From contig DYKO01000006.1 of the NCBI GenBank assembly GCA_020722565.1, forward strand, positions 1 to 64,000: a stretch of 64,000 bases of DNA, written 5' to 3'. A model generated the notes under the pieces. That model was not told the origin of the DNA. It made no database searches and was given only the letters and a program-made list of their open reading frames with translations. The translations under genes and the position numbers were made by a program. This document shows, piece after piece, positions 1 to 64,000 of the stretch. How positions within the stretch are numbered: the stretch's first letter is position 1; the number at the start of each line of letters is the position of its first letter. This stretch comes from Rikenella microfusus. GTDB taxonomy: Bacteria > Bacteroidota > Bacteroidia > Bacteroidales > Tenuifilaceae.

Positions 1-97
1 TATCACAAACGAAGAGGTACAAAGGATTATTGATATTTTAAACAATCGACCAAGGGAAAAATTAAACTTTTTAACACCAAATGAATTTTTTACCTAA
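1..97 (+). CDS. IS30-family transposase, C-terminal fragment (cut by window edge)
   Basis: The open frame enters from the left edge and ends at the TAA at 95-97, giving 31 residues. It contains an NNRPR segment followed by a LTPNEFF-type ending. That pattern is typical of the C-terminus of IS30-type DDE transposases, where NNRPR lies just after the catalytic core. Only the tail is in the window, so intactness of the element cannot be judged. The stop is followed by the possible terminal repeat of the element. Confidence 0.7.
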   Translation, partial: ITNEEVQRIIDILNNRPREKLNFLTPNEFFT

Positions 98-111
98 ATC
101 TGTCTTAAAAA

Positions 112-142
112 AAAGTTGCATTTGTGACTTGAATTCAGCTCA
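112..142. repeat. possible right terminal repeat of the IS30-type element
   Basis: Just after the transposase stop lies a segment containing TTGCATTTGTGACTTGAATT. IS30-type elements usually end within about 50 bases of the transposase stop, and a similar TTGCA...TTGAA arrangement would fit such an end. The matching left repeat is outside the window, so this is a positional inference only. Confidence 0.3.
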
Positions 143-213
143 TAATAATTACAACACAATAAAAAATTGCATGTCCTAGCCGAGTTGGTATATCAAATTA
201 TGATTAGTTAAAC

Positions 214-2202
214 TCATTTGCCTGGAATTTGATAATCTTCCCTCAGCACCCTAAACTCAGTTCTACGGTTGATTTGATGAACTGATTCTTTTTGATCCTC
301 ACTGGTTAAGGAGTCGATAAATTTCTTATCAAGCACAGTTCCAGGTGTTAGGAATGGGTATTGAGCGGCAAGGTTATTGTCAACAACCCTTGGTTGGGTT
401 TGGGCGTAGCCTTTGGCTTTCAACCTATCGGTTGCTATGCCGTTTTCAATTAGGTAGTTTACTACCGCCTGAGCACGCTTTTGCGATAGTTCATAGTTAT
501 ACTCCTGTGAGCCCCGACTGTCGGTATGCGATGCCAACTCTATGGTTATGTTGGGGTTGTCGTTCAGTATCTGGATAAGGTTATCAAGCGCTTCTTTTGA
601 CTCGGGACGAAGTTCCCATTTGTCGTAGTCGTAGAAAATGTTGGGTATTTCAATGGGTTTAGCCGTGGAGGTAAGTGCAAGGGTCATTTCAAAGTCATTA
701 CTTTTGGTGAGGCCCTTGGTGGATTCCCTACCCTTATTGTTGAGGTATCCTTTCTTTGATGCAACAACAACGTAATCGGTGTTGGGGATAAGGTTAAAGC
801 GGAAAGAGCCATCTACATTTGTCTGCATGGTGGCAACGGTTCCATCGCTACCCACCAGTTTAACAGTAGCGTCGGGTATAGCAGTTCGAGTTTTGTCGTC
901 CAAAACCTTACCAATCATGTTAAAGTTGATGGGAGGTAGGTAAAACATGTAGAGGTCGTCGGCGCCCCTGCCGCCATTCCTACGGGATGAGAAGTAGCCT
1001 GCTTCACGATCCTTTTCAAAAACGATTCCAAAGTCATCGGCTGGAGAGTTGATGGGGTAGCGCATGTTTTCCACCAACCATTTATCTTCATCGTTCTTTT
1101 TTGCCTTAAAAATATCTAAGCCTCCCATTCCGGGGTAACCGTTGGATGAGAAGTATAGGGTGCCATCGGGGTGTATGTAGGGGAACATTTCGTTTCCGGG
1201 GGTGTTTATTTGTGGGCCAAGGTTGATAGGTGCGCTCCATTCATCAGAACCTGCCTCGCGGGTAATTTTCCAGATGTCAAGGCCTCCGTTCCCGCCAGGT
1301 AAATTGCTAACAAAATACAGTTCAGTTCCATCGGCCGAAATGGCAGGATGGGCTACTATCATACTATCGGCAGCCAATTTAATTTCTTCGGGGTTGAGCC
1401 AACCGTTATCGGTTTGTTTTGTAACCAGAATCTGGCAGCCCAACTTGTTGCGTTTACTAACCTTGCATCGGGTAAAGAATAAGGTGTTACCATCGGTAGT
1501 TAGCGATGGTGTTCCTTCTTCGTATTGGGTATTAATGGGTTCTTCAAGAGGCTTGGGTTTGCTCCAAACCCCTTTGTTGTCGCGTTCGGTTATAAAAATA
1601 TCTGAAAAGTATTCGCCGGTTACCGAACTGTTTTTCCCTCCTGTTGTACCCTGTCGGGAGCTGGTAAAGTAAAGGATGGTGTAGTCACTTGATGCGTATG
1701 TAGGGCTGAACTCGCTGAATTTAGTGTTTAACGCTCTCATGTTGGTAATCTCATAGCCAGAGGGGGTGGCAAGCCATTGCTTGGCCAGTTCACAAGAATT
1801 TATGCCCACATCGGCAAGGGGATCGTTGGGTACCATTACCTTGTACTTTTGGTACTGTTCAATGGCCTGGTCGTATTTTTCATTCATTTTCAGCATTTCG
1901 GCATAGAAAAAATACACCTTGGGATCGGGGCATTCCCTAAGAATGGCTTTTTCGTACCATGTTTCAGCCTGCCGTGCGTTGCCTGTTAATCTGAAACAGT
2001 TGCCCAACTTATAAAGGTAGAGCGAGAGCTCCTTTTTATCCTTAATTTTATCAATATCTTCACGGTAAAGACTTATGGCGTCGTAATATGCGCCGGCATT
2101 ATAAAAAGCATCAGCTTTGGCCAACTTACTGCTATTTTGGGCAAAAACTGAGGTAAGACCAGAAATTATAAGCCATACGACAAGTGTAAGTATTCGCTTC
2201 AT
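214..2202 (-). CDS. OmpA-family outer-membrane protein, PorE-like (TPR, PD40 propeller, CarboxypepD_reg, OmpA)
   Basis: A 662-residue exported protein. Residues 1-21 form a signal peptide ending in VFAQ. Residues about 25-140 look like tetratricopeptide repeats. About 160-430 hold repeated S.DG..L(Y/F)F.S blades of a PD40/WD40-like propeller. About 435-510 is a carboxypeptidase-regulatory-like domain, and 525-655 is an OmpA peptidoglycan-binding domain (SHTDSRG, RRTEFRV). This order matches PorE of the type IX secretion/gliding machinery, which anchors that machinery to peptidoglycan. Paralogues with the same architecture exist in Bacteroidota, so PorE itself is not proven. No lipobox cysteine is seen. 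The T9SS cargo-like gene at 44309-46237 supports the presence of that pathway. Confidence 0.8.
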   Translation of the reverse strand: MKRILTLVVWLIISGLTSVFAQNSSKLAKADAFYNAGAYYDAISLYREDIDKIKDKKELSLYLYKLGNCFRLTGNARQAETWYEKAILRECPDPKVYFFYAEMLKMNEKYDQAIEQYQKYKVMVPNDPLADVGINSCELAKQWLATPSGYEITNMRALNTKFSEFSPTYASSDYTILYFTSSRQGTTGGKNSSVTGEYFSDIFITERDNKGVWSKPKPLEEPINTQYEEGTPSLTTDGNTLFFTRCKVSKRNKLGCQILVTKQTDNGWLNPEEIKLAADSMIVAHPAISADGTELYFVSNLPGGNGGLDIWKITREAGSDEWSAPINLGPQINTPGNEMFPYIHPDGTLYFSSNGYPGMGGLDIFKAKKNDEDKWLVENMRYPINSPADDFGIVFEKDREAGYFSSRRNGGRGADDLYMFYLPPINFNMIGKVLDDKTRTAIPDATVKLVGSDGTVATMQTNVDGSFRFNLIPNTDYVVVASKKGYLNNKGRESTKGLTKSNDFEMTLALTSTAKPIEIPNIFYDYDKWELRPESKEALDNLIQILNDNPNITIELASHTDSRGSQEYNYELSQKRAQAVVNYLIENGIATDRLKAKGYAQTQPRVVDNNLAAQYPFLTPGTVLDKKFIDSLTSEDQKESVHQINRRTEFRVLREDYQIPGK

Positions 2203-2372
2203 CTTTTGCTTTTTGATGATCTAAAATGTTCAACTTTTTATAAAAATATGGTAAAAATAGATAAACACAATCAAATAGTAAAGTTAATGATTTTTTTGTT
2301 TTATCATGGAGTTTTTAGCTTCAACCTAAAAATTTTTAAATATAAATGATACAGCAGCAATAATGCAAGATA

Positions 2373-2398
2373 GGCGGAATGCACTGAAACACTCCGCC
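2373..2398 (-). terminator. hairpin downstream of glnN
   Basis: GGCGGAATG pairs with CACTCCGCC across an 8-base loop (9 bp with one G-U in the minus-strand RNA). It lies 26 bases after the glnN stop. There is no clean U-run, so it may be a weak or factor-assisted terminator. Confidence 0.5.
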
Positions 2399-2423
2399 CG
2401 ATGTAAATCAGAAAGGTAATTTA

Positions 2424-4616
2424 TTATCGGATAAACAACATTTCGCGATACTTTGGTAAAGGCCACATCTCGTCGTCCACTATCATTTCTAATTTATCGA
2501 TGTGGTAACGGATGCTTTCGATGTAGGGTCTAACGTTTTTGTCATATAGGTGGGCTCTTTCAACGATATCATCAATATGATTGGCTTCTTTTCGATACTC
2601 AACCATTTCGTTTACCTGATGGCTAATTGCGTGAATATGCTCAGATATTTCCCTAATTAATCCCAGTTGGTGTTTTGCCAATTGTTCCCATTTGTCTGGG
2701 AAAAGTTCTTTTAATCCTTTGACGTTGCTTATCAGCGTGTTTTGGTATGCAATGGCAGTGGGGATGATATGATTTATGGCTAGGTCACCAATAACTCGGG
2801 CTTCAATTTGAACCTTCTTGACAAAAATTTCGTTTCGTATTTCGTAACGGGCTTCCAGCTCGCGTTTGGTTAAAATTCCATTCCCAGTTAACAATTTGAC
2901 CGATGAATCCCAGAGGAATGTTTTAAAAGCCTCTAGGGGATTGCTGATGTTGGGTAAACCCTGTCGGGCCGCTTCTTCAATCCATTCCTGGCTGTAACCG
3001 TTGCCCTCAAAGCGAATTTTTTTGGATTCAATGATAACATTTCGGAGGCACTGAATAATGGCTTCATCCTTTTTAATGCCTTTGGCAATGATCTTTTCCA
3101 CATCTTCCTTAAACCTCATGAGTTGATTTGCCACGGCTGTGTTTAGAACGATCATGGGCGAAGCACAGCTTCCCGAAGAGCCTACGGCTCTGAATTCAAA
3201 ACGGTTTCCAGTAAATGCAAAAGGAGAGGTTCGGTTACGGTCGGTGTTGTCGAGGAGAATTTCAGGGATTTTACCAATAATTTCTAATTTCAGTTCCGTT
3301 TTCTCATCGGGGGTCATTTTTTGGTTGGGAACCTTTTTTTCCAGTTCATCGAGTACAGCACTCAGCGTTTTCCCAATAAACACCGACATGATAGCTGGAG
3401 GAGCCTCGTGTGCTCCCAAACGGTGCGAGTTTGATTCCGATGCTATACTGCCCAGCAGAAGCGCTGAATGGTCATGAACGGCTTTAATAGTATTAATTAA
3501 AAAGGTGAGGAATTGTAGGTTATTCTTGGGTGTTTTTCCAGGTGAGAGCAGGTTAACGCCTGTATCGGTCATCATTGACCAGTTGTTGTGCTTACCCGAA
3601 CCGTTTATGCCCTTGAAGGGCTTTTCATGGAATAGCACACGGAACTTATGTTTCCGGGCAATACTATCCATTAACGACATGATTAGTTGGTTGTGGTCAA
3701 CAGCTAGGTTGGCCTCCTCAAAAATGGGGGCGCATTCAAACTGGTTGGGGGCTACCTCGTTATGCCGCGTTTTGATGGGTATGCCCAACCTAATTGCTTC
3801 AAATTCAAATTCGTGCATGAAGGCCGACACACGTGCGGGGATTGAGCCAAAATAATGGTCCTCGAGTTGCTGATCCTTCGCTGCTGCATGCCCCATTAGG
3901 GTACGGTTGCATAGTGCAAGGTCGGGACGAGCATCGTATAGTGCCTCATCAATAAGGAAATACTCCTGCTCCCAGCCGAGCGTGGCAAACACTTTCCGGG
4001 CATCTTTGTCAAAGTATTCTAGTACCGAGAGGGCTGCCTTATCCAATAGTGTCAATGATTTGAGCAAAGGTGTCTTAAAGTCGAGCGCCTCACCGGTATA
4101 CGAAACAAAAACTGTTGGAATACAAAGCGTGTTATCCATTATAAATGCTGGTGATGAAGGATCCCAGGCTGTATAGCCACGAGCCTCAAAGGTATTTCGG
4201 ATTCCACCGCTAGGAAAACTGGAGGCATCGGATTCCTGCTGTACCAACATATCGCCTTTAAATATTTCAATGGGCTTTCCTTCCTTGTCTATCGATAGAA
4301 AGGCATCGTGCTTTTCGGCGGTTGAACCGTTTAGCGGATGAAACCAATGGGTGTAATGTGTGGCACCGCGCTCAGTGGCCCAGGCCTTCATTGCCGAAGC
4401 CACCTGTCCGGCAATTTTTCGGTCAATCTTTTTCCCCTCGTCAATGGATTGGGTTAGGCTCTCGTAGGCTTCTTCGGATAGATACTTTTTCATTTTGTCT
4501 CTATCGAACACATTAATGCCAAATATTTTGGCATTCAAAGTTTTTGTGTCGAAATCAAGTTTAACCGGTGTTCGTTTGGTGGCATCACTCAGGGCGCTAA
4601 ATCGTAGTTTTGGCAT
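2424..4616 (-). CDS. glnN: glutamine synthetase, type III (GSIII)
   Basis: A 730-residue cytoplasmic enzyme that joins ammonia to glutamate with ATP. Length and content match GSIII, common in Bacteroidota and about 250 residues longer than GSI. Recognisable pieces are the N-terminal FGINVF segment, the THYTHWFHP stretch, GWEQEYF with the metal-binding glutamates, NEVAPNQFE, and GSGKHNNWS in the catalytic barrel. I chose the ATG at 4616. An in-frame ATG at 4724 would add 36 residues of Phe/Ile-rich sequence with no counterpart in the family, translated from AT-rich intergenic DNA. It is transcribed away from the CDGSH gene at 4832, so the 215-base gap holds both promoters. Confidence 0.95.
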   Translation of the reverse strand: MPKLRFSALSDATKRTPVKLDFDTKTLNAKIFGINVFDRDKMKKYLSEEAYESLTQSIDEGKKIDRKIAGQVASAMKAWATERGATHYTHWFHPLNGSTAEKHDAFLSIDKEGKPIEIFKGDMLVQQESDASSFPSGGIRNTFEARGYTAWDPSSPAFIMDNTLCIPTVFVSYTGEALDFKTPLLKSLTLLDKAALSVLEYFDKDARKVFATLGWEQEYFLIDEALYDARPDLALCNRTLMGHAAAKDQQLEDHYFGSIPARVSAFMHEFEFEAIRLGIPIKTRHNEVAPNQFECAPIFEEANLAVDHNQLIMSLMDSIARKHKFRVLFHEKPFKGINGSGKHNNWSMMTDTGVNLLSPGKTPKNNLQFLTFLINTIKAVHDHSALLLGSIASESNSHRLGAHEAPPAIMSVFIGKTLSAVLDELEKKVPNQKMTPDEKTELKLEIIGKIPEILLDNTDRNRTSPFAFTGNRFEFRAVGSSGSCASPMIVLNTAVANQLMRFKEDVEKIIAKGIKKDEAIIQCLRNVIIESKKIRFEGNGYSQEWIEEAARQGLPNISNPLEAFKTFLWDSSVKLLTGNGILTKRELEARYEIRNEIFVKKVQIEARVIGDLAINHIIPTAIAYQNTLISNVKGLKELFPDKWEQLAKHQLGLIREISEHIHAISHQVNEMVEYRKEANHIDDIVERAHLYDKNVRPYIESIRYHIDKLEMIVDDEMWPLPKYREMLFIR

Positions 4617-4831
4617 GACTCTATGTTTTATTGATGCAAAGATGATAAAAAATATGAAAAATAAAAATAATAATATAAAAAAAATAAGGGGTGGCATTAA
4701 AAAAAGTGAAATATTATTACGCAATATGTAAAATAATAGGGGTGTAATAAAAAAAATGATATTTAAGTTGATGTTTATATTAAATCGAACAAACCAATAT
4801 CTTTATGTGTTAATTTGACTAAAATAAAATC

Positions 4832-5314
4832 ATGGAGAGCGATAACAGGAAATATTCGAATGATGAAATAACGGTATTTTGGAGACCCAGCGAGTGTGTG
4901 CATGCCTCAATATGCTACACCAAGTTGTTATCGGTATTTAATCCCCGGAAGCGACCCTGGGTAAATATGAATGGAGCCAGCACCCAGAGCATTATCGAAA
5001 TTGTTAACGAGTGCCCCACCAGAGCCCTGACCTTTAAATGGAACGATCCTGAAAAAAACAGAATGGAAAAATCGTCCAAGTGTGAAAGGGAGTTTATACC
5101 TGAGGAAATTGAATCGTTCCAGGTGACACCTGTAAAAATACAGGTTATGCCCAACGGGCCACTTGTGGTTTCGGGCGATTTTCAAATTATTGATGCTGAT
5201 GGAAAAAAGGTAAAATCGATGAAGATGGTTTCCATTTGCCGTTGTGGGCATTCCGGTAGCCAACCGTTTTGCGATGGCACCCATTTTAAAAATGGTTTTC
5301 GCGATAAAAATTAG
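4832..5314 (+). CDS. Fer4_19 plus CDGSH iron-sulfur protein
   Basis: A 160-residue protein with two iron-sulfur modules. The N-terminal half (C22, C28 and a later EC-P at about 62) resembles the divergent mono-cluster Fer4_19 domain. The C-terminal half has a complete CDGSH motif with C136, C138, C147 and H151, which binds a redox-active 2Fe-2S cluster. CDGSH proteins take part in electron or cluster transfer; the bacterial two-domain form has no firmly established role. The next gene, five bases downstream, encodes a second CDGSH protein, so the pair is probably cotranscribed. Confidence 0.85.
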
Positions 5315-5319
5315 ATGTT

Positions 5320-5532
5320 ATGGAGCAACCCATTAAAAAAGTAACAGCAAAGCTGCATTTAACCAAGGAAGGTCCAATTAGGGTAGAGGGAAAGTTCTTT
5401 CTTGTAAGCCTTGATGGTGATAGCTTAGTACCTGATGATACAAAAGAAGTATATCTTTGCAGTTGCGGAGCATCGCGCAACAAACCATTTTGTGACGGAA
5501 GTCATAAATCAGGAGCCAGAAAGCGCGATTAG
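5320..5532 (+). CDS. small CDGSH iron-sulfur protein
   Basis: A 70-residue protein made almost entirely of one CDGSH domain with C47, C49, C58 and H62 as 2Fe-2S ligands. It is preceded by a short beta-rich segment ([19 protein letters not shown]) that resembles the region before the CDGSH motif of its upstream neighbour, so the two may have arisen by duplication. A gap of five bases separates the genes. The function is unknown beyond probable electron or cluster transfer. Confidence 0.85.
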
Positions 5533-5547
5533 CTTATAAAGGCTAAA

Positions 5548-5943
5548 ATGATGAGATATAATAAAAATAAAAGCCCGCTGCTACGGGCTTTATTTGCTTT
5601 TTTGGGGTTAACATTCTTTGCTTTAGGAATTTTGGGTATATTCCTACCCCTATTGCCAACCACACCATTTATGCTACTTAGCGCCTATCTGTTCCTACAA
5701 AGTTCCAACAGGCTTTACTCTTGGCTTATTAATCACAAAGTTTTTGGCCGCTACATTCGGGATTATATTGAAAAGCGCAGCATACCTAAAAGGGTTAAAT
5801 GGTACACATTGGCGCTGCTTTGGGCATCCATCATCTGGTGTGTAGCAATGCTGCAACTTAGTACACCTATCAGGGTAATACTCTTGCTTATAGCCGTTGG
5901 GGTAACCATACATGTTGTTAAGTTGCGAAGCAGCGAGGGCTAA
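5548..5943 (+). CDS. DUF454 (YbaN-type) inner-membrane protein
   Basis: A 131-residue membrane protein with the DUF454 hallmark GILGIFLPLLPTTPFMLLSAYLF near the N-terminus, where a PLLPTTPF loop lies between hydrophobic segments. Two further hydrophobic segments follow at about 83-100 and 105-122. Family function is unknown. It follows the CDGSH pair on the same strand, and its stop overlaps the stop of the convergent ddl gene by four bases. Confidence 0.85.
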   Translation: MMRYNKNKSPLLRALFAFLGLTFFALGILGIFLPLLPTTPFMLLSAYLFLQSSNRLYSWLINHKVFGRYIRDYIEKRSIPKRVKWYTLALLWASIIWCVAMLQLSTPIRVILLLIAVGVTIHVVKLRSSEG

Positions 5944-6938
5944 CGCTGGTAACGATGTTGGTATAGCGCATCTTCAATGACAAGCGTAAAGAAGTCGCGC
6001 ATGTTTTTCCCCATGGCTCTAACCTGCTGGGGGATAATACTTGCCTCGCTCATGCCAGGAACGGTGTTAATTTCAAGGAAATAAATCTTATCCTTATTAA
6101 CAATATAATCCACTCGTACCATGCCGCGGCACTGCAGTCTATCATAAATTTGTGAGGTGAATTTCTGAATTTTAGTGGAAAGGTCATCAGGTATTGGAGC
6201 CGGGGTGAGTTCCTTCGATTTGTTTAGATACTTTGCCTCATAATCAAAAAATTCGGTTTCAGGAACAATTTCAGTTACAGGCATAACAATAGCCCCATTC
6301 CGGTGCTTGAACACTCCACAGGTGAACTCTCTCCCGGGAATAAATTCTTCGAGAATAATAGATTTATCTTCAGCAAAGGCCTTTTCGATGGCAGGAAAAA
6401 GTTCGGCTTCGGTTTTTACCTTACTTACCCCGTAGCTGCTGCCGCTCTCGTTAGGTTTAACAAAAATGGGCAACCCAAGTGTTTCTATTATATTGCCAAT
6501 GTGGAACTGTTGGTCTTTCTTGAGAAGGATGCCTTTAGCTAGGTTTACACCGGTTTCTTTTACCAGCTCCTTGCAGAAGTATTTATTAAAGGTAACGGAA
6601 GAATTCATAACACCGCCCGTGGTGTAGGGTATTTGAAGCATCTCAAAGTAAGCCTGAAGCAGCCCATTTTCGCCGGGGGTGCCATGTATGGCAATAAGCG
6701 CGCAATCGAAATGTATTTTTGCGCCATTAACGGTAGCGGTAAAATCATTCTTATCAATAGGTAGGGTGCCCCTTTGCGGATCCTCTAGGGTCCAGTCGGC
6801 ACCTTTTACCTTAATGGTGAAGGCGTTGAAACGTTCAGGGTTGAGCCAACCAGCAATTTGAACAGCGCTCTTTAAAGAAATATTGGCCTCCGAGGAATTT
6901 CCTCCGGCCATTATAGCAATGTTAAGTTTTGTCTCCAT
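5940..6938 (-). CDS. ddl: D-alanine-D-alanine ligase
   Basis: A 332-residue ATP-grasp enzyme that makes D-Ala-D-Ala for peptidoglycan. Visible signatures are the N-terminal MAGGNSSE, HGTPGENG (ATP/substrate loop), FVKPNESGSSYG, EEFIPGREFTCGV and the metal-binding FLEINTVPGMSE near the C-terminus. The family length is about 300-370. The ATG at 6938 is preferred because an upstream ATG at 6968 only adds ten residues before the conserved start. A MurF-alanine racemase fusion for the same pathway is at 58548-61016. Confidence 0.95.
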   Translation of the reverse strand: METKLNIAIMAGGNSSEANISLKSAVQIAGWLNPERFNAFTIKVKGADWTLEDPQRGTLPIDKNDFTATVNGAKIHFDCALIAIHGTPGENGLLQAYFEMLQIPYTTGGVMNSSVTFNKYFCKELVKETGVNLAKGILLKKDQQFHIGNIIETLGLPIFVKPNESGSSYGVSKVKTEAELFPAIEKAFAEDKSIILEEFIPGREFTCGVFKHRNGAIVMPVTEIVPETEFFDYEAKYLNKSKELTPAPIPDDLSTKIQKFTSQIYDRLQCRGMVRVDYIVNKDKIYFLEINTVPGMSEASIIPQQVRAMGKNMRDFFTLVIEDALYQHRYQR

Positions 6939-6984
6939 AGTCGATTTAAATTCTCTGCAAAGCTGCAAGAATTTTGGGAAAAAT

Positions 6985-7017
6985 AAAAGAGCCGTAGATA
7001 ATAGCTACGACTCTTTT
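6985..7017 (-). terminator. intrinsic terminator ending the Mbx-type operon
   Basis: AAAAGAGCCGTAG (6985-6997) pairs with CTACGACTCTTTT (7005-7017) over a 7-base loop. In the minus-strand RNA the single mismatch becomes G-U, and the stem is followed by a T-rich tract. It lies 16 bases after the stop at 7033. Confidence 0.8.
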
Positions 7018-7032
7018 TATTAAGCATTTTAA

Positions 7033-8016
7033 TTAGCGTGCATCGGAAAAGTACCGCATGAATTGCGCGCGTTCAAAGGCTAGTGGTTTAATGCTGTCAG
7101 CCTGACGCAGCTTACCGGTAATGGAACCAATCGATTCGAATCCATTTGAATCGAGCCACTTATTGGTTTCGTCAATCCATCTAATAAGGATGTTGGGACT
7201 TTCTTTATACATTGCAGAGGTCACCATTACTGCGTTAGCTCCCAATAGTATATCCTTAACAGCTGTTTCCCAGTTGTGTATTCCAGTAGATGCCGCCAGG
7301 TCGCAGGTAACACGGCCAGAGAGAATCCCAAGCCAGCGGCGTACCTCTGCATTTTCGTCGATATGGCTGAGTATGCTACCCGATGTTACCTTGAGCGTTT
7401 TAAGGTCAACGTCAGGTTGATAGAAACGGTTAAAGAGTACCAGTGCTTTGACTCCGGTTTTAGAAAGTTCCACAGCAAAATTTGCCATACCTGAAAAGTA
7501 GTGATGGATCTTCATGGCTACGGGTATGGAAACCGTCTGCGATACCTTTTGGGCAACATCAAGGTACCGTTTCTCAATATCGGCTCCTTTCTGGTTAACA
7601 TCCGAAGGCATAATAAACATGTTGAGCTCAAGGGCATCAGCACCGGTTGCTTGAATATCACCAGCAAAGTCGATCCAGCTATCAGCAGAGCTGCAGTTGA
7701 TGCTAGCAATCACTGGCACTGTTAGCTTTTGCTTCATTCCATCGATGAGTTCGATGTAGTTATTTAGTTCATGTTTCTTTGTGTAAAAAGCGATGTAGTC
7801 TTCGGCCTCGCTATAGGAATTAAACATGTTGTTCATGCGCTGAGCATCAACGTCCATCATAATTTGCTCCTCAAAGAGCGATTTAACCACTATGGCAGCG
7901 GCACCACTTTGCTCGAGAAGATATGCTTTTTCAACGCTGTCGGTTAGGCCCGAACTTGATGCTACAAATGGATTCTTTAAGGTGAACCCCATATATTTAG
8001 TTGATAGGTCTGCCAT
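7033..8016 (-). CDS. dihydroorotate dehydrogenase-like flavoprotein
   Basis: A 327-residue TIM-barrel protein of the dihydroorotate dehydrogenase superfamily. NPFVASSSGLT near the N-terminus, IASINCSSADSW and the FMN-phosphate-type GANAVMVTSA are visible. It belongs to the DHOD-like group that is common in anaerobes beside true PyrD. It is the last gene of the Mbx-type operon, 36 bases after the GltD-like fusion, and precedes a strong terminator. That position suggests it works with the complex or its NAD(P)H/ferredoxin module rather than in pyrimidine synthesis. No PyrK partner is present. The substrate is unknown. Confidence 0.8.
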   Translation of the reverse strand: MADLSTKYMGFTLKNPFVASSSGLTDSVEKAYLLEQSGAAAIVVKSLFEEQIMMDVDAQRMNNMFNSYSEAEDYIAFYTKKHELNNYIELIDGMKQKLTVPVIASINCSSADSWIDFAGDIQATGADALELNMFIMPSDVNQKGADIEKRYLDVAQKVSQTVSIPVAMKIHHYFSGMANFAVELSKTGVKALVLFNRFYQPDVDLKTLKVTSGSILSHIDENAEVRRWLGILSGRVTCDLAASTGIHNWETAVKDILLGANAVMVTSAMYKESPNILIRWIDETNKWLDSNGFESIGSITGKLRQADSIKPLAFERAQFMRYFSDAR

Positions 8017-8052
8017 AATTTTTTAATTTTTAAGTTGATGTTAAATGTACTA

Positions 8053-9846
8053 TTATGCTTTTTCTGAAAGGAACTTATCGATTCCATTTGCCGCCTTGTG
8101 TCCGTTTGCAATTCCATGAATAACATCTGGACCCTGAATGATATCGCCACCAACAAAGAGCCATTCCAAACTTGATTGAAAATATTCATTAACCAAAATT
8201 CTTCCTCGCTCGTTGAACTTAAGATTTTCTTTGATACTTTCAGAAAGGTAGCTAATGTCCATACCCTGGCCAATAGATTCAACAATCATATCTCCAGCAA
8301 AGAAATTGGTTTGTGATTCATCGAACTTAGGATTGAAACGACGATTCTCATCGAATACCGATGTGCACTTAACTACATGTAGGCCTTTTATTTTGTTGTT
8401 TTCAATTTCAATGCGAACGGGCCCCCAACCGGGAATGATAGTTGCCCTTTCCTCCCGTGCTTCGATAATTTCCTCGTGGTCGGCAGGCATTTCCTTTTCC
8501 GATTCGAGAGATGTTGTTATGATATTCACCTTGCCATAACGTTGATTTTGGATACGAGCAAGGGTACGGGTAATATCCATGGCAACATTTCCGCCACCAA
8601 TTACCACTATGCTTTCAGTGGCAGGGATATCTTTACCCATGGTAACATCACGAAGCAAATCTACGGCTTGATATACATTTGGATGATCAGTTCCTGGAAT
8701 ACGTGTGCTACGCCCAAGATGCAGTCCTGTACCTACAAATATAGCATCATATTGTGAATGAAGTTCTTCAAGGGTTATGTCCTTACCAATTGTGACATTG
8801 CAGCGAATTTCAACTCCAAGCGATTTAATGTAATCGATATCTTTATCTAGCGCATCGTAGGGTAGGCGATACTCAGGAATGCCATATCGCATCATACCTC
8901 CAGGTTTGGGAAGTTTTTCAAAAACCACACACTCGTACCCCATTTGGGCAAGGTAATGTGCAGCCGAAAGGCCTGAAGGCCCTGAACCAACAATAGCTAT
9001 ACGTTTGCCATTTTTAGTAATTTTTTCGGTTTCAAGAATCTTCTTATAGTTTTCGGCTGGTTGCTGATCGGCAATGTAGCGTTTAAGCCAACGAATCGAA
9101 AGAGGATCGCCTTGATGTCCTACTGAGCAAACTGTTTCGCACTTGTGGGTACAAATTCGACCACAGATTTCGGGCAGAGGGTTGGTGTCGTAAAGAATTC
9201 TTAATCCTTCGTTAAGGTCATCATTACGAATTGCCTTGATGTATTCAGGAATTCCCATATGAGCTGGACAGGTTGCAACGCAAATGCCACATTCTACGCA
9301 TCGGTCGGCTTCCTTCATTGCTTGCTCTTTGGAGTAACCACGAACAATTTCGATAAACGATTTGTCTCGTTCATCGGGTTTGAGCTCAGGCATGGGAACG
9401 CGCTCCTTCCCATAATAGCTGAAGTTTGGCCCCGGCTTAGTCCAACCTTTCTCCGAATTGTTCCAGGGTTTATCAACTACTCCAGGAATAAATCGGAATT
9501 CTTCGGGATCGTTAGTTGTCCAAATGTATTCGTTGGATAGTGATAAGGAATTGGTAGTGCAGACATCAACGCATAAACCGCACCAGCAACAACGTCCGTA
9601 GTCTACCATTGGACGAAGACCACTGTCGCCATTTTTGGTTTCGATCCCTTCAACAGGAACCATTACAATTGCTTCATTTTCGCAAATAGCTTCGCAGGTT
9701 CCGCAACCTATACATGTAGCAACGTCATTCTTATGAAATCCACGATAGCGTGGAGCGCCTTCTCGTTTTACGTCTTTAAGAGTGACGGGTTCTTTAAAAA
9801 CGTTGCCCCATGCTTTAAATGGCATTAATATATCTTTTAAACTCAT
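8053..9846 (-). CDS. NuoI/MbxN-like ferredoxin fused to GltD/NfnB-type FAD-NAD(P)H oxidoreductase
   Basis: A 597-residue fusion. Residues 20-100 hold two 4Fe-4S motifs (C45, C48, C51, C55 and C86, C89, C92, C96), as in NuoI/MbhN/MbxN subunits. Residues about 170-240 are the GltD-type ferredoxin domain with C-ECGICVATCP and ICGRICTHKCE. The rest is a flavoprotein with an FAD-binding GSGPSG near 287 and a second, NAD(P)H-binding GGGNVA near 428. GltD/NfnB proteins move electrons between NAD(P)H and Fe-S centres. The fusion would place an NAD(P)H site at the peripheral tip of the membrane complex. It follows the NuoD-like gene by 45 bases. Confidence 0.85.
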   Translation of the reverse strand: MSLKDILMPFKAWGNVFKEPVTLKDVKREGAPRYRGFHKNDVATCIGCGTCEAICENEAIVMVPVEGIETKNGDSGLRPMVDYGRCCWCGLCVDVCTTNSLSLSNEYIWTTNDPEEFRFIPGVVDKPWNNSEKGWTKPGPNFSYYGKERVPMPELKPDERDKSFIEIVRGYSKEQAMKEADRCVECGICVATCPAHMGIPEYIKAIRNDDLNEGLRILYDTNPLPEICGRICTHKCETVCSVGHQGDPLSIRWLKRYIADQQPAENYKKILETEKITKNGKRIAIVGSGPSGLSAAHYLAQMGYECVVFEKLPKPGGMMRYGIPEYRLPYDALDKDIDYIKSLGVEIRCNVTIGKDITLEELHSQYDAIFVGTGLHLGRSTRIPGTDHPNVYQAVDLLRDVTMGKDIPATESIVVIGGGNVAMDITRTLARIQNQRYGKVNIITTSLESEKEMPADHEEIIEAREERATIIPGWGPVRIEIENNKIKGLHVVKCTSVFDENRRFNPKFDESQTNFFAGDMIVESIGQGMDISYLSESIKENLKFNERGRILVNEYFQSSLEWLFVGGDIIQGPDVIHGIANGHKAANGIDKFLSEKA

Positions 9847-9891
9847 AGTTCAAATTTTCAAGTTAAATATAAAAACTCAAAGAGTAAAACA

Positions 9892-11076
9892 TTACCTTTC
9901 GATTTCGGGTGGACAAACTTGCAATGAAACCATGATGGCTCCCACATCAGCAATATTAGCACCTACGAGTAGGTCTTCAAGTACAGCAATTCCGTTGTTG
10001 TACGAAGGTCCCCTGAGGTTAACTCGCCGAGGCTTTTCAGAACCGTCTGTTACCATATACATTCCGTATTCGCCACGGGAAGATTCTGAACGAACATACG
10101 TTTCTCCTTTAGGGATTCTCCAGTGCAGCACGTTTGGTGTTTCGGCTTTAAAATCGCCTTTTTCTGGCATTTTTGCCAAAATCTGACGAATTAAGTCGAC
10201 AGTAGTGATTAAGTCGTGCCATCTAACCCGGGTACGGTTGTAGATGTCGGAATAGGTTGTTGTGTATGGTTCAAAGTCGAGCTGGTCGTAGATTAAGTAG
10301 GGGTAATTTTTGCGAACATCACGATTAAATCCTAAGGAACGGGCAGTAGGTCCCACTATACCATATTTATCGACCCAAGATGGATCTATTACACCAACGT
10401 CAACGGCTCGTTTTTTAAACACGGCGTTGTTAAACATTAGATTGTCGATATTGACGATAAAGCCATCAATTTCTTTTAGGGTTTCCTCCATACGTTTTTT
10501 AAAGCCAGTGGGAAGAGGGCCTCTGACACCGCCAGGGGTCATGAACATGTGATAGATACGACCACCGGTAAGTTCTTCAAATCGGTCAAGTACTAGCTCT
10601 CGCATGTAAATCCCCCATTGTACACCCACTCCAAGTCCAAATGTGCCTCCTTGTCCGGGGACAGCTCTCAGTAAGGATTGAAGACGTGCCATTTCAAGGA
10701 TTAGGGCTCTAATCCATTTTGCCATTTCAGGAATTTCAATACCAGCCAATTCTTCAACGCATGAACAAAAAACGTATTCGTTGGAGTCGGGCTCTGCAAC
10801 ACACATTCTAATGCTTGTTTGCATTCCCTGAATGAATAGGCGACGCTCGAGTAGCTTCTCAAAACCGCGATGAAGGTATCCAACATGTGTTTTGGCTTCA
10901 ACAACTTCGTCGCCAGCCAACGTTAATTCTACGGACATATTCCCCGTAACACCTGGGTGGTTGGGGCCTTGCCAAATCTTAACGTATTTGTGAGAGTCAA
11001 GATCGATTTGCAATTTCCCATCTTCACCACCCTGTGGGTATTTGCTTCTATCTGTTTTTATGCTAAAAAAACTCAT
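9892..11076 (-). CDS. NuoD/MbxL-like hydrogenase-large-subunit homologue lacking a full NiFe site
   Basis: A 394-residue homologue of the 49-kDa subunit of complex I and of membrane hydrogenase large subunits (NHPGVTG, HVGYLHRGFEKL, TGGRIYHMFMTPGG, RVNLRGPS). The NiFe-binding CxxC pairs of hydrogenases are both changed to CxxE: C92-x-x-E95 near the N-terminus and C388-x-x-E391 near the C-terminus. One cysteine of each pair is kept. A NiFe centre is therefore unlikely, unlike Mbh/Ech enzymes, while complex I keeps none of these cysteines. The Mbx/Mbs family is also described as having lost part of the NiFe ligand set. The NuoC-like gene lies 46 bases upstream. Confidence 0.85.
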   Translation of the reverse strand: MSFFSIKTDRSKYPQGGEDGKLQIDLDSHKYVKIWQGPNHPGVTGNMSVELTLAGDEVVEAKTHVGYLHRGFEKLLERRLFIQGMQTSIRMCVAEPDSNEYVFCSCVEELAGIEIPEMAKWIRALILEMARLQSLLRAVPGQGGTFGLGVGVQWGIYMRELVLDRFEELTGGRIYHMFMTPGGVRGPLPTGFKKRMEETLKEIDGFIVNIDNLMFNNAVFKKRAVDVGVIDPSWVDKYGIVGPTARSLGFNRDVRKNYPYLIYDQLDFEPYTTTYSDIYNRTRVRWHDLITTVDLIRQILAKMPEKGDFKAETPNVLHWRIPKGETYVRSESSRGEYGMYMVTDGSEKPRRVNLRGPSYNNGIAVLEDLLVGANIADVGAIMVSLQVCPPEIER

Positions 11077-11122
11077 GGTGTCAAATTTTAATTTAGATTA
11101 CTCAAAATGAACAACCGAAAAA

Positions 11123-11662
11123 TTAATCGTTCGGATACATTTTGGATTTCATATACTCTTTAGGATCGTTGGTTTTGTTCCTTGGTCTTGGGAAAAATGT
11201 CTCCTCGGCATATTTTTTCGTATCAAACTCTCTTCGCATGGGAGGGATATTGTCCCAGCCTTCAAGAACGAAGTTTTCGTCAACGCCAGGGCTGCCAGGG
11301 AAGTCAATGCCGTACATTTCTTTGAGTTCACGTTGGTAGGTAGCTATCTGCTTCCAGAGGTGATGAGCCGATGTCATCGTAGGGTTATTCCTATCGATAA
11401 AGCAACGTACAGCAATATCAATTTTGAGAGTGGGGTTGTTAAGGAAGTAGGTGAGTTGGAATGCGTTATCTTCGATCCAGTCGACACATGATAGCAGAAC
11501 GAAATGGCTAAAACCCTCATAATCAAGCAGATTGGTGATTAGATTAAGGACATGCTCCTTGCTAACGGTTACAAATGCAAGATTTGGCCGCTGATACACT
11601 ATGTCCTTAATATCAAAAGTTTTACCCAATTTATCTATTAAACTTTTCATTTTTTGTTTCAA
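11123..11662 (-). CDS. NuoC/MbxK-like 30-kDa subunit
   Basis: A 179-residue protein matching the complex I 30-kDa (NuoC) family. It has an N-terminal alpha-beta domain and the family signature in REL-KEMYGIDFPGSP, followed by LEGWDNIPPMRREF. In complex I and in Mbh/Mbx this subunit bridges the NuoB-like and NuoD-like proteins of the peripheral arm and carries no cofactor. It lies between the NuoB-like and NuoD-like genes, in the order seen in mbx clusters (J, K, L). Confidence 0.85.
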   Translation of the reverse strand: MKQKMKSLIDKLGKTFDIKDIVYQRPNLAFVTVSKEHVLNLITNLLDYEGFSHFVLLSCVDWIEDNAFQLTYFLNNPTLKIDIAVRCFIDRNNPTMTSAHHLWKQIATYQRELKEMYGIDFPGSPGVDENFVLEGWDNIPPMRREFDTKKYAEETFFPRPRNKTNDPKEYMKSKMYPND

Positions 11663-11673
11663 TTTAGAGTAAA

Positions 11674-12348
11674 TTACCAGTTGTAATCAGGCATATTCCA
11701 GTCCTTGATTATCTTTTTTTGGTTGGCCTTGTACCAATCAAAGTTTTTAGCGTAAAGGTTTGCACCTTCGCCCTTTCCTTCGCGTATTAGTTCTTTCAAT
11801 TTGTTAAAACCAGCAATTATGGCCTCTGGCCTGGGCATGCAACCAGCAATGTATACATCAACGGGAAGGTAATAATCCAAGCGGTTAATTGTATTATAGC
11901 TATCGTAATACATTCCGCCGTTTACGGTACAACTTCCAAGCGCAAGCACGTATTTAGGGTTTTGCATTTGCTCGTAGCTTCTGATAACTCTTTTTAAGGT
12001 TTTAACGGATAGGTAACCCGAGATGATAAAAACGTTCGATTGTCGAGGGGTTGGCCTCATCTGTATGCCAAATCGGAACACATCGAACCGGGGGGTAATA
12101 AGTGGAGGAATTTCTATACTTCCGCATCCTGTACCAAAACCAAGCACCCATAATGATTTGGAGCGTGCCCAGTTGAGGAATTTCTCAACTGCAGGAATTA
12201 TATTGGGTTCATGGACCTTTGGTCGAGCATCGCAAAAGTAGTCATTCATAGGGTCAACTATGAATGACTTACCATCAGGCCCTATTACCTCACGTTTAGC
12301 ATAATGTGGGTTATCGAATTTCTTTTTATTTTTATCGTCAACCATCAT
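11674..12348 (-). CDS. NuoB/MbxJ-like 20-kDa Fe-S subunit
   Basis: A 224-residue homologue of the subunit that carries the terminal (N2 or proximal) 4Fe-4S cluster. Likely ligands are C75 (GTGCGSIE), C140 (LGSCTVNGG) and C170 (AGCMPRPEA). In complex I the first motif is CC, but here the second position is G76, so only three of the four usual cysteines are visible in place; C39 could be an alternative. I chose the ATG at 12348. The upstream ATG at 12420 would run back into the NuoH-like gene, whose stop is at 12363, and would add unconserved sequence. Confidence 0.85.
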   Translation of the reverse strand: MMVDDKNKKKFDNPHYAKREVIGPDGKSFIVDPMNDYFCDARPKVHEPNIIPAVEKFLNWARSKSLWVLGFGTGCGSIEIPPLITPRFDVFRFGIQMRPTPRQSNVFIISGYLSVKTLKRVIRSYEQMQNPKYVLALGSCTVNGGMYYDSYNTINRLDYYLPVDVYIAGCMPRPEAIIAGFNKLKELIREGKGEGANLYAKNFDWYKANQKKIIKDWNMPDYNW

Positions 12349-12362
12349 TTCAAGTTTTATTA

Positions 12363-13271
12363 TTACATAAACATTACAACGGCAATTACACCTAGAACCA
12401 ATGGTACTTTTAGGAACCAAGTAACCGATTGTTCGATTCTAAATCGTGGAAATACCATTCCAACAAATACAGACCAAAAGTAAATTAGGAAGGTTTTAAC
12501 TATAAATTCAATCCAGTTGGTAGCTCCTCCAAAAAAGAGGTTCATGAACAGTGCTGCTTCAACCACATGAAGTATTGCACCATTGGATTGGAGCACACCT
12601 AGGAAAGTAGAATGATATTCAGTTGGGGGTCCGATGGGTATTTCATTGGGAGCCATTACCAGGTTAAATGGAGAGTGTCCCAATGTTCCCAATGCGGCTA
12701 GCATACCAGCAGCAGTGGCAAAGGGATTGGTCCACATGCTCCAATGCATAAAACCGCCTTGCTGAGCCCTAACAATATCAGCTAACGAAAGGGTATCGTA
12801 CTGTATTGCTAGTGAAATAATTGCTAATGTAAGGGGAACCTCAATGGTTGTAAATTGCGATAGTCCACGGCTTATACCAATGGCTGAATAGGGATGTCCA
12901 CCTTCGCCTGCACCCAGAGCCATCCCCAGCATGCCAAAGAACTGAAAGTACATGATTAAAACCAGGTCACCTTGAAATGAGTAATTTAGCCAATGGTCAC
13001 CTGTGATTATCATTGGCATGAATAGGAAGATACCAACTCCACCGCTTAACCTAAAAATGGGGCCTAGGTAAAACATTAATCCGTGGGTAATTTGTGAGCG
13101 TATGGAGTAGTTTTTAAACAAATCAATCCAAGGTTGATGCCAAGGAATACCAATTCGGCGAGCCACACGCGCGCCAATTTTACGCATGAAGGCATTCATT
13201 AATAGCCCCCAGTTGAGAACTATTAGTAGTCCCAGTAGCGTAAATCCCAGCCTTTTTATGTCAAAATCCAT
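12363..13271 (-). CDS. NuoH/MbxM-like membrane anchor subunit
   Basis: A 302-residue integral membrane protein of the NuoH/MbhM family, which joins the peripheral arm to the ion-pumping arm. It has about eight hydrophobic segments, the early RRIGIPWHQPWIDLFK loop next to the peripheral arm, and the acidic EVPLTLAIISL and GPPTEYHS loops typical of the family. It sits between the fused antiporter-like subunit and the NuoB-like subunit (15-21 bases on each side), as in mbx gene order. Confidence 0.9.
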   Translation of the reverse strand: MDFDIKRLGFTLLGLLIVLNWGLLMNAFMRKIGARVARRIGIPWHQPWIDLFKNYSIRSQITHGLMFYLGPIFRLSGGVGIFLFMPMIITGDHWLNYSFQGDLVLIMYFQFFGMLGMALGAGEGGHPYSAIGISRGLSQFTTIEVPLTLAIISLAIQYDTLSLADIVRAQQGGFMHWSMWTNPFATAAGMLAALGTLGHSPFNLVMAPNEIPIGPPTEYHSTFLGVLQSNGAILHVVEAALFMNLFFGGATNWIEFIVKTFLIYFWSVFVGMVFPRFRIEQSVTWFLKVPLVLGVIAVVMFM

Positions 13272-13292
13272 TTGCTTGATACTTTTATAATA

Positions 13293-16200
13293 TTAGAAAA
13301 CCAAAAAGTAGATAATTACAAAGTAGCCTAAAATATAAATAAGGTATCGTTGCCCATTTCCGTTATAGATTAATCGGGTGAAATGGGCTAATGAGAGAAT
13401 CCAATCGCTCATCATATTCCAAAACTCAGTAATCTTAGGAGCAACTATCCATCCTAATGCTTTATTATATCCAGCATACATATTGTAGGATTGATGGGTG
13501 GTTTCAGGGCGTTGAGGAGCTTCGGCAGCGTAAACAATGTTAAATTGTTTAACTTTTTGCGCTTTCCGGCTTAAAACTATAAGCCAAATTAAAATTGTTG
13601 TGAACATGATGCCTATAGTTATCATAACACCATTCCCATTCCAGTACCCATAGGTTGAGGTGGCCAAGCCTCCATTCCAGGCAAGGGCTCCATTAGGATA
13701 CCATTGCGAAATCATTTTCCCTAAGGGTTGCAATAGCCATTCGGGTTTAGCCGAAATAATCATAATTCCGATTATCAGAATATATATTGGAATAGCAAAC
13801 CATAAGGAAATATCGGTAACATGACGAAGATTGTCTTTAAGTTGCCCTAAGAATATCGAGTAAATGAGTTTATAAAGATACAGGAAGGCAACTATACCCG
13901 AAAAGAAAACAATAATACCCTGGAAGTACCAATGCTTATCGATAACAGCATTGTAGAATAACCACTTTCCGCCAAATCCTGAAAGCGGTGGCACACCCGA
14001 AAGGGCAATAATACCAATCAGTACAGCAATGAATGCTAAGGGCATATTTTTAATTAGACCACCCATTTTATACATGCTGTGGGTTCCAACCTTTAACACA
14101 ACTGCACCAATGGTTAAGAATAGGATTGCTTTGTAAAGGAAGTGATTTATGGAGTAGTACATTGCTGTTAACCAACCTAAATGCGACATCATGGCCAGGG
14201 CAAAAAGGATATATCCGAGCTGTGCGATACTGGAGTAGGCTAATAGACGCTTAGCATCCTCCTGGAATGCGGCAGCCATATTCCCCACCAATGCGGTTAA
14301 GGCCCCTAACCATCCCAGGTAGTATGCAATGGTAGCGATTTGAGGATTGTTTCCCATTGCAATCATTAGAAGAAGTAGTCCAAAAACTCCAGCCTTCAGC
14401 AGTATTGCCGATACCATCGGCGAAACATCACTCTCAGCTTCAGCATGTGCTCCAGGTAGCCATATATGTAACCCTAGTGATGCCGTTTTTGTCATGAATC
14501 CAATTGCTAAAAGAATGAAAACTAACGGCACCATGTTGGATAATTGCGATAGCGAGGCAATTAGCATGCTTTGGGTTTCGGCGAATGTAATTCCAAAACC
14601 TGCCAGTATTGCGTAGGCCCCTCCAATGGAGAACAGCATGTAACTTAAGGCATGGTTTATCGATTTTTTACCCCGGATAATCAGGAAGTAAGAACCTGCG
14701 GTCATCAGCTCCCAGCCAAAGAAAAATTCTAGGGTTGTGCTAGCTTGGATTATGTATGCTAATCCGGCATACATTATGAGTGCTACCGGATAAAACCCCC
14801 TACGTTTCCCTTTATATGCGTAACCTGCAATTAGGGTAAGAATTCCACCTATGAGGAAAATCCCCATAAATATGAATCTTAGCATATCGGTGTAGTAAAG
14901 CTCAGGTAGTGTTAGCCATGAGTAAAAGGCTAACCCTGCAATCGATAGGGTATTTTTAATGTAAATGGGTAGCTCATCGATTAGGTAAATGAAGGCTATG
15001 AATATGAGCGGCCAGTAGCTCAGGCCTGAAAGCCCTTCCATTTCAGCACTGGCAACAACACCTGTTGCAATGAGTAGAATTCCCCATGTTAAGGTCGGCA
15101 AAAACTTGCTTATGTTAAGTTTGAATTCGGGGAGGTCCGAAAAATCGAGCTTAATTGCATAACCCAACCAGCGGAAAAGGTAAATTCCTTCAATGAATGA
15201 ACCTATGAGTATTGAGGTTACTAACATGTATTGATTTCCCGCTGAGAGTTCCATTATTAATGACCATTTTCCAAAAAAAGAGGGGAGTGGTGGAAATCCA
15301 ATCAGCGAAAAAATAAATACCCCGAAAAGAACCAGTAGGATTGGTTTTTTTCGCAGCATTGCCCAATCTTTTATGTCATCCCGGTTTATAATTCCCGAAA
15401 GCCAAAATAATCCTGCCTTTGCAAAGAAGTGTGAAATTAGAATGGTTAGGGCTATAAAAATAAATTTATCGCCTAGTAGTTGCTGCATACCTATTGTGGC
15501 TGAAAGCAGCCCTAATTGTCCTATTGATGAGTAGCCCAGTAATCGATTTGGGTTAGTTTGGGAAAGTCCAAGTAGGTTGCTGGCTACAAACGAAACTAGC
15601 CCAAGGGTTATAAGAATATCTGAGATGAAAGGGGCAACAGGAATCAGTTTATAAAGAACGAATAAACTGGTTGTTCCTGCAATGCCCGAAACCAGAGCAC
15701 CAATTCCCGGATGTGCACTTTCGTATACATCCAGAGCCCAACCATTAGCAGGGAAAGGTTTGAGTTCCAAAATTACTGCGAGTATAACCATAAAAACAGC
15801 AACGGCACCACCCTTAACATACTGCAATGATGCTTGGCTAATAAAATCAATATTTAGCGTCCCGCTAAAATAATAGGCAAAAACAGTTCCCAATAGAAGG
15901 AAGCTAGATATTAAACCGGTTGCAATTACGTACTTGAATCCAGATGGAATAGATTTACGATTGGGGTCTAGAATAATTAAGCCTGCGAGTGCAATGCTTT
16001 GTATCTCACTAAAAACAAATAGGTTAAATAGGTCACGAGTCATTACCATTACATTCAACCCTAAAATAAAGACCAGGAAAATTAGCATCATGTTTTTCCC
16101 TGTTTTTAGTAGCTCTTTAGTAAGGTAAATTGCTCCCAAAAATCCTGCTACGTTAATAAGCAGAGTAAATGTTGCTTCGGCTAACCCCATTTGAAGGTTA

Positions 16201-16412
16201 ATGGCAAAGGGTGGCTTAAAACCTCCGGTGAAAATTTGTAAGGGTTCTACTGAAGAGTTCAAAAAATGAATAAACCACCCAGCCGATATGGCAACCATGC
16301 CCGCTAGGGTTGATAATACTAATCCTAGCGATAGCTTATCTCTCTTTCCTAAAAATCCTAGCGCAAAGGCAACTCCAAGCGCTATGGAAACTATATGTAT
16401 TGGATTTACCAT
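13293..16412 (-). CDS. fused double antiporter-like subunit (MbxH plus MbxH')
   Basis: A 1039-residue polytopic protein built of two MrpD/NuoL-M-N-type units in tandem. The first (about 1-460) has the channel glutamate E136 (FVFSEIQS) and lysine K218 (LELKPFPANGW). The second (about 500-1039) has E568 (FFGWELMT), K642 and the histidines of LGLHIWLPGAHAE. Both units therefore keep the acid-base pair needed for ion translocation. In Pyrococcus-type mbx clusters the equivalent H and H' subunits are separate genes. It overlaps the MrpC-like gene by seven bases and is followed by the NuoH-like gene. Confidence 0.88.
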   Translation of the reverse strand: MVNPIHIVSIALGVAFALGFLGKRDKLSLGLVLSTLAGMVAISAGWFIHFLNSSVEPLQIFTGGFKPPFAINLQMGLAEATFTLLINVAGFLGAIYLTKELLKTGKNMMLIFLVFILGLNVMVMTRDLFNLFVFSEIQSIALAGLIILDPNRKSIPSGFKYVIATGLISSFLLLGTVFAYYFSGTLNIDFISQASLQYVKGGAVAVFMVILAVILELKPFPANGWALDVYESAHPGIGALVSGIAGTTSLFVLYKLIPVAPFISDILITLGLVSFVASNLLGLSQTNPNRLLGYSSIGQLGLLSATIGMQQLLGDKFIFIALTILISHFFAKAGLFWLSGIINRDDIKDWAMLRKKPILLVLFGVFIFSLIGFPPLPSFFGKWSLIMELSAGNQYMLVTSILIGSFIEGIYLFRWLGYAIKLDFSDLPEFKLNISKFLPTLTWGILLIATGVVASAEMEGLSGLSYWPLIFIAFIYLIDELPIYIKNTLSIAGLAFYSWLTLPELYYTDMLRFIFMGIFLIGGILTLIAGYAYKGKRRGFYPVALIMYAGLAYIIQASTTLEFFFGWELMTAGSYFLIIRGKKSINHALSYMLFSIGGAYAILAGFGITFAETQSMLIASLSQLSNMVPLVFILLAIGFMTKTASLGLHIWLPGAHAEAESDVSPMVSAILLKAGVFGLLLLMIAMGNNPQIATIAYYLGWLGALTALVGNMAAAFQEDAKRLLAYSSIAQLGYILFALAMMSHLGWLTAMYYSINHFLYKAILFLTIGAVVLKVGTHSMYKMGGLIKNMPLAFIAVLIGIIALSGVPPLSGFGGKWLFYNAVIDKHWYFQGIIVFFSGIVAFLYLYKLIYSIFLGQLKDNLRHVTDISLWFAIPIYILIIGIMIISAKPEWLLQPLGKMISQWYPNGALAWNGGLATSTYGYWNGNGVMITIGIMFTTILIWLIVLSRKAQKVKQFNIVYAAEAPQRPETTHQSYNMYAGYNKALGWIVAPKITEFWNMMSDWILSLAHFTRLIYNGNGQRYLIYILGYFVIIYFLVF

Positions 16413-16780
16413 TTCAATTCGTTATATGAGTTAATTTCAAGCGATTTCTTTTCCCTAAACATTCTCATAACATACGCAAGCATAAGTGCGGTAACTCCCA
16501 GTCCAATTACAATAGATGTGAGTACAAGTGCCTGAGGCACAGGATCGGCAATTTTACTAGCCGCATCCGATACCTCTACTGCTTTATCAAGAATTGGGGC
16601 GGTGCTATTTTTTACATACGATAGGCTAACTATCACGATGTTAAGACCTGTATCGAAAAGGCTAAAGCCAATTACTATTTTAAGCAAGTTTTTTTGGCTT
16701 ATTATGCCCCAAACGCCAATAACCATAAGCAAAAAGCCGGTTAACATGGCAATGAATTCAACGGATAAATATTGGGTCAT
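16406..16780 (-). CDS. MrpC/NuoK-like subunit
   Basis: A 124-residue membrane protein with three hydrophobic segments (about 8-27, 32-54 and 83-106), matching MrpC/MnhC and MbhG. The loop between segments two and three is longer than in NuoK. The second segment carries GFSLFDTGLNIVIVS, equivalent to the region that holds a channel acid in NuoK. It overlaps the next gene by seven bases and lies two bases from the MrpB-like gene, so translation is probably coupled. Confidence 0.88.
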   Translation of the reverse strand: MTQYLSVEFIAMLTGFLLMVIGVWGIISQKNLLKIVIGFSLFDTGLNIVIVSLSYVKNSTAPILDKAVEVSDAASKIADPVPQALVLTSIVIGLGVTALMLAYVMRMFREKKSLEINSYNELKW

Positions 16781-16782
16781 GG

Positions 16783-17484
16783 TTAAACTTCGTTTTGGTT
16801 TTCCTTAAGTGAATTAAGTATGCTTGTAAGTTCTGAGCCTACTTTTATACCAATAAAAACATATATAATAGGTATGGCACCAGCACTCAATATGTTCCCT
16901 AATTTGCCTAAAGGTAAAAAGGCATTGTTTAAAAATCCGCTTGCCAGAATAAGCCCCAATACCCCCATTAATACGAATCCGATACCCGATATGGCTTCAA
17001 GTATCGAAAGCAGTTTATGGTTGAATTCGGAGGTAGGACGGGCAAGTATTATCATCATTACACCAGTGGCAATAACTGCCCCACCTTGGAATCCACCGCC
17101 TGGGGTTAGGTGACCATTAATAAAAATGTAAGTCCCCAGCATGAAAATGGTTGGAACCAGAAGCGTTGATGCTGTTTCCAGTATTTCACTTGGTTTTCTG
17201 AGACTTGAGGTCCTATTATTGTTGGAATTTAAAATTTTCAGGAAGAAACCAACAATTGCGGCTGCTATAAAGAGAATAGTTACTTCTCCAAGTGTATCAA
17301 ATCCGCGGTAGGTTACCACAACAGCGGTAACAAGATTAGCTGCACCAACTTCTGTAGGTCCGTTCTCGGCATAGTAACGTGCCAGAGGGTTAAGTTCAGA
17401 ACTACCGCTAAAGTTGATGATTAGGTTGCTGATTACAACAACAAAACCTGCTAGTAGTAGTAAAAGAATTCCTTTCTTAATCAT
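16783..17484 (-). CDS. MbhE plus MrpB (MnhB) domain protein
   Basis: A 233-residue membrane protein. The N-terminal part (1-85), with the conserved VVVTYRGFDTLGE loop, matches the MbhE-type unit. The C-terminal part (100-230) is an MnhB domain with GHLTPGGGFQGG, the family hallmark. In Mrp antiporters the first piece lies at the end of MrpA and the second is MrpB; here they are one chain. The start overlaps the preceding DUF4040 gene by eight bases. Confidence 0.88.
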   Translation of the reverse strand: MIKKGILLLLLAGFVVVISNLIINFSGSSELNPLARYYAENGPTEVGAANLVTAVVVTYRGFDTLGEVTILFIAAAIVGFFLKILNSNNNRTSSLRKPSEILETASTLLVPTIFMLGTYIFINGHLTPGGGFQGGAVIATGVMMIILARPTSEFNHKLLSILEAISGIGFVLMGVLGLILASGFLNNAFLPLGKLGNILSAGAIPIIYVFIGIKVGSELTSILNSLKENQNEV

Positions 17485-17719
17485 TGGATTGACGGATTTT
17501 ATTTAGCACGTAAAAAAAGATAATGGTGGATAAACCGCTGCCTATTGATGCTTCGGTCAGCGCAACATCTGGGGCCGCTAGTAAAAGGTAGAGCACCGAT
17601 GCAAAAAGCCCTACAGCGCCGCTAGCAATAATGGCAACCTTAATGTTCTTGTGGTAAATGGCCGCAAATGCCAGAATAAGAATGACCAAACCTAGAAATA
17701 TTGCAAGTATTATGCTCAT
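17477..17719 (-). CDS. MbhD-like DUF4040 membrane subunit
   Basis: An 80-residue membrane protein with three hydrophobic segments and the DUF4040 hallmark APDVALTEASIGSGLS, equivalent to MbhD and to part of the C-terminal end of MrpA. The acidic residues in that loop lie on the proposed ion path. It is two bases from the MrpG-like gene and overlaps the MrpB-like gene by eight bases. Confidence 0.88.
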   Translation of the reverse strand: MSIILAIFLGLVILILAFAAIYHKNIKVAIIASGAVGLFASVLYLLLAAPDVALTEASIGSGLSTIIFFYVLNKIRQSND

Positions 17720-17721
17720 GG

Positions 17722-18063
17722 CTATTCCTCCCCGGGTTTATTTGATTTATCAACTAACAGGTCGGCAACGGTTTTGTCGGTCATCTTTATACCCCTAAAA
17801 TGGGCTGCGCGTGAAATAACATTCGATGAAACCGGATTGGTTATTAGCACAAAGAATATGATAACCAGAAGTTTCCATATCCATGCTTCGTTTATAATGG
17901 CTAAACCGAATAAGCTAAGAATTGTTCCCAAAGTTGAGGCTTTTGTACCTGCTTGAATTCGGTTGAATAGGTCGGGCATTCGAACTATGCCAAGTCCTCC
18001 TAAAAAGATGAAGATGGATCCCAAAAGGGTTACCAAGGCTCCAATTATTTCAAGTGTTTCCAT
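17722..18063 (-). CDS. MrpG-like subunit (MnhG/MbhC)
   Basis: A 113-residue membrane protein with three hydrophobic segments. It carries the MnhG signature GIVRMPDLFNRIQAGTKAST, followed by GTILSL. It is an accessory subunit of the Mrp module. Its start overlaps the stop of the MrpF-like gene by one base. Confidence 0.88.
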   Translation of the reverse strand: METLEIIGALVTLLGSIFIFLGGLGIVRMPDLFNRIQAGTKASTLGTILSLFGLAIINEAWIWKLLVIIFFVLITNPVSSNVISRAAHFRGIKMTDKTVADLLVDKSNKPGEE

Positions 18064-18323
18064 TACAACCCCTTTTCTATATATCTACCAATAGCTACAA
18101 CGCTCAAAAAGCTGAGCAAACCATAAACCAATGCCACATCCAGATAAATGATGCGACCGGCAAAGTATGCAATTAGCCCAATTACTGATATTGAAGTAAC
18201 CGTCATCACATCAAATGCCACGGTGCGGTCGGTAATATCGGGCCCTTTTATAAATCGGAACAACGACAGCAGTATGCCCAATACCATGAACACTCCTGCA
18301 ACAATTAAAATGGTATTAACCAT
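18063..18323 (-). CDS. MrpF-like subunit (MnhF/MbhB)
   Basis: An 86-residue membrane protein with three hydrophobic segments and the MrpF hallmark RFIKGPDITDRTVAFD. The aspartates of that motif are considered important for ion transport in Mrp systems. It overlaps the upstream MrpE-like gene by eight bases. Confidence 0.88.
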   Translation of the reverse strand: MVNTILIVAGVFMVLGILLSLFRFIKGPDITDRTVAFDVMTVTSISVIGLIAYFAGRIIYLDVALVYGLLSFLSVVAIGRYIEKGL

Positions 18324-18810
18324 AAATCACCTCCAATATTTTTTCAAATTTTCCCATAATCTCTTGACTGGCGATTTCGGGATCGAGCGTTTTTACATCT
18401 ATCCAGTGAATGTAAAATTCATCATCCTTAATGTCAATGGTGAGCGTTCCCGGAGTCAGTGTAATTGAATTGGCCAGAATCATTCGCCCCATGGGCGATT
18501 TGAGTTTTGTTTTAACCTTAACTATCCCTGGGTTTATGGGAAGTTTCGGGTTTATAACCCTAAGGGCTACATCTACATTCGATTTAACAATCTCCCATGA
18601 TAACACGATGAGATAGTGTAACGAGTAAATGAAAACCTTTGGGGTTAACCGTAACTTCCCAAAAACATTGCTATTCTTCCCAAAAATAAGGGAGAGGCCA
18701 CCTGCAATTACTATTCCAAGCAAAAGGCTTGTTAGCTCAAATGTGCCTGTGAGTAGCAACCAAATCAGGAATAGCAACACAAATAGGTTTGTTACATTTC
18801 TGATATTCAT
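18316..18810 (-). CDS. MrpE-like subunit (MnhE/MbhA), first gene of the operon
   Basis: A 164-residue protein with two N-terminal hydrophobic segments and the MnhE core (SITLTPGTLTIDI, then FYIHWIDV). It is the first gene of the 12-gene minus-strand Mrp/Mbx-type operon that runs to 7033 with overlaps or gaps under 50 bases. The promoter must lie in 18811-19012, shared with the divergent Crp/Fnr gene. Confidence 0.88.
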   Translation of the reverse strand: MNIRNVTNLFVLLFLIWLLLTGTFELTSLLLGIVIAGGLSLIFGKNSNVFGKLRLTPKVFIYSLHYLIVLSWEIVKSNVDVALRVINPKLPINPGIVKVKTKLKSPMGRMILANSITLTPGTLTIDIKDDEFYIHWIDVKTLDPEIASQEIMGKFEKILEVIYG

Positions 18811-18881
18811 CGCTTTATTATTGATTTAACGGATTAAAATAAACAGATATTTAGATATGTAAAAGTAGACATGTTAATTGA

Positions 18882-18910
18882 ATAACATATTTTAAATGTG
18901 ATAACATATT
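18882..18910. promoter_or_regulatory. repeated ATAACATATT motif in the mbx/crp divergent promoter region
   Basis: ATAACATATT occurs at 18882-18891 and again at 18901-18910, a 19-base period, with AAATGTGA at 18894-18901 between them. The same decamer and an AAATGTGA lie in the other Crp/Fnr divergent region (26104-26126). A TAAATTTG box at 18924-18931 could be a Bacteroidota -7 element for the rightward crp gene, which would put the motif near its -33 region. Operator function is inferred. Confidence 0.5.
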
Positions 18911-19012
18911 AAGGCAAAAAAATTAAATTTGCAAAACTTTTTAATAAACATATGTTGATTGATATGATAATCTGTATCATTTTTTTATCCAGGGACATAA
19001 TTTCCTCATTAA

Positions 19013-19702
19013 ATGGTTGAACCACAAAAATCGTGTTTGCTGTGCACCAACAAGTCGGAGTGCTTCGAATTGTTAAACGATGCTGAATTGGAACTTGCTG
19101 ATGGTAATAGGGCTGAAATTTCTTACCGTAGAGGCGAGATGATTGCCAAACAGGGCAATTTTTATACCCATATTTTGTATGTACAAAAAGGGATGGTTAA
19201 GGTTTACAAGGAGCTACCGGATGGTAGAAACCTAATCATAAGCATTTTCGGGATGGGAAGTTTTATTGGGTTGCCCTTTCTCTTTAAAAACCAGATATTA
19301 GATTATTCAGTGGCTGCACTTGATAGTTCCGTGATTTGTGCTATAGATCGGCACGCATTTGAGAGGCTAGTTGAAGAAAACGGAAAATTTGCAGCAGAGG
19401 TTATTAATCAGCTGAATAGCTGTAATATATATAATTACGATAGGTTGGTAAGCTTAACCCATAAGCAGATAAATGGTCGTTTTGCCGATACCTTAATATA
19501 TCTTTCTCGGGCTGTTTATAAAAGCAATCCCTTTAACCTTACGCTCAGTCGTAAAGATTTGGCAGAGTATACTGGTGTTTCGGTTATGAGTATTATCAGA
19601 GCCATTAAGGATTTCAAAAGTGATGGAATTATACAAATCGTTGGCAATAAGGTGGAAATACTTGACGTTAACCAGTTGGAGCGAATTAGTAAGACAGGTT
19701 AA
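19013..19702 (+). CDS. Crp/Fnr-family regulator with N-terminal cysteines
   Basis: A 229-residue transcription factor. Residues 25-125 form the cyclic-nucleotide-type beta roll (RRGEMIAKQGNFYTH, LPDGRNLIISIFGMGSFIGLPF). Residues 150-225 hold a winged helix with LSRKDLAEYTGVSVMSIIRAIKDF. The N-terminus carries C8, C11 and C17, an Fnr-like arrangement that might bind an Fe-S cluster or sense thiols. The gene runs divergently from the Mbx-type operon and is paralogous to the regulator at 26164, which is divergent from the Qmo/TusA operon. The ligand is unknown. Confidence 0.9.
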   Translation: MVEPQKSCLLCTNKSECFELLNDAELELADGNRAEISYRRGEMIAKQGNFYTHILYVQKGMVKVYKELPDGRNLIISIFGMGSFIGLPFLFKNQILDYSVAALDSSVICAIDRHAFERLVEENGKFAAEVINQLNSCNIYNYDRLVSLTHKQINGRFADTLIYLSRAVYKSNPFNLTLSRKDLAEYTGVSVMSIIRAIKDFKSDGIIQIVGNKVEILDVNQLERISKTG

Positions 19703-20278
19703 GGTCTCTTTTTGTTATTTTTTACCTGATATTTCCGAAGAGTTGCTTAAATACTTATTGTGTAAATCCTACCTTGGTTGAATCATCATACTATGGGGTG
19801 AACTACATTTAATGTTGCTGATGGGTAAGGCAATGCTTATAGCCTGTAGCCATAATTTTTTAGCGTGCGATTATCTTTTGTAAGATGGTGAATACTAGAG
19901 CATACAATGGTGACTGCAAAAATGTTTGCCTTATTCGGGGCATAAATTCATGTCTTATAATAAAATTATTTCTGCATAAACAACTATTTCTGGTTTCAAA
20001 TCCCCCCTATTTCTCAGGCAAAATAGTTGGGGTGGGTTATGAGATATGAAGAATTATGATTAAGAATGTATTTTATCCTTTTTTCGTTTTTGATAAACTG
20101 TGAGATATACAAAATTATAATGTTTAAATATGAAGATTTTTAGCTATGAGTAGGGTTAGGTTCAGGCAAACTATTTCATTTGGTGAATATTTATAAATGT
20201 TATTTACAGGTTTAATTTTATGAGAGAATTGAGATTTATGAGTTAATAGTTAATAGATGATGAGCAAGATGACTGTTT
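19703..20278. other. intergenic stretch without a recognised gene
   Basis: This is 576 bases of AT-rich DNA between the 3' ends of two convergent genes. I see no open frame of convincing length, no RNA gene and no clear terminator. Confidence 0.6.
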
Positions 20279-21352
20279 TTAGTGTTGACCTGTTTTTGCC
20301 AGTTTGGCTATTTTATCGAAGTACATGGCAAACGAACGGTAAAGGAAGTGCATCCATTTTCCAAAGGGTACGATGATAAGTGCCCATTGCGCCAGCACGG
20401 TAATATGTATAAGATAAGCCCAAAAGTAGCGTTCAAGCAGGTTGAAATCTAAAAATAAACGAACCGTAAAGGCTGAGAGCCCCATCAAAAACAACCATAT
20501 CACAAAAAACCAGTCGGTAAAATGAGAAAAGGTGGTTTTGGTAGAATCCTTTTTTACTCGGCGGAGAATAAAATCGAAGGTTACTACAAAAATTATGGCG
20601 CTAAATAGGTAGCCCATGGATATAACAACGAGGGATTTTGTTCCAAACCAGTTCAAAAATACAGTAGTAAAGAGCAAAGAAAGATATCCTATCACCAGAA
20701 TAAAATGTTCAAACCACCAAACCTTGTTATCTTTTTCATCGTTACATGCTAAAGTTCGTTTTTGGGTAAACATGTGAGTGAACAAATCTTTCAACGCTAT
20801 CCAGTAATGCTTTATATTAGCATTAATGTTTTTTGATAGTAGAGTAAAACGCCACATTCTTATTAGGTTTGGCAAAAGAATAATCAAAAATACCCCGCCA
20901 ATGGCAATCATTTCAAAGTAGTGGCCCAAATGCATAAAACTTTCCTTGGAGAATGTTCCAGATAGAAATATTCCTACAACTGCAATAATAACCAGTAAGA
21001 ACGCAATAATGTAAGCGGTTAGATTTTGGTAAAAAATGCTGCTCAACCCCGTCCAGTCGTAACGTGAAATTAGGTATCGGCGCAACGACATCATTAGTTC
21101 TCCTGGTTTTGCCTCCTGTGGGCAATATGTTGTGCATTCGCCACAGTAGTAGCAGAGCCAAGGTTTTAACGATGCTTTAATATCTTCGGACTGGCCTGTT
21201 ACGCTTAAACGGATCATTTCTCTGGGGAATGAATCCATTTCAGTTGATAGTGCACAAACGGCAGTGCATGTACCGCAATTGTAACATGCATTAAAATCTA
21301 TTGCTCCGTATTTTTTTAGTTTTTTACCAAATGTTAAATCTACCTTAGCCAT
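20279..21352 (-). CDS. QmoC-like quinone-interacting subunit (HdrC plus membrane domain)
   Basis: A 357-residue protein. Residues 20-80 form an HdrC-like domain with two 4Fe-4S motifs (C23, C26, C29, C33 and C67, C70, C73, C77). Residues 105-350 are a membrane domain with about six hydrophobic segments and several histidines that could bind haem b (HLGHYFEM, FEHFILV, LIHITVLAQW). This HdrC-HdrE/NarI fusion is the architecture of QmoC, which exchanges electrons with menaquinone. It is the last gene of its operon. No CCG cysteine-rich domain is present, so heterodisulfide-type chemistry is not expected in this subunit. Confidence 0.85.
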   Translation of the reverse strand: MAKVDLTFGKKLKKYGAIDFNACYNCGTCTAVCALSTEMDSFPREMIRLSVTGQSEDIKASLKPWLCYYCGECTTYCPQEAKPGELMMSLRRYLISRYDWTGLSSIFYQNLTAYIIAFLLVIIAVVGIFLSGTFSKESFMHLGHYFEMIAIGGVFLIILLPNLIRMWRFTLLSKNINANIKHYWIALKDLFTHMFTQKRTLACNDEKDNKVWWFEHFILVIGYLSLLFTTVFLNWFGTKSLVVISMGYLFSAIIFVVTFDFILRRVKKDSTKTTFSHFTDWFFVIWLFLMGLSAFTVRLFLDFNLLERYFWAYLIHITVLAQWALIIVPFGKWMHFLYRSFAMYFDKIAKLAKTGQH

Positions 21353-21624
21353 TACTTTTTGATTTTATAAAAATAAAATTCATCCATATCGTCCATGTGG
21401 GTTGGTACCAGCTTATTGAACTTAACCAGGGTCATCACATAATATACTGCATCGGGATTACTTAGTCCGGTTTTTTCAGCTATTTGTGGGATGGTCAGTT
21501 CTTCTTCGCTGAAGGCATCCAATATGCGTTTTCGAACAGCATTAAACTGTTTGAGTTGTTCTTTTGCTTGTTCAGAAACTTTAAAGGTTTCGCGTTTTAT
21601 TTTGAACGTTTCCTTGTTCCCCAT
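21352..21624 (-). CDS. small winged-helix protein in the Qmo-like operon
   Basis: A 90-residue protein with a predicted helix-turn-helix (ELTIPQIAEKTGLSNPDAVYY) and a short wing. It overlaps the QmoC-like gene by one base, so it is translated with the redox subunits. It might be a local regulator or a structural protein of the complex. Small winged-helix proteins of this kind accompany some Hdr/Qmo clusters, but no function is known to me. Confidence 0.7.
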   Translation of the reverse strand: MGNKETFKIKRETFKVSEQAKEQLKQFNAVRKRILDAFSEEELTIPQIAEKTGLSNPDAVYYVMTLVKFNKLVPTHMDDMDEFYFYKIKK

Positions 21625-21642
21625 TTTAGTATAGTTAAACCA

Positions 21643-23574
21643 TTACAATTCGTTAGCTAAAACATCAATCATGCTCGCAATTTCGATGTCGGAAAAAGTT
21701 TTAAGTTGGATGGCATTGGTGGGGCAAACTGGCAGGCACATTCCACAACCTTTGCAAACTGTTTCGTTTACTTGGGCTACACCCTGTTCATTCTTAAAAA
21801 TTGCATCAAAAGGGCATGCTTTGGTGCATTCATCGCACCATTTGCATAAATCGGGGGTAACCTCAGCCACCTCGGGTTTAACCATCAACTTATCCTTTCC
21901 AACAAAAGAATATGTTTTAATGGCAGCCGACAGGGCGGAATTAATAGATTCAACAACGTTTTTAGGTCCCTGACAAGCTCCAGCAATTGTAATACCATCG
22001 ATAACAGTTTCCACTGGGCGCAATTTCATGTGTATTTCATTGAAAAAGTTATCGCGGCCCCGAGGCAATTTAAGGATATCGGAAATATTGTTGTTGGAGC
22101 GAGGTACCATTCCGGTAACCAGAACAACTATGTCTGCTTCAACTTCCAGTTCTTTTCGATTAGTTAATATATCATTGATTTTAACAGTGGTTTTGTTATT
22201 TTTATGTTCCACTCTGCATGGGTCGTCTTCGTATGACTGGAAAAATACATGTCCACTTTTTGATGCGTTGTGATAAAGTTGTTCCTGTTTTCCGTAAGTA
22301 CGAATACCCCTTGTGAAATGAAAGTGATTTAGTTCTGGGAATTTATCATTTGATTTTAATGCTGTATTTATAGTAGCAGTGCAGCAGTAGCGGGAACAGT
22401 ACTTGTTATTACCGTCCACTTGGCGGCTACCAACACAGTAGATATAGGCAACATTTTTAACAGGTTTATCATGCCATTGCAGTTTGCCTGGTTCGGAAAA
22501 AGCGAGTAAGCGTTTAAATTGCGATAGGGTAATCACATTGTCGATAACATTATAGCCAAATTCGCCTTCGTTGGGGGTATAGGGGTCAAAACCAGTGGCC
22601 ACAAGAATTGAACCCACTTTTAATTCGAGGAATTCCTCTTTCATGTTGAGATCAATCTTATCGCATATTTCGGTACATTTTCCGCATCGTGTACACGAGT
22701 TCATATCGATAACAGCGGTTTGCGGATACTCAGCGGGGAAATTGTGGTATATGGCCCTTCGTTTGGTAATCCCAAAGTTAAACTCGTCAGGCACTTCAAC
22801 AGGGCATGCGTTTATGGCTTTTTTCAAAATTTCTTTATCAATACATGTCTCTTTTACATAGCGAGGGCTGAGCTTTACCTTGGCAGTAAAATTACCAATG
22901 CTCCCTTTGCAATCGACAAGTTGAGCTCCTGTGTACAAAGCAATATTTTTGTTTGAAACAATTTCAGTATATAAGCGGCTTACCAGCTCTTTGCCGGTTT
23001 CATTGGTTAGGCAAAGTACATCCCATTGAGCTATTCTACCACCAATAAAAGGTTCGCGTTCTATTAGGTAAACCTTTGTACCCATTTTTGATAGGGAGAT
23101 GGCTGCTTTCATACCGGCAACGCCTGCTCCAATAACTAGAACGGCTTGGGTGGTATCAACTTCAAGGGGTTCAATAGCCTCCGATAAGCGGACTTTTGCT
23201 ATGGCAGCTTTTACTATCTGGATGGCTTTTTGTGTAGCACCTGCTTTATTATCGCTATGTGGCCACGATACCTGTTCGCGTATATTGGCGTGCACATAGT
23301 TGTACTTATTTAAGCCGGCACGTTCAACAACTGCTTTAAATGTTATTTCATGAAGTTTAGGAGAACAAGAAGCTACCACAACCCCATCGAGTTGGTTCTC
23401 TTTAATGTCCTGCACCATTCCCTTTTGGTTGGAATCGGCACATGCAAACATGGTAGTTTTTGCTATGAGCACCCCGTCGTTCTGAGCAACCGCCTCGCGC
23501 ACCTTTTCTACATCTACATAATCGGAAATATTACCACCGCAATGGCATATATAAACTCCAATTCTTTGTTTCAT
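21643..23574 (-). CDS. HdrA/QmoB-like FAD and Fe-S subunit
   Basis: A 643-residue flavoprotein of the HdrA family. The N-terminus has GVYICHCGGNISD and a CSPKLHE loop. An FAD-binding GAGVAGMKAA lies near 145 and a first 4Fe-4S motif near 285 (CTRCGKCTEIC). YCVGSRQVDGNNKYCSRYCC follows at about 380. Two C-terminal 4Fe-4S motifs are CKWCDECTKACP and CKGCGMCLPVCP. It lacks the MvhD-like extension of Desulfovibrio QmoB; that domain is a separate gene at 24915. The role is likely electron distribution, possibly bifurcation, in the Qmo-like complex. Confidence 0.88.
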   Translation of the reverse strand: MKQRIGVYICHCGGNISDYVDVEKVREAVAQNDGVLIAKTTMFACADSNQKGMVQDIKENQLDGVVVASCSPKLHEITFKAVVERAGLNKYNYVHANIREQVSWPHSDNKAGATQKAIQIVKAAIAKVRLSEAIEPLEVDTTQAVLVIGAGVAGMKAAISLSKMGTKVYLIEREPFIGGRIAQWDVLCLTNETGKELVSRLYTEIVSNKNIALYTGAQLVDCKGSIGNFTAKVKLSPRYVKETCIDKEILKKAINACPVEVPDEFNFGITKRRAIYHNFPAEYPQTAVIDMNSCTRCGKCTEICDKIDLNMKEEFLELKVGSILVATGFDPYTPNEGEFGYNVIDNVITLSQFKRLLAFSEPGKLQWHDKPVKNVAYIYCVGSRQVDGNNKYCSRYCCTATINTALKSNDKFPELNHFHFTRGIRTYGKQEQLYHNASKSGHVFFQSYEDDPCRVEHKNNKTTVKINDILTNRKELEVEADIVVLVTGMVPRSNNNISDILKLPRGRDNFFNEIHMKLRPVETVIDGITIAGACQGPKNVVESINSALSAAIKTYSFVGKDKLMVKPEVAEVTPDLCKWCDECTKACPFDAIFKNEQGVAQVNETVCKGCGMCLPVCPTNAIQLKTFSDIEIASMIDVLANEL

Positions 23575-23613
23575 TCACTTAAAGTTTTTATAAAATACCA
23601 AGTTGCATTTACT

Positions 23614-24915
23614 CTATAAATCAATTGAGGTTTGCTTTACGTAGCGGATAGCCTCCATGGCCGCCGAACCTGCACTTAAAATGCTATCGGGAATATCCAT
23701 GGGTCCACTGGTTGTACCTGCAAGGAATACCCCTTCGATGCTGCTGAGCGATGGGGTGTAAAATAAATCCTTTTGATGCGCAAATGAGTATTCGTCTTTT
23801 TCCCAACCCTGAATTAATTTTTTGGGTTCATCATTGGCTAACACTCCAACAGAGAGAACAACTAAATCGTGTTTTTTTTCGATAACCTTACCCTGATTAA
23901 TATCTTCGTACCAGAGAATCAGGTTGCCGTTGTCGGTTTCGGTTATTTTACCAACCTTTCCTTTTACAAAATTTACTCCCATTCCTTTAGCTTGCTCGTA
24001 AAACTCTTCGAAGCCTTTTCCAAAGGAACGAATATTGATGTAGTAAATGGTTACATCGGCCATGGGTAATGCTCCCATTAATAGCTGTGCCTGTTTAATG
24101 GAATACATGCAGCATATTTGTGAACAGATGGGGTTACCCACTGATAAATCGCGGGAACCGGCACAAAGAACATAGGCAATATTACAGGGTACTTGGCCAT
24201 CGCCTGGGCGAAGTACATGATTGTACGGACGCGTTGGCGCCAGCAAGCGTTCCATTTGAAGGGCAGTTATAACATTTTTTGAGTTGCCATAGCTAAAACG
24301 AGGAATTTTCAAAGGGTCAAAAAGATTAAATCCTGTTGCCATGATAACGGTTTTGGCAATAATTTCATACTCCTTATCCTCTTGTGTAAAATCGATACAA
24401 CCTGTAGGGCATGCCTTTTCGCAAGCACCACATAGCACACAATTGTCCATGTCAATAGAGGCGACTCTGGGACTTGCAATATTAAAAGGTATATAAGCGG
24501 CTTTTCGTCCCACCAAATCGTACTGGTATTGGTCCGGCACAACAACAGGACAGGCTTCTTCGCATAACTGGCAACCTGTACAGTCGCTTATGTTCACATA
24601 GCGTGCTTTTTCTTTTATTCGAGCTTTAAAATAGTTTTTATCCTGCTTTTCAATTTGCAGGATATTGGTATTGGTGAGAATAGTTATGTTAGGATGACGA
24701 GCCACTTCGGATATTTTAGGAGTGGTTATGCAGGCAGAGCAATCGAGGGTGGGGAACACCTTGCTGAGCATTATCATTTTTCCACCAAGCGTTAAATCTT
24801 TTTCTACCAGCAAAACCTTAAGGTTATTATTGGCAAGATTTAAAGCAGATTCAATTCCGGCAATTCCACCGCCCACAACCAAAGCATCGTAAAGTTTTTT
24901 ACCAGCGAATGGCAT
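23614..24915 (-). CDS. QmoA-like HdrA-family flavoprotein
   Basis: A 433-residue HdrA-family protein, shorter than its neighbour and without the N- and C-terminal extensions, as in QmoA. It has an N-terminal FAD site (VVGGGIAGIESAL), LDCSACITTPK, two 4Fe-4S motifs (CTGCQLCEEACP and CVLCGACEKACP) and CAGSRD...CSQICC. QmoA and QmoB form the cytoplasmic part of the quinone-interacting complex that serves APS reductase in sulfate reducers. No apr or dsrAB genes lie in this window, so the partner differs or is elsewhere. It overlaps the MvhD-like gene by one base. Confidence 0.85.
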   Translation of the reverse strand: MPFAGKKLYDALVVGGGIAGIESALNLANNNLKVLLVEKDLTLGGKMIMLSKVFPTLDCSACITTPKISEVARHPNITILTNTNILQIEKQDKNYFKARIKEKARYVNISDCTGCQLCEEACPVVVPDQYQYDLVGRKAAYIPFNIASPRVASIDMDNCVLCGACEKACPTGCIDFTQEDKEYEIIAKTVIMATGFNLFDPLKIPRFSYGNSKNVITALQMERLLAPTRPYNHVLRPGDGQVPCNIAYVLCAGSRDLSVGNPICSQICCMYSIKQAQLLMGALPMADVTIYYINIRSFGKGFEEFYEQAKGMGVNFVKGKVGKITETDNGNLILWYEDINQGKVIEKKHDLVVLSVGVLANDEPKKLIQGWEKDEYSFAHQKDLFYTPSLSSIEGVFLAGTTSGPMDIPDSILSAGSAAMEAIRYVKQTSIDL

Positions 24916-25319
24916 TATTCCTTAGTTTTAAGATTAAGTAAGGTGTTACTAAAATTGTTAATCTGTTTGATAAAAGGTTCGCTACACACTGAGCAAATGG
25001 CAGCCATTTTCAAACGTATGGGGTCAATATTTCTCTCCTTCATCAGCTGGTGGGTTTTTTTAACAATTTCCCCTGTTTTTTCGGTGCATGATTCTCCATA
25101 AGGACAATCAGTGCCATCGGCTGCTATAAATACTCCATCAAAGTCTTTTTCCAAAGCCCGCAATATCCAGCGGGGCTTGACGGCGCTAGAGCATGGAACA
25201 GAAATTGTATAAACTTTAGAGGAATAGTGTAATTTTAGTAATCCTGCCATATCAATGGCAGGATCCGAAATCTTTACCGTAGAAAACACTAAAATACGTG
25301 GGTTTTCGGAGGTACTCAT
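24915..25319 (-). CDS. MvhD/FlpD-like 2Fe-2S electron-transfer protein
   Basis: A 134-residue protein of the MvhD/FlpD family. Cysteines lie in VPCSSAVKPRWILRAL, in DGTDCPYGESC and in AAICSVCSEPF, in the positions expected for the 2Fe-2S cluster of MvhD. These proteins pass electrons into HdrA. It overlaps the QmoA-like gene by one base and starts three bases after the tusA stop. Its presence suggests that the Hdr/Qmo module takes electrons from, or gives them to, a soluble donor. Confidence 0.8.
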   Translation of the reverse strand: MSTSENPRILVFSTVKISDPAIDMAGLLKLHYSSKVYTISVPCSSAVKPRWILRALEKDFDGVFIAADGTDCPYGESCTEKTGEIVKKTHQLMKERNIDPIRLKMAAICSVCSEPFIKQINNFSNTLLNLKTKE

Positions 25320-25322
25320 AGT

Positions 25323-25574
25323 TTAACCCTTTTTTAGAAAGATGCGGAAGTATCCATTCTCCTCTATGGTTCCAAGATATTCATGCCCCTGTTTATTGCA
25401 CCACTTAGGGATATCTACTTTGGTTCCCTCGTCTGAAGATAATACCTCCATAATTTCACCCGATGCAATAGTCCCTATAACTTTTTTTGCCTCTAACAAA
25501 GGCCCTGGGCAAGATGTTCCCCGTGCATCAACGGTTTTATTTACATTAAGATTTTTAAGTTCTGAAGCATTCAT
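25323..25574 (-). CDS. TusA-family sulfur carrier protein
   Basis: An 83-residue protein with the TusA/SirA fold signature. The catalytic cysteine is C22 in SCPGPLLEAKK, followed by a DEGTKVDIPKWCNKQGHE segment. TusA proteins carry a persulfide on this cysteine. Linkage to Hdr-like genes and a DsrE-like gene recalls sulfur-oxidising Hdr (sHdr) and Dsr systems, in which TusA delivers sulfane sulfur. It is the second gene of the operon, 23 bases after the DsrE-like gene. Confidence 0.9.
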   Translation of the reverse strand: MNASELKNLNVNKTVDARGTSCPGPLLEAKKVIGTIASGEIMEVLSSDEGTKVDIPKWCNKQGHEYLGTIEENGYFRIFLKKG

Positions 25575-25597
25575 GATTTTGAGATTTTTAGTTTTTG

Positions 25598-26023
25598 TTA
25601 AATGAATAGGTGTACATCAGCTTCTTGAGCAGCAGTAATATATTCGCTGATACCCACAATGTCATCGGCAAATTCAACAAAATCTTCAATTTTGTAACCA
25701 CCCCAAATTTTACCTGCCAAGCCACAAATGTGAAATTTAACATCGCCCATCTCTTTGGCTTCTTTAAAGAATTCATGCCATTCTTTCACATTAAGATCCT
25801 TACACGATTTCAAAAATTCATCGCGAAGATTGGCGTTTTCGGCCATGTTTAACTTATCCTTGTTTTTTGCAATATTTTTAAGCATTGCTCTTGCTCCCTG
25901 TAGGAGTACATAAACGTCAATGCTCATATCATTAGCCACAGCCCCACTAATGATTACACCAGCAGCAGTAAGCTTATCAATACTACCGCTATACAATGCA
26001 AGGCACATTTTTGAGTTTTTCAT
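25598..26023 (-). CDS. DsrE-family sulfur-transfer protein, first gene of the Qmo/TusA operon
   Basis: A 141-residue protein of the DsrE/DsrF-like fold. It has an N-terminal CLALYSGSIDKLTAA segment and FHICGLAGKIWGG, which holds the cysteine likely to carry sulfur. DsrE-like proteins pass sulfur to and from TusA. I chose the ATG at 26023, since an upstream start at 26047 would only add AT-rich sequence. The gene opens the minus-strand operon; its promoter region, 26024-26163, is shared with the divergent Crp/Fnr gene. Confidence 0.85.
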   Translation of the reverse strand: MKNSKMCLALYSGSIDKLTAAGVIISGAVANDMSIDVYVLLQGARAMLKNIAKNKDKLNMAENANLRDEFLKSCKDLNVKEWHEFFKEAKEMGDVKFHICGLAGKIWGGYKIEDFVEFADDIVGISEYITAAQEADVHLFI

Positions 26024-26103
26024 AGTTAATAAATTTTTTCTTAACAAAAATATATCCCAGACGTAAAATATTCATTATTAAAGCTGTGAGATAATACATG
26101 GGG

Positions 26104-26126
26104 AAATGTGAAAATAATAACATATT
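26104..26126. promoter_or_regulatory. AAATGTGA and ATAACATATT motifs in the second crp/operon divergent region
   Basis: AAATGTGA at 26104-26111 and ATAACATATT at 26117-26126 repeat the pair seen upstream of the Mbx-type operon and first Crp/Fnr gene (18882-18910), with a wider gap. A TAATTTG box follows at 26131-26137. The shared motif suggests common control by one or both Crp paralogues. Confidence 0.5.
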
Positions 26127-26163
26127 TTTGTAATTTGAATCACACATTTTGATAATTGATAAT

Positions 26164-26838
26164 ATGGACATTTGTAAGTTTTGCCATCATAAGTCGAAAG
26201 CTTCTGAAAAGTTAAATGATTCAGAGCTATCCCTACAGTCAGAAAATTGTGCTGAATATCGTTTTAAAAAAGGCGATATAATTATTCGGCAGGGGGCCTT
26301 ATCGTCTAATGTAATTTTTTTACGAGAGGGGTTGGTAAAATTGCATATGACTGGTCCTCTGCATGAACAAATTATTAAGATAACCTATGGCCCTGCATAT
26401 CTGGGATTACCTAGCACCTTTGGCGATAAGTATAATCATTATTCCGTAACAGCCATTGAGGAATCGCTGGTTTGCTTCATAGATTTGAGCACTTTCAGAA
26501 CATTCGTTAAGAATAATCCCGATTTCACCTACCAATTAATGATTGAGCTATGTGTTAATGAACTCGATTCCTATCATCGCTGCGTGAGCCGTACGCAAAA
26601 GCAGGTAAGCGGTGGCTTAGCTGAGAATCTACTCTTTTTTGCCGATACCATTTACCATTCCAACAAATTTGAACTGCCCTTGAACCGAGAGGAAATTGGC
26701 AATCTGATTGATGCATCAAGAGAAAGTGTTAGCCGAACATTAAGCAATTTCCATGATGAGGGTATTATAAAAATCGAGAATAAAAAAATTACTATTATCG
26801 ATAAAGAACGATTACGGCTTATCAGTCAGTATGGTTAA
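26164..26838 (+). CDS. Crp/Fnr-family regulator divergent from the Qmo/TusA operon
   Basis: A 224-residue regulator paralogous to the one at 19013. It has a beta-roll effector domain (KKGDIIIRQGALSSN, residues about 25-125) and a C-terminal winged helix with LNREEIGNLIDASRESVSRTL. The N-terminus has C4 and C7 (CKFC), matching C8 and C11 of the paralogue; the third cysteine is not kept. I prefer the ATG at 26164 over a TTG at 26149 because it aligns with the paralogue. The effector is unknown; sulfur species or redox state would fit the neighbourhood. Confidence 0.9.
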   Translation: MDICKFCHHKSKASEKLNDSELSLQSENCAEYRFKKGDIIIRQGALSSNVIFLREGLVKLHMTGPLHEQIIKITYGPAYLGLPSTFGDKYNHYSVTAIEESLVCFIDLSTFRTFVKNNPDFTYQLMIELCVNELDSYHRCVSRTQKQVSGGLAENLLFFADTIYHSNKFELPLNREEIGNLIDASRESVSRTLSNFHDEGIIKIENKKITIIDKERLRLISQYG

Positions 26839-28098
26839 TTATTTGATGCCTTGAGAATACAGATTAAAAATCAATATCCGATACCTATTTGATGCTACTT
26901 TTATTCCCTTTCGTCAGAGGGTTTGTGCATTGAAAGAGTTCTACTACAACATTTTGGGTGATAGAACGGATTGCACCCGAGTGGCTTAAGTTTTTCAGAA
27001 TTTTTCAACAGAAAGCGCTTCGCTATGGGTTGATAAATTTAGATTTGAGAAATTGTGGCGTTGAGTCAACGTATCCTGATGAGAGCGACCGCATAGCATT
27101 AACTAGAGTTGTAGTGTGGCGTTTTTATTCTGGAGCCGAAGTTTAGCCGTGTGAGGTTTAGTTGGATAGCAATACTTACAAGAGTAATGCTCCAAAATAA
27201 AGAATCGGTGGTTGAGGATAATGGAGTGGCGTTTAGAACAGATAATGGTGCAGGCAATCCCTATATGGAATTAGAGTACTGGCAATGGTTTATGGAAAAA
27301 TGGGAAAAAATATCCATTGCTCAAAAGCATGTTAGAAAAAGAGAGCCATAGGCTCTATATTACCTGCTTGGATTTTGATTACAATAAATCCAAATTACGC
27401 ATCAGCCCATGCGATTTTGCCTAAAGACCGAATAAATCAATCATTTGTCTGGATTAACCCAGGTACCCATTGAGCAACCAACAAACCAAGCAATAGTTCA
27501 TTGCATTCCTAGTGCTTAATCTGGGATAAAGGTATAATAATCAATAGCACCGTTTGATAGATAGACTCAAAAAGGATTATAGGTGTAAAACGTGTGAGCC
27601 GGGTGCTTTGTCAAATCCATTGAAGATCTAAGAAGAAGCCAAAGGTTTGTTTCAATCCAAATTTCGCAATAGCGAACTAAGCATCATAATCTACAGTAAC
27701 TTAACTAGTATTTTTTCTAATGCGCAGTATTCGGGATTTTTTTAAAATAAAATTGGTGTAATCCTTGCTATGTTATAGTTTCGGAAGATTTTCAATTTCA
27801 CTTTTATCTTTTAATGTGTAATCTGGGTTCAAATAATGGGGAGTTGATTGTAACTTTTCTAGATAAGAACAGCTTACCGGGTAAAATAATGGATGGCGAT
27901 AAGGTGCGTAGCAGGTTCTTCAAACCAATCTATTTACATTCCATTTCCGATGGGGTATGTATGATTGAGTCGAACGGTTTTGCAATTGTACTAATAATTC
28001 AAACGCAAGCCAATGCTTGTATGTAGGGTGTAGATGAACTTATGGAAGGGATTGGCAGGGGTAGCTTTGTGGTTAAAAAGTAATGATGGGTATGGAAT
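26839..28098. other. decayed or non-coding stretch
   Basis: About 1.26 kb with only short overlapping open frames on the plus strand (about 26958-27146, 27151-27351 and 27814-28026). None resembles a known family, and each lacks a clear neighbour or start context. The patchy frames suggest an eroded gene or element at the border between the Qmo/TusA region and the DUF134 region. I see no transposase motif, RNA gene or repeat array. Confidence 0.5.
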
Positions 28099-28497
28099 TT
28101 AAGAGTTAATTAGAACGATATCGTCCGAATTGCAATACCTGCAATGTTTTGCAGGTTTCATGGTTATCATTACCTCTTTGCACTTTTCGCATTTGTACCA
28201 GTAATCGTCCGTAACATAATCGCCACCCTTTATAAGGATTACCTTCCCTTCGATAAAGGCCTTGGCAATTGTTCTATGTGCCTTATTATAAAGTCGTGTA
28301 AATGTAGGGCGCGATATATTCATCTTTACGGCGGCTTCATCTTGGAGTAACCCTTCATAGTCCACCAATCTAATGGCCTCGAGTTCCTCATAGAGCAGAA
28401 TAACCGATTGCAAATCCCTTGCCGGGATTCCAAAAGGCTTATAGCCCTCCATTCTTGGAGGTACTGCTACTCTACGTTGTCGTTTTCGGTTGGGCAT
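28099..28497 (-). CDS. DUF134 helix-turn-helix protein
   Basis: A 132-residue DUF134 protein. Residues 1-95 contain PRMEGYKPFGIP, LYEELEAIRLVDYEGLLQDE and the HTH region MNISRPTFTRLYNKAHRTIAKA. A C-terminal zinc-ribbon-like part has CEKCK and CRYC. DUF134 proteins are DNA-binding by fold and accompany NifX-like and DUF5320 genes in anaerobes. I chose the ATG at 28497, with the family start MPNRKR. A longer paralogue is at 42146. Confidence 0.85.
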   Translation of the reverse strand: MPNRKRQRRVAVPPRMEGYKPFGIPARDLQSVILLYEELEAIRLVDYEGLLQDEAAVKMNISRPTFTRLYNKAHRTIAKAFIEGKVILIKGGDYVTDDYWYKCEKCKEVMITMKPAKHCRYCNSDDIVLINS

Positions 28498-28523
28498 TAG
28501 TAAATTTAGCAAATAAACAGCGT

Positions 28524-28555
28524 GGTGGTTTTAGGGAATAACCCCATAAACCACC
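28524..28555 (-). terminator. hairpin between DUF5320 and DUF134 genes
   Basis: GGTGGTTT and AAACCACC pair over 8 bp, and an inner GGG/CCC can extend the stem. On the minus strand it is followed by T-rich DNA. It may end or attenuate transcription of the DUF5320 gene before the DUF134 gene. Confidence 0.5.
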
Positions 28556-28586
28556 CGCCCGTTATTATCGGTGTCAAAAATAGGAA

Positions 28587-28931
28587 TTACTCCTGTCTAT
28601 TATCAAGATCGTTCAACCTTTTCTCAATATCTTTCAAGGTTTTGCTCAAACTATCGGCCTGCGCTTTAAGCATACTAATTTGCTCCTCACGGCTTGCCTC
28701 CGGTTTGACCGAAGATTGACGGAGCTCAACATAATCGGTAGGCGCCGTGTTTCTCCAACCAAAGCCGTACCCACGACCACGGCCACGACCACGACCAAAG
28801 CCAAACGCTCGGCCAATTCTCCCTCCAATATTCGATGCAAATCCCGGGGCATCGTAACCCGAACAGTAACCAAGCATTCTTCCGGTTCTGGAGCCTTGCC
28901 CCATTGGACCAGTTCTATCACCTGATGGCAT
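28587..28931 (-). CDS. DUF5320 glycine/arginine-rich protein with C-terminal coiled coil
   Basis: A 114-residue protein. It opens with the family motif DRTGPMGQGSRTGRMLGYC, continues with a low-complexity GRGRGRGRGYGFG segment (about 45-57), and ends with a helix rich in charged and Leu residues (80-110) that probably forms a coiled coil. Related proteins occur at 41383 and 41623. They are common near NifX-like/Mrp genes in anaerobes; the function is unknown. The Gly-Arg part might bind nucleic acid or a metal cluster. Confidence 0.75.
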   Translation of the reverse strand: MPSGDRTGPMGQGSRTGRMLGYCSGYDAPGFASNIGGRIGRAFGFGRGRGRGRGYGFGWRNTAPTDYVELRQSSVKPEASREEQISMLKAQADSLSKTLKDIEKRLNDLDNRQE

Positions 28932-28972
28932 TTTTTTTAAATTTAAGTTTAAGTTTAAGTAATGTTAATATA

Positions 28973-29995
28973 TTAAAACCCTAGTAAATACAACGACAAC
29001 CCAACAATTAACCCAACCAGCATATTGATTATTTTAACCCGTACAAAGTCCTTCTGCGACTCGGCTAGCAGGGGAAGCATTCCATGCCCATCTTGCACTA
29101 TCGAATTGGCAATAAGTATACTGAATGGAATAAGGTTTTGCGAAAACATTGTAACAAAAATTAAATGCGGCCCGGACTCTGGAATAATTCCCACTAGTAT
29201 TGATATAATAAGTATCCAGAATGTATTGTTCTCCATTATATTACTAAGAGACAAATTCGATTGGATGAGGTGAATAACGATAAACGTTCCCCAGGCCCAC
29301 AGAAATATCCGGAGTAAATGCTTTTTAATGATGTGATTATATAGATGTTCCTTCAGGAAATGCTCTGGCACAGTAAAAAATACAAACAGGAGAAATAAAC
29401 TCCCGGTAAGAAATGTTATTCGTTTCCAGTCCCAGCTGTCAGTTCCAATTTTACCAAGAATTAATAGAACGGTGAATATCGTAGTGAATAGCAGTAGAAT
29501 TGAACGTTCGAAAGATATATTCTTGATCTGAGGGACAATCAAACTTTTAACAAAGCAACGGCACGATTGCTGTTCGTGAACCACAAAGCCCTGCACAGCC
29601 CCAAGCTCCTTTCCCTTTGTAAAAAGATGAACAACCCATCCCGAGGTAACTGCTACCACAAAAAGAATTGCATGGAGCAGAAGCGCCTTACCCGGAAACA
29701 TGGCAAACATCACAAAGGCCTCATCGCCCGAAGTGGCAATCATCACAGTTACAAGCCCCGCCAGCCCCATCATTCTATGGGTATAGAGCGATACCACGGC
29801 AAAAGCACCCAAACAGCCAGGGCTAATTCCCAACAGGGCCGCCAGAATAATTTGCATAAAGGGCGATTGCTGCATTCGACTGGCCCAAATATTCCGGGTT
29901 TGCACATTAACGTACTCAATAACAACCATCATAAATAGCACAAAGGCTGTTATCATCAGGGTGTGCTTGAGAGTGGGTAGTATGAACTCAACCAT
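28973..29995 (-). CDS. putative 10-TM heavy-metal exporter (ArsP_2 family)
   Basis: A 340-residue polytopic protein with about ten hydrophobic segments in two halves. ISPGCLGAFAVVSLYTH with ATSGDEAFVMFAMFP lies in the first half, and GIIPESGPHLIFVTMF with SIVQDGHGMLPLLAES in the second. This inverted-repeat pattern matches the putative manganese/arsenic exporter group (ArsP_2). A cytosolic loop holds CRCF. The substrate cannot be assigned. It lies between the DUF5320 and metallo-beta-lactamase-fold genes on the same strand. Confidence 0.75.
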   Translation of the reverse strand: MVEFILPTLKHTLMITAFVLFMMVVIEYVNVQTRNIWASRMQQSPFMQIILAALLGISPGCLGAFAVVSLYTHRMMGLAGLVTVMIATSGDEAFVMFAMFPGKALLLHAILFVVAVTSGWVVHLFTKGKELGAVQGFVVHEQQSCRCFVKSLIVPQIKNISFERSILLLFTTIFTVLLILGKIGTDSWDWKRITFLTGSLFLLFVFFTVPEHFLKEHLYNHIIKKHLLRIFLWAWGTFIVIHLIQSNLSLSNIMENNTFWILIISILVGIIPESGPHLIFVTMFSQNLIPFSILIANSIVQDGHGMLPLLAESQKDFVRVKIINMLVGLIVGLSLYLLGF

Positions 29996-30000
29996 CTGAA

Positions 30001-30780
30001 TTAGAAATTTAGAACATCACCAGTTTTTAGCTGTTTAATATTAAATGCACTATGAAATGCCGATAACGCTGGGAGCTCAGTACAATGCGATGGATAAATG
30101 TGCTTCACATTACGACTTTTCAAAAAAGCAATGGTTTCTTGGGTTTGCCTATCATTCTTTTTGAGATGAAAACCACCCATAACACCACAAATTGTGTCAA
30201 CTCCTGTAACTTTTTGGGCATACATCAAGGTATTCACAACACCCGAGTGGCCACAACCCGTGATAACGAACAGCCCATCGGGCAGTACTAGCGCAATGGC
30301 ACTATCGTCCATCACAAAATCGGGCTCCCCATTGCTAAAAATAAAGGGGGTTGTTTGCGATTCAAAATCCGTAACCCGGGGTATCTCCCCCAAAAATATT
30401 ATACCCTCCGAAACCTTATAGGGTACAGAAGTTTCAACCAAATCGAAACGCCGTGCCAGCTCCTGCTTTGTCATTTCGAGGCCTATATACGACTTATCGG
30501 TTTTCCGATACCTTTTAACAAAACTATCGGGATGACAAATAAGCATTTTCCCGCTGAGGTGTTTAAGGCCATCGCCATGGTCGAAATGCCCATGACTAAG
30601 CACAATAGTACCTACCCCATCGAGGCTAATGCCCATTTTAGAGGCATTTTGCAAAAACAGATCGCTTTGCCCGGTATCGAAAAGTACGCTTGTGCCATTG
30701 TGCTCAACCAAGTACGAGAGCCCATGCTCCGCCCGCAAATAACTTCCCGGCTTATTATCGGTAAGAATCGAAACGGTCAT
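30001..30780 (-). CDS. metallo-beta-lactamase-fold hydrolase (COG1237 type)
   Basis: A 259-residue protein with the metal-binding motif SHGHFDHGDGL (residues about 62-72), a later CGHSG and a GGFHL site near 205. It resembles COG1237 proteins related to the methanopterin-pathway phosphate synthases, usually of unknown function in bacteria. It ends five bases before the transporter gene. An inverted repeat TGAAC-N4-GTTCA sits 41 bases upstream of its start. Confidence 0.85.
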   Translation of the reverse strand: MTVSILTDNKPGSYLRAEHGLSYLVEHNGTSVLFDTGQSDLFLQNASKMGISLDGVGTIVLSHGHFDHGDGLKHLSGKMLICHPDSFVKRYRKTDKSYIGLEMTKQELARRFDLVETSVPYKVSEGIIFLGEIPRVTDFESQTTPFIFSNGEPDFVMDDSAIALVLPDGLFVITGCGHSGVVNTLMYAQKVTGVDTICGVMGGFHLKKNDRQTQETIAFLKSRNVKHIYPSHCTELPALSAFHSAFNIKQLKTGDVLNF

Positions 30781-30821
30781 ATAAAATATTTTTTACAAAA
30801 ATAGTGTAAAAAATTTTAAAA

Positions 30822-30835
30822 TGAACGCAAGTTCA
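30822..30835. promoter_or_regulatory. TGAAC-N4-GTTCA operator-like palindrome
   Basis: TGAACGCAAGTTCA is a perfect 5+5 inverted repeat between the divergent hydrolase (30780) and VOC (30865) genes. The same half-sites with a 4-base spacer occur at 42720-42733 and, with one mismatch, at 42746-42759, upstream of the long DUF134 gene. A DUF134 protein is the natural candidate ligand, by inference. Confidence 0.5.
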
Positions 30836-30864
30836 CTTAAATTTGTAGTCGAAATTTTAACCGC

Positions 30865-31237
30865 ATGGCAAATCATATTGGAATAACAGTAAATTATATT
30901 GATGATCTTGATCAATTCTATCGAAATGTATTAATGTTCTCAACTGTACGTAAGTTCAATTTAGATATTGAATTATCACGATTACTATTCAATATGGAGG
31001 AATCGCCCGAGGTGTTTCTTTTGAATAGAGATGGAGTAGAACTGGAGGTTTTTATAAGCAAAAGAAAGCAAGGCCTACATGCACATATACCTAGAGTACA
31101 TAAATGCTGAGAATGTTTACAACAATGCGGTTGAGCAAGAATACCGGGCAATTAAAAAACCGAATAGGAATGGCGGATTTACCTATTTTATATCCGACAA
31201 ATCGGGGAATATCTACGAAATTAAAGAGAAAGCCTAG
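30865..31237 (+). pseudogene. VOC/glyoxalase-fold protein, frameshifted
   Basis: The first frame (30865 to the stop at 31108-31110) gives a VOC-like N-terminus (HIGITVNYIDDLDQFYRNVL, then FLLNRDGVELEVFI). Around 31080-31090 the homology moves to the +1 frame, which continues as YLEYINAENVYNN...GGFTYFISDKSGNIYEI to the TAG at 31235-31237. Together the two parts make a normal VOC domain of about 124 residues. One surplus base explains the break; it is either decay or an assembly error. Confidence 0.75.
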
Positions 31238-31239
31238 CC

Positions 31240-31635
31240 ATGTGGAGCCTTTGGAAAATTTTAGGAATTAATAGAGGAGCTCACTACAACCCCGAAAAGA
31301 GCCATGGGCTATGCGTATGTCCCAAGTGCGGATACTGTGTTAAGCACGATATGGGACAACCCTGCCAATCGATAGAATGCCCAAATTGCGGTATTCCGTT
31401 GATGCGAGAACGAGAAATCATACGTAACAATAACTATAGTACTAACAATTTAAACGAGAACAAAATGGTTTATCCAAAAGTAAATCCGGATCTCTGCACT
31501 GGGTGCGGAAGTTGTGTGGATGCTTGCCCTGTTGGAGCAATTACACTGGTTAATGGTAAAGCCGTAATTAATACGAATAGTTGTGCCAACTGCCGTGTGT
31601 GCGGGAACGAATGCCCTGTGGGTGCAATAAGCTAA
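31240..31635 (+). CDS. 2x4Fe-4S ferredoxin with N-terminal cysteine-rich module
   Basis: A 131-residue protein. Residues 24-52 hold a paired-cysteine module (C25, C27, C30, C33, then C42, C47, C50), probably a zinc or metal site. Residues 80-131 are a bacterial ferredoxin with CTGCGSCVDACP and CANCRVCGNECP. The same CxCPxCG...PCxxxxCPxC module ends the DUF134 protein at 42146. The start lies two bases after the VOC stop. It probably carries electrons for a partner in this region. Confidence 0.8.
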   Translation: MWSLWKILGINRGAHYNPEKSHGLCVCPKCGYCVKHDMGQPCQSIECPNCGIPLMREREIIRNNNYSTNNLNENKMVYPKVNPDLCTGCGSCVDACPVGAITLVNGKAVINTNSCANCRVCGNECPVGAIS

Positions 31636-31642
31636 TAACGCA

Positions 31643-32296
31643 ATGAAGATATACTTTAAGGCATATCCCCTTTTAATTGCCATTGGGCTATTCCTCATCG
31701 CCATCAACATTTGGTGTTTAAATAGTAATGCAGCAGCGGGTTACAGGTATGCCTTGCTGGTTGCTAGTATTCTTCTGTATTTATTGGTGGTTCGATTTTT
31801 TAGAATTCCCCTAAGGGAGGTATCCAAGAATTGTGATTTGCTATTATCGCCTGCAGATGGGACTATAATTGCAATTGAAAATACGGTTGAAGAGGAATTT
31901 TTAAAGGTGGAGTGCCTTAAAGTATCTATTTTTATGTCGATTTTTGATGTACACCAAAACCGGATTCCCACCTCGGGCAAAATTATTTACACCAATTACC
32001 ACAAGGGGAAATATTTAGTGGCTTGGAGCCCAAAATCGAGTTTGAACAACGAACGGAACACCGTGGTTATTGAACGAGAGGATGGTACTCGATTGTTAGT
32101 CCGCCAAATAGCCGGTTTTGTAGCACGCCGTATTATTTGCAATGTTAAACAAGGCGATAAAGTGGAGCAAGGCGATGAACTGGGTTTTATCATGTTCGGA
32201 TCAAGGGTCGATATATTTCTCCCCCTTTCATTCAGGTCAATGGTAGCAATCAACGACAAGGTTAAAGGGAACCTTTCGGTAGTTGGTAGGTTTTAG
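31643..32296 (+). CDS. psd: phosphatidylserine decarboxylase proenzyme (short type)
   Basis: A 217-residue membrane-associated enzyme that makes phosphatidylethanolamine. Two N-terminal hydrophobic segments (8-25 and 34-50) precede LLSPADGTI and FMSIFDVHQNR. The autocleavage motif is FGSRVD, with S187 becoming the pyruvoyl group. The length fits the short Psd type. It is seven bases after the ferredoxin gene, and its end overlaps the end of the convergent UDG gene by four bases. Confidence 0.92.
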   Translation: MKIYFKAYPLLIAIGLFLIAINIWCLNSNAAAGYRYALLVASILLYLLVVRFFRIPLREVSKNCDLLLSPADGTIIAIENTVEEEFLKVECLKVSIFMSIFDVHQNRIPTSGKIIYTNYHKGKYLVAWSPKSSLNNERNTVVIEREDGTRLLVRQIAGFVARRIICNVKQGDKVEQGDELGFIMFGSRVDIFLPLSFRSMVAINDKVKGNLSVVGRF

Positions 32297-32877
32297 TACA
32301 AACCGATGTGCGGTGATTGATGATTGGGATTTACCAATTCGCGGTACTTGAAAAAAATTTTTTTAAAATCCTCCCACGTATCGCGTTTTAGCGATGGATC
32401 GCGAAGCAACGCAGCCGGATGGTAAACCGGAATGGCTAGTCGGCCATTAATTTCGAGCCAAGTTCCTCTTTCTTTTGTGATTCTATGATTGGATCCTACC
32501 ATATATTTTAATGCAGTTGCGCCAAGTAATACTAATATTTTTGGGTTTACTAGTTCAATTTGTTCCAGAAGGTAGGGCATGCATGCTTCAGCCTCATGTG
32601 GTGTTGGTACACGGTTTTCTGGAGGTCGGCATCGAACAATATTGCTGATAAAAACATGGTTGTTACGGGTAAAGTTGCACGCTTCCAGTATCTTGTCGAG
32701 TAACTGCCCCGATTTTCCAATAAATGGACGTCCTACTATATCTTCCTCATGTCCGGGTGCTTCACCAATAATGAAAATTGGAGCACAATAGCTACCTTCC
32801 CCAAAAATTGGATTATTCCTTGTTTTGTATAAATCGCACTTAGTGCAATTAAATATTCTGTTCTTTAGCGATTCCAT
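32293..32877 (-). CDS. uracil-DNA glycosylase, family 4
   Basis: A 194-residue Fe-S DNA-repair enzyme that removes uracil from DNA. The 4Fe-4S ligands C11, C14, C83 and C99 are all present, as are the family 4 motif GEAPGHEED (38-46) and a C-terminal VYHPAALLRD. The length is as expected (about 190-230). Confidence 0.93.
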   Translation of the reverse strand: MESLKNRIFNCTKCDLYKTRNNPIFGEGSYCAPIFIIGEAPGHEEDIVGRPFIGKSGQLLDKILEACNFTRNNHVFISNIVRCRPPENRVPTPHEAEACMPYLLEQIELVNPKILVLLGATALKYMVGSNHRITKERGTWLEINGRLAIPVYHPAALLRDPSLKRDTWEDFKKIFFKYRELVNPNHQSPHIGLY

Positions 32878-32919
32878 TAATAAAAAGTTTGCAGAGTTGA
32901 AATAATTTTAAATAAACAA

Positions 32920-32953
32920 ACAGATCCGAAAACAGTAAGAGTATCGGGTCTGT
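32920..32953 (-). terminator. terminator of the cobO-NSR-mrp operon
   Basis: ACAGATCCGA (32920-32929) pairs with TCGGGTCTGT (32944-32953) except at one position, across a 14-base loop. On the minus strand it is followed by a T-rich stretch, 14 bases past the mrp stop. Confidence 0.6.
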
Positions 32954-32966
32954 AAGGTGGTTTAGT

Positions 32967-33754
32967 TTAAGCCGTAATTGCCTCGGTTAATTTTTCAAAT
33001 GCTTCAATTACCTGGGGATTGCTTTGGTTGTAAACGCTAAGTCCCTTTTCTGCAGCAGCTCCAACCTCGGCTACTAATGGTATTTGCACTAGCAACTTGG
33101 TGTTGAGCTCTTTTGCAAGCAAATCGCCACCACCCTGGCCAAATATGTAGTACTTTTCATCGGGGTGGGGTTGAGGTGTAAACCATGACATATTCTCAAC
33201 TACTCCTAGAATTGGTACATTTAAATCGGGATTATAGAACATCGATGCTGCTTTTCGGGCATCGTTGATTGCGATTTCCTGAGGTGTTGTTACAATAATG
33301 GATCCTGTAACATTGAGTTTTTGAACAGTAGTGAGCTGTATGTCGCTGGTACCCGGAGGGAAATCGATAATCATATAATCTATATCATTCCAAACCGTGT
33401 TTTGGAAAAGTTGTGTTATGGCATTTGCAGCCATAGGCCCTCTCCAGATTAAACCCTGGTTTTGTTTTACGAAGAATCCGATTGACATAATTTTTACACC
33501 GTACTTCTCAATAGGGGACATTACTTCCTTATCGCCCAAGTGAGTTACCTCTGGTTGTGCGTTTTCGATGCCAAACATTCTTGGGATTGAAGGGCCAAAG
33601 ATATCGGCATCAACAAGGGCCGTTTTTATCCGTTACGGGAAAGGCTAATGGCCAAGTTCGACGATACGGTTGATTTACCAACGCCTCCCTTGCCCGAGGC
33701 TATAGCTATGATTTTTTTAACTTCCTCTAGTTCAGTTTTTTCGATAGGATTCAT
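32967..33754 (-). pseudogene. mrp: Mrp/NBP35-type Fe-S carrier ATPase, one-base frameshift
   Basis: From the ATG at 33754 the frame reads a P-loop ([11 protein letters not shown]) and stops at codon 43 (33626-33628). Shifting the frame there restores KTALVDADIFGPSIPRM and then the rest of Mrp (DFPPGTSDI, VENMSWF), ending at 32967. Adding one base in the A-run near 33623-33629 would repair a 263-residue protein. This short form lacks the N-terminal MIP18-like domain of longer Bacteroidota Mrp. Mrp proteins bind and deliver Fe-S clusters. A homopolymer miscall is a plain alternative to true decay. It is five bases after the NSR-like gene. Confidence 0.85.
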
Positions 33755-33759
33755 AAAGC

Positions 33760-35115
33760 CTATTTTTTTATCATTTTAATAGCAATTTGTTCGGCAGCCT
33801 TGATAAGAGGATAGGCAGCAGGTGATGCGGTTAAGCATGGGTGGGTTCCTATTTGCATGGTTAAGAACGAGTTAACCGACATACGGTTTTGGATTGCCAA
33901 TCCAATAACATTTGTAAGTTCGCCAGCCTCAAGACCACCAATAACTTCTCCACCCACAATTACTCCTGAGTTTGATGCGGCTATTAGTTTAACAATTTGC
34001 TTATGCGTTCCTGGTAGATTTCCAGGGTGCCTGTCAACCCCTTCAAATAAACCGGTAATTGTTGATAACCCTTCTTGCATAGCACGTAGCTCGGTAACCC
34101 CAGCAGTACCGAATCCTGTCTCTCCCATTGCCGTGGAATATATTGCTATGGTCCCGCTAAAAGTTTTTACTACGTGTAGGTTGAATAGGTTCATTCCGGC
34201 AATACGTGCCTCGGCGCAAGCGGTAGATGCTAGCATGGTGGGTACACGGCGACGTGTCACGAAATCGCGTTTCTGGGCACAGTCGCCTACTGCAAATACA
34301 TCGGGAGTGTGGGTACGCATGTATTCATCAACGGCTATAAAATTATCTTCATCGATGTAAATACCTGCCTTTTTAGCCAGCTCTGTATTTGGTCTGTATC
34401 CCATTGAAAGGATAACAGCATCCATATTCATTTTCTGACCGTTTTCTAATTCAATGGCTTCTACTTTGCTGGTTCCATGAACTTTGCTAATTCCTACTCC
34501 GGTTAATACTTTTACTCCGCGAGCAGTTAGCATTTCGTGAATTTTGCTTGAAAGTTCAACGTCGAATGCTAAGTTCAGGATGTGAGGAAGTTTCTCAATT
34601 AAGGTAACATTGTATCCTCTTTTGGTTAATTCATCGGAGAATTCAACTCCAATAAAACCAGCCCCAATAACAGCGATATTTTTTACAGAGCCAAGTTTGC
34701 TCTTCATATCATCAAGGTAAACTCTGTCTTTAGGAATAACAAAAACATTCTCAAGGTCAGCTCCTGCAAGCCACTTTGGTTTAATAGGGTTCGATCCGGT
34801 TGCAATAACCAATTTCTCGTATTGAATTTTTTCGCCGCTAGCAAAGCTAACAACTTTTTCCTTGGTGTCGATATCGGTAGCTTCGTCAACCAGTGATTCC
34901 ACGCCATTTTTCTGCATTGTTGCATCAACAGGCATGATGTTTTTTTCACTGCTTTCCAAAGTTCCAAAAATGTAAGGTATTCCGCAGGGGACCATAACAT
35001 CTTTTTGTTTTTTAACCAGGGTAAAACTTTTCTCTGGCCAATGGGCTTTACCTGTTGTAGCAGCAACCATTCCGGCAGCGCTTCCTCCAATTATTAATAC
35101 ATCGGTTCGTTTCAT
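33760..35115 (-). CDS. CoA-disulfide/NAD(P)H sulfur reductase-class flavoprotein
   Basis: A 451-residue pyridine-nucleotide-disulfide oxidoreductase. It has an N-terminal FAD site ([12 protein letters not shown]), the single catalytic cysteine C44 in [10 protein letters not shown], an NAD(P)H-binding [15 protein letters not shown] near 150, and VFAVGDCA near 275. A single cysteine at this place marks the CoADR/NSR/NADH oxidase group, distinct from CxxxxC lipoamide-type enzymes. There is no C-terminal rhodanese domain. In Pyrococcus an NSR of this class acts with Mbx in sulfur reduction, and an Mbx-like operon is in this window. It could instead be a CoA-disulfide reductase or NADH oxidase. 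Confidence 0.85.
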
Positions 35116-35132
35116 ACTATTATTATTAGTGG

Positions 35133-35663
35133 TTAGTATTCAATACCCTTACGGGCTTCAATTCCTTGGTTGTAGTAGTGTTTAATTTCTTTCATTTCTG
35201 TTACAAGGTCAGCGGCTTCAATAAGTTCTTGGGGGGCATATCTGCCGGTAAGAATTATCTCCATTTCGGGTGGTTTTTTGTTGAGCAAATCCAAAACCTC
35301 ATTTACACTGATAAGCCTGTAGTATATAGCAATACAAACCTCATCAAGAACAACAATGTTATAGCTATTGTTTATTATTATCTTTGATATTTCATTAAAA
35401 CCGGTTCTTGCAGCTTCAATATCGTTTTGTGTTGGTTTATTTACGATAAAACAATTAAGTCCATATTGCTTAACTGTGATTTCAGGGAAGCGTTTGAGCG
35501 AGACTAATTCGGAGTAGTGCATTCCTTTAACAAATTGGCCAATGAAAGAGTTCTTATTTGCACCAGCGGCTCTAACAGCAAGCCCTATGGCGGCGGTTGT
35601 TTTTCCTTTGCCATTGCCTGTGTAGAGGTGGATGTACCCAATTTGTTGATTACTCTGGTTCAT
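35133..35663 (-). CDS. ATP:corrinoid adenosyltransferase (CobA/CobO type)
   Basis: A 176-residue P-loop protein with IHLYTGNGKGKTTAAIGLAVRA, VVLDEVCIAIYY and ILTGRYAPQELIEAADLVTEM, the conserved parts of CobO/BtuR. The enzyme transfers adenosyl from ATP to cobalamin or its precursors. It is the first of three close genes (gaps of 17 and 5 bases) with the NSR-like and mrp genes. No cobalamin riboswitch is evident upstream. Paralogues of the family near redox genes may have other roles. Confidence 0.85.
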   Translation of the reverse strand: MNQSNQQIGYIHLYTGNGKGKTTAAIGLAVRAAGANKNSFIGQFVKGMHYSELVSLKRFPEITVKQYGLNCFIVNKPTQNDIEAARTGFNEISKIIINNSYNIVVLDEVCIAIYYRLISVNEVLDLLNKKPPEMEIILTGRYAPQELIEAADLVTEMKEIKHYYNQGIEARKGIEY

Positions 35664-35675
35664 TTCCTGTTAATG

Positions 35676-36419
35676 TTATTGTGCCAATTGGGAATTCTTA
35701 TATTTTGCAATGGCATTGCTTACCTCTGACATGGTAAAGCCATATTTCTTCCTTAACCTACCAAGGCGTTGATATTGGTTGCTTTCGGGTATTCTAAGCT
35801 CTTTGCAGATAAAATCTGCTGGGACATTATATTGTTCCGATAACACATTTATTGTTTGAGTTCCGTGTACATCGTATTCTTCCTTGGCTTTATTGTGGGA
35901 GGAAACTTCAATTTCCTATTTTAAAGGCTTTTGAGTCACAACAATTACTGTTTTTTGTAATGTGTCTATTGTATTTGCTTCTTCTTCAGTTCTTTCAATT
36001 CTTACAGTCCTGTTCCTAAAGTTGTTCTCATGGCTTACCTGAACTGGGTTTACAAGGAATGGGCCAATAAATAGGGTTATGGTAATTATTGTTAATGTTG
36101 CTAAAAATAAGTTTCTTACTGTTTTACGAGGGATCATTTTATCGAGGATGCATAATATCATATCCCAATGAAGAATAATGTGCAGAATAATTAGGGCTAT
36201 AAAGATTATGCTAATAATTAAATGGATATTACCCCACTGATGCCTATCCATGCCGAGGACCTCAAGGTTAATATTTGCTCCGAACTTGCTATTTCGCTGA
36301 ATTCCTGGGAGTAGAGCATACTTGATGAGAAACCCAACCCCAGCCATTAGAACTAGAAGTACTAATAGTATAATGTCTATTATAATGTTGAGTTTTGATT
36401 TTTGTATTCCCTTAATCAT
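35676..36419 (-). pseudogene. DUF4405 membrane protein interrupted by an in-frame UAG
   Basis: The frame from 36419 gives 167 residues with three hydrophobic segments (10-35, 62-85, 100-125) and the DUF4405 signature GMDRHQWGNIHLI...LHIILHW, probably a haem-binding membrane domain. Codon 168 (35916-35918) is TAG. The same frame then reads 79 more residues to TAA at 35676, including DVHGTQTINVLSEQYNVPAD and RLGRLRKKYGFTMSEV. That is the C-terminal domain often found on DUF4405 proteins. No frame change is involved, so this is a nonsense change, a readthrough site or a base error. Confidence 0.75.
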
Positions 36420-36439
36420 TACATTTGAGTTTTAGTGAA

Positions 36440-37381
36440 CTACTTGTTGAAACTTCGAACAATAAAAGTTTGCTTTTCGTAGCGTATCCTTTTCACTTTA
36501 TTTTCATCAACAAGTTTTTCAAGGACCCAGTCGGCTGTTTTTGTTTTTGCCATCAACTCTTTAACCGCATCAATATTCATGGGATGAGTTGCCGTTAAAC
36601 TAAGCAGGTTTTCTTCAAAATTGCCTGCAGGGGTGAACTCGTTTGCCGCATATTCAAATAGGTATTCAACGTTTAAGCAGTACCAGTAGAAAAATTCATA
36701 TGCTTTAAGCAGGGTTTCTTCGCTTGTAGGGAATGTACCTTTGAAAGATGGTGGCTGAGAGGGAATTGATAGGTATGCAATATTAGGTTTTAAATGCTGT
36801 AGAAATTGTGCAGTGGCTTTTAGCTCCTCATCGGAATCGTTGACCCCTTTAACCAGCATTGTTTCTGTAGCAAGAATTCCATGATAGTTTTGCTTAAATG
36901 CCAAAAGGGCGTTTAAATTTTCGTTAAGTAATAACTTTTTATGGGGTTTATTGATGTGCTTCCATGTTATTTGATTTACGGTATCAACCTTAAATGAAAT
37001 GTAACTAGCGTTCGATAAATCTTTTTTAACATCATCTAAATGAACAAGGGAGGAGTTGGTAATTACGGCAACAGGCAGCCCAAAAGTTTTTAGTTTAGTG
37101 ATAAGCTTCCCAAGGTTAATATCAAGAGTAGGCTCTCCGTGGGGGACAATTGTTATATAGTCCGGGTAATCAGCATGGCTAGTCATGTTAAGTTTTTGTT
37201 CAACCTGCTTTACAAGAGTGTCTGGGGCATAAAACTCCTGACGCTCTATCTGAATTTTTTCCTCTTTACCTAGCTGGCAGTATGAGCAAGTGTAGGAGCA
37301 AACCTTGTGAGGTATATTGTTTACTCCAATACTTTTGTCTAGCCTACGTGATGGAACAGGGCCAAATACTAGCTCCTCCAT
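36440..37381 (-). CDS. radical SAM protein (COG0731 type)
   Basis: A 313-residue radical SAM enzyme with C28, C32 and C35 in CSYTCSYC, preceded by FGPVPSRRLDKSIGVN, the start typical of COG0731. HGEPTLD forms the SAM-binding loop. A C-terminal winged-helix-like part (250-313) follows. Members are related to the wyosine synthase Taw1 but mostly uncharacterised in bacteria. It lies 15 bases downstream of the NifX-like gene, within the Orp-like group. Confidence 0.85.
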   Translation of the reverse strand: MEELVFGPVPSRRLDKSIGVNNIPHKVCSYTCSYCQLGKEEKIQIERQEFYAPDTLVKQVEQKLNMTSHADYPDYITIVPHGEPTLDINLGKLITKLKTFGLPVAVITNSSLVHLDDVKKDLSNASYISFKVDTVNQITWKHINKPHKKLLLNENLNALLAFKQNYHGILATETMLVKGVNDSDEELKATAQFLQHLKPNIAYLSIPSQPPSFKGTFPTSEETLLKAYEFFYWYCLNVEYLFEYAANEFTPAGNFEENLLSLTATHPMNIDAVKELMAKTKTADWVLEKLVDENKVKRIRYEKQTFIVRSFNK

Positions 37382-37396
37382 TGTTCTAAATTTATT

Positions 37397-37735
37397 CTAG
37401 ATTTCTTTCAATTCTCCCTTTAAATATTTATCATATGCTTGCTTTAGTGTTAAGTTATGAGCGTCAACGTAAATTTTCATATCAAGGTGTTTCAGTGCAT
37501 TTGCGGCAGTTTCGCCAGGGCCATTACCAGTAATTAGTACATTGGGTTTTATTTCGTACATTTTTTGTGAGGTAGCTGTACCTGCTCCGTGTGCTTCGTT
37601 TTTTACAGCGCTGTTGTCAATGACTTCCAATTGTTTTGTTTCATCGTCAAAGACTACAATGTACTCGGTTCTTCCGAAACGGGAATCAATTATTGAATCC
37701 CAATCTTTACCTGTTGAAGTAAATGCTATTCTCAT
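37397..37735 (-). CDS. NifX/NafY-family FeMo-co-type metal-cluster binding protein (Orp-like)
   Basis: A 112-residue protein of the dinitrogenase iron-molybdenum cofactor family. It starts with FTSTGKDWDSIIDSRFGR and contains AHGAGTATSQKM and VLITGNGPGETA. The Desulfovibrio orange protein, which holds a Mo-Cu-S cluster, belongs to this family. Like it, this gene sits with two MinD-type ATPase genes (six bases downstream of the first), so an Orp-type role is plausible. Confidence 0.8.
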   Translation of the reverse strand: MRIAFTSTGKDWDSIIDSRFGRTEYIVVFDDETKQLEVIDNSAVKNEAHGAGTATSQKMYEIKPNVLITGNGPGETAANALKHLDMKIYVDAHNLTLKQAYDKYLKGELKEI

Positions 37736-37740
37736 ACTAT

Positions 37741-38619
37741 TTAATTTTTAGTTGCTTCTTCCTTTATTTTGTTCCAAGCATTAATAAGCATTTGGCTTAA
37801 GGGACTGCTTGTTTCCACTATAGTTTTTGCTTGTGTCATTGCCTCAGTAAAAGTTGTATCATAGGGTATGCTGGCTATGTGGCCGATATTTTCTCTTTTG
37901 AGAAAATTTAAAATTTCTTTGCTTTTTGTAGGGTTGATGTCGAATTTATTGATTATGCAACCTGTTTTTATCCGGAAACGTTTAATAACACTATAAACTC
38001 TTTCCAGATCATGTAACCCCGAAACGGTTGGTTCTGTTACAAGTAACACATAATTTGCTCCAGATAGCGAGGATACTACCGGACATCCAATACCCGGAGA
38101 GCCATCGACTATAATGTATTCTTTTTCCTGTTTTTTAGCTTGATGCAGAGCCTCACTTTTTACTTTGGCAACCAGTTTCCCTGAGTTTTCGGAGCCTATA
38201 TCCAGTTTAGCATGCACCATTGTGCTGTTACCCTTTGTTGTAGAGATATAGAGATTTCCTGATTTTCGGTCAAGCATTTCAATGGCATTTACTGGGCAAA
38301 CCTTATGACAGTATGCACAACCTTCACATGCTAATGGGTTTACCTCATACTTATTGTTGTGGGAAGGAATTGCATCAAAACGGCACACATTTGAGCATAA
38401 TCCACATTTTGTGCAAATATCTTGATTGATTACAGCAAGTTCACCGCTATAAAATTCGCTTGATTGGGCAAAGTCGGGTTGCATAAGGAGGTGCATGTTG
38501 GCAGCATCAACATCGCAATCGGCTACAACCGCCTCACTACCCGCAAGTACAGCCAGCGCTGCTGTAATTGAAGTTTTCCCTGTTCCGCCTTTACCCGATA
38601 GTACTACTATTTCCTTCAT
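37741..38619 (-). CDS. MinD-superfamily ATPase with inserted ferredoxin domain (Orp cluster type)
   Basis: A 292-residue P-loop ATPase with VLSGKGGTGKTS at the N-terminus. An inserted two-cluster ferredoxin region at about 62-115 has CTKCGLCSNVC and CEGCAYCHKVCP. The switch region is DGSPGIGCP. These ferredoxin-MinD proteins occur in pairs in the orp operons of Desulfovibrio, where they interact with the orange protein and affect cell division. It follows its paralogue by 37 bases. Confidence 0.85.
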   Translation of the reverse strand: MKEIVVLSGKGGTGKTSITAALAVLAGSEAVVADCDVDAANMHLLMQPDFAQSSEFYSGELAVINQDICTKCGLCSNVCRFDAIPSHNNKYEVNPLACEGCAYCHKVCPVNAIEMLDRKSGNLYISTTKGNSTMVHAKLDIGSENSGKLVAKVKSEALHQAKKQEKEYIIVDGSPGIGCPVVSSLSGANYVLLVTEPTVSGLHDLERVYSVIKRFRIKTGCIINKFDINPTKSKEILNFLKRENIGHIASIPYDTTFTEAMTQAKTIVETSSPLSQMLINAWNKIKEEATKN

Positions 38620-38656
38620 CTATGGTTGTTGGTTTCTTAGTTTATTACTTTCAAAA

Positions 38657-39559
38657 TCACTTCAGAGCCTCAATACCTTGTAGCGATCGATTAATAATGT
38701 TATTCTTGAGGTAGTTTATAAGTTCATTAAGCGCTAGTTCCACTGAGGGAACCTTTTTATAAACAAGCTCGCCCCTTGAGTAATGGTTAGCAATTTCTTT
38801 GTCGAACGGTATTTTGGTAACTATGTCGATTTTTTCAGATAAACAATATTTTTCTACATCATCATTTCCAAGACCAGAGCGGTTAATCACAACTCCAAAA
38901 GGTTTATGCAGCTGGCGCATGGTTTCTACAGCAAGTTTTAGGTCGTGCAGTCCGAAAGGCGTTGGTTCTGTAATTAATATGACGTAATCGGCATTTTCAG
39001 TTGCTGCAAGAACTGGGCACGAAGTGCCAGGAGGACAATCGAATAATTGTAGGGTTATGTTGGAATAATGCTCATTTACCAATTGGTGAGTTTTGTGTAT
39101 TAAGGGGACAGCTTGCTCTTCGCCAATCATCAACCTACTTTCTATAAATTTAAGGTTGTTGTATTGGTACTCCGTTGTTTCGCCCATTTTATGGGGTTGC
39201 ATGGGCAGTGCGCCTGTAGGGCAAAGCTCCGAACAGGCATAGCAGCTGTGGCATAATTCATTGAATACGGCAATGAACTTTCCCATTTGCACCACTGCAT
39301 GGAATTTACAATTCTTTGTACATTCTCCGCAAAGGGTACATTTGCTTTCGTCCCATTTAGGGATCATTTTATATTGTTCGGTTTCCCGTACAAGGTTGCC
39401 TTTTATAAAAAGGGAATCGTTGGGTTCTTCTACATCTAAATCAACTAAAAGCGTAGTATCCTTTTCGCTAATAAATGCTGCAAGGTTCGTTGAAAGTAGA
39501 GTTTTTCCAGTTCCCCCTTTGCCGCTGGCAATGGCGATTTTAATATTTTTATTAATCAT
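38657..39559 (-). CDS. MinD-superfamily ATPase with inserted ferredoxin domain, paralogue
   Basis: A 300-residue paralogue of the next gene, with IASGKGGTGKTL at the N-terminus, the ferredoxin insertion CTLCGECTKNC and CHSCYACSELCP (about 75-115), and FDCPPGTSCPV. It opens the minus-strand group of two ATPases, NifX-like protein and radical SAM protein. The promoter lies within 39560-39760. Confidence 0.85.
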   Translation of the reverse strand: MINKNIKIAIASGKGGTGKTLLSTNLAAFISEKDTTLLVDLDVEEPNDSLFIKGNLVRETEQYKMIPKWDESKCTLCGECTKNCKFHAVVQMGKFIAVFNELCHSCYACSELCPTGALPMQPHKMGETTEYQYNNLKFIESRLMIGEEQAVPLIHKTHQLVNEHYSNITLQLFDCPPGTSCPVLAATENADYVILITEPTPFGLHDLKLAVETMRQLHKPFGVVINRSGLGNDDVEKYCLSEKIDIVTKIPFDKEIANHYSRGELVYKKVPSVELALNELINYLKNNIINRSLQGIEALK

Positions 39560-39982
39560 CCCGGATTGTTGTGATGGTGCATTGATACAAATACCTTAAA
39601 TTTTTGTAAAATCAGCATTCAAAGTCTTTAAGTTCGATTGTTGTAAGCTTACCTTGTGGTTCTGATATCGCATCAAGTAAAATTCTTATTTAGGGTATAA
39701 TTTTCAACTATTGCAAATTGTTTCAGGTGTTGGCTTAAAGAATTGCTTACTGGTTTGGTGTTAGAATGAATGAATATAGGTAATGTAATCATTGTTCATC
39801 TCTGTAGGTATATACTTGTTGTTATAACCCTGATTATTTACACATGCATAAGTGATAAGTCGTCCTATTTCAGTATTCTCCCCAATAAACATTTTAAAAT
39901 CCCTTTTATCTTGAAAACGTAGGTTGAAAATCTAAGAAATGTAGAAAGGATGTTGTAAATAATTATCCCTACTAACATTCAT
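39560..39982. other. intergenic stretch upstream of the ATPase pair
   Basis: This is 423 bases between the first ATPase gene and the end of the ARMT1-like gene. It contains one weak small open frame (39761-39892, listed separately) and otherwise AT-rich DNA. I see no RNA gene or clear hairpin. Confidence 0.5.
39761..39892 (-). CDS. possible 43-residue small protein
   Basis: An ATG at 39892 opens a 43-codon frame (IGENTEIGRLITYACVNNQG in the first half) that ends at TAA 39761-39763. It is not similar to anything I recognise and has no strong start signal. It could be a chance frame or the remains of an older gene. Confidence 0.25.
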   Translation of the reverse strand: MFIGENTEIGRLITYACVNNQGYNNKYIPTEMNNDYITYIHSF

Positions 39983-40876
39983 TTATTTGGTTGTTTTGGT
40001 TGGGTTGTACACAACAAAGCTACCTTTGTCCACATTCAGCAAATTTGCCATAACATCGCATTTCACCATTAATAGGAAAAAAATACGTGGATCGTTTTCG
40101 TTAATTAATCCTTCCAGATTTCCTTGTCCTTTGGATATAATTAGGTCGGCCGAATTGTAAACTTCAATAAACTCATGACTACATTTTGTAAGTACAGTAG
40201 ATGGCGCATTAAATCCATTACCAATAACCTTAGCCACATTATTTATTCCTGCTTCCATTGCGTCGTGCAATGTGGCGTCGTTTAATGCAAAGCCGCCCCT
40301 TACAGCATAGGTAATGTTGGGATGGTTGATTGTTTCAATAAACAACTTGTCAAAATATATCTCACCGGCGTTGTCGGCAAGGTATAGAATGGACTTGGCA
40401 TTTTTAATTGCAGCGTAAAGTAGGGCACTATGGTTTATGGAAAACTTTGCCGTAAGAGTATGGTGTATTGTTTGATGTATGTCGAAATCGTTGTTGGCCC
40501 CGTAATCCATTATATTTCCTGCAATGGATAAACGTAGGGCTAAATCAAAAGGGTTTTCATGTTGTTCAACCCTAGGTTTCCACTCCTCATAAAGTTTAAG
40601 TGCGATGCTGTTGCTTAAAGCCTTCTCCTCAGCAAACAGATCATTTATTCCAGCTAATTCAGCGAACTTTATATTTAGTTTGCGTTGAATTTCAGGCGCA
40701 GTTGCACCTTGTAAGGACTTTAAGGTTTGCTGGAAGAATTGCATAAACTCAACCCTACGGCTATCCGGAAGTTTAACCTTATCGAATAGCCGTTGGTAAG
40801 TTTTTAAAAAGCAGCTTACACATTTACTATTAACTCCAGCAAGAGAACTAATTGTGGTGCTTATGGTGTTGTTCAT
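39983..40876 (-). CDS. ARMT1-like (DUF89) protein
   Basis: A 297-residue protein with CVSCFLKTYQRLFDK near the N-terminus, the DUF89/ARMT1 metal-site motif YLADNAGEIYFDKLFIE (about 190) and a C-terminal DLIISKGQGNLEGL. DUF89 proteins are metal-dependent phosphatases or carboxyl methyltransferase-like enzymes; prokaryotic members often accompany cofactor genes. Its start overlaps the NifX-like gene by 29 bases. Confidence 0.85.
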   Translation of the reverse strand: MNNTISTTISSLAGVNSKCVSCFLKTYQRLFDKVKLPDSRRVEFMQFFQQTLKSLQGATAPEIQRKLNIKFAELAGINDLFAEEKALSNSIALKLYEEWKPRVEQHENPFDLALRLSIAGNIMDYGANNDFDIHQTIHHTLTAKFSINHSALLYAAIKNAKSILYLADNAGEIYFDKLFIETINHPNITYAVRGGFALNDATLHDAMEAGINNVAKVIGNGFNAPSTVLTKCSHEFIEVYNSADLIISKGQGNLEGLINENDPRIFFLLMVKCDVMANLLNVDKGSFVVYNPTKTTK

Positions 40877-41228
40877 GATGGTGATCGCCGTCGTGGTTGC
40901 AGTAATTAGCGTTTAGCTTTAGGTTCCCAGCCAGAAAATCGTTAACAATATCCTCTACATTTTTGATTGGAGCCCCAACAAACACATTTACGCCATAGCT
41001 GTTGAACAAATTTACAGCTTGAGGGCCCATTCCTCCAGCAATTACGTCGGTAGCCCCATTCTCGGCTACCCATTTAGGGAACGTGCCAGGTTGATGCTCG
41101 GGAGGATCTAGTACAGTAACCTTTGTGATGCTGTTGTTCTCAACGTCAACAAATGCAAATGCTTGGCAATGGCCAAAATGTGCCGACAATGCATTGCCTT
41201 CCATCGGAATTGCAAATCTTTTCTTCAT
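40848..41228 (-). CDS. NifX-family metal-cluster protein with histidine-rich tail
   Basis: A 126-residue NifX/NafY-type protein (FAIPMEGNALSAHFGHCQAF, then VIAGGMGPQAVNLF) with a C-terminal tail of eight histidines in 14 residues (HDGDHHHEQHHKHH), likely to bind metal ions. It is the third member of this family in the window. It lies downstream of a hairpin that may separate it from the DUF134 operon. Confidence 0.8.
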   Translation of the reverse strand: MKKRFAIPMEGNALSAHFGHCQAFAFVDVENNSITKVTVLDPPEHQPGTFPKWVAENGATDVIAGGMGPQAVNLFNSYGVNVFVGAPIKNVEDIVNDFLAGNLKLNANYCNHDGDHHHEQHHKHHN

Positions 41229-41290
41229 TTTTTTGTTTTTAATTTTTGTTTTTACTGTGTATTCTTGTGTTTTGCTTGGTTTCCTTAAAA

Positions 41291-41320
41291 CCCCTTACAG
41301 TATGATGTAGCTGTAAGGGG
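41291..41320 (-). terminator. perfect hairpin between DUF5320 and NifX-His genes
   Basis: CCCCTTACAG (41291-41300) and CTGTAAGGGG (41311-41320) form a perfect 10-bp stem with a 10-base loop. On the minus strand the stem is followed by TTTT, consistent with an intrinsic terminator. Confidence 0.75.
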
Positions 41321-41382
41321 TATAGGTAAGGCGTTTAGACCTTAAATTACGAACAGTTTAATTGATAGTATAAACAAATTGC

Positions 41383-41610
41383 CTAAAATCCGCCCCTAAA
41401 ACGGTTTTGCATACCAAGGCCACGGCCACGGCCACGACCCCTTTGCCCGCGTCCAAATCCAAAGCCTCTTCCTTGGAAAACGTCCTGTTGTAAGTTTTCT
41501 TCAGTGGTTGACTTTCGACCCTGGTTTGCGCCAAAGTTTGTGCATCGTCCCATTTTTCTGCCGGTCATGGGACCTTGTCCCATTGGGCCAGTCTGATTAA
41601 ATCCAGGCAT
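41383..41610 (-). CDS. DUF5320 glycine/arginine-rich small protein
   Basis: A 75-residue protein opening with FNQTGPMGQGPMTGRKMGRC and ending in a Gly-Arg-Phe-rich tail (about 48-75). The tail is encoded by a run of CCACGG-type repeats. It is shorter than the relative at 28587 and lacks its coiled coil. The function is unknown. Confidence 0.7.
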   Translation of the reverse strand: MPGFNQTGPMGQGPMTGRKMGRCTNFGANQGRKSTTEENLQQDVFQGRGFGFGRGQRGRGRGRGLGMQNRFRGGF

Positions 41611-41622
41611 ATTACCTCCTTT

Positions 41623-41814
41623 TTACTGGTTGGTTTTATCGTTGTATTTTAATCGTTTCCCTATACCTTGTCCGCCGCCTGAGTGGCGTCTTTTACCTAA
41701 CCCTTTCCCTAGTTTTGTTGCTAACTCCTCGTCAGGAGATTGTTCGCAACCTCCTAGTTTCCGTCCAGTTTTGGCACCTTTGCCCTCTGGACCCGTTCCA
41801 TCCATCTTTGGCAT
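41623..41814 (-). CDS. small DUF5320-like protein
   Basis: A 63-residue protein with the shared opening MDGTGPEGKGAKTGRKLGGC and a Gly-Lys-rich C-terminus. It is four bases from the NifX-like gene and 12 bases from the DUF5320 gene, so it belongs to the same operon. The single cysteine after the TGR motif is kept in all three related proteins. Confidence 0.7.
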   Translation of the reverse strand: MPKMDGTGPEGKGAKTGRKLGGCEQSPDEELATKLGKGLGKRRHSGGGQGIGKRLKYNDKTNQ

Positions 41815-41818
41815 AATC

Positions 41819-42142
41819 TTAATTATTATGGTTTAGCATTTCAATTATTTCCCCAATAGTTACATTTTCTTTTTTATAAATAATCATTTGAATTTTTAAG
41901 CTATCGAGTACTGGTTTAATTTTTACTCCAAATTCACCCGATACTATTTTATTCACCTCTTTATCGGATAGCAACTTTACTGCAAGTGTTCCAGCTTGTT
42001 CTTCTGCATTACTATGTGGGTTGGGGAATATTTCTATGGCTTTGGTTTCATTATTGTAAATCACAAAGTATTTACAGTGCCCAAACTGTTGGTCGAGTTT
42101 GGACTCCAATGAATTTCCCTGTGATGTTATAGCAACTCTCAT
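41819..42142 (-). CDS. NifX-family metal-cluster protein
   Basis: A 107-residue NifX/NafY-type protein (ITSQGNSLESKLDQQFGHCKYF, then VNKIVSGEFGVK). It lies three bases after the long DUF134 gene and before the two small DUF5320-like genes. The second cysteine-histidine pair (GHC) is shared with the NifX-His protein at 40848. The cluster type it binds, if any, is unknown. Confidence 0.8.
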   Translation of the reverse strand: MRVAITSQGNSLESKLDQQFGHCKYFVIYNNETKAIEIFPNPHSNAEEQAGTLAVKLLSDKEVNKIVSGEFGVKIKPVLDSLKIQMIIYKKENVTIGEIIEMLNHNN

Positions 42143-42145
42143 AAT

Positions 42146-42715
42146 CTACTTTGTTTGGTGATGTTTTCTTATAAGAGTGAAATTGCAGGAAGGACAAACC
42201 TCATTCCTACAGGGTATCCCATATTTATGCCTCTTTGTAAACCCACAATTGGGGCATATGCATAGGTCTTCATCGGAGATATATGAACTATTTTCCTGAT
42301 TGTTTTCAGCATATCTCATTACAGAAGAGCTACCGCATAATGGACAATTCTGAATTAAAATGTTCTTATCAGGGTTATTAAAGTCGCATCCACAGGTATT
42401 GCAATGGTACCAATCGCTATCGAAGTAAACTTTACCCCTTTCAATCTCAATCTGCCTGCCCTCAACAAAAGCTTTTGAAATTTTTATTCTTGCCGATGCA
42501 TATATTCGGGTAAAAGTTGGTCGCGATACATTCATCAATATTGCTGCCTGGTGGTGGTTGTACATATCGTAATCGCACATTCTCAGCGCTTCATACTCCT
42601 CAAAGTAAAGAATTACTGGTTCCTTTTTGTTACTGTCAGAATCAGATCCATAGGGCTTAAATCCCTTAACACTTGGCAGATTTGCTACCTTTCTTGGAAT
42701 TTTTACTCGAGCCAT
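42146..42715 (-). CDS. DUF134 helix-turn-helix protein with extra zinc-ribbon domains
   Basis: A 189-residue DUF134 protein, longer than the one at 28099. The HTH is MNVSRPTFTRIYASARIKISKA. A first cysteine module has CNTCGC and CPLCG. A C-terminal module (about 150-183) has CICPNCG, PCRNEVCPSC, the same as the N-terminal module of the ferredoxin at 31240. Two TGAAC-type palindromes lie directly upstream of its ATG, which suggests autoregulation. It opens the operon of NifX-like and DUF5320-like genes. Confidence 0.85.
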   Translation of the reverse strand: MARVKIPRKVANLPSVKGFKPYGSDSDSNKKEPVILYFEEYEALRMCDYDMYNHHQAAILMNVSRPTFTRIYASARIKISKAFVEGRQIEIERGKVYFDSDWYHCNTCGCDFNNPDKNILIQNCPLCGSSSVMRYAENNQENSSYISDEDLCICPNCGFTKRHKYGIPCRNEVCPSCNFTLIRKHHQTK

Positions 42716-42719
42716 GTTA

Positions 42720-42759
42720 TGAACAAATGTTCAATGCAAATATAATGAACAAATGCTCA
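42720..42759. promoter_or_regulatory. two TGAAC-N4-GTTCA-type operators before the DUF134 operon
   Basis: TGAACAAATGTTCA (42720-42733) is a perfect inverted repeat, and TGAACAAATGCTCA (42746-42759) is the same with one mismatch, 26 bases apart. The first begins five bases before the start codon. A third copy lies at 30822-30835. Confidence 0.6.
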
Positions 42760-43235
42760 TTACGCAAAAAAATTAAATATTTTTTTAGAAAAATTATTTG
42801 TAGGTAATAATTTCAAAAACAGGCAATTATAAAAGTATTTTTCTAATTACTTAAACAGTAATTGAAGCAGCTCGGTGATTTGGTCATGTAGTTGATGAAT
42901 AGTTTAGCTTATAAAAGAGTATTCAATATACATGTAAAGATGGCAACCGTTGGAGAGGGTAAAGTTTATGGTAGGGTATTGGTGCTGACCAATACGATTG
43001 TTGAGTTAGTGCTGCGGTTCAAAAGGTTATCCCTTAAAAAATGCAAGTTCTTGTTGATATTTATCAGGAAGATATTTACACCATTTTCGCACTAAGGCTG
43101 TAGATGCGCCATTTATTTTTGTTACAGTATGTAGGGGAATAACAAGCCAGTGCGGTTAAATTACGGCAATTTTGTGCTATAAAATGAGCACAATTTATTA
43201 GATGTATGTGGTGTAGAGCCAAAAAATAACGTTAC
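42760..43235. other. intergenic stretch with one hairpin
   Basis: This is 476 bases without a convincing gene. A perfect 8-bp stem with a 4-base loop (GTATTGGT/ACCAATAC) lies at 42976-42995 and has no T-run on either side. Short frames here do not resemble known proteins. Confidence 0.5.
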
Positions 43236-44312
43236 TCATATTTTTTCAATATCCCAAACGGTTGGGTATTTTCGCCATTTTTCTATCAACTCCTGCATGT
43301 CGGTGGGGATAGGGGAATCGAAATCCATTCGCTTACCAGTTACAGGGTGGGAGAAGCTCAGCGTTTTGGCGTGTAGGGCATGCCGGGGGCATACCTCAAA
43401 GCAGTTTTCTACAAACTGCTTATACTTTGAGGTTTGGTTGCCCTTCAGGATTTTATTGCCACCGTAAACCTCATCGTTAAATAGCGGATGTTTGATAAAT
43501 TCCATGTGGGCGCGAATTTGATGCGTTCGTCCGGTTTCAAGTTTGCACTCTATCAGGCTGGTTAGGCCGTAACGTTCCACTATGTGCCAGTGGGTTATGG
43601 CATGTTTGCCCTGTTCCCCATTGGGGAACACCTGCATTTTCTTTCGGTCGCGTAAGCTGCGGCCAATGTGGCCGGTAATGGTGCCGCTATAGGTTTCCAT
43701 ATCGCCCCAAACTAAAGCCAGATATAGTCTATCGGTGGTATGTTCAAAAAACTGGCGGGCAAGGTGGTTCATGGCCAGTTCGGTTTTTGCAATCACCAGT
43801 AGCCCCGATGTGTTGCGGTCGATACGATGCACCAGCCCGGGACGTACCTCACCGCTTTTAAAAAGCGGGACATCGCGTAAATGGTATAGCAATGCGTTTA
43901 CCAGTGTTCCGCTAAAGTTGCCATGTGCGGGATGAACCACCATTCCTGCTGGTTTATTTACCACAAGTAGGGCTTCGTCCTCATAAACAAGATCAAGCGG
44001 TATATTTTCGGGCTTAATGTCGGAATCGCGTGGCGGATAGGCCAGCACAATGGAGATGGTATCGAGTGGCTTTACCTTATAGGATGATTTAACAGTTTTG
44101 CCGTTTACCAGAATGTTTCCTGCATCGGCTGCGCCTTGAATGCGGTTTCGGCTAACGTTACGTATCTTATCGGTCAGGAATTTATCGATACGGGTAGGGG
44201 TTTGCCCCTTGTCAACCTCAATTCGGAAATGCTCATACAGGTCCGATTGCTCCGTGGAGCTGTCATCGAGTTCATCGTCGGATTCTACTGTTGTAGTTCG
44301 GTTGCTCATCAT
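43236..44312 (-). CDS. RluD-type 23S rRNA pseudouridine synthase
   Basis: A 358-residue RluA-family enzyme. It has an acidic N-terminal tail, an S4 RNA-binding domain (about 40-100), and a catalytic domain with VNKPAGMVVHP, the catalytic aspartate in HRIDRNTSGLL and LETGRTHQIRAHM. The S4 domain points to RluD, which modifies the helix 69 loop of 23S rRNA. It overlaps the T9SS cargo gene by four bases. Confidence 0.92.
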   Translation of the reverse strand: MMSNRTTTVESDDELDDSSTEQSDLYEHFRIEVDKGQTPTRIDKFLTDKIRNVSRNRIQGAADAGNILVNGKTVKSSYKVKPLDTISIVLAYPPRDSDIKPENIPLDLVYEDEALLVVNKPAGMVVHPAHGNFSGTLVNALLYHLRDVPLFKSGEVRPGLVHRIDRNTSGLLVIAKTELAMNHLARQFFEHTTDRLYLALVWGDMETYSGTITGHIGRSLRDRKKMQVFPNGEQGKHAITHWHIVERYGLTSLIECKLETGRTHQIRAHMEFIKHPLFNDEVYGGNKILKGNQTSKYKQFVENCFEVCPRHALHAKTLSFSHPVTGKRMDFDSPIPTDMQELIEKWRKYPTVWDIEKI

Positions 44313-46237
44313 CGGGCAATAGCAACTTTTGCGGTTAGTGCCTGCTTACTGGCTGTGATGGCTTTTATCAGGTAAATTCCTTCTGGAAGATTGGCTACAT
44401 TAATAGATTCACTTTCAGTAAATGTTCCCGATTTTACCATTTGCCCTGTAGTGGAGTAAATCTGATAGAAAGTAATATTTTGTCTGTCGGTTTTATTAAT
44501 TCTGATAAAATGGCTTGCTGGATTGGGATAAATTTCAATTGACTCGGTGCGTGTAGCTGTAGGTGTTGTGGTGGGGAATTCGTAAAGTTTACCAAAAATG
44601 GGGCGTATCATAATGGTTCCCTTGAACTGTGTATTAATCCAATAGCCGGGTAACGAATGGAAAATCTTACTTTGGCTATCGGTATTCCTATCGAAACCGA
44701 CATTGAGAAAATCGATAGAGCCCTGCTGCCATCCCAGATAGAAATCGCCTTCAGGAATTTCCGTAGGGTCAATGCGGTAAATGGTAAAGCAATTCAGGCT
44801 ATCGGTAAAGATGGGGTGCGTGGTGCTTTTCTGATATATTATTTCACCGGGCTTGCCGTTGCTGTCGTTCCAGATTGTAATTTTAAAGGGTTGGTTGTTT
44901 GAATCGTGGTAGCTGCGGTTGAAATAAATCATCACACCCACAAGGTTATCGGTTTTATAATTATGAAACTTTTGGGCTACCATGGCATTGAGGGTGCCCT
45001 CGCCAAACAGGCCGTACCCGCTTTCGGCAGAGCCGTCGTCTAATGCGTAGTAGTTGTAGAACGAAAGTGTATGGGTAAGCGTATCGTTGTACCTAAGGTT
45101 TTTAGTGGCCTCATCGATATCGGTTATCAAAAAGGTTTTAAGTAGGTATTTTGCCGAGTCGGCCCAGGTTGAGGTGAAATTGTAATCGAACTGGCGGATG
45201 TATAGGAGCTCCTGATAGCCATAGATATTCTCAGCACCACCGGAAAAGGGGTATTCATTTCCGTCGGACAGGTTGCTAACAACAAATCTTCGGGTTACAT
45301 TCCATGTGGTGGGGCCTAGATTATGATAGGTAATGCTAAATTCCCTTGGTGTGGGTAGCTCTGAGCTTTGTGCTTCGGCAAAGTGGGACCAAGGAATTGA
45401 TGTGTAATATTTTAGCAAAGGCTTTAGCGGTTTATGGAAGGCGATGTCGTTATAAAGGGTATCGTCCCAGTTGCGATTTCGGTTTAGGTAAACCAAATCG
45501 ACATGCCAGTGGTCGGTGTTGGTGCGATAGCCTGGAACCGTTGCATTTTCCATTAACGAGGCATATCCTATGAGTTGAAACCGAAATCCATTTTGTAAAA
45601 ATTTGGGATTATCAATATTAATAATGACAGAAAAGAAGGTTGAATCTAACCTATTGGTAGTCCTTTCAGTTTTTGTTTTGGTAAGGTGATTCTGAAATAT
45701 AATTGTGTTATTATCAAAATCTACTGATGCCGCCCAGGCCCTTAACCATTTGTTTTCCGATGGGCTGAAAAACTCTATCACCAATGAGTCGTTTGGTCCA
45801 GGTTGGTAGCCCAACCCTCCGGGTTGTATTGCAAGCGATAAGTAGATGCTATCCGAAGCGTGATAGCTAAGGTTGATGGGCGTTGATGTGAGCGTATCGG
45901 CTGGTTGCGACGATGAGGTGAGGTATTCAAAAAGTTCCCCTTCCCGATTTATAGCATCAAACGTGGCAACGCCAATGGTGGGGGGATTAACGGCATAGGT
46001 TTGGCTTGTTATAACACTTGAGGGTTCCCACAATTCGGGGGTGGGGTAGGGTAGGTTGCGCGAGAAATCGTCAAAAAAAGGGAGCTCCAGACTTGCTTTT
46101 TCAGATTTTTGATGTGCGGATTCCCTTGCGGGTTTGCTAACAGGATATTCCGATAGCCCAACCATTACCTCCTGGGCATACGAGGTGGCCGCAATGATTA
46201 ATGCTATGAGTAATGTTGAAAATTTGGGCATTGGCAA
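44309..46237 (-). CDS. secreted protein with T9SS type A C-terminal sorting domain
   Basis: A 642-residue exported protein. It has a signal peptide (about 1-22, ending SYAQ) and a large Tyr/Asn/Asp-rich body without a motif I recognise. A typical type IX sorting domain fills the last 75 residues (IEIYPNPASHFIRI, then NLPEGIYLIKA). The start may be the ATG at 46231, six bases further in. It is five bases after the PASTA gene. The body is probably beta-sandwich-like; the substrate is unknown. Confidence 0.85.
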   Translation of the reverse strand: MPMPKFSTLLIALIIAATSYAQEVMVGLSEYPVSKPARESAHQKSEKASLELPFFDDFSRNLPYPTPELWEPSSVITSQTYAVNPPTIGVATFDAINREGELFEYLTSSSQPADTLTSTPINLSYHASDSIYLSLAIQPGGLGYQPGPNDSLVIEFFSPSENKWLRAWAASVDFDNNTIIFQNHLTKTKTERTTNRLDSTFFSVIINIDNPKFLQNGFRFQLIGYASLMENATVPGYRTNTDHWHVDLVYLNRNRNWDDTLYNDIAFHKPLKPLLKYYTSIPWSHFAEAQSSELPTPREFSITYHNLGPTTWNVTRRFVVSNLSDGNEYPFSGGAENIYGYQELLYIRQFDYNFTSTWADSAKYLLKTFLITDIDEATKNLRYNDTLTHTLSFYNYYALDDGSAESGYGLFGEGTLNAMVAQKFHNYKTDNLVGVMIYFNRSYHDSNNQPFKITIWNDSNGKPGEIIYQKSTTHPIFTDSLNCFTIYRIDPTEIPEGDFYLGWQQGSIDFLNVGFDRNTDSQSKIFHSLPGYWINTQFKGTIMIRPIFGKLYEFPTTTPTATRTESIEIYPNPASHFIRINKTDRQNITFYQIYSTTGQMVKSGTFTESESINVANLPEGIYLIKAITASKQALTAKVAIAR

Positions 46238-46242
46238 AGGTT

Positions 46243-47124
46243 CTACTCAACTATTTCATCTTCTTCTTGCTGTGCATTTGGTTTGTAGTAAACGGAGTCA
46301 ACTTTAATAACTGGTATGCGCGATTGGTTAAGGGTAAGCCAAATGTCAACTCGTGTACCAAAGCTTAGCGAGGCATTCTCTATATATGCCGGGTACTGGC
46401 TGTAAACCAAGGCATCTAACGAATCCTTGAGTGATGTAATGGTTTCGTCGAATCTGATTCGGCCAACATTTAGCGAAGCCTCAATTATGCGGTTTACTGC
46501 ATCGTTCATTTTAAGACCTATAAGCAGAGGTATTCCGGTTCGTTCGCCATGCATGCCCTGTCCGAGCACTAAATCGATTTTTGAGGCTTTGGGTATAAGC
46601 GTTCCGGGTTCAATGCTTTTTCCCTGAAAATGTTGTTCCAATACGTTATTCAGCCCTAAGTCGGGTCGAAATGAGAGCATTCCAACTTCGAATCCTTCCT
46701 GTTCCAGTATGGCTTTTGCCTGTCTAAGGGTGTATCCCACAACATTTGGAATCTCTATCTTAATTGGATTTTTGGCATTTATGGTAATAAAAACTCTGCG
46801 GTTTTTCTTAACCTGTGTTCCGGGCAAGGGATTTTGAGAAATAACGCTTCCTGGTCTGCGATTAAAAATGTAAACCGAGTCCGAAATTTCCCAGTTCAGA
46901 TTATTGTCTTCTATCATTTTGATAGCATCTTCAATTTGAAGCCCGGTAAGGTCAGGGGTGGGTTGAATCTGGTTATGTCGGGTAAAAATCCGTAAAAAAA
47001 TGGAAAGCACCAAAAGTATTGCCAATAGCAGTCCAAGCCCTTTAAGTATGGTGTTTACATATGGGTTTTCGTAAATTTTTAGTAGGTATTGCTTAACCTC
47101 AGAAGTGTTTAGCTTTATAGCCAT
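46243..47124 (-). CDS. PASTA-domain membrane protein
   Basis: A 293-residue protein with a short cytoplasmic N-terminus, one membrane segment (about 28-47) and three PASTA repeats (55-117, 120-192, 195-270). The repeats have the pattern P...G....A.......L. GSVISQNPLPGTQVKKN marks the end of the first. PASTA domains bind peptidoglycan or stem peptides. No kinase or transpeptidase domain is present, as is usual for this Bacteroidota protein placed beside rluD. Confidence 0.88.
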   Translation of the reverse strand: MAIKLNTSEVKQYLLKIYENPYVNTILKGLGLLLAILLVLSIFLRIFTRHNQIQPTPDLTGLQIEDAIKMIEDNNLNWEISDSVYIFNRRPGSVISQNPLPGTQVKKNRRVFITINAKNPIKIEIPNVVGYTLRQAKAILEQEGFEVGMLSFRPDLGLNNVLEQHFQGKSIEPGTLIPKASKIDLVLGQGMHGERTGIPLLIGLKMNDAVNRIIEASLNVGRIRFDETITSLKDSLDALVYSQYPAYIENASLSFGTRVDIWLTLNQSRIPVIKVDSVYYKPNAQQEEDEIVE

Positions 47125-47182
47125 AAAATGTTTAAGATTTATGATGATGTTACAAAAATAGCATAATCATTATAATGAAACG

Positions 47183-48307
47183 TTACTCGTACACCTTTAT
47201 TATATTGTACAGCGAGTCGCGTTCGGCAGGAACACGGTTGGCATTTCTGATAAGTTCTGTAAGCCTACCTACTGTCATGGTTGGCTTTTGTTCTTCGGCA
47301 CCGGCCATTGAGTAAATTTTAGTGGTATCGTCAATAGTTCCATCAATATCATCAACCCCAAAGTTTATGGCAAGTTGGGTATTTTGAATGCCCAGCATGG
47401 GCCAGTATGCTTTAAGGTGCTTAATGTTATCGAGGAATATTCTGCAAACTGCAAAATTTCTGAAATCCTCAACAAGATTTACCTCGCCCAGGTAGCCCAT
47501 AGGATTATTAGCTGCTCTGAATTTAAGGGGAATGAAACAGTTGAAACCATGGGTTTCGTCTTGGAGCGCCCGGATTGCGCTAAGGTGCTCTACCCTGTGG
47601 CGGTAGTTCTCAATATGCCCGTAAAGCATGGTGGCATTTGATTGAATGCCAGCCTTATGAGCGGCTCGATGAATGGTTAACCAGGCCTCTCCCGAGGCCT
47701 TATCGGGACAGATTTTTGCTCGGATTTCGGGGTTGAAAATCTCTGCACCTCCACCCGGAACAGAATCAAGCCCGTACTCTTTTAAGCGTGCTAAGCCCTC
47801 AGCGTACGAAAGTTTGCTTTTACGAATAACAAAGTCGAGCTCAATGGCCGAAAAGGCTTTAACATGGATAGCCGGCAGAATCGACTTAACTGTTTGAATA
47901 ATTTTTCCATAGTAATCCAAATCCCATTTGGGATGAACCCCTCCAACTATATGCACCTCAGTTACGTTGCTGTTAACATACTTTTCGGCAATTTTTTTGA
48001 TTTCATCAAGAGTCATAACCCAACTTTCGGGGTCACCAGCGGCTTTATGGTATGAGCAAAACCGACAGTTAAAAACACACAGGTTGGTGGGTTCAATATG
48101 AAAGTTACGGTTGAAAAGCACGTAATTACCGTTGAACCTATGGTTAACCAGATTTGCCAGTTGTCCCAATAGTGCCAGGTCGGCTTTTTCGTAAAGATAT
48201 TCGGCATCGGCAGGCAATAGGCGCAACCCTTCGATTACCTTTTGGGTAATTTGTTTTAACATTGAGTCGGTTTGTACTGATGGTAAGTTCAGAATTAAGG
48301 GCTCCAT
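47183..48307 (-). CDS. mqnE: aminofutalosine synthase (menaquinone, futalosine route)
   Basis: A 374-residue radical SAM enzyme. C-x3-C-x2-C is seen in TNLCVFNCRFCSYHK, followed by HIVGGVHPKWDLDYY and PGGGAEIF, as in MqnE. MqnC and CofH are relatives, but the HIEPTNLC...CSYHK pattern favours MqnE. The ATG at 48307 is chosen; the longer frame upstream (to 48499) is translated from the rpmH gene and its terminator. Menaquinone made by this route is the likely partner of the QmoC-like protein. Confidence 0.88.
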   Translation of the reverse strand: MEPLILNLPSVQTDSMLKQITQKVIEGLRLLPADAEYLYEKADLALLGQLANLVNHRFNGNYVLFNRNFHIEPTNLCVFNCRFCSYHKAAGDPESWVMTLDEIKKIAEKYVNSNVTEVHIVGGVHPKWDLDYYGKIIQTVKSILPAIHVKAFSAIELDFVIRKSKLSYAEGLARLKEYGLDSVPGGGAEIFNPEIRAKICPDKASGEAWLTIHRAAHKAGIQSNATMLYGHIENYRHRVEHLSAIRALQDETHGFNCFIPLKFRAANNPMGYLGEVNLVEDFRNFAVCRIFLDNIKHLKAYWPMLGIQNTQLAINFGVDDIDGTIDDTTKIYSMAGAEEQKPTMTVGRLTELIRNANRVPAERDSLYNIIKVYE

Positions 48308-48339
48308 AGCTATTAATAATTTGGGTGTAAATATAGAAC

Positions 48340-48370
48340 AAAATGCGGCGGGTAACACCCGCCGCATTTT
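48340..48370 (-). terminator. rpmH terminator
   Basis: AAAATGCGGCGGGT (48340-48353) and ACCCGCCGCATTTT (48357-48370) form a perfect 14-bp stem with a 3-base loop, 20 bases after the rpmH stop. The A and T flanks make it usable on both strands. Confidence 0.85.
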
Positions 48371-48389
48371 GTTATGATTTGTTAACCTA

Positions 48390-48545
48390 TTATTTCCGGA
48401 ATATTTCGTCGGAAACGGTAAGTCTTTTCCTTCCCTTAGCACGACGGGCAGCCAAAACCCTACGGCCGTTATGGGTGGAAATGCGTTCGCGGAAACCATG
48501 TTTATTCCTTCTTTTCCTGTTCGAAGGCTGAAATGTTCTTTTCAT
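48390..48545 (-). CDS. rpmH: 50S ribosomal protein bL34
   Basis: A 51-residue basic protein with the bL34 sequence: [20 protein letters not shown] at the N-terminus, then the conserved [16 protein letters not shown], and a short acidic-basic tail. The length fits (44-54 residues). It is monocistronic, with a strong terminator behind it. A TAAATTTG box at 48614-48621 (minus strand) may be its -7 promoter element. Confidence 0.95.
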
Positions 48546-48613
48546 TGCTATATTCTTTTACTTATTTATTTTTCGAACTAAACTAAAATGACATCCCTGC
48601 CATTTTTGGCTTG

Positions 48614-48621
48614 CAAATTTA
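48614..48621 (-). promoter_or_regulatory. possible rpmH promoter -7 box
   Basis: TAAATTTG on the minus strand fits the Bacteroidota -7 consensus TAnnTTTG and lies 69 bases before the rpmH start. A clear -33 TTTG is not seen, so the call is weak. Confidence 0.35.
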
Positions 48622-48708
48622 TAATATTTTTTTTATTTCGAACTCTTTTACCCCAAAAATCATTGTAAATTTTGATAATTGTATGCTCCATTTGTGATTT
48701 AGCATGGG

Positions 48709-49329
48709 TTATACCTGGATATGAATAACATACTTTTCTACAAAGTAATCTTCTTCAAAAAAATTGCTGATGGGCCATTGGGTAGCCCATTTGTGGTAGG
48801 GTTTAAGTTCATTCTTTATATCCCCGCCCTTAAGGCATATTAGACCGTTGGCTAAATTATTAAATCCGCCAGGTTTAATATTTTTCTCTACCCATAACAT
48901 GAGTTTGGGAACCGGCGCCACCGCACGGCTCACCACAAAGTCCCACTTTCCCTTAAGTTCCTCGGCTCTGGATGTAACCACTTCTACATTAGGCAAATAT
49001 AAGGATTTGGCAATTTCAGCAGTAACTTTAGTTTTCTTGGCAATGGAATCAACCATGGTAAAATGGCTATCGGGGAAAAAGATGGCAAGGGGTATTCCCG
49101 GGAACCCTCCGCCGGTTCCTATATCCATTACTTGGGTTCCCCTTGCGAATTGTATTGCCTTGGCTATGGCCAATGAGTGAAGTACATGGTGAACCATTAG
49201 GTTGTCGATATCCTTACGGGATATTAGGTTTATTTGAGCGTTCCAGTAACGGTAAAGTGGCTCCAATTCGGTAAGTTGAGCTCTTTGTTGTTGAGTTAGC
49301 TCAGGAAAGTATTGTGTTATGATTTCCAT
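48709..49329 (-). CDS. rsmG: 16S rRNA (guanine-527-N7) methyltransferase
   Basis: A 206-residue SAM-dependent methyltransferase. The SAM loop is VMDIGTGGGFPGIPLAI (about 70), followed by VDSIAKKTKV and VVSRAVAPVPKL, all typical of RsmG (GidB). The length fits. It is 14 bases downstream of the sigma factor gene. Confidence 0.93.
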   Translation of the reverse strand: MEIITQYFPELTQQQRAQLTELEPLYRYWNAQINLISRKDIDNLMVHHVLHSLAIAKAIQFARGTQVMDIGTGGGFPGIPLAIFFPDSHFTMVDSIAKKTKVTAEIAKSLYLPNVEVVTSRAEELKGKWDFVVSRAVAPVPKLMLWVEKNIKPGGFNNLANGLICLKGGDIKNELKPYHKWATQWPISNFFEEDYFVEKYVIHIQV

Positions 49330-49343
49330 ATTATAATTGATGT

Positions 49344-49958
49344 TTAATGATGGGGAGGGAGATTGTTCAGAATGTTCGAAAGCAGCTCTCGTGCCCTGAA
49401 AAGTTGCGCTTTTACTGTGCCAAGGGGGAGATTGAGCTCTTCAGCAATTTCCTCGTAGGAGTACTCCTTAAAATACCTCAGCTCAATGAGCCTGCGGTAA
49501 CGGGGTTTAAGTTTGGATACAAGGTCTTGTACAAGTTTGATATTCTGCTCCTTGATAAGGCTCTCTTCGGGGTCGAGCGTAATGGCAGGAATAACAGAGG
49601 AGGGCGAAAGCAAATTGCCTTCAGGCTCTTCAGAGCCCTGATCGATGGAGATAACGTTGGCCTTTCGTTTACGGATAAAATCGATACAGTTGTTTGATGC
49701 TATTTTAAAAAGCCAGGTGCTGAAGGCGTAATTTGGGGTGTACTGGTGAATATTCTTAAAAGCTTTGCCAAATGCCTCAAGGGTCAGGTCTTCGGCATCA
49801 CTTTTATTGTTTACCATTTTAAGCAACATATAGTAAATGGCATCGCGGTAGCGTTCCATGAGCTCGGCATAAGCTTTTTGGTCGCCCTTAATGGCTTTAT
49901 CAACCAGTATCAGGTCGTATTTTGCTTTCTCTGATAGGTTATTTTGGCCTATTTCCAT
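49344..49958 (-). CDS. ECF-type RNA polymerase sigma factor
   Basis: A 204-residue sigma-70 family protein with region 2 (AFSTWLFKIASNNCIDFIRKRK, about 80-100) and region 4 (YEEIAEELNLPLGTVKAQLF, about 170-190), without region 3. The longer linker and Bacteroidota context resemble the constitutive SigW/RpoE-like group. No anti-sigma gene is adjacent. Its start overlaps the glycosyltransferase gene by 10 bases. Confidence 0.9.
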   Translation of the reverse strand: MEIGQNNLSEKAKYDLILVDKAIKGDQKAYAELMERYRDAIYYMLLKMVNNKSDAEDLTLEAFGKAFKNIHQYTPNYAFSTWLFKIASNNCIDFIRKRKANVISIDQGSEEPEGNLLSPSSVIPAITLDPEESLIKEQNIKLVQDLVSKLKPRYRRLIELRYFKEYSYEEIAEELNLPLGTVKAQLFRARELLSNILNNLPPHH

Positions 49959-51091
49959 TTCTGTTGCTTCTGGGTAAAAAGATTAAAAATAAGCAATTTA
50001 GCATAAAAATACAAAGAATACAAATCCCACCATAATGTAACGTGCATCAATTTTTGCTCATTAAACTTTTGGGCAGCCAATGCTTGAATGGTAATTCTTG
50101 AGATGATATAAAAAATAAATATGGATGCTGATACATATGGGAGAAAGGCAAGGATTGCAAGAACTATAAACGATAGGTAAACACCTGTACGGCTAAATGG
50201 TTCAAGAGATAACCTGAATTTTAATTCTGATGGATAGAACTTTGAGGTTGAAAGGTGACGTCTTTTTTGTCGAATCCATGAGGCATAGGTATTTCGGGGA
50301 ACCGAAAGGGTGTGTGCTTTGATACGGTACTCCACGGCGGTATTTGCCGAATTGGCAACATCCATTACAAAAAGATCATCATCGCCCGATTCAAGGCCTA
50401 CGTGATTGGCAAATCCCTTGTTGCGGAAAAATACCGATTTTCGGTAGGCCAGGTTTCGTCCTACCCCCATGTAGGGTTTGCGGGCTATTGCCCATCCAAA
50501 GTAGTTCATGGCAATATGGAGGGTATCGAGCCGGATGAACTTATTCAGCAACCCCTTTTTCGAGAGGTAACCACCATAGCCCAGAACCACCTCAATATTT
50601 GGCGCAAAATTGGAGGCCATTAGCTTCAACCATTGGTTGGAACGGGGGAAGCAGTCGGCATCGGTTAGCACCAGCCATTCGTTTTTGGCTGCCTTAATGC
50701 CAACAGTCAGAGCTAGTTTCTTGGTATGAGTAAATTTTTCGTCTTCCTTGATTTCGGTTACTCTTAAATGCAGATACTTTTTTTGCAGGCTCTCCAGCAC
50801 AATGTTGGTGTTGTCGGTGGAGCAATCGTTCACCACTACAACTTCGTAGTTGGGGTAGTTCTGTTCCAGCACCCTGGGGAGGAAATGCTGAAGATTCTCT
50901 TCTTCGTTACGTGCGCAAATAACTACAGATACGGGGGGGTATTCTTCAGTATTTTCTGGAAGTGGATTAAACTTTTTGCGTATTACCTTTAGGTAAAATA
51001 TGAATATGAAGTAAAGCTGTACCAAAATAAAAAATGAAAAGGCAATAGCAGCTATTTTTTCGTAAATGCTTGAATTATAAAAAAAATCCAT
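49949..51091 (-). CDS. membrane glycosyltransferase, family 2
   Basis: A 380-residue protein. It has an N-terminal membrane segment (about 12-35), a GT2 domain (VSVVICARNEEENL, VNDCSTDNT, LTDADCFPRSNQW, ending QKRRHLSTS) and two or three C-terminal membrane segments (about 300-370). It transfers a sugar from a nucleotide donor at the cytoplasmic membrane face. The acceptor is unknown; lipid or polysaccharide is likely. Confidence 0.88.
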   Translation of the reverse strand: MDFFYNSSIYEKIAAIAFSFFILVQLYFIFIFYLKVIRKKFNPLPENTEEYPPVSVVICARNEEENLQHFLPRVLEQNYPNYEVVVVNDCSTDNTNIVLESLQKKYLHLRVTEIKEDEKFTHTKKLALTVGIKAAKNEWLVLTDADCFPRSNQWLKLMASNFAPNIEVVLGYGGYLSKKGLLNKFIRLDTLHIAMNYFGWAIARKPYMGVGRNLAYRKSVFFRNKGFANHVGLESGDDDLFVMDVANSANTAVEYRIKAHTLSVPRNTYASWIRQKRRHLSTSKFYPSELKFRLSLEPFSRTGVYLSFIVLAILAFLPYVSASIFIFYIISRITIQALAAQKFNEQKLMHVTLWWDLYSLYFYAKLLIFNLFTQKQQKWK

Positions 51092-51280
51092 TGAAAAAGT
51101 TGTTGTTAAAATTCATAGCAATGATATAAATTTTTGATGAAACTTCGGCAATCTTAAACCTATCTCTTTAACTCAATATTTTTATAGGATTTATTACTTT
51201 GGAATAAACTTTTCTTTCCTGAATGGGTTTAAAGTTGTATAGTATCCACATTGAACTAATTTTGAAGGAAAAATAATACA

Positions 51281-52402
51281 TTGAATTTTACCTATTTTAA
51301 TCTACATCCCTCTATTTTAGAGGGTATTGAATCGATGGGCTATGAAAAACCCACGCCCATTCAGGAGAAGGCCATTCCTATTATTTTAAAAGGAGACGAT
51401 TTGCTTGCCTGTGCCCAAACCGGAACAGGAAAAACAGCAGCATTCATGCTTCCGTTGCTGAGCAAATTGGCGGCAGAGGAACACGATCCCATGTTTGTAA
51501 ATACACTTGTGATTGTGCCTACACGTGAGCTGGCCATACAAATTGACCAGCAGGTTGAGGGATTTGCCTACTATTCCCCTGTTAGCTCCATTGCTGTTTA
51601 CGGTGGAAACGATGGTTCAAACTGGGATAGGCAACGCCAGGCATTGGAACGGGGGGCGGAGATTATTATAGCAACACCGGGAAGGTTGTTGCAACACATC
51701 CAAATGGGATATGTAAAACTTGAAAGGATACAACACCTGGTGCTCGATGAGGCCGATCGTATGCTCGATATGGGTTTTTATGAAGATATCATGACTATTA
51801 TCTCATACCTTCCCGAAATCCGACAAACCCTCATGTTTTCAGCTACCATGCCTCAAAACATAAGGAAACTAGCTAAGACTATACTCAAAAATCCCTTTGA
51901 GATTAACCTGGCGGTTTCAAAACCCGCCGAAAATATTCTTCAGGCGGTTTACCATGTTAGCTCTACAGACAAACTAAATCTGTTGGCATCGTTATTAAGT
52001 AAAAAGGATTTGGTGCAAAGTGCCATTGTTTTTGCCTCCACCAAATCGGAGGTAAAGGATATTGAGCGAAAGCTCAGGGGTATGGACGTTAGCGTAATGG
52101 CCATGTACTCCGATCTGGAACAGAAGCAGCGCGAGGAGGTGATGCGTTCCTTTAGAAACCGAAAGTTTCAGGTTTTGGTGGCAACCGATATTGTTGCACG
52201 GGGCATCGATATTGAGGATATCGATTTGATTGTAAACTATGATGTACCTGCCGATCCGGAAGATTACGTTCACCGAATTGGCCGGACGGCCCGTGCCCAA
52301 TCCGATGGCGTTGCCATTACCTTTGTTTCGCCCGAACAGAAAAGACGTTTGGCGACCATCGAAAAGTTTTTGGGCAGCAAGATTTTTGTTGTAATCAGAT
52401 AG
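51281..52402 (+). CDS. DEAD-box RNA helicase, RhlE-like
   Basis: A 373-residue helicase with all core motifs: Q motif GYEKPTPIQ, AQTGTGKT, PTRELA, TPGRLL, DEAD, SAT and HRIGRTAR. It ends soon after motif VI without the basic tail of many RhlE proteins. The frame starts with TTG at 51281; no ATG in a better place is seen. It unwinds RNA in ribosome assembly or decay. Confidence 0.92.
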   Translation: MNFTYFNLHPSILEGIESMGYEKPTPIQEKAIPIILKGDDLLACAQTGTGKTAAFMLPLLSKLAAEEHDPMFVNTLVIVPTRELAIQIDQQVEGFAYYSPVSSIAVYGGNDGSNWDRQRQALERGAEIIIATPGRLLQHIQMGYVKLERIQHLVLDEADRMLDMGFYEDIMTIISYLPEIRQTLMFSATMPQNIRKLAKTILKNPFEINLAVSKPAENILQAVYHVSSTDKLNLLASLLSKKDLVQSAIVFASTKSEVKDIERKLRGMDVSVMAMYSDLEQKQREEVMRSFRNRKFQVLVATDIVARGIDIEDIDLIVNYDVPADPEDYVHRIGRTARAQSDGVAITFVSPEQKRRLATIEKFLGSKIFVVIR

Positions 52403-52416
52403 CCTAAGAAGTGGAT

Positions 52417-55080
52417 ATGATGCCGGCACCTTTAAGAGTTATTGTTCCTTTTCTTTTTCGGTTCTTTTTGGTTCTATCTTTTTTATTCCCATTGCAAATG
52501 CTACCGGCACAAACTATTCGAGGTCGAATCACCGATGATACAGGTAATCCCATAGCCTATGCATCCATATTCGTTAGGGAACTTAAGCAGGGAACATCAT
52601 CAAACACCGATGGATACTATGCGCTAAATCTGCCCTTGGGGGAGTACACCTTTACGTTCCGTTCACTTGGTTATGAAACGGTTGATATGAAGGTAAGAGT
52701 TGCCTTTGGAGAATCTTCACTAAATATTACATTGCCTGTAAAACCATTCCTGATTGCCCCGGTTACCATTGGCGGAAAGGGCGAGGATATTGCCTACGAT
52801 GTAGTTCGTAAAGCGATTGCTATGGCTCCATACTATAGCAATTTGGTTGGCGAGTATGAAGCGGAGGTTTACCTTAAGGGAACAATTAAAATTGATAAGC
52901 TTTCGTGGCTGGTGAAGCGTAGCCTAAAGGGCACAGATAATCCACCCAGAGAAGGTGCTTCCTATTTGCAGGAAACATTTAACAATATTAAGTTCAAGGC
53001 TCCCGATAGGTATGAGCAGAATGTAAAGATGATTCGTTCCAACTTCCCTGGAGAGCTAAACAACACATCGAACATTCTGGGATTTGTTAGCGCTAATTTG
53101 TACCAGCCCAAGTTGGGAGAAATAATTTTACCATTATCGCCATATGCCTTTAATCATTACAATTTTAAGTACGAGGGCTATACCTTTCAGGATAACCGGG
53201 CACTGGTCAAAGTAAGGGTCATACCTAAGCGCAAGAGCCGACAGCTTGTTGAGGGGCACATGTATATAGCTGAGGATTATTGGAATATACATGAGGTCGA
53301 TTTTATGGTTCAATCGTTGGCCGGACCTTTAAAAGTTAAACAAACCTTTGGTGAGGTAGAAACCAACATCTGGCTTCCCATAAGCCAGTTTTTTTCAATC
53401 GTTGCCAACTTTCTGGGGAACCAAGGGAAAATAAAATATGTCACCTCGGTTAGGTATAAAAATGTAAAAGTTAACACTGCCGTTAGGCCTACTTTGAAAC
53501 TTAATGAGCCATTGGCACAAAAATCAACCCCTGCTGCCGCAACCATTGAACCTGTAAAACAGAGCAAAAAACAGCAACGCAGGAAACAACGCATGGAGCA
53601 GTTACTTGCCAAGGATAACCTTTCGAACAGGGAAATGTATGAGCTGCAGAAGTTTGTGGAAAAGCAGGTGATCAAATCCGATACAGCCAAATCGTTGGAG
53701 GTTCCTCCTCCGCTAATAATTGTTATTGATACCCTTGCCACCAAAGCCGATACCCTTGCTTGGTCACAAATTCGACCCGTTGCCCTTACGGGCGATGAGC
53801 TCAAGTTGAGGAAAGAGATAGACCAAAAACTGAGTACCGTTAACGATTCCACTGCAACCGATTCGGTTGCAAAACGTAACGTTTTTATGACCATCGCTTC
53901 GGGACACCGATGGGTACTGGGGAAGGGAAAGGAAACCATACGATTTTCGGGTATTTTTGCTCCCAACGAGTTCCGATTCAATACCGTTGACGGCTTTGTA
54001 CTGGGGGGTTGGGTGAGTTACCGAAGGCAGTTCTCACATAATGCTATTACTCTGAGGCAATCGGTTTACTATGCCTTTGCACGTAAGACTCCAATGGGTG
54101 AATTTGATTTTAGAACCTCCTATGCAAATATGAATCGTGGACTTTTAATTTTTAATGCAGGGTGGATATCAACAGATTTTAATTCGCAAAATGGCATTAG
54201 TTCCATAACCAATACCTCGGCATCGCTTTGGTTTGGACGTAACTATATGAAGCTGTACGAAAACAGGTACATATCTCTTACCAATAGGATTGACCCATTT
54301 AACGGGTTTGAGATTACCACAACCGCTGGATTTTCAAAACGTGTAGAGCTGAGCAATAACACCAATTTTATCATTTATGCACAAAACCAAAAATGGTATA
54401 CCCCTAATATCCCTGTAAACTACGAAGCAATAACTGAAAGATTGGTTACACACACTGCTTTGTATGCAATACTAAGGATCAAATATACACCCTATTACCA
54501 TTACCGAGTTCGCAATAACCGCAAGCAGATGCTTTTCTCCCGATGGCCAACTTTTAGCATTACCCTTAAAAAGGCCTTTACAGAACTTTTTAGCACCGAT
54601 GCCAACTATATGGCATGGGAAGCAATTGTAAATCAGAGTATCCGTACAGGTCCGAGCAACCGCATAGATTACAAAATAATTTACGGCGATTTTCCCCAAA
54701 CCTCAAAGCTGTACTTCGCCGATTTTAAGCATTTCAACACGCAAGATGTTCCCGTGGTAATTCCTTCTTTTTTAGAGGGCTACCAGAATCTAAGCTACTA
54801 CCGTTACAGCACTTCAGGCAGGTATGGACAGGCATTTATAGGGTACCAGTCGTCCTACCTAGCGCTAAAGTACCTGCCATTCCTTAGCAACAGGATATGG
54901 CTCGAGAACATTCGGATTGCCGTCCTTAAGCTCAGCGGACGAAAGCCCTGCTACGAAGCCGGTTACTACCTAAGTCAGATTGGCGCCATTGGCGGCATAG
55001 GTGTATTTGCATCCTTTAAGGGTAGCAGGTTTTCTTCTTTCTCGGTAAAGGTTTCGCTTTTCCTGCCCGGAACAGATTAG
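52417..55080 (+). CDS. DUF5686 outer-membrane protein with carboxypeptidase-like regulatory domain
   Basis: An 887-residue exported protein. The signal peptide (about 1-32) ends near LPAQ. A CarboxypepD_reg-like domain (35-115, IRGRITDDTGNPIAYASIFV) and a DUF5686 region follow. The C-terminal half is rich in amphipathic aromatic strands and probably forms a beta-barrel. A GTG at 52411 is possible, but the ATG at 52417 or 52420 gives a better signal peptide. The family is confined to Bacteroidota and of unknown function. Confidence 0.85.
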   Translation: MMPAPLRVIVPFLFRFFLVLSFLFPLQMLPAQTIRGRITDDTGNPIAYASIFVRELKQGTSSNTDGYYALNLPLGEYTFTFRSLGYETVDMKVRVAFGESSLNITLPVKPFLIAPVTIGGKGEDIAYDVVRKAIAMAPYYSNLVGEYEAEVYLKGTIKIDKLSWLVKRSLKGTDNPPREGASYLQETFNNIKFKAPDRYEQNVKMIRSNFPGELNNTSNILGFVSANLYQPKLGEIILPLSPYAFNHYNFKYEGYTFQDNRALVKVRVIPKRKSRQLVEGHMYIAEDYWNIHEVDFMVQSLAGPLKVKQTFGEVETNIWLPISQFFSIVANFLGNQGKIKYVTSVRYKNVKVNTAVRPTLKLNEPLAQKSTPAAATIEPVKQSKKQQRRKQRMEQLLAKDNLSNREMYELQKFVEKQVIKSDTAKSLEVPPPLIIVIDTLATKADTLAWSQIRPVALTGDELKLRKEIDQKLSTVNDSTATDSVAKRNVFMTIASGHRWVLGKGKETIRFSGIFAPNEFRFNTVDGFVLGGWVSYRRQFSHNAITLRQSVYYAFARKTPMGEFDFRTSYANMNRGLLIFNAGWISTDFNSQNGISSITNTSASLWFGRNYMKLYENRYISLTNRIDPFNGFEITTTAGFSKRVELSNNTNFIIYAQNQKWYTPNIPVNYEAITERLVTHTALYAILRIKYTPYYHYRVRNNRKQMLFSRWPTFSITLKKAFTELFSTDANYMAWEAIVNQSIRTGPSNRIDYKIIYGDFPQTSKLYFADFKHFNTQDVPVVIPSFLEGYQNLSYYRYSTSGRYGQAFIGYQSSYLALKYLPFLSNRIWLENIRIAVLKLSGRKPCYEAGYYLSQIGAIGGIGVFASFKGSRFSSFSVKVSLFLPGTD

Positions 55081-55484
55081 GACGGAGTATGGAGGAATAA
55101 GAACAATTAAACGAAAGGTTAGTCTGTCCGGCAGCTATAGAACCAACACGCACAACGAACAAACATACTGACAGACCAAAACGTGGTTGGTGTTTCCGAT
55201 ATAAGAAATCATAATAATTCAAAAAACAAATAAAATTATGCTTGTGTTTAGTATATAAGTATGTAAAAGATTTAGGTCTGTTTGATGATCAAATTTATTT
55301 TGATATTAACGCAAGTGCATAGCTACTGTTCAACAAAAAAATGGAAATAAAAAGTAAAATTAAAATAGCGTATATGAGTGAGCTACCATTAATTCCGCAT
55401 CTCTCAATCAATTTATACAATTAGTAAAACCAACTTCCAAAACTATACTTAGTGCAAAAATTAACCTGGTATAATATTTTCGTT
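55081..55484. other. intergenic stretch
   Basis: This is 404 bases between the convergent DUF5686 and rsmI genes. A short inverted match TCTGTC/GACAGA (about 55122 and 55179) is too distant and short to call a terminator. No gene is seen. Confidence 0.5.
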
Positions 55485-56180
55485 TTAATCTTCCTCGCTT
55501 TCGGCACTGCTGTTTTTGGCCTCAACAACCACAACAAATTCTCCCTTAGGGGGTTTTGCATTGAAGTGTTCTATTGCCTGTTGAAGGGTTCCCCTAAAGG
55601 TTTCCTCATGCAACTTAGTGAGCTCACGCGATATGCTTACCCGCCTTTGAGGTCCAAAAACGGCGAGCATTTGTTCCAGTAGCTTTACAATACGGTAGGG
55701 CGATTCATATAAAATGATGCTTCGTTCCTCCTCGCGTAGGGCCTCCAACCGCTTGCTGCGTCCTTTTTTTTGAGGCAGAAAACCCTCAAAAACGAATCGG
55801 TCGCACGGAAAACCGCTCATTACCAAAGCCGGAATTAGTGCTGTTGCGCCGGGGAGGCATTCAACCTCCAATCCCTTTTCTACGCAGGTGCGAACCAGCA
55901 GGAAGCCGGGGTCGGATATGCCGGGTGTTCCGGCATCGGTAATAAGAGCCACTGATTCTCCCTGTGAAATTCGTTCGGCGATTAGCTCTACGGTTTTGTG
56001 CTCGTTGAACTTATGGTGCGATTTAAGTGGTGTGGCAATGCCGTAGTGTTTTAGCAAAAAGCTACTGGTTCGGGTATCCTCGGCAAGAATTAGGTTAACA
56101 CTTTTGAGCACTTCAATTGCTCTGAGGGTTATATCAGCCAGATTACCAATTGGAGTAGGTACTAAATAAAGTTTCGACAT
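55485..56180 (-). CDS. rsmI: 16S rRNA (cytidine-1402-2'-O) methyltransferase
   Basis: A 231-residue tetrapyrrole-methylase-fold enzyme. YLVPTPIGNLADITLRAIEVL at the N-terminus, AEDTRTSSFLLKHYGI, ALITDAGTPGISDPG and LPGATALIPALVMSGFP are all RsmI signatures. The length is slightly short (RsmI is often 220-290). It follows the hypothetical gene at 56192 by 11 bases. Confidence 0.93.
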   Translation of the reverse strand: MSKLYLVPTPIGNLADITLRAIEVLKSVNLILAEDTRTSSFLLKHYGIATPLKSHHKFNEHKTVELIAERISQGESVALITDAGTPGISDPGFLLVRTCVEKGLEVECLPGATALIPALVMSGFPCDRFVFEGFLPQKKGRSKRLEALREEERSIILYESPYRIVKLLEQMLAVFGPQRRVSISRELTKLHEETFRGTLQQAIEHFNAKPPKGEFVVVVEAKNSSAESEED

Positions 56181-56191
56181 GCCATTAGAAT

Positions 56192-56899
56192 TTAGGAAAG
56201 TTTGCGTCGTAACAGGTCGATGAATGTCATGGCCACCTGGCTGTCAGCTTCCCAGGTAAAGTTCTCCTGTAGGTATATGATGGCATCATTCAGGTCGGTC
56301 ATCTTGTTGAGCTGCTGAATGGTTAGGTTATACCGGTCGGTATCTCCATCAAATAATTCCATGATAAACAGGAACTTATCGTTTACGCTAATGGCCTTGG
56401 TAAGGTCATTTATTGGCTTGTTCTGCAGTTTGCTCTGCATGTCAACCTTTTGGTGATGCTCCGCTATAATTTCGTTGCGGAATTTGCGTTTACCTTGATA
56501 CTTCTCTGCAAGTATAATGTTTCCGTTTTCCCCTCCAGATTTTTGGCCTATAGGTGTATTGGGAGTATCAATATCAATATTTTGGGAAGTATTCCTTAAC
56601 TCTGGAACGGTTTTAACAGGCTTTTTTGCCGGCATTGCAGCACTAAATTCTGGTTTAGGTTGATTTTCCCTTTCCTGTTCGGGTTGTTGTTTTTCAACTT
56701 TTACCTCAGATTTTGTAGCATTTTGGGGAGTTTCATCAGCAGTAATGGTCTTATCCAAAAGTATCTCTTCATAGATATGTGCCAGTTTATCTAACAGTAT
56801 ATCGCGCTCAATGCTAGACATTTTACCGGTACTTTGAATTTTTTCTACTATGGAGTTAATTAGTGCCAGCTGCTCCTTAATATTTTTAAGATACTGCAT
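56192..56899 (-). CDS. conserved hypothetical protein, Bacteroidota type
   Basis: A 235-residue soluble protein. The N-terminal helical region (1-50) is followed by a charged, Pro/Gln-rich linker (55-140) and a C-terminal helical domain (165-235, ISVNDKFLFIMELFDGD). No known domain is recognised, though the C-terminal pattern recurs in Bacteroidota proteins beside rsmI. The divergent tdk gene starts 87 bases upstream. Confidence 0.7.
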   Translation of the reverse strand: MQYLKNIKEQLALINSIVEKIQSTGKMSSIERDILLDKLAHIYEEILLDKTITADETPQNATKSEVKVEKQQPEQERENQPKPEFSAAMPAKKPVKTVPELRNTSQNIDIDTPNTPIGQKSGGENGNIILAEKYQGKRKFRNEIIAEHHQKVDMQSKLQNKPINDLTKAISVNDKFLFIMELFDGDTDRYNLTIQQLNKMTDLNDAIIYLQENFTWEADSQVAMTFIDLLRRKLS

Positions 56900-56985
56900 G
56901 GGAAATGTTTTTTCGTTCCGAATTCAAAAATAAGTTTTATTAAATTTGTCTGTAAATCTATGGTAAAATATTCACTTTTGTAACA

Positions 56986-57576
56986 ATGCCTTTTCTTGAA
57001 AATTCGGTAAGCGGGAAACGCAAAGGATGGATTGAGGTTATTGCCGGTTCCATGTTTTCGGGTAAGACTGAAGAACTTATCCGGCGGCTTAAACGGGCAA
57101 AATACGCCAAGCAACGGGTTGAGATTTTCAAACCCCAGATTGATACCCGTTACTCTGAGCAGGAGGTGGTTTCACACGATGCCAATTCCATTATGTCAAC
57201 CCCGGTTACCTCGTCGGGTAATATTTTGATCTTAGCCCAAAATGTGGATGTGGTTGGGATTGATGAGGCCCAATTTTTCGATATGAACTTACCAAATGTT
57301 TGTAGCCAACTTGCCAATATGGGGATAAGAGTGATTGTAGCGGGACTCGACATGGATTTTCGCGGGAATCCTTTTGGACCAATGCCCCATGTGTTGGCCA
57401 TAGCAGAATATGTTACCAAGGTTCATGCTATTTGTGTTCGATGCGGTGATCTTGCCCATTACTCGCATCGTAAAACCGATGCCGACAAGTTGGTTTTACT
57501 GGGCGAAACCGATATCTATGAGCCACTATGTCGGCTTTGCTACAACCAGGTAACCCGAAAGGATCAGCAAAAATAG
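56986..57576 (+). CDS. tdk: thymidine kinase
   Basis: A 196-residue type II thymidine kinase with P-loop [22 protein letters not shown] and a zinc site from CVRCG and CRLC. It makes dTMP from thymidine (salvage). The length is typical (190-200). Confidence 0.95.
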
Positions 57577-57609
57577 TTTCCACTCAACATGTGGATGTAA
57601 ATTATTACA

Positions 57610-58077
57610 ATGCAAAAAGTAAACTCAATCCGAAAGGTTTTGGAGCCGGTTGGTCAGGTTGCCGGTTTTTTTATTGCTCTTGCAGGCATTTTTGTTTTGT
57701 TTAGCTCCTATAAGGGCTTAGTATTTGTTGCTCCTGGGCTTTTATTAGGCTTTACCTCTGTTGCTGCCTATGTCGATTTTAATAGGAAACAGTATCGTTT
57801 CGCCATTAAATTGTTTGGTGTAATTCCAGTGGGTAAATGGCTACCCTTCGATAGTTCCTTGGGTTTGCTTATTAATTGGGCGAATACCGTATGGCGAACC
57901 TACAGCTCAGGTAACCGTTCCTTTGATTTTCCCGATGGCAGCTATGTAATTGAACTGGTGAATGAATCAGGGAAACCCCTTGCGTCCATCCAGCGGTTCA
58001 AAAATCTTGAAGGGGCTAAACATGCCATTACGTTTTATTCAGAGCAAATGGCAATACCAATTAGACCAACAAGCTAA
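57610..58077 (+). CDS. hypothetical membrane protein
   Basis: A 155-residue protein with two close hydrophobic segments (about 16-32 and 38-54) and a C-terminal soluble part. No known family is recognised. It is 33 bases after tdk and 20 bases before the next small membrane gene. Confidence 0.65.
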   Translation: MQKVNSIRKVLEPVGQVAGFFIALAGIFVLFSSYKGLVFVAPGLLLGFTSVAAYVDFNRKQYRFAIKLFGVIPVGKWLPFDSSLGLLINWANTVWRTYSSGNRSFDFPDGSYVIELVNESGKPLASIQRFKNLEGAKHAITFYSEQMAIPIRPTS

Positions 58078-58097
58078 TCCAATTAATAGGTACTGGG

Positions 58098-58520
58098 GTG
58101 AAAGGCAGGGTTGACATATCGCATCATGTTCCGGCTAAACTATTTTGGTTTATTACTATTATTCTACTCTCCTTGCCTGTTACAACGCAGTATCGGTTAC
58201 TTATATTTGGAAAATACACTAATGGCATAGTAGTAGATCATAAGCAGGTTAATGATTTAGGGATAGCGACTCTAGGGTCCGACGTTTATCCGGTTATTCA
58301 GTTTAAAACACAAAACGAAGAGGTATTTCAAATGTATGGATTCGAAAACTTTGAATACCCCATTGGAACCCAGTTAAGGGTTGTATATAACCCTGATAAT
58401 CCTAAGAGTTGCATAATTTTTACTTTTGGTAACCTTTACACCAGCCGCAGGGCGATTATTCCCGGAATTCTTTTTTTGCTATGGCTGGCCTTCTATTTGG
58501 CTTTTAAATCGAAAGATTAG
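58098..58520 (+). CDS. DUF3592-like membrane protein
   Basis: A 140-residue protein from a GTG start with membrane segments at about 13-30 and 118-136. Between them is a beta-rich loop (VYPVIQFKTQNEEVFQM, RVVYNPDNPKSC) that fits the DUF3592 pattern. The function is unknown. It precedes murF-alr by 27 bases. Confidence 0.6.
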   Translation: MKGRVDISHHVPAKLFWFITIILLSLPVTTQYRLLIFGKYTNGIVVDHKQVNDLGIATLGSDVYPVIQFKTQNEEVFQMYGFENFEYPIGTQLRVVYNPDNPKSCIIFTFGNLYTSRRAIIPGILFLLWLAFYLAFKSKD

Positions 58521-58547
58521 TAATTTTGGTATGTAAAAGCTTTAGAA

Positions 58548-61016
58548 ATGCTAAATTTAACTTCATCTGAACTTGCCGAAATAGCACAGGCCAAACTATT
58601 TGGCAATAAACAATATATTGTAAATCATATAATTACAGATAGCCGGTTACCGGCAACCCGGAATAATGGTATGTTTCTAGCTTTAACTGGTCCCAATCAC
58701 GATGGTCATCAGTTTGTTGATGAGATGTACCATATCCAGGGCGTTAGAGCATTTATGGTTTTACCCGAAAAGGTCCATTACAATAGCTATCCAGAGGCTG
58801 TTTTCCTTGAGGTAAGCGATACACTTTTGGCTTTGCAAAAGCTGGCTGCTTACCATAGAAATCGTTTTGCCTACCCTGTAATTGGAATAACTGGAAGTAA
58901 CGGAAAAACCATGGTTAAGGAATGGCTGAATCAGCTGCTCAGCGCTGAGTATTCAATTGTTCGTAGTCCACGCAGCTATAACTCGCAGGTGGGTGTTCCC
59001 CTTTCGGTGCTGCAAATGGACGATCATTTTGACCTTGGTATATTTGAGGCGGGAATATCAAAACCCGGCGAAATGGCCAAACTTCAGCCAATTATTGATC
59101 CTGGCATTGGTATTTTTACCAATATAGGAATGCCCCATCAGGAGAATTTCGACGATATTGACGAAAAGGTAAACGAAAAGTTAAAGTTTTTCCGCGAGGC
59201 TAAAGCCCTAATTTATTGCAAGGATCATTACGCAATCGATGCAATAATACAGGAAAATACCTTGCTGGCAGAGAACCAGCTATTTACCTGGGGACAAAAC
59301 GAAAAGTCAAGGGTTGTGGTTAGACACATTCAGCGGAATGCCCATCAAACCCGATTTAAAGTATCATACAACCACAGCAATTTTGATTTATCGATACCAT
59401 TTACCGACAGCGCTTCGTTTGAGAATGCCATGCATTGCGTGGCTGTAATGCTGCTGCTGGGTTATAAGTCCGATGTGATTGAAGATCGTCTTCAGCGATT
59501 GCAGCCGGTTGCAATGAGGCTGGAGCTGAAAGAGGGCATAAATGGCTGCTCCATCATTAACGACTCGTATAACTCCGACCTGGGTTCACTCTCCATTGCC
59601 ATCGATTTTTTGAAGCAGCAAAAGCAGCATAGCAGGCATATTGTTATCCTATCGGATATTTTGCAGAGCGGGTACTCTCCTGAGCAGCTCTACAGCCGGG
59701 TAGCCCAGATTTTACTTGAAAAAGGTGTGGACAAGTTCATTGGAGTGGGCCCTGAAATTAGCCGTTACGATTTTGAGTTTGAAATTGATTCAGAGTTCTA
59801 CACCACTACCCATGAGTTTCTGGAGAGTTTTAACCGCAGGCAGATGCAGAATACAGCCATACTGGTTAAGGGGAGTCGTAGGTTCCATTTTGAGCAAATT
59901 AGCGCAGCGCTTGAGCGTAAGTCTCATCGTACCCTTTTGGAAATCAACCTAAATGCGCTAACACATAACCTGAACTACTACAGGAAATTATTAAGCCCCA
60001 GGGTGAAATTGATGACCATGGTAAAAGCTTTTTCATACGGGAGCGGATCGTTTGAAATTGCCAATGTTTTGCAGTTCAACAGGGTCGATTACTTAGGTGT
60101 AGCTTTTGCCGATGAGGGCGTTGCCCTTAGGGAGAACGGCATAACCATGCCCATAATCGTTCTTAATCCATCATTTGGGTCTTTTGAATTGATGGTGGAA
60201 TTCAATTTGGAACCCGAAATATATAATCTTGCCGGATTATCTGAGTTCATTAGGATTTTGAATAGGGTAGGGGTTAGCTCATATGGTATACACATCAAAA
60301 TTGACAGCGGCATGCACCGGCTGGGTTTTACAACCGACCAGCTACCCGAACTTATTGCCCTGCTTAAATCGACGGGCGCCATTCAGGTAAAGAGCGTTTT
60401 CTCGCATCTGGCAGCAAGCGATGAGCTCCAACACGACGAGTTTACGCAAAAACAAATCGAAACCTTTTCGCAGTGCTATCTACAAATTTCTGAAGCATTG
60501 GGATACAAACCCCTACGGCATATTCTTAACACTGGAGGTATTGAGCGCTATCCCAATGCACAGTTCGACATGGTTCGCTTGGGTATTGGTTTATATGGTA
60601 TAAGCCCTTCGGGTTCATCGAAGTTGCTCCCTGTTAGCACTCTACGTACCAAGGTTATTCAGGTAAAGCAGATACAGCCAGGCGAAACAGTGGGGTATAG
60701 CCGTAAGGGAATTGTAAACCGTCCAACAACCCTTGCGGTTATTCCAATCGGCTACGCCGATGGACTATCGCGCAGTTTGGGCAATGGTAACTACAGTATG
60801 TTGTTAAATGGCAAACTGGTTCCCACCATTGGCAATATTAGCATGGATACCTGTACACTCGATGCCACCAGTGTTGATGTGCATGAGGGGGACGATGTGG
60901 TGGTTTTTGGGCATCAACCTTCTATTGTTGATATGGCAAAAGCCCTGAACACCATTCCCTATGAGGTACTAACTGCAATTTCGCAAAGGGTAAAGCGGGT
61001 TTACTACCAGGAGTAG
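58548..61016 (+). CDS. bifunctional MurF ligase and alanine racemase
   Basis: An 822-residue fusion common in Bacteroidota. The N-terminal half (1-450) is a MurF-type ligase with P-loop GITGSNGKTMVKEW (about 113-126), which adds D-Ala-D-Ala to the UDP-MurNAc-tripeptide. The C-terminal half (about 462-822) is a PLP-dependent alanine racemase with the PLP lysine K493 (MVKAFSYGSG) and GYADGLSR. The fusion links D-Ala supply to its use. The stop abuts that of the convergent Crp gene. Confidence 0.93.
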   Translation: MLNLTSSELAEIAQAKLFGNKQYIVNHIITDSRLPATRNNGMFLALTGPNHDGHQFVDEMYHIQGVRAFMVLPEKVHYNSYPEAVFLEVSDTLLALQKLAAYHRNRFAYPVIGITGSNGKTMVKEWLNQLLSAEYSIVRSPRSYNSQVGVPLSVLQMDDHFDLGIFEAGISKPGEMAKLQPIIDPGIGIFTNIGMPHQENFDDIDEKVNEKLKFFREAKALIYCKDHYAIDAIIQENTLLAENQLFTWGQNEKSRVVVRHIQRNAHQTRFKVSYNHSNFDLSIPFTDSASFENAMHCVAVMLLLGYKSDVIEDRLQRLQPVAMRLELKEGINGCSIINDSYNSDLGSLSIAIDFLKQQKQHSRHIVILSDILQSGYSPEQLYSRVAQILLEKGVDKFIGVGPEISRYDFEFEIDSEFYTTTHEFLESFNRRQMQNTAILVKGSRRFHFEQISAALERKSHRTLLEINLNALTHNLNYYRKLLSPRVKLMTMVKAFSYGSGSFEIANVLQFNRVDYLGVAFADEGVALRENGITMPIIVLNPSFGSFELMVEFNLEPEIYNLAGLSEFIRILNRVGVSSYGIHIKIDSGMHRLGFTTDQLPELIALLKSTGAIQVKSVFSHLAASDELQHDEFTQKQIETFSQCYLQISEALGYKPLRHILNTGGIERYPNAQFDMVRLGIGLYGISPSGSSKLLPVSTLRTKVIQVKQIQPGETVGYSRKGIVNRPTTLAVIPIGYADGLSRSLGNGNYSMLLNGKLVPTIGNISMDTCTLDATSVDVHEGDDVVVFGHQPSIVDMAKALNTIPYEVLTAISQRVKRVYYQE

Positions 61017-61724
61017 TTACCCCAATTCGCTGATTCGTTCCAATCGGTACTGGTCAAGTATTATGATTCTTCTCCCATCTAATTCAATAACTCCTTCATC
61101 GGCAAAGCCCGATAGGGTTCGGATGGCGTTTGATGTGGTCATGTTTGAGAGGTTGGCTAAATCCTCGCGCGAAAGGTAAACCTTTAGGGTTTTACCGTCT
61201 TCCTCAAAACCATAGGTGTCGCGCAGGAAAATAAGCGACTCGGCTAGTCGTCCGCGGATATGCTTTTGGGTAAGGGTAACTGTTCGGTTGGTGGAAAAGC
61301 CCAACTCGGTGGCAACCGATTTAAGTATATGAAGGGTTAGCTCTGCATTGTTCCGAAGAATGCCCATAAAGGCATTTTTTTCAATTATGCATACAACAGA
61401 ATCTTCGAGAGTTTCAGCGGTAGCAGAGTAGTTTTCATCGGCAAAAAGTGCTCTGTAGCCTATAAAGCCAATTGGTTTGGCCATTCGTACTATTTGGTCA
61501 CGACCACCTACACCCTCCTTGTAAAGTTTAACTTTCCCTTTTGAAAGGCATACCAAACCCTGTGGGGTATCACCCTCTTTGTATATTATTTCACCCTTCC
61601 TGAAGTACTGGCAGGTAAAGTTGTTTTTTATGATTTCCCTTTCTTCGGGTTTCAGGTTTGGGAAGAGTCCGCAAACACCATCAAAAGCGCTCTCAATATC
61701 AATATTGTAGGAACTTCTGGACAT
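61017..61724 (-). CDS. Crp/Fnr-family regulator
   Basis: A 235-residue regulator with a beta-roll domain (about 25-135, RKGEIIYKEGDTPQG) and a winged helix with LSREDLANLSNMTTSNAIRTL. It lacks the N-terminal CxxC of the two other Crp paralogues here. It is 106 bases downstream of nadE on the same strand and probably has its own promoter, near which a TTTGATAACA element occurs (minus strand, about 61752-61761). The ligand is unknown. Confidence 0.9.
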   Translation of the reverse strand: MSRSSYNIDIESAFDGVCGLFPNLKPEEREIIKNNFTCQYFRKGEIIYKEGDTPQGLVCLSKGKVKLYKEGVGGRDQIVRMAKPIGFIGYRALFADENYSATAETLEDSVVCIIEKNAFMGILRNNAELTLHILKSVATELGFSTNRTVTLTQKHIRGRLAESLIFLRDTYGFEEDGKTLKVYLSREDLANLSNMTTSNAIRTLSGFADEGVIELDGRRIIILDQYRLERISELG

Positions 61725-61830
61725 TTTTTTTCAAAAATAGCTCAAATTGTGTTATCAAACATAGAATTAACAATATTTCACCCTTTAGTGTTATTTTTTA
61801 GTTAATACAGAAAACGTTTGAATATTGGTT

Positions 61831-63498
61831 TTACTGTATCCATTTGGCTACAAGCGGCATTTTTCGGCCATAGCCAAATGCTTTCGATGAAATTCTCAGT
61901 ATGGGCGGGGCTTGAAAACGTTTATATTCATTCAAATTCACTAGGCGGATAACGCGATTTACAGTAGCAGAATCGAAACCCAAAGCAATTATATCGTCGG
62001 CTGCAAGGCTCTGCTCAATGTAGGCAAAAAGTATTGGGTCAAGAATATCGTATGGGGGCAACGAATCGGAATCTTTTTGATTGGGCCGTAATTCGGCTGA
62101 TGGAGGTTTGACTATGGTATTTATAGGTATAATTTCATGGTTTCGATTGATGTAGCTGGCAAGTCGGTAAACATCTGTTTTGTAAACATCGCCTAAAATG
62201 CTGATGGCACCGCACATGTCGCCATACAATGTTCCATAACCCACTGCGGCTTCACTTTTGTTGCTGGTGTTGAGCAATAAATGCCCGTGTTTATTGGACA
62301 GTGCCATAAGGAGGGTTCCCCTAATGCGTGCCTGAATATTTTCTTCGGTAATATCCTGTGGTTTCCCCTCAAAAACTGGATCCAGCTGATTTTTGAATGC
62401 TTCAAAAATGGGTTGAATGGAAACAATGTCGTATTTCACTCCAAGGTTATTGGCAAGTGCTACAGCATCATCAATGGAGTGCTGCGATGAGAATTCCGAT
62501 GGCATTAGCAGTACCCTAACATTTTCTGAGCCAAGAGCCTCGGTTGCTAGTGCAAGCACAACGGCTGAATCAATTCCTCCCGAAAGGCCAAGCGTTACCT
62601 TGGCAAATCCCATTTTTCCCATGTAGTCCCTAATACCCATTACCAGGGCTTTGTGGATTCGTTCTATTCGGGCCTCTTCGGTCAATGGTGTTTGAGCTAT
62701 TGGGGGAAATTCGTTAATTTTAGTAAAATCGAAAATTTGAATATCCTCCTCAAAACTTTTTAACTTAAAAGTAACCTGCCCCTTGGCATTGAGCACCATT
62801 GAGCCTCCATCGAAGAGTAAATCGGTATTGCCTCCCACCTGGTTAACGTAAATTACAGGTTTTCCGTAACGTTTGACGTTATTCTGAAAAACGTTTAGCC
62901 TGCGTTCCTCAACATTGTAGCTAAATGGCGAGGCTGAAATATTGATAACCAAATCGGGACTGAGCCTTGTAAGATGATTCATTGGGGCATCGCGGTAGAG
63001 CTTTTGGCGTGAAAATGAGTTGGTGGTGGGTTGGTCGTCCCATAAATCTTCACAAATGGTAATGGCTATTCTAACCCCATCAATCTCGGCCAGTTTATAT
63101 ATACCCGGGTTGGGTTCAAAGTATCGATACTCGTCAAAGATGTCGTAATCGGGCAACAGGGTTTTATGAAAGGTATCAATAATTTTTCCATTTCCCAGTA
63201 GGTAAGCCGAATTAAACAGTATCTTTCCCTTGTTATCGGGATTCAGACTAGGGCTACCAACAATGGCGTAAACATCCCTACATTCCTGGGCTATAAGTTC
63301 AATGCTTTGCTGGCTTAACTCTATAAATTGTTTATGGTTAAGCATATCGTGTGGCGGATACCCGCAAACCGACAGCTCTGAGAAGATTACAATTCGTGCT
63401 TGGGCCTCTTTGGCTTTACGAATGGCCTCAATTATTTTGCTGCGGTTTAACTCAAAGTGGCCAATAACATAGTTAAGTTGAGCAAGAGCAATTTTCAT
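61831..63498 (-). CDS. nadE: glutamine-dependent NAD+ synthetase
   Basis: A 555-residue two-domain enzyme. The N-terminal nitrilase-type glutaminase (1-260) has ELSVCGYPPHDM, the catalytic cysteine in ICEDLW, and INISASPFS. The C-terminal synthetase (285-555) has the ATP loop GLSGGIDSAV and NKSEAAVGYGT. It converts deamido-NAD to NAD with glutamine as donor. Confidence 0.95.
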   Translation of the reverse strand: MKIALAQLNYVIGHFELNRSKIIEAIRKAKEAQARIVIFSELSVCGYPPHDMLNHKQFIELSQQSIELIAQECRDVYAIVGSPSLNPDNKGKILFNSAYLLGNGKIIDTFHKTLLPDYDIFDEYRYFEPNPGIYKLAEIDGVRIAITICEDLWDDQPTTNSFSRQKLYRDAPMNHLTRLSPDLVINISASPFSYNVEERRLNVFQNNVKRYGKPVIYVNQVGGNTDLLFDGGSMVLNAKGQVTFKLKSFEEDIQIFDFTKINEFPPIAQTPLTEEARIERIHKALVMGIRDYMGKMGFAKVTLGLSGGIDSAVVLALATEALGSENVRVLLMPSEFSSQHSIDDAVALANNLGVKYDIVSIQPIFEAFKNQLDPVFEGKPQDITEENIQARIRGTLLMALSNKHGHLLLNTSNKSEAAVGYGTLYGDMCGAISILGDVYKTDVYRLASYINRNHEIIPINTIVKPPSAELRPNQKDSDSLPPYDILDPILFAYIEQSLAADDIIALGFDSATVNRVIRLVNLNEYKRFQAPPILRISSKAFGYGRKMPLVAKWIQ

Positions 63499-63724
63499 TC
63501 GTAAAAAAATTTGATGTTAATAAATTCCAGTAATTTGGTTTTTTAACCTATATACGCTCTAATGCTCGGATAAACCCCAAAGAGCTTACCGTAGGTAAAC
63601 ACCCATATTTTGGCTCCGCCGAACTCGTATAAAGCAATCGGTTGTTCATTTGTGCATGTATGTATACAGCCTTAAATGGGCGTTTCATATTGATAGATTG
63701 AATAAGTGAATTTTCTGCTCATGA

Positions 63725-64000
63725 TTAAAAAACTATTCCAACCCTTAGCGAAAGGCATTGCGAGATGATATTACCATTTGGGAGTTGCAAGATTTCTGAT
63801 AGCCCATCGTTCCAGGTAATGCCAAACTGAATGGCACTTTCGCCTCCAAGCGAATACATCCCGCCAATTCCAATAAAATATGATGCAAAGCCCCACGCAA
63901 GATCTGTTTTTATGGTTTCGCGATCTACACCATTTTTACTATTCCATGCATAGCTCCGAATTCTTAAACTTCCACTTAGTCCTACATTGGCATAGTAAGT
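63725..64000 (-). CDS. outer-membrane beta-barrel protein, C-terminal part (cut by window edge)
   Basis: The open frame enters from the right edge and runs 91 residues to TAA at 63725-63727. Alternating hydrophobic and polar residues with Gly/aromatic pairs (ASYFIGIGGMYSLGG, IQFGITWNDG), and a last strand ending in phenylalanine (RVGIVF), are typical of an outer-membrane barrel. The family cannot be named from this piece. Confidence 0.6.
   Translation of the reverse strand, partial: TYYANVGLSGSLRIRSYAWNSKNGVDRETIKTDLAWGFASYFIGIGGMYSLGGESAIQFGITWNDGLSEILQLPNGNIISQCLSLRVGIVF

Follow-up and report, generated by a model that had tools for sequence, protein, structure and literature searches.

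The type I QmoABC complex of sulfate reducers and Chlorobi consists of two HdrA-type flavoproteins, an HdrC/membrane subunit and an MvhD domain, and its genes are linked to apr. Type II Qmo has HdrA-like QmoA and QmoB that stand apart from type I, together with a membrane QmoC; it is found with or without Dsr and Apr and its role is reported as unknown (PMC10504309). In the sHdr sulfur-oxidation system, HdrA-like flavoprotein genes lie beside tusA and dsrE, and HdrB-type (CCG) subunits and the lipoate-binding protein LbpA belong to the system. The YTD cluster of sulfur disproportionators comprises yedE, tusA, dsrE and conserved hypothetical genes (PMC12998232).

Operon layout and gene content

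The window is the whole stretch of DNA analysed, 64,000 nucleotides of a genome assigned to Rikenella microfusus (GCA_020722565.1, contig DYKO01000006.1, positions 1 to 64,000). It holds a seven-gene minus-strand operon running from 26023 down to 20279 in the order DsrE, TusA, MvhD, QmoA-like, QmoB-like, winged helix, QmoC-like, just as an earlier note, made from the sequence, had laid it out in coordinates, order and strand. Spacing between neighbouring operon genes ranges from a 1-base overlap to a 39-base gap. The features are as follows.

8053..18810, minus: MBS-type operon with Mrp antiporter subunits, NuoH/B/C/D-like subunits and a NuoI+GltD-like fusion (some subunit names assigned by reading)
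20279..21352, minus: QmoC-like protein with HdrC-type cysteine sets and a membrane domain (NCBIfam qmoC NF038018, 139 bits)
21352..21624, minus: winged-helix protein, 90 aa, ArsR/SmtB-like fold (AlphaFold pLDDT 91.0; below Pfam cut-offs)
21643..23574, minus: QmoB-like protein of HdrA type, with a ferredoxin domain at its C-terminus (HdrA2 591.1 bits, cut-off 1100)
23614..24915, minus: QmoA-like FAD protein of HdrA type, carrying two sets of ferredoxin-type cysteines (HdrA2 465.5 bits, cut-off 1100)
24915..25319, minus: MvhD/FlpD-like subunit with rearranged cysteines (Pfam FlpD 91.6 bits)
25323..25574, minus: TusA sulfur carrier with CPGP motif (Pfam TusA 84.8 bits)
25598..26023, minus: sulfur carrier of the DsrE family, 141 aa when started at ATG (Pfam DrsE_2 33.6 bits, cut-off 25)
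26024..26148, no strand: promoter region between DsrE and the divergent Crp/Fnr gene (palindromes in homologous regions)
26149..26838, plus: divergent Crp/Fnr-family regulator (Pfam HTH_Crp_2, cNMP_binding)

Both putative carriers can be placed in their families: TusA has its cysteine in the CPxP motif, and the DsrE-family protein combines a family match with an active-site-type cysteine and matches 2qs7 in the PDB (70 bits, E 1.8e-18). A TTG at 26047 is a possible alternative start of the DsrE gene. The DsrEFH complex is encoded by three linked DsrE/F/H genes, whereas the window has one DsrE-family gene and the related loci named below have at most two.

The QmoA-like protein matches HdrA (5odc_A, E 6.6e-108), and the AlphaFold model of MvhD (pLDDT 88.9) resembles MvhD 5odc_D (TM 0.86). 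The earlier note saw the separate MvhD as a detail that known systems may lack. It is indeed a gene of its own, and an MvhD domain search of the window QmoB gave no match, but it corresponds to the C-terminal domain fused to type I QmoB in six of six cases, with its cysteine set rearranged. The QmoC-like protein falls below the NF038018 cut-off of 300 bits, while type I QmoC proteins score 368.7 to 509.7. Foldseek relates the winged helix to NolR and SmtB, the strongest match having E 1.6e-4.

The two HdrA-type flavoproteins, HdrC/membrane subunit and MvhD domain are common to type I QmoABC and the operon, which differs in its lack of linkage to apr and in the added TusA, DsrE and winged-helix genes. 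To type II Qmo, compared by description only, the likeness lies in QmoA and QmoB outside type I, perhaps nearer to HdrA, and a membrane QmoC; the section on type II Qmo in PMC10504309 mentions no sulfur-carrier operon, whereas the module has one. HdrA-like flavoprotein genes beside tusA and dsrE are shared with sHdr, but the operon has no HdrB-type subunit and has a QmoC-like membrane subunit. An HdrB encoded elsewhere was rejected as a missing subunit: the sole CCG protein of the host genome lies among ETF- and acyl-CoA-dehydrogenase-like genes (names assigned by reading).

A divergent Crp gene is present in 66 of the 85 loci counted, window included. Palindromes occur in the homologous promoter regions (TGTGA-N6-TCACA in 44/66, TGTTA-N6-TAACA in 24/66), as judged against single-base shuffles of kindred sequences that include some Crp coding sequence, with the window added by hand. 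By eye, the window's own promoter region holds imperfect forms only.

Conservation across relatives

Related loci were fetched via MvhD, and the named loci (L034 to L113) are the best 80 of 249, so every locus has MvhD by construction and the more distant members are too thinly represented. Entries L114, L115 and L116 duplicate L034, L067 and L088, and the HMM score cut-offs for locus gene calls were set by the analyst. TusA and a DsrE-family gene are present wherever flanks suffice (78/78 and 16/16), the 78 being the named loci (best 80 of 249) whose flank on the upstream side of MvhD measures 1100 bases or more; 22 of these 78 have two DsrE-family genes. Downstream, QmoA, QmoB, the winged helix and QmoC are all present in each of the 48 named loci with at least 4900 bases of flank. 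The winged helix, which the earlier note also counted among details that known systems may lack, is thus a regular part of the module and not peculiar to this genome; among 13 further loci it is absent from seven, with a 34-aa 'winged helix' of L125, likely a chance call, counted as present. Since the gene order was found in every locus with enough flank, winged helix excepted, it is far beyond chance.

Conservation extends to individual residues. TusA Cys22 is invariant in 109 of 109 homologues, as is the active-site-type cysteine of DsrE in all three length types (DsrE140, 67/67; DsrE180, 48/48; DsrE120, 13/13). In MvhD, C43, C72 and C78 are each kept in 100 of 102 rows, and C109 and C112 in all 102. 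Eight cysteines of the QmoC-like alignment are each conserved in 73 of 76 rows, along with several histidines of the membrane domain. Sulfane-sensing ArsR repressors of the SqrR/BigR/sHdrR type have an ArsR fold with conserved cysteine. The winged helix resembles SmtB/NolR in fold but has no cysteine reaching 60% of 70 rows, and a role as thiol-based sulfane sensor was rejected on this ground.

Some loci carry further genes. A YeeE-type importer was found in 9 of the 80 named loci (best 80 of 249; PF04143 180.8 bits in L083) and a two-domain rhodanese in 8 of the same 80. These extended loci resemble the YTD cluster in their YeeE/YedE-type, TusA and DsrE-family genes, but add Qmo genes and rhodaneses; the window operon lacks YeeE and so does not count as a YTD cluster. 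The sister QmoA of L128 (916 aa) bears a GltD-like NAD(P) domain.

Phylogeny and sulfate pathway genes

The type I sequences group among themselves in the tree of QmoC (100/100) and in that of QmoA with QmoB (100/100), and the window QmoA, QmoB and QmoC fall outside them. The QmoA-like proteins of the module lie on one side of a branch (modA, 100/100), as do the QmoB-like proteins (modB, 100/100). A single archaeal HdrA row joins modA at 89/90 only, in a tree without the published type II Qmo of Vulcanisaeta and Ammonifex. The QmoC tree has long branches coming together (L159 and L160 fall with type I), places the hydrogenase-linked L015 between module sequences and does not unite the module in a single group. 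All trees were midpoint-rooted for drawing only. Close kinship to sulfate-reduction Qmo, named in the earlier note as the result that would speak against a distinct system, did not emerge; the proteins branch apart from Apr-linked Qmo.

The earlier note had seen no apr, sat or dsrAB in the window. Family searches of the whole host genome, a draft that is 99.7% complete, found no ATP sulfurylase, no NIR_SIR sulfite-reductase domain and no match to PF12139 (APS-reductase_C, the AprB marker); as a positive control, PF12139 did match in four genomes that carry type I QmoC. Of the 80 named loci, 46 had their genomes searched for DsrA, APS-reductase beta and YeeE as well. DsrA was above cut-off in 0 of 46 module genomes, and the APS-reductase beta domain was absent from 44 of 46, the other two having it in separate type I qmo operons. 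A YeeE-family domain was absent from 14 of 48 genomes searched, and many matches were half-length and PmpAB-like. The host has two full-length YeeE-family genes, both away from the operon.

A neighbouring MBS-type operon

The MBS-type operon lies 1.5 kb from the module, as a neighbour and not a part of it. Its closest solved relatives are chains of Pyrococcus MBS, the membrane-bound sulfane reductase (6u8y_L, 293.5 bits, next 190.6; 6u8y_J, 222.8, next 137.8). MBS is defined by a three-cysteine proximal cluster, two L-subunit cysteines and a lost quinone histidine, and the Pyrococcus enzyme reduces polysulfide (PMC7684303). In the alignment to 6u8y_J and 6u8y_L, the NuoB/NuoD-like subunits share this signature: the three-cysteine proximal 4Fe-4S cluster and both L-subunit cysteines are kept and the quinone histidine is lost. 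In contrast to Pyrococcus MBS, the likely electron-input subunit here is the NuoI+GltD-like fusion. MBS-type genes occur in 2 of the 80 named loci (best 80 of 249) within limited flanks, so they do not define the module. Positions 33760-35115 encode a flavoprotein of the CoA-disulfide-reductase/NSR kind, which scores 226 bits against a cut-off of 458. Sulfur or thiosulfate induces nsr, mbxA and yeeE in T. maritima (PMC9431562).

Proposed function

The conserved linkage ties the Qmo-like complex strongly to sulfur carriers, and the module probably joins sulfane sulfur to redox. Of the link from sulfane sulfur to the quinone pool proposed in the earlier note, which named no direction, the carrier part is strong, and a direct electron path is still what we infer, as are the physical complex, its substrate, direction, electron donor and quinone. 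The favoured reading is a quinone-linked sulfane-sulfur reductase working in the reductive direction, to which about an even chance is given. TusA and the DsrE-family protein would carry cytoplasmic sulfane sulfur as Cys-persulfide or Cys-S-thiosulfonate and dock with a Qmo complex that is HdrA-like and resembles type II. There QmoA, QmoB and MvhD, as the flavin/Fe-S core, would cleave the S-S bond and free sulfide, with QmoC tying the core to menaquinone. By itself menaquinol (about -75 mV) reduces sulfane sulfur (about -270 mV) poorly, so the prediction is that a low-potential second donor, either NAD(P)H or ferredoxin, works together with menaquinol or that membrane potential is spent.

Sulfur uptake is supported by the YeeE-type importers and rhodaneses of extended loci, with no Dsr route found, and the reductive direction by the failure of Dsr, Sat and APS-reductase-beta domain searches to find oxidation genes. 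The constant linkage, the invariant carrier cysteines, the adjoining MBS-like operon, the NSR-kind flavoprotein and the GltD-like domain of the L128 QmoA also speak for the reductase. Against a reductase count the missing HdrB-type disulfide-cleaving subunit in the operon, the genomes with no YeeE domain (14/48) and the distance of the host YeeE genes from the operon; against the reductive direction, the best-known TusA and DsrE proteins are those of sulfur oxidisers. A fuller version, more tentative and less likely than not, is an undescribed respiratory complex across anaerobic Bacteroidales, working beside or instead of MBS: an HdrA-based reductase of sulfane sulfur that is linked to menaquinone, takes protein-bound sulfur from TusA/DsrE and confurcates electrons from a low-potential donor.

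The same machine might run oxidatively, passing sulfide or thiol persulfide to TusA/DsrE and electrons to menaquinone as a soluble-carrier analogue of sulfide:quinone reductase. Menaquinone readily takes up electrons from sulfide. Hdr-like systems with TusA/DsrE described so far are oxidative (PMC4175335), but Dsr, Sat and APS-reductase-beta domains, needed for oxidation beyond sulfane sulfur, were not detected, the importers and rhodaneses of extended loci bring sulfane sulfur in, and the adjoining MBS relative is of a reductive type. The oxidative direction thus appears unlikely.

TusA/DsrE might merely sense or supply sulfur, for regulation or a cofactor, while the Qmo-like complex draws on NAD(P)H or ferredoxin to reduce menaquinone and works with a different partner. 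The pairing of MvhD- and HdrA-type subunits with hydrogenase-like genes in L015, L017, L020 and L018 would fit this, as would the GltD-like insert of the sister QmoA and the winged-helix protein in the operon. It is nevertheless improbable, since the carrier genes are never missing where flanks suffice and the second DsrE-family gene of 22 loci seems beyond regulatory need.

Also improbable is a thiosulfate-specific reaction, in which TusA would carry S-thiosulfonate and the complex would cleave it reductively to sulfide and sulfite. Members of the YeeE family import thiosulfate (PMC13047784, PMC11582611), DsrE3A/TusA of Metallosphaera bind and pass on thiosulfate groups (PMC4175335), and the host has two YeeE-family genes; these are not near the operon, however, part of the module genomes do without the domain, and the host has no sulfite-reductase domain. 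An ordinary Qmo serving APS reductase, for which the Qmo-type subunit set speaks, is hardly credible and is ruled out by genome content (the controlled beta-domain searches, and the separate type I qmo genes of the two exceptions) and by the separate branches of the Qmo proteins, unless an APS reductase sits in the small missing part of the draft.

Distribution and implications

No description of the module was found in the literature searched, mostly open text without supplements, which does not imply absence from print. The module gives type II-like Qmo, whose type II role is reported as unknown (PMC10504309), a concrete, testable substrate. If the respiratory reading is true, type II-like Qmo has a function and sulfur respiration occurs in a large group usually seen as fermenters. 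The module may allow sulfur respiration of an undescribed kind, most relatives being without the usual sulfate-reducing enzymes, and the usual marker genes dsr, apr and psr/phs would then fail to reveal that Bacteroidales make sulfide from sulfur.

A 16S search of the host genome gave no match, and kinship alone places the host, a little-known anaerobe allied to Bacteroidales: a genome of the same genus has a contig identical to that of Bacteroidales bacterium UBA4073 (L034, repeated as L114). Record titles in the module group (SulCav, taken to mean sulfidic caves, and Zod_Metabat, taken to mean Zodletone spring) point to anoxic places. The module is also present, with the 180-aa DsrE type, in Labilibaculum sp. 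K2S and Bacteroidales bacterium CF. The records of both look like cultures, so the question can be addressed in living cells.

The module in the window

The gene order read from the sequence in the earlier note, DsrE-TusA-MvhD-QmoA-QmoB-winged helix-QmoC, and its span of 26023 to 20279 on the minus strand were both borne out. Family matches between DsrE and QmoC identified TusA, MvhD (FlpD), QmoA- and QmoB-like HdrA flavoproteins and a small helix-turn-helix protein.

Features of the window
25598-26023, minus strand: DsrE/DsrE2-like gene (family match)
20279-21352, minus strand: QmoC-like gene, HdrC plus membrane domain (match to the qmoC model, below its cut-off)
26149-26838, divergent from the operon: Crp/Fnr gene (family match)
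19013-19702, downstream of the operon: second Crp/Fnr gene (family match)
8053-18810: MBS-type membrane complex, with NuoD- and NuoB-like proteins, Mrp antiporter subunits and a NuoI+GltD-like fusion
33760-35115: flavoprotein of CoA-disulfide-reductase/NSR-like type, containing the motif VPCGIPY (below curated cut-offs)

Cysteines of the carriers are invariant: Cys22 of TusA (109/109 rows), Cys100 of DsrE, numbered from the ATG (67/67), and the cysteines of the 180-residue (48/48) and 120-residue (Cys83, 13/13) DsrE types. In QmoA, two cysteine sets of ferredoxin type are conserved together with further HdrA-type cysteines (89-90/91), and in QmoB the N-terminal cysteines, the CC pair and two C-terminal sets (79-81/82); the inserted QmoB set C294-C304 is present in 62-64/82 rows. 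QmoC has eight HdrC-type cysteines (each 73/76) and several histidines suited to haems (63-73/76). These parts lead to a scheme in which sulfane sulfur on the carriers would be linked through an HdrA-type flavin/Fe-S core to a quinone end.

Relationship to type I Qmo

Module QmoA and module QmoB are each recovered as a single group (100/100) separate from type I, the canonical Apr-linked Qmo of sulfate reducers and Chlorobi, and type I QmoA pairs with type I QmoB (100/100). Module QmoA joins one archaeal HdrA at 89/90 only. The five type I QmoC rows also form one group (100/100). Since the module rows require three label changes in this tree, module QmoC seems to have been exchanged between lineages; the hydrogenase-linked L015 is placed among them. 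The QmoA, QmoB and QmoC trees called for earlier place all three window proteins outside the type I groups.

The MvhD domain is the C-terminus of type I QmoB in 6/6 cases and is lacking in the window QmoB, so on sequence grounds the free MvhD is that C-terminal part as an independent gene. The 'separate MvhD' of the earlier note does have its own gene but is not an added part. Compared with hydrogenase-linked MvhD, it has lost the N-terminal CxxC and one further cysteine and gained C78, C109 and C112. Modelled at pLDDT 88.9, it resembles the MvhD subunit of the Hdr complex from methanogens (5odc_D, TM 0.86), and the prediction is of the same fold with relocated cysteines.

Sulfate and sulfite pathway genes

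The absence of apr, sat and dsr, previously noted for the window, extends to its genome (99.7% complete): family searches there detected no ATP sulfurylase (control positive in 5/14), sulfite-reductase domain (control positive in 11/14) or APS-reductase_C domain. The last was found in genomes G584, G462, G754 and G299, all with type I QmoC, as small proteins (open frames of 145-169 residues, the beta subunit AprB); searches of G000, G397, G441, G277, G480 and G661 were negative. DsrA was above cut-off in 0/46 module genomes, the weak matches being 45.3 bits (G800) and 24.2 bits (G831) against 509 bits in the Chlorobi-type control G584.

The APS-reductase domain occurred in 2/46 module genomes, G816 (of locus L083) and G828 (of L107), where its gene adjoins an AprA-like gene and separate type I-like qmo genes. 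Because these are kept, the module is no substitute for type I Qmo in genomes holding both. The two stretches concerned, L188 (6989-14639) and L189 (7163-14122), contain genes for AprB-like and AprA-like proteins, an extra 123-residue gene and qmo genes of type I-like character: qmoABC in L188, and qmoAB in L189 with no qmoC within the stretch. Both genomes have the module, with DsrA not above cut-off.

Distribution

QmoC relatives are rare across the class (6/395 genomes at E ≤ 1e-15, window genome counted). Operon-type MvhD is common in near relatives: 23/60 genomes matched, 20 strongly (E ≤ 1e-47) and three weakly, through other MvhD types. When a three-row MvhD alignment was run against a species-genome collection, 353 stretches and 249 relatives were recovered; the best 80 relatives were kept. 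These are mostly labelled Bacteroidales, Bacteroidetes or genera within; five are labelled Chlorobi/Chlorobiota (L039, L061, L097), Aminicenantes (L078) and Theseobacter (L108).

By HMM survey of these best 80 of 249, TusA and a DsrE-family gene accompany MvhD in all 78 loci with 1100 or more upstream bases; all 48 with 4900 or more downstream bases have QmoA, QmoB, winged helix and QmoC. DsrE-family genes of 140 residues occur in 58 of the 78, of 180 residues in 36 and of 120 residues in five; 22 have two such genes. Among 17 further loci, three of which duplicate named ones, TusA and DsrE were found in 16/16 with enough flank and QmoA, QmoB and QmoC in 13/13; the winged helix was absent from 7/13, six of the seven from the window's own family. 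The order in L159 and L160, which belong to two genomes from a different class of the phylum, is TusA-MvhD-QmoA-QmoB-winged helix-QmoC-DsrE.

G277, a class-mate genome, carries two divergent copies of all seven genes on one contig (L013 and L014), and the second copy's QmoB is without the inserted CxxCxxC set. The window's own genus has two module lineages, with MvhD identity of 87% (G397) and 62% (G395, G398, G399, G400); no MvhD was found in G396, and several genes of L125 (G398) are broken into pieces.

Sulfur import and the neighbouring redox genes

A YeeE-type importer gene occurs in 9/80 named loci (L050, L058, L062, L077, L079, L081, L083, L086, L088), eight of which have a two-domain rhodanese. 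Upstream of DsrE, L083 has a second TusA, YeeE (PF04143, 180.8 bits) and rhodanese proteins whose sequences, by reading, suggest secretion or a lipid anchor. The addition of importer and rhodanese genes points to sulfane sulfur being imported and then passed to the carriers in these extended loci. YeeE-family domains occur in 34/48 genomes, many matches being half-length. Two full-length YeeE-family genes are present in the window genome; the flanks fetched for them contain no module-like carrier gene.

The NuoD- and NuoB-like proteins of the operon adjoining the module have as closest solved structures the L and J chains of MBS, the membrane-bound sulfane reductase of Pyrococcus (6u8y_L, 293.5 bits, next 190.6; 6u8y_J, 222.8 bits, next 137.8). 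According to the available text of PMC7684303, MBS has three proximal-cluster cysteines, two retained cysteines and no quinone-binding histidine. The neighbour operon is alike in all three: a three-cysteine proximal cluster with GTGCGSIE, neither CC nor CxxC; the retained cysteine pair, located in RMCVAE and VCPPEIER; and the lack of the quinone-binding histidine. Its fusion protein scored 910 bits with PRK13984 (cut-off 946). The putative complex is more than a mere antiporter. The MBS-type signature also adjoins the module in L097 and the Mrp part does so in L100; the remaining named loci of the 80 have neither within their flanks. The 33760-35115 product is possibly an NAD(P)H sulfur reductase. 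Sulfur or thiosulfate raises nsr, mbxA and yeeE in Thermotoga maritima, according to the available text of PMC9431562.

Direction and novelty

Reduction of sulfane sulfur to sulfide is favoured, since extended loci import sulfur, the ATP sulfurylase, sulfite-reductase, APS-reductase and DsrA searches found no onward route to sulfite or sulfate, and the window's neighbour operon is of a sulfane-reducing type. However, the module genes include no HdrB, the known S-S-cleaving subunit, which counts against a reductive mechanism. QmoA of L128 (9812-12562, window's own genus; 916 residues) contains an inserted GltD-like NAD(P)H domain, a possible sign that the core accepts electrons from NAD(P)H; L122, L129 and L130 have QmoA of similar length (916-921 residues).

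Type II, the HdrA-like Qmo, is an already known kind whose role is unknown, according to the available text of PMC10504309. A literature search of limited coverage found no description of Qmo united with TusA, a DsrE-family protein, free MvhD and winged helix.

Regulation and other genes

A divergent Crp/Fnr gene is present in 66/85 loci, with TGTGA-N6-TCACA in 44 and TGTTA-N6-TAACA in 24 of these 66 divergent regions; any palindrome reached at most 4 in 20 shuffles. The window's divergent region has, by eye, imperfect forms only. The winged-helix protein has an ArsR/SmtB-like fold (predicted model), a conserved DDMDE motif and no conserved cysteines in the alignment. Because its gene lies among those of an enzyme, the protein may serve as a subunit or in assembly and not as a repressor.

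Four Bacteroidia loci (L015, L017, L020 and L018, the last cut by a contig end) have QmoA of about 600 residues, QmoC and QmoB beside MvhD and hydrogenase-like genes (names by reading), an arrangement suggestive of an H2:quinone complex. Genes for DUF134-like and NifX-like proteins and for two ParA-type Fe-S ATPases, also named by reading, lie near the module in the window (28099-42715) and in L123 (1342-6356).
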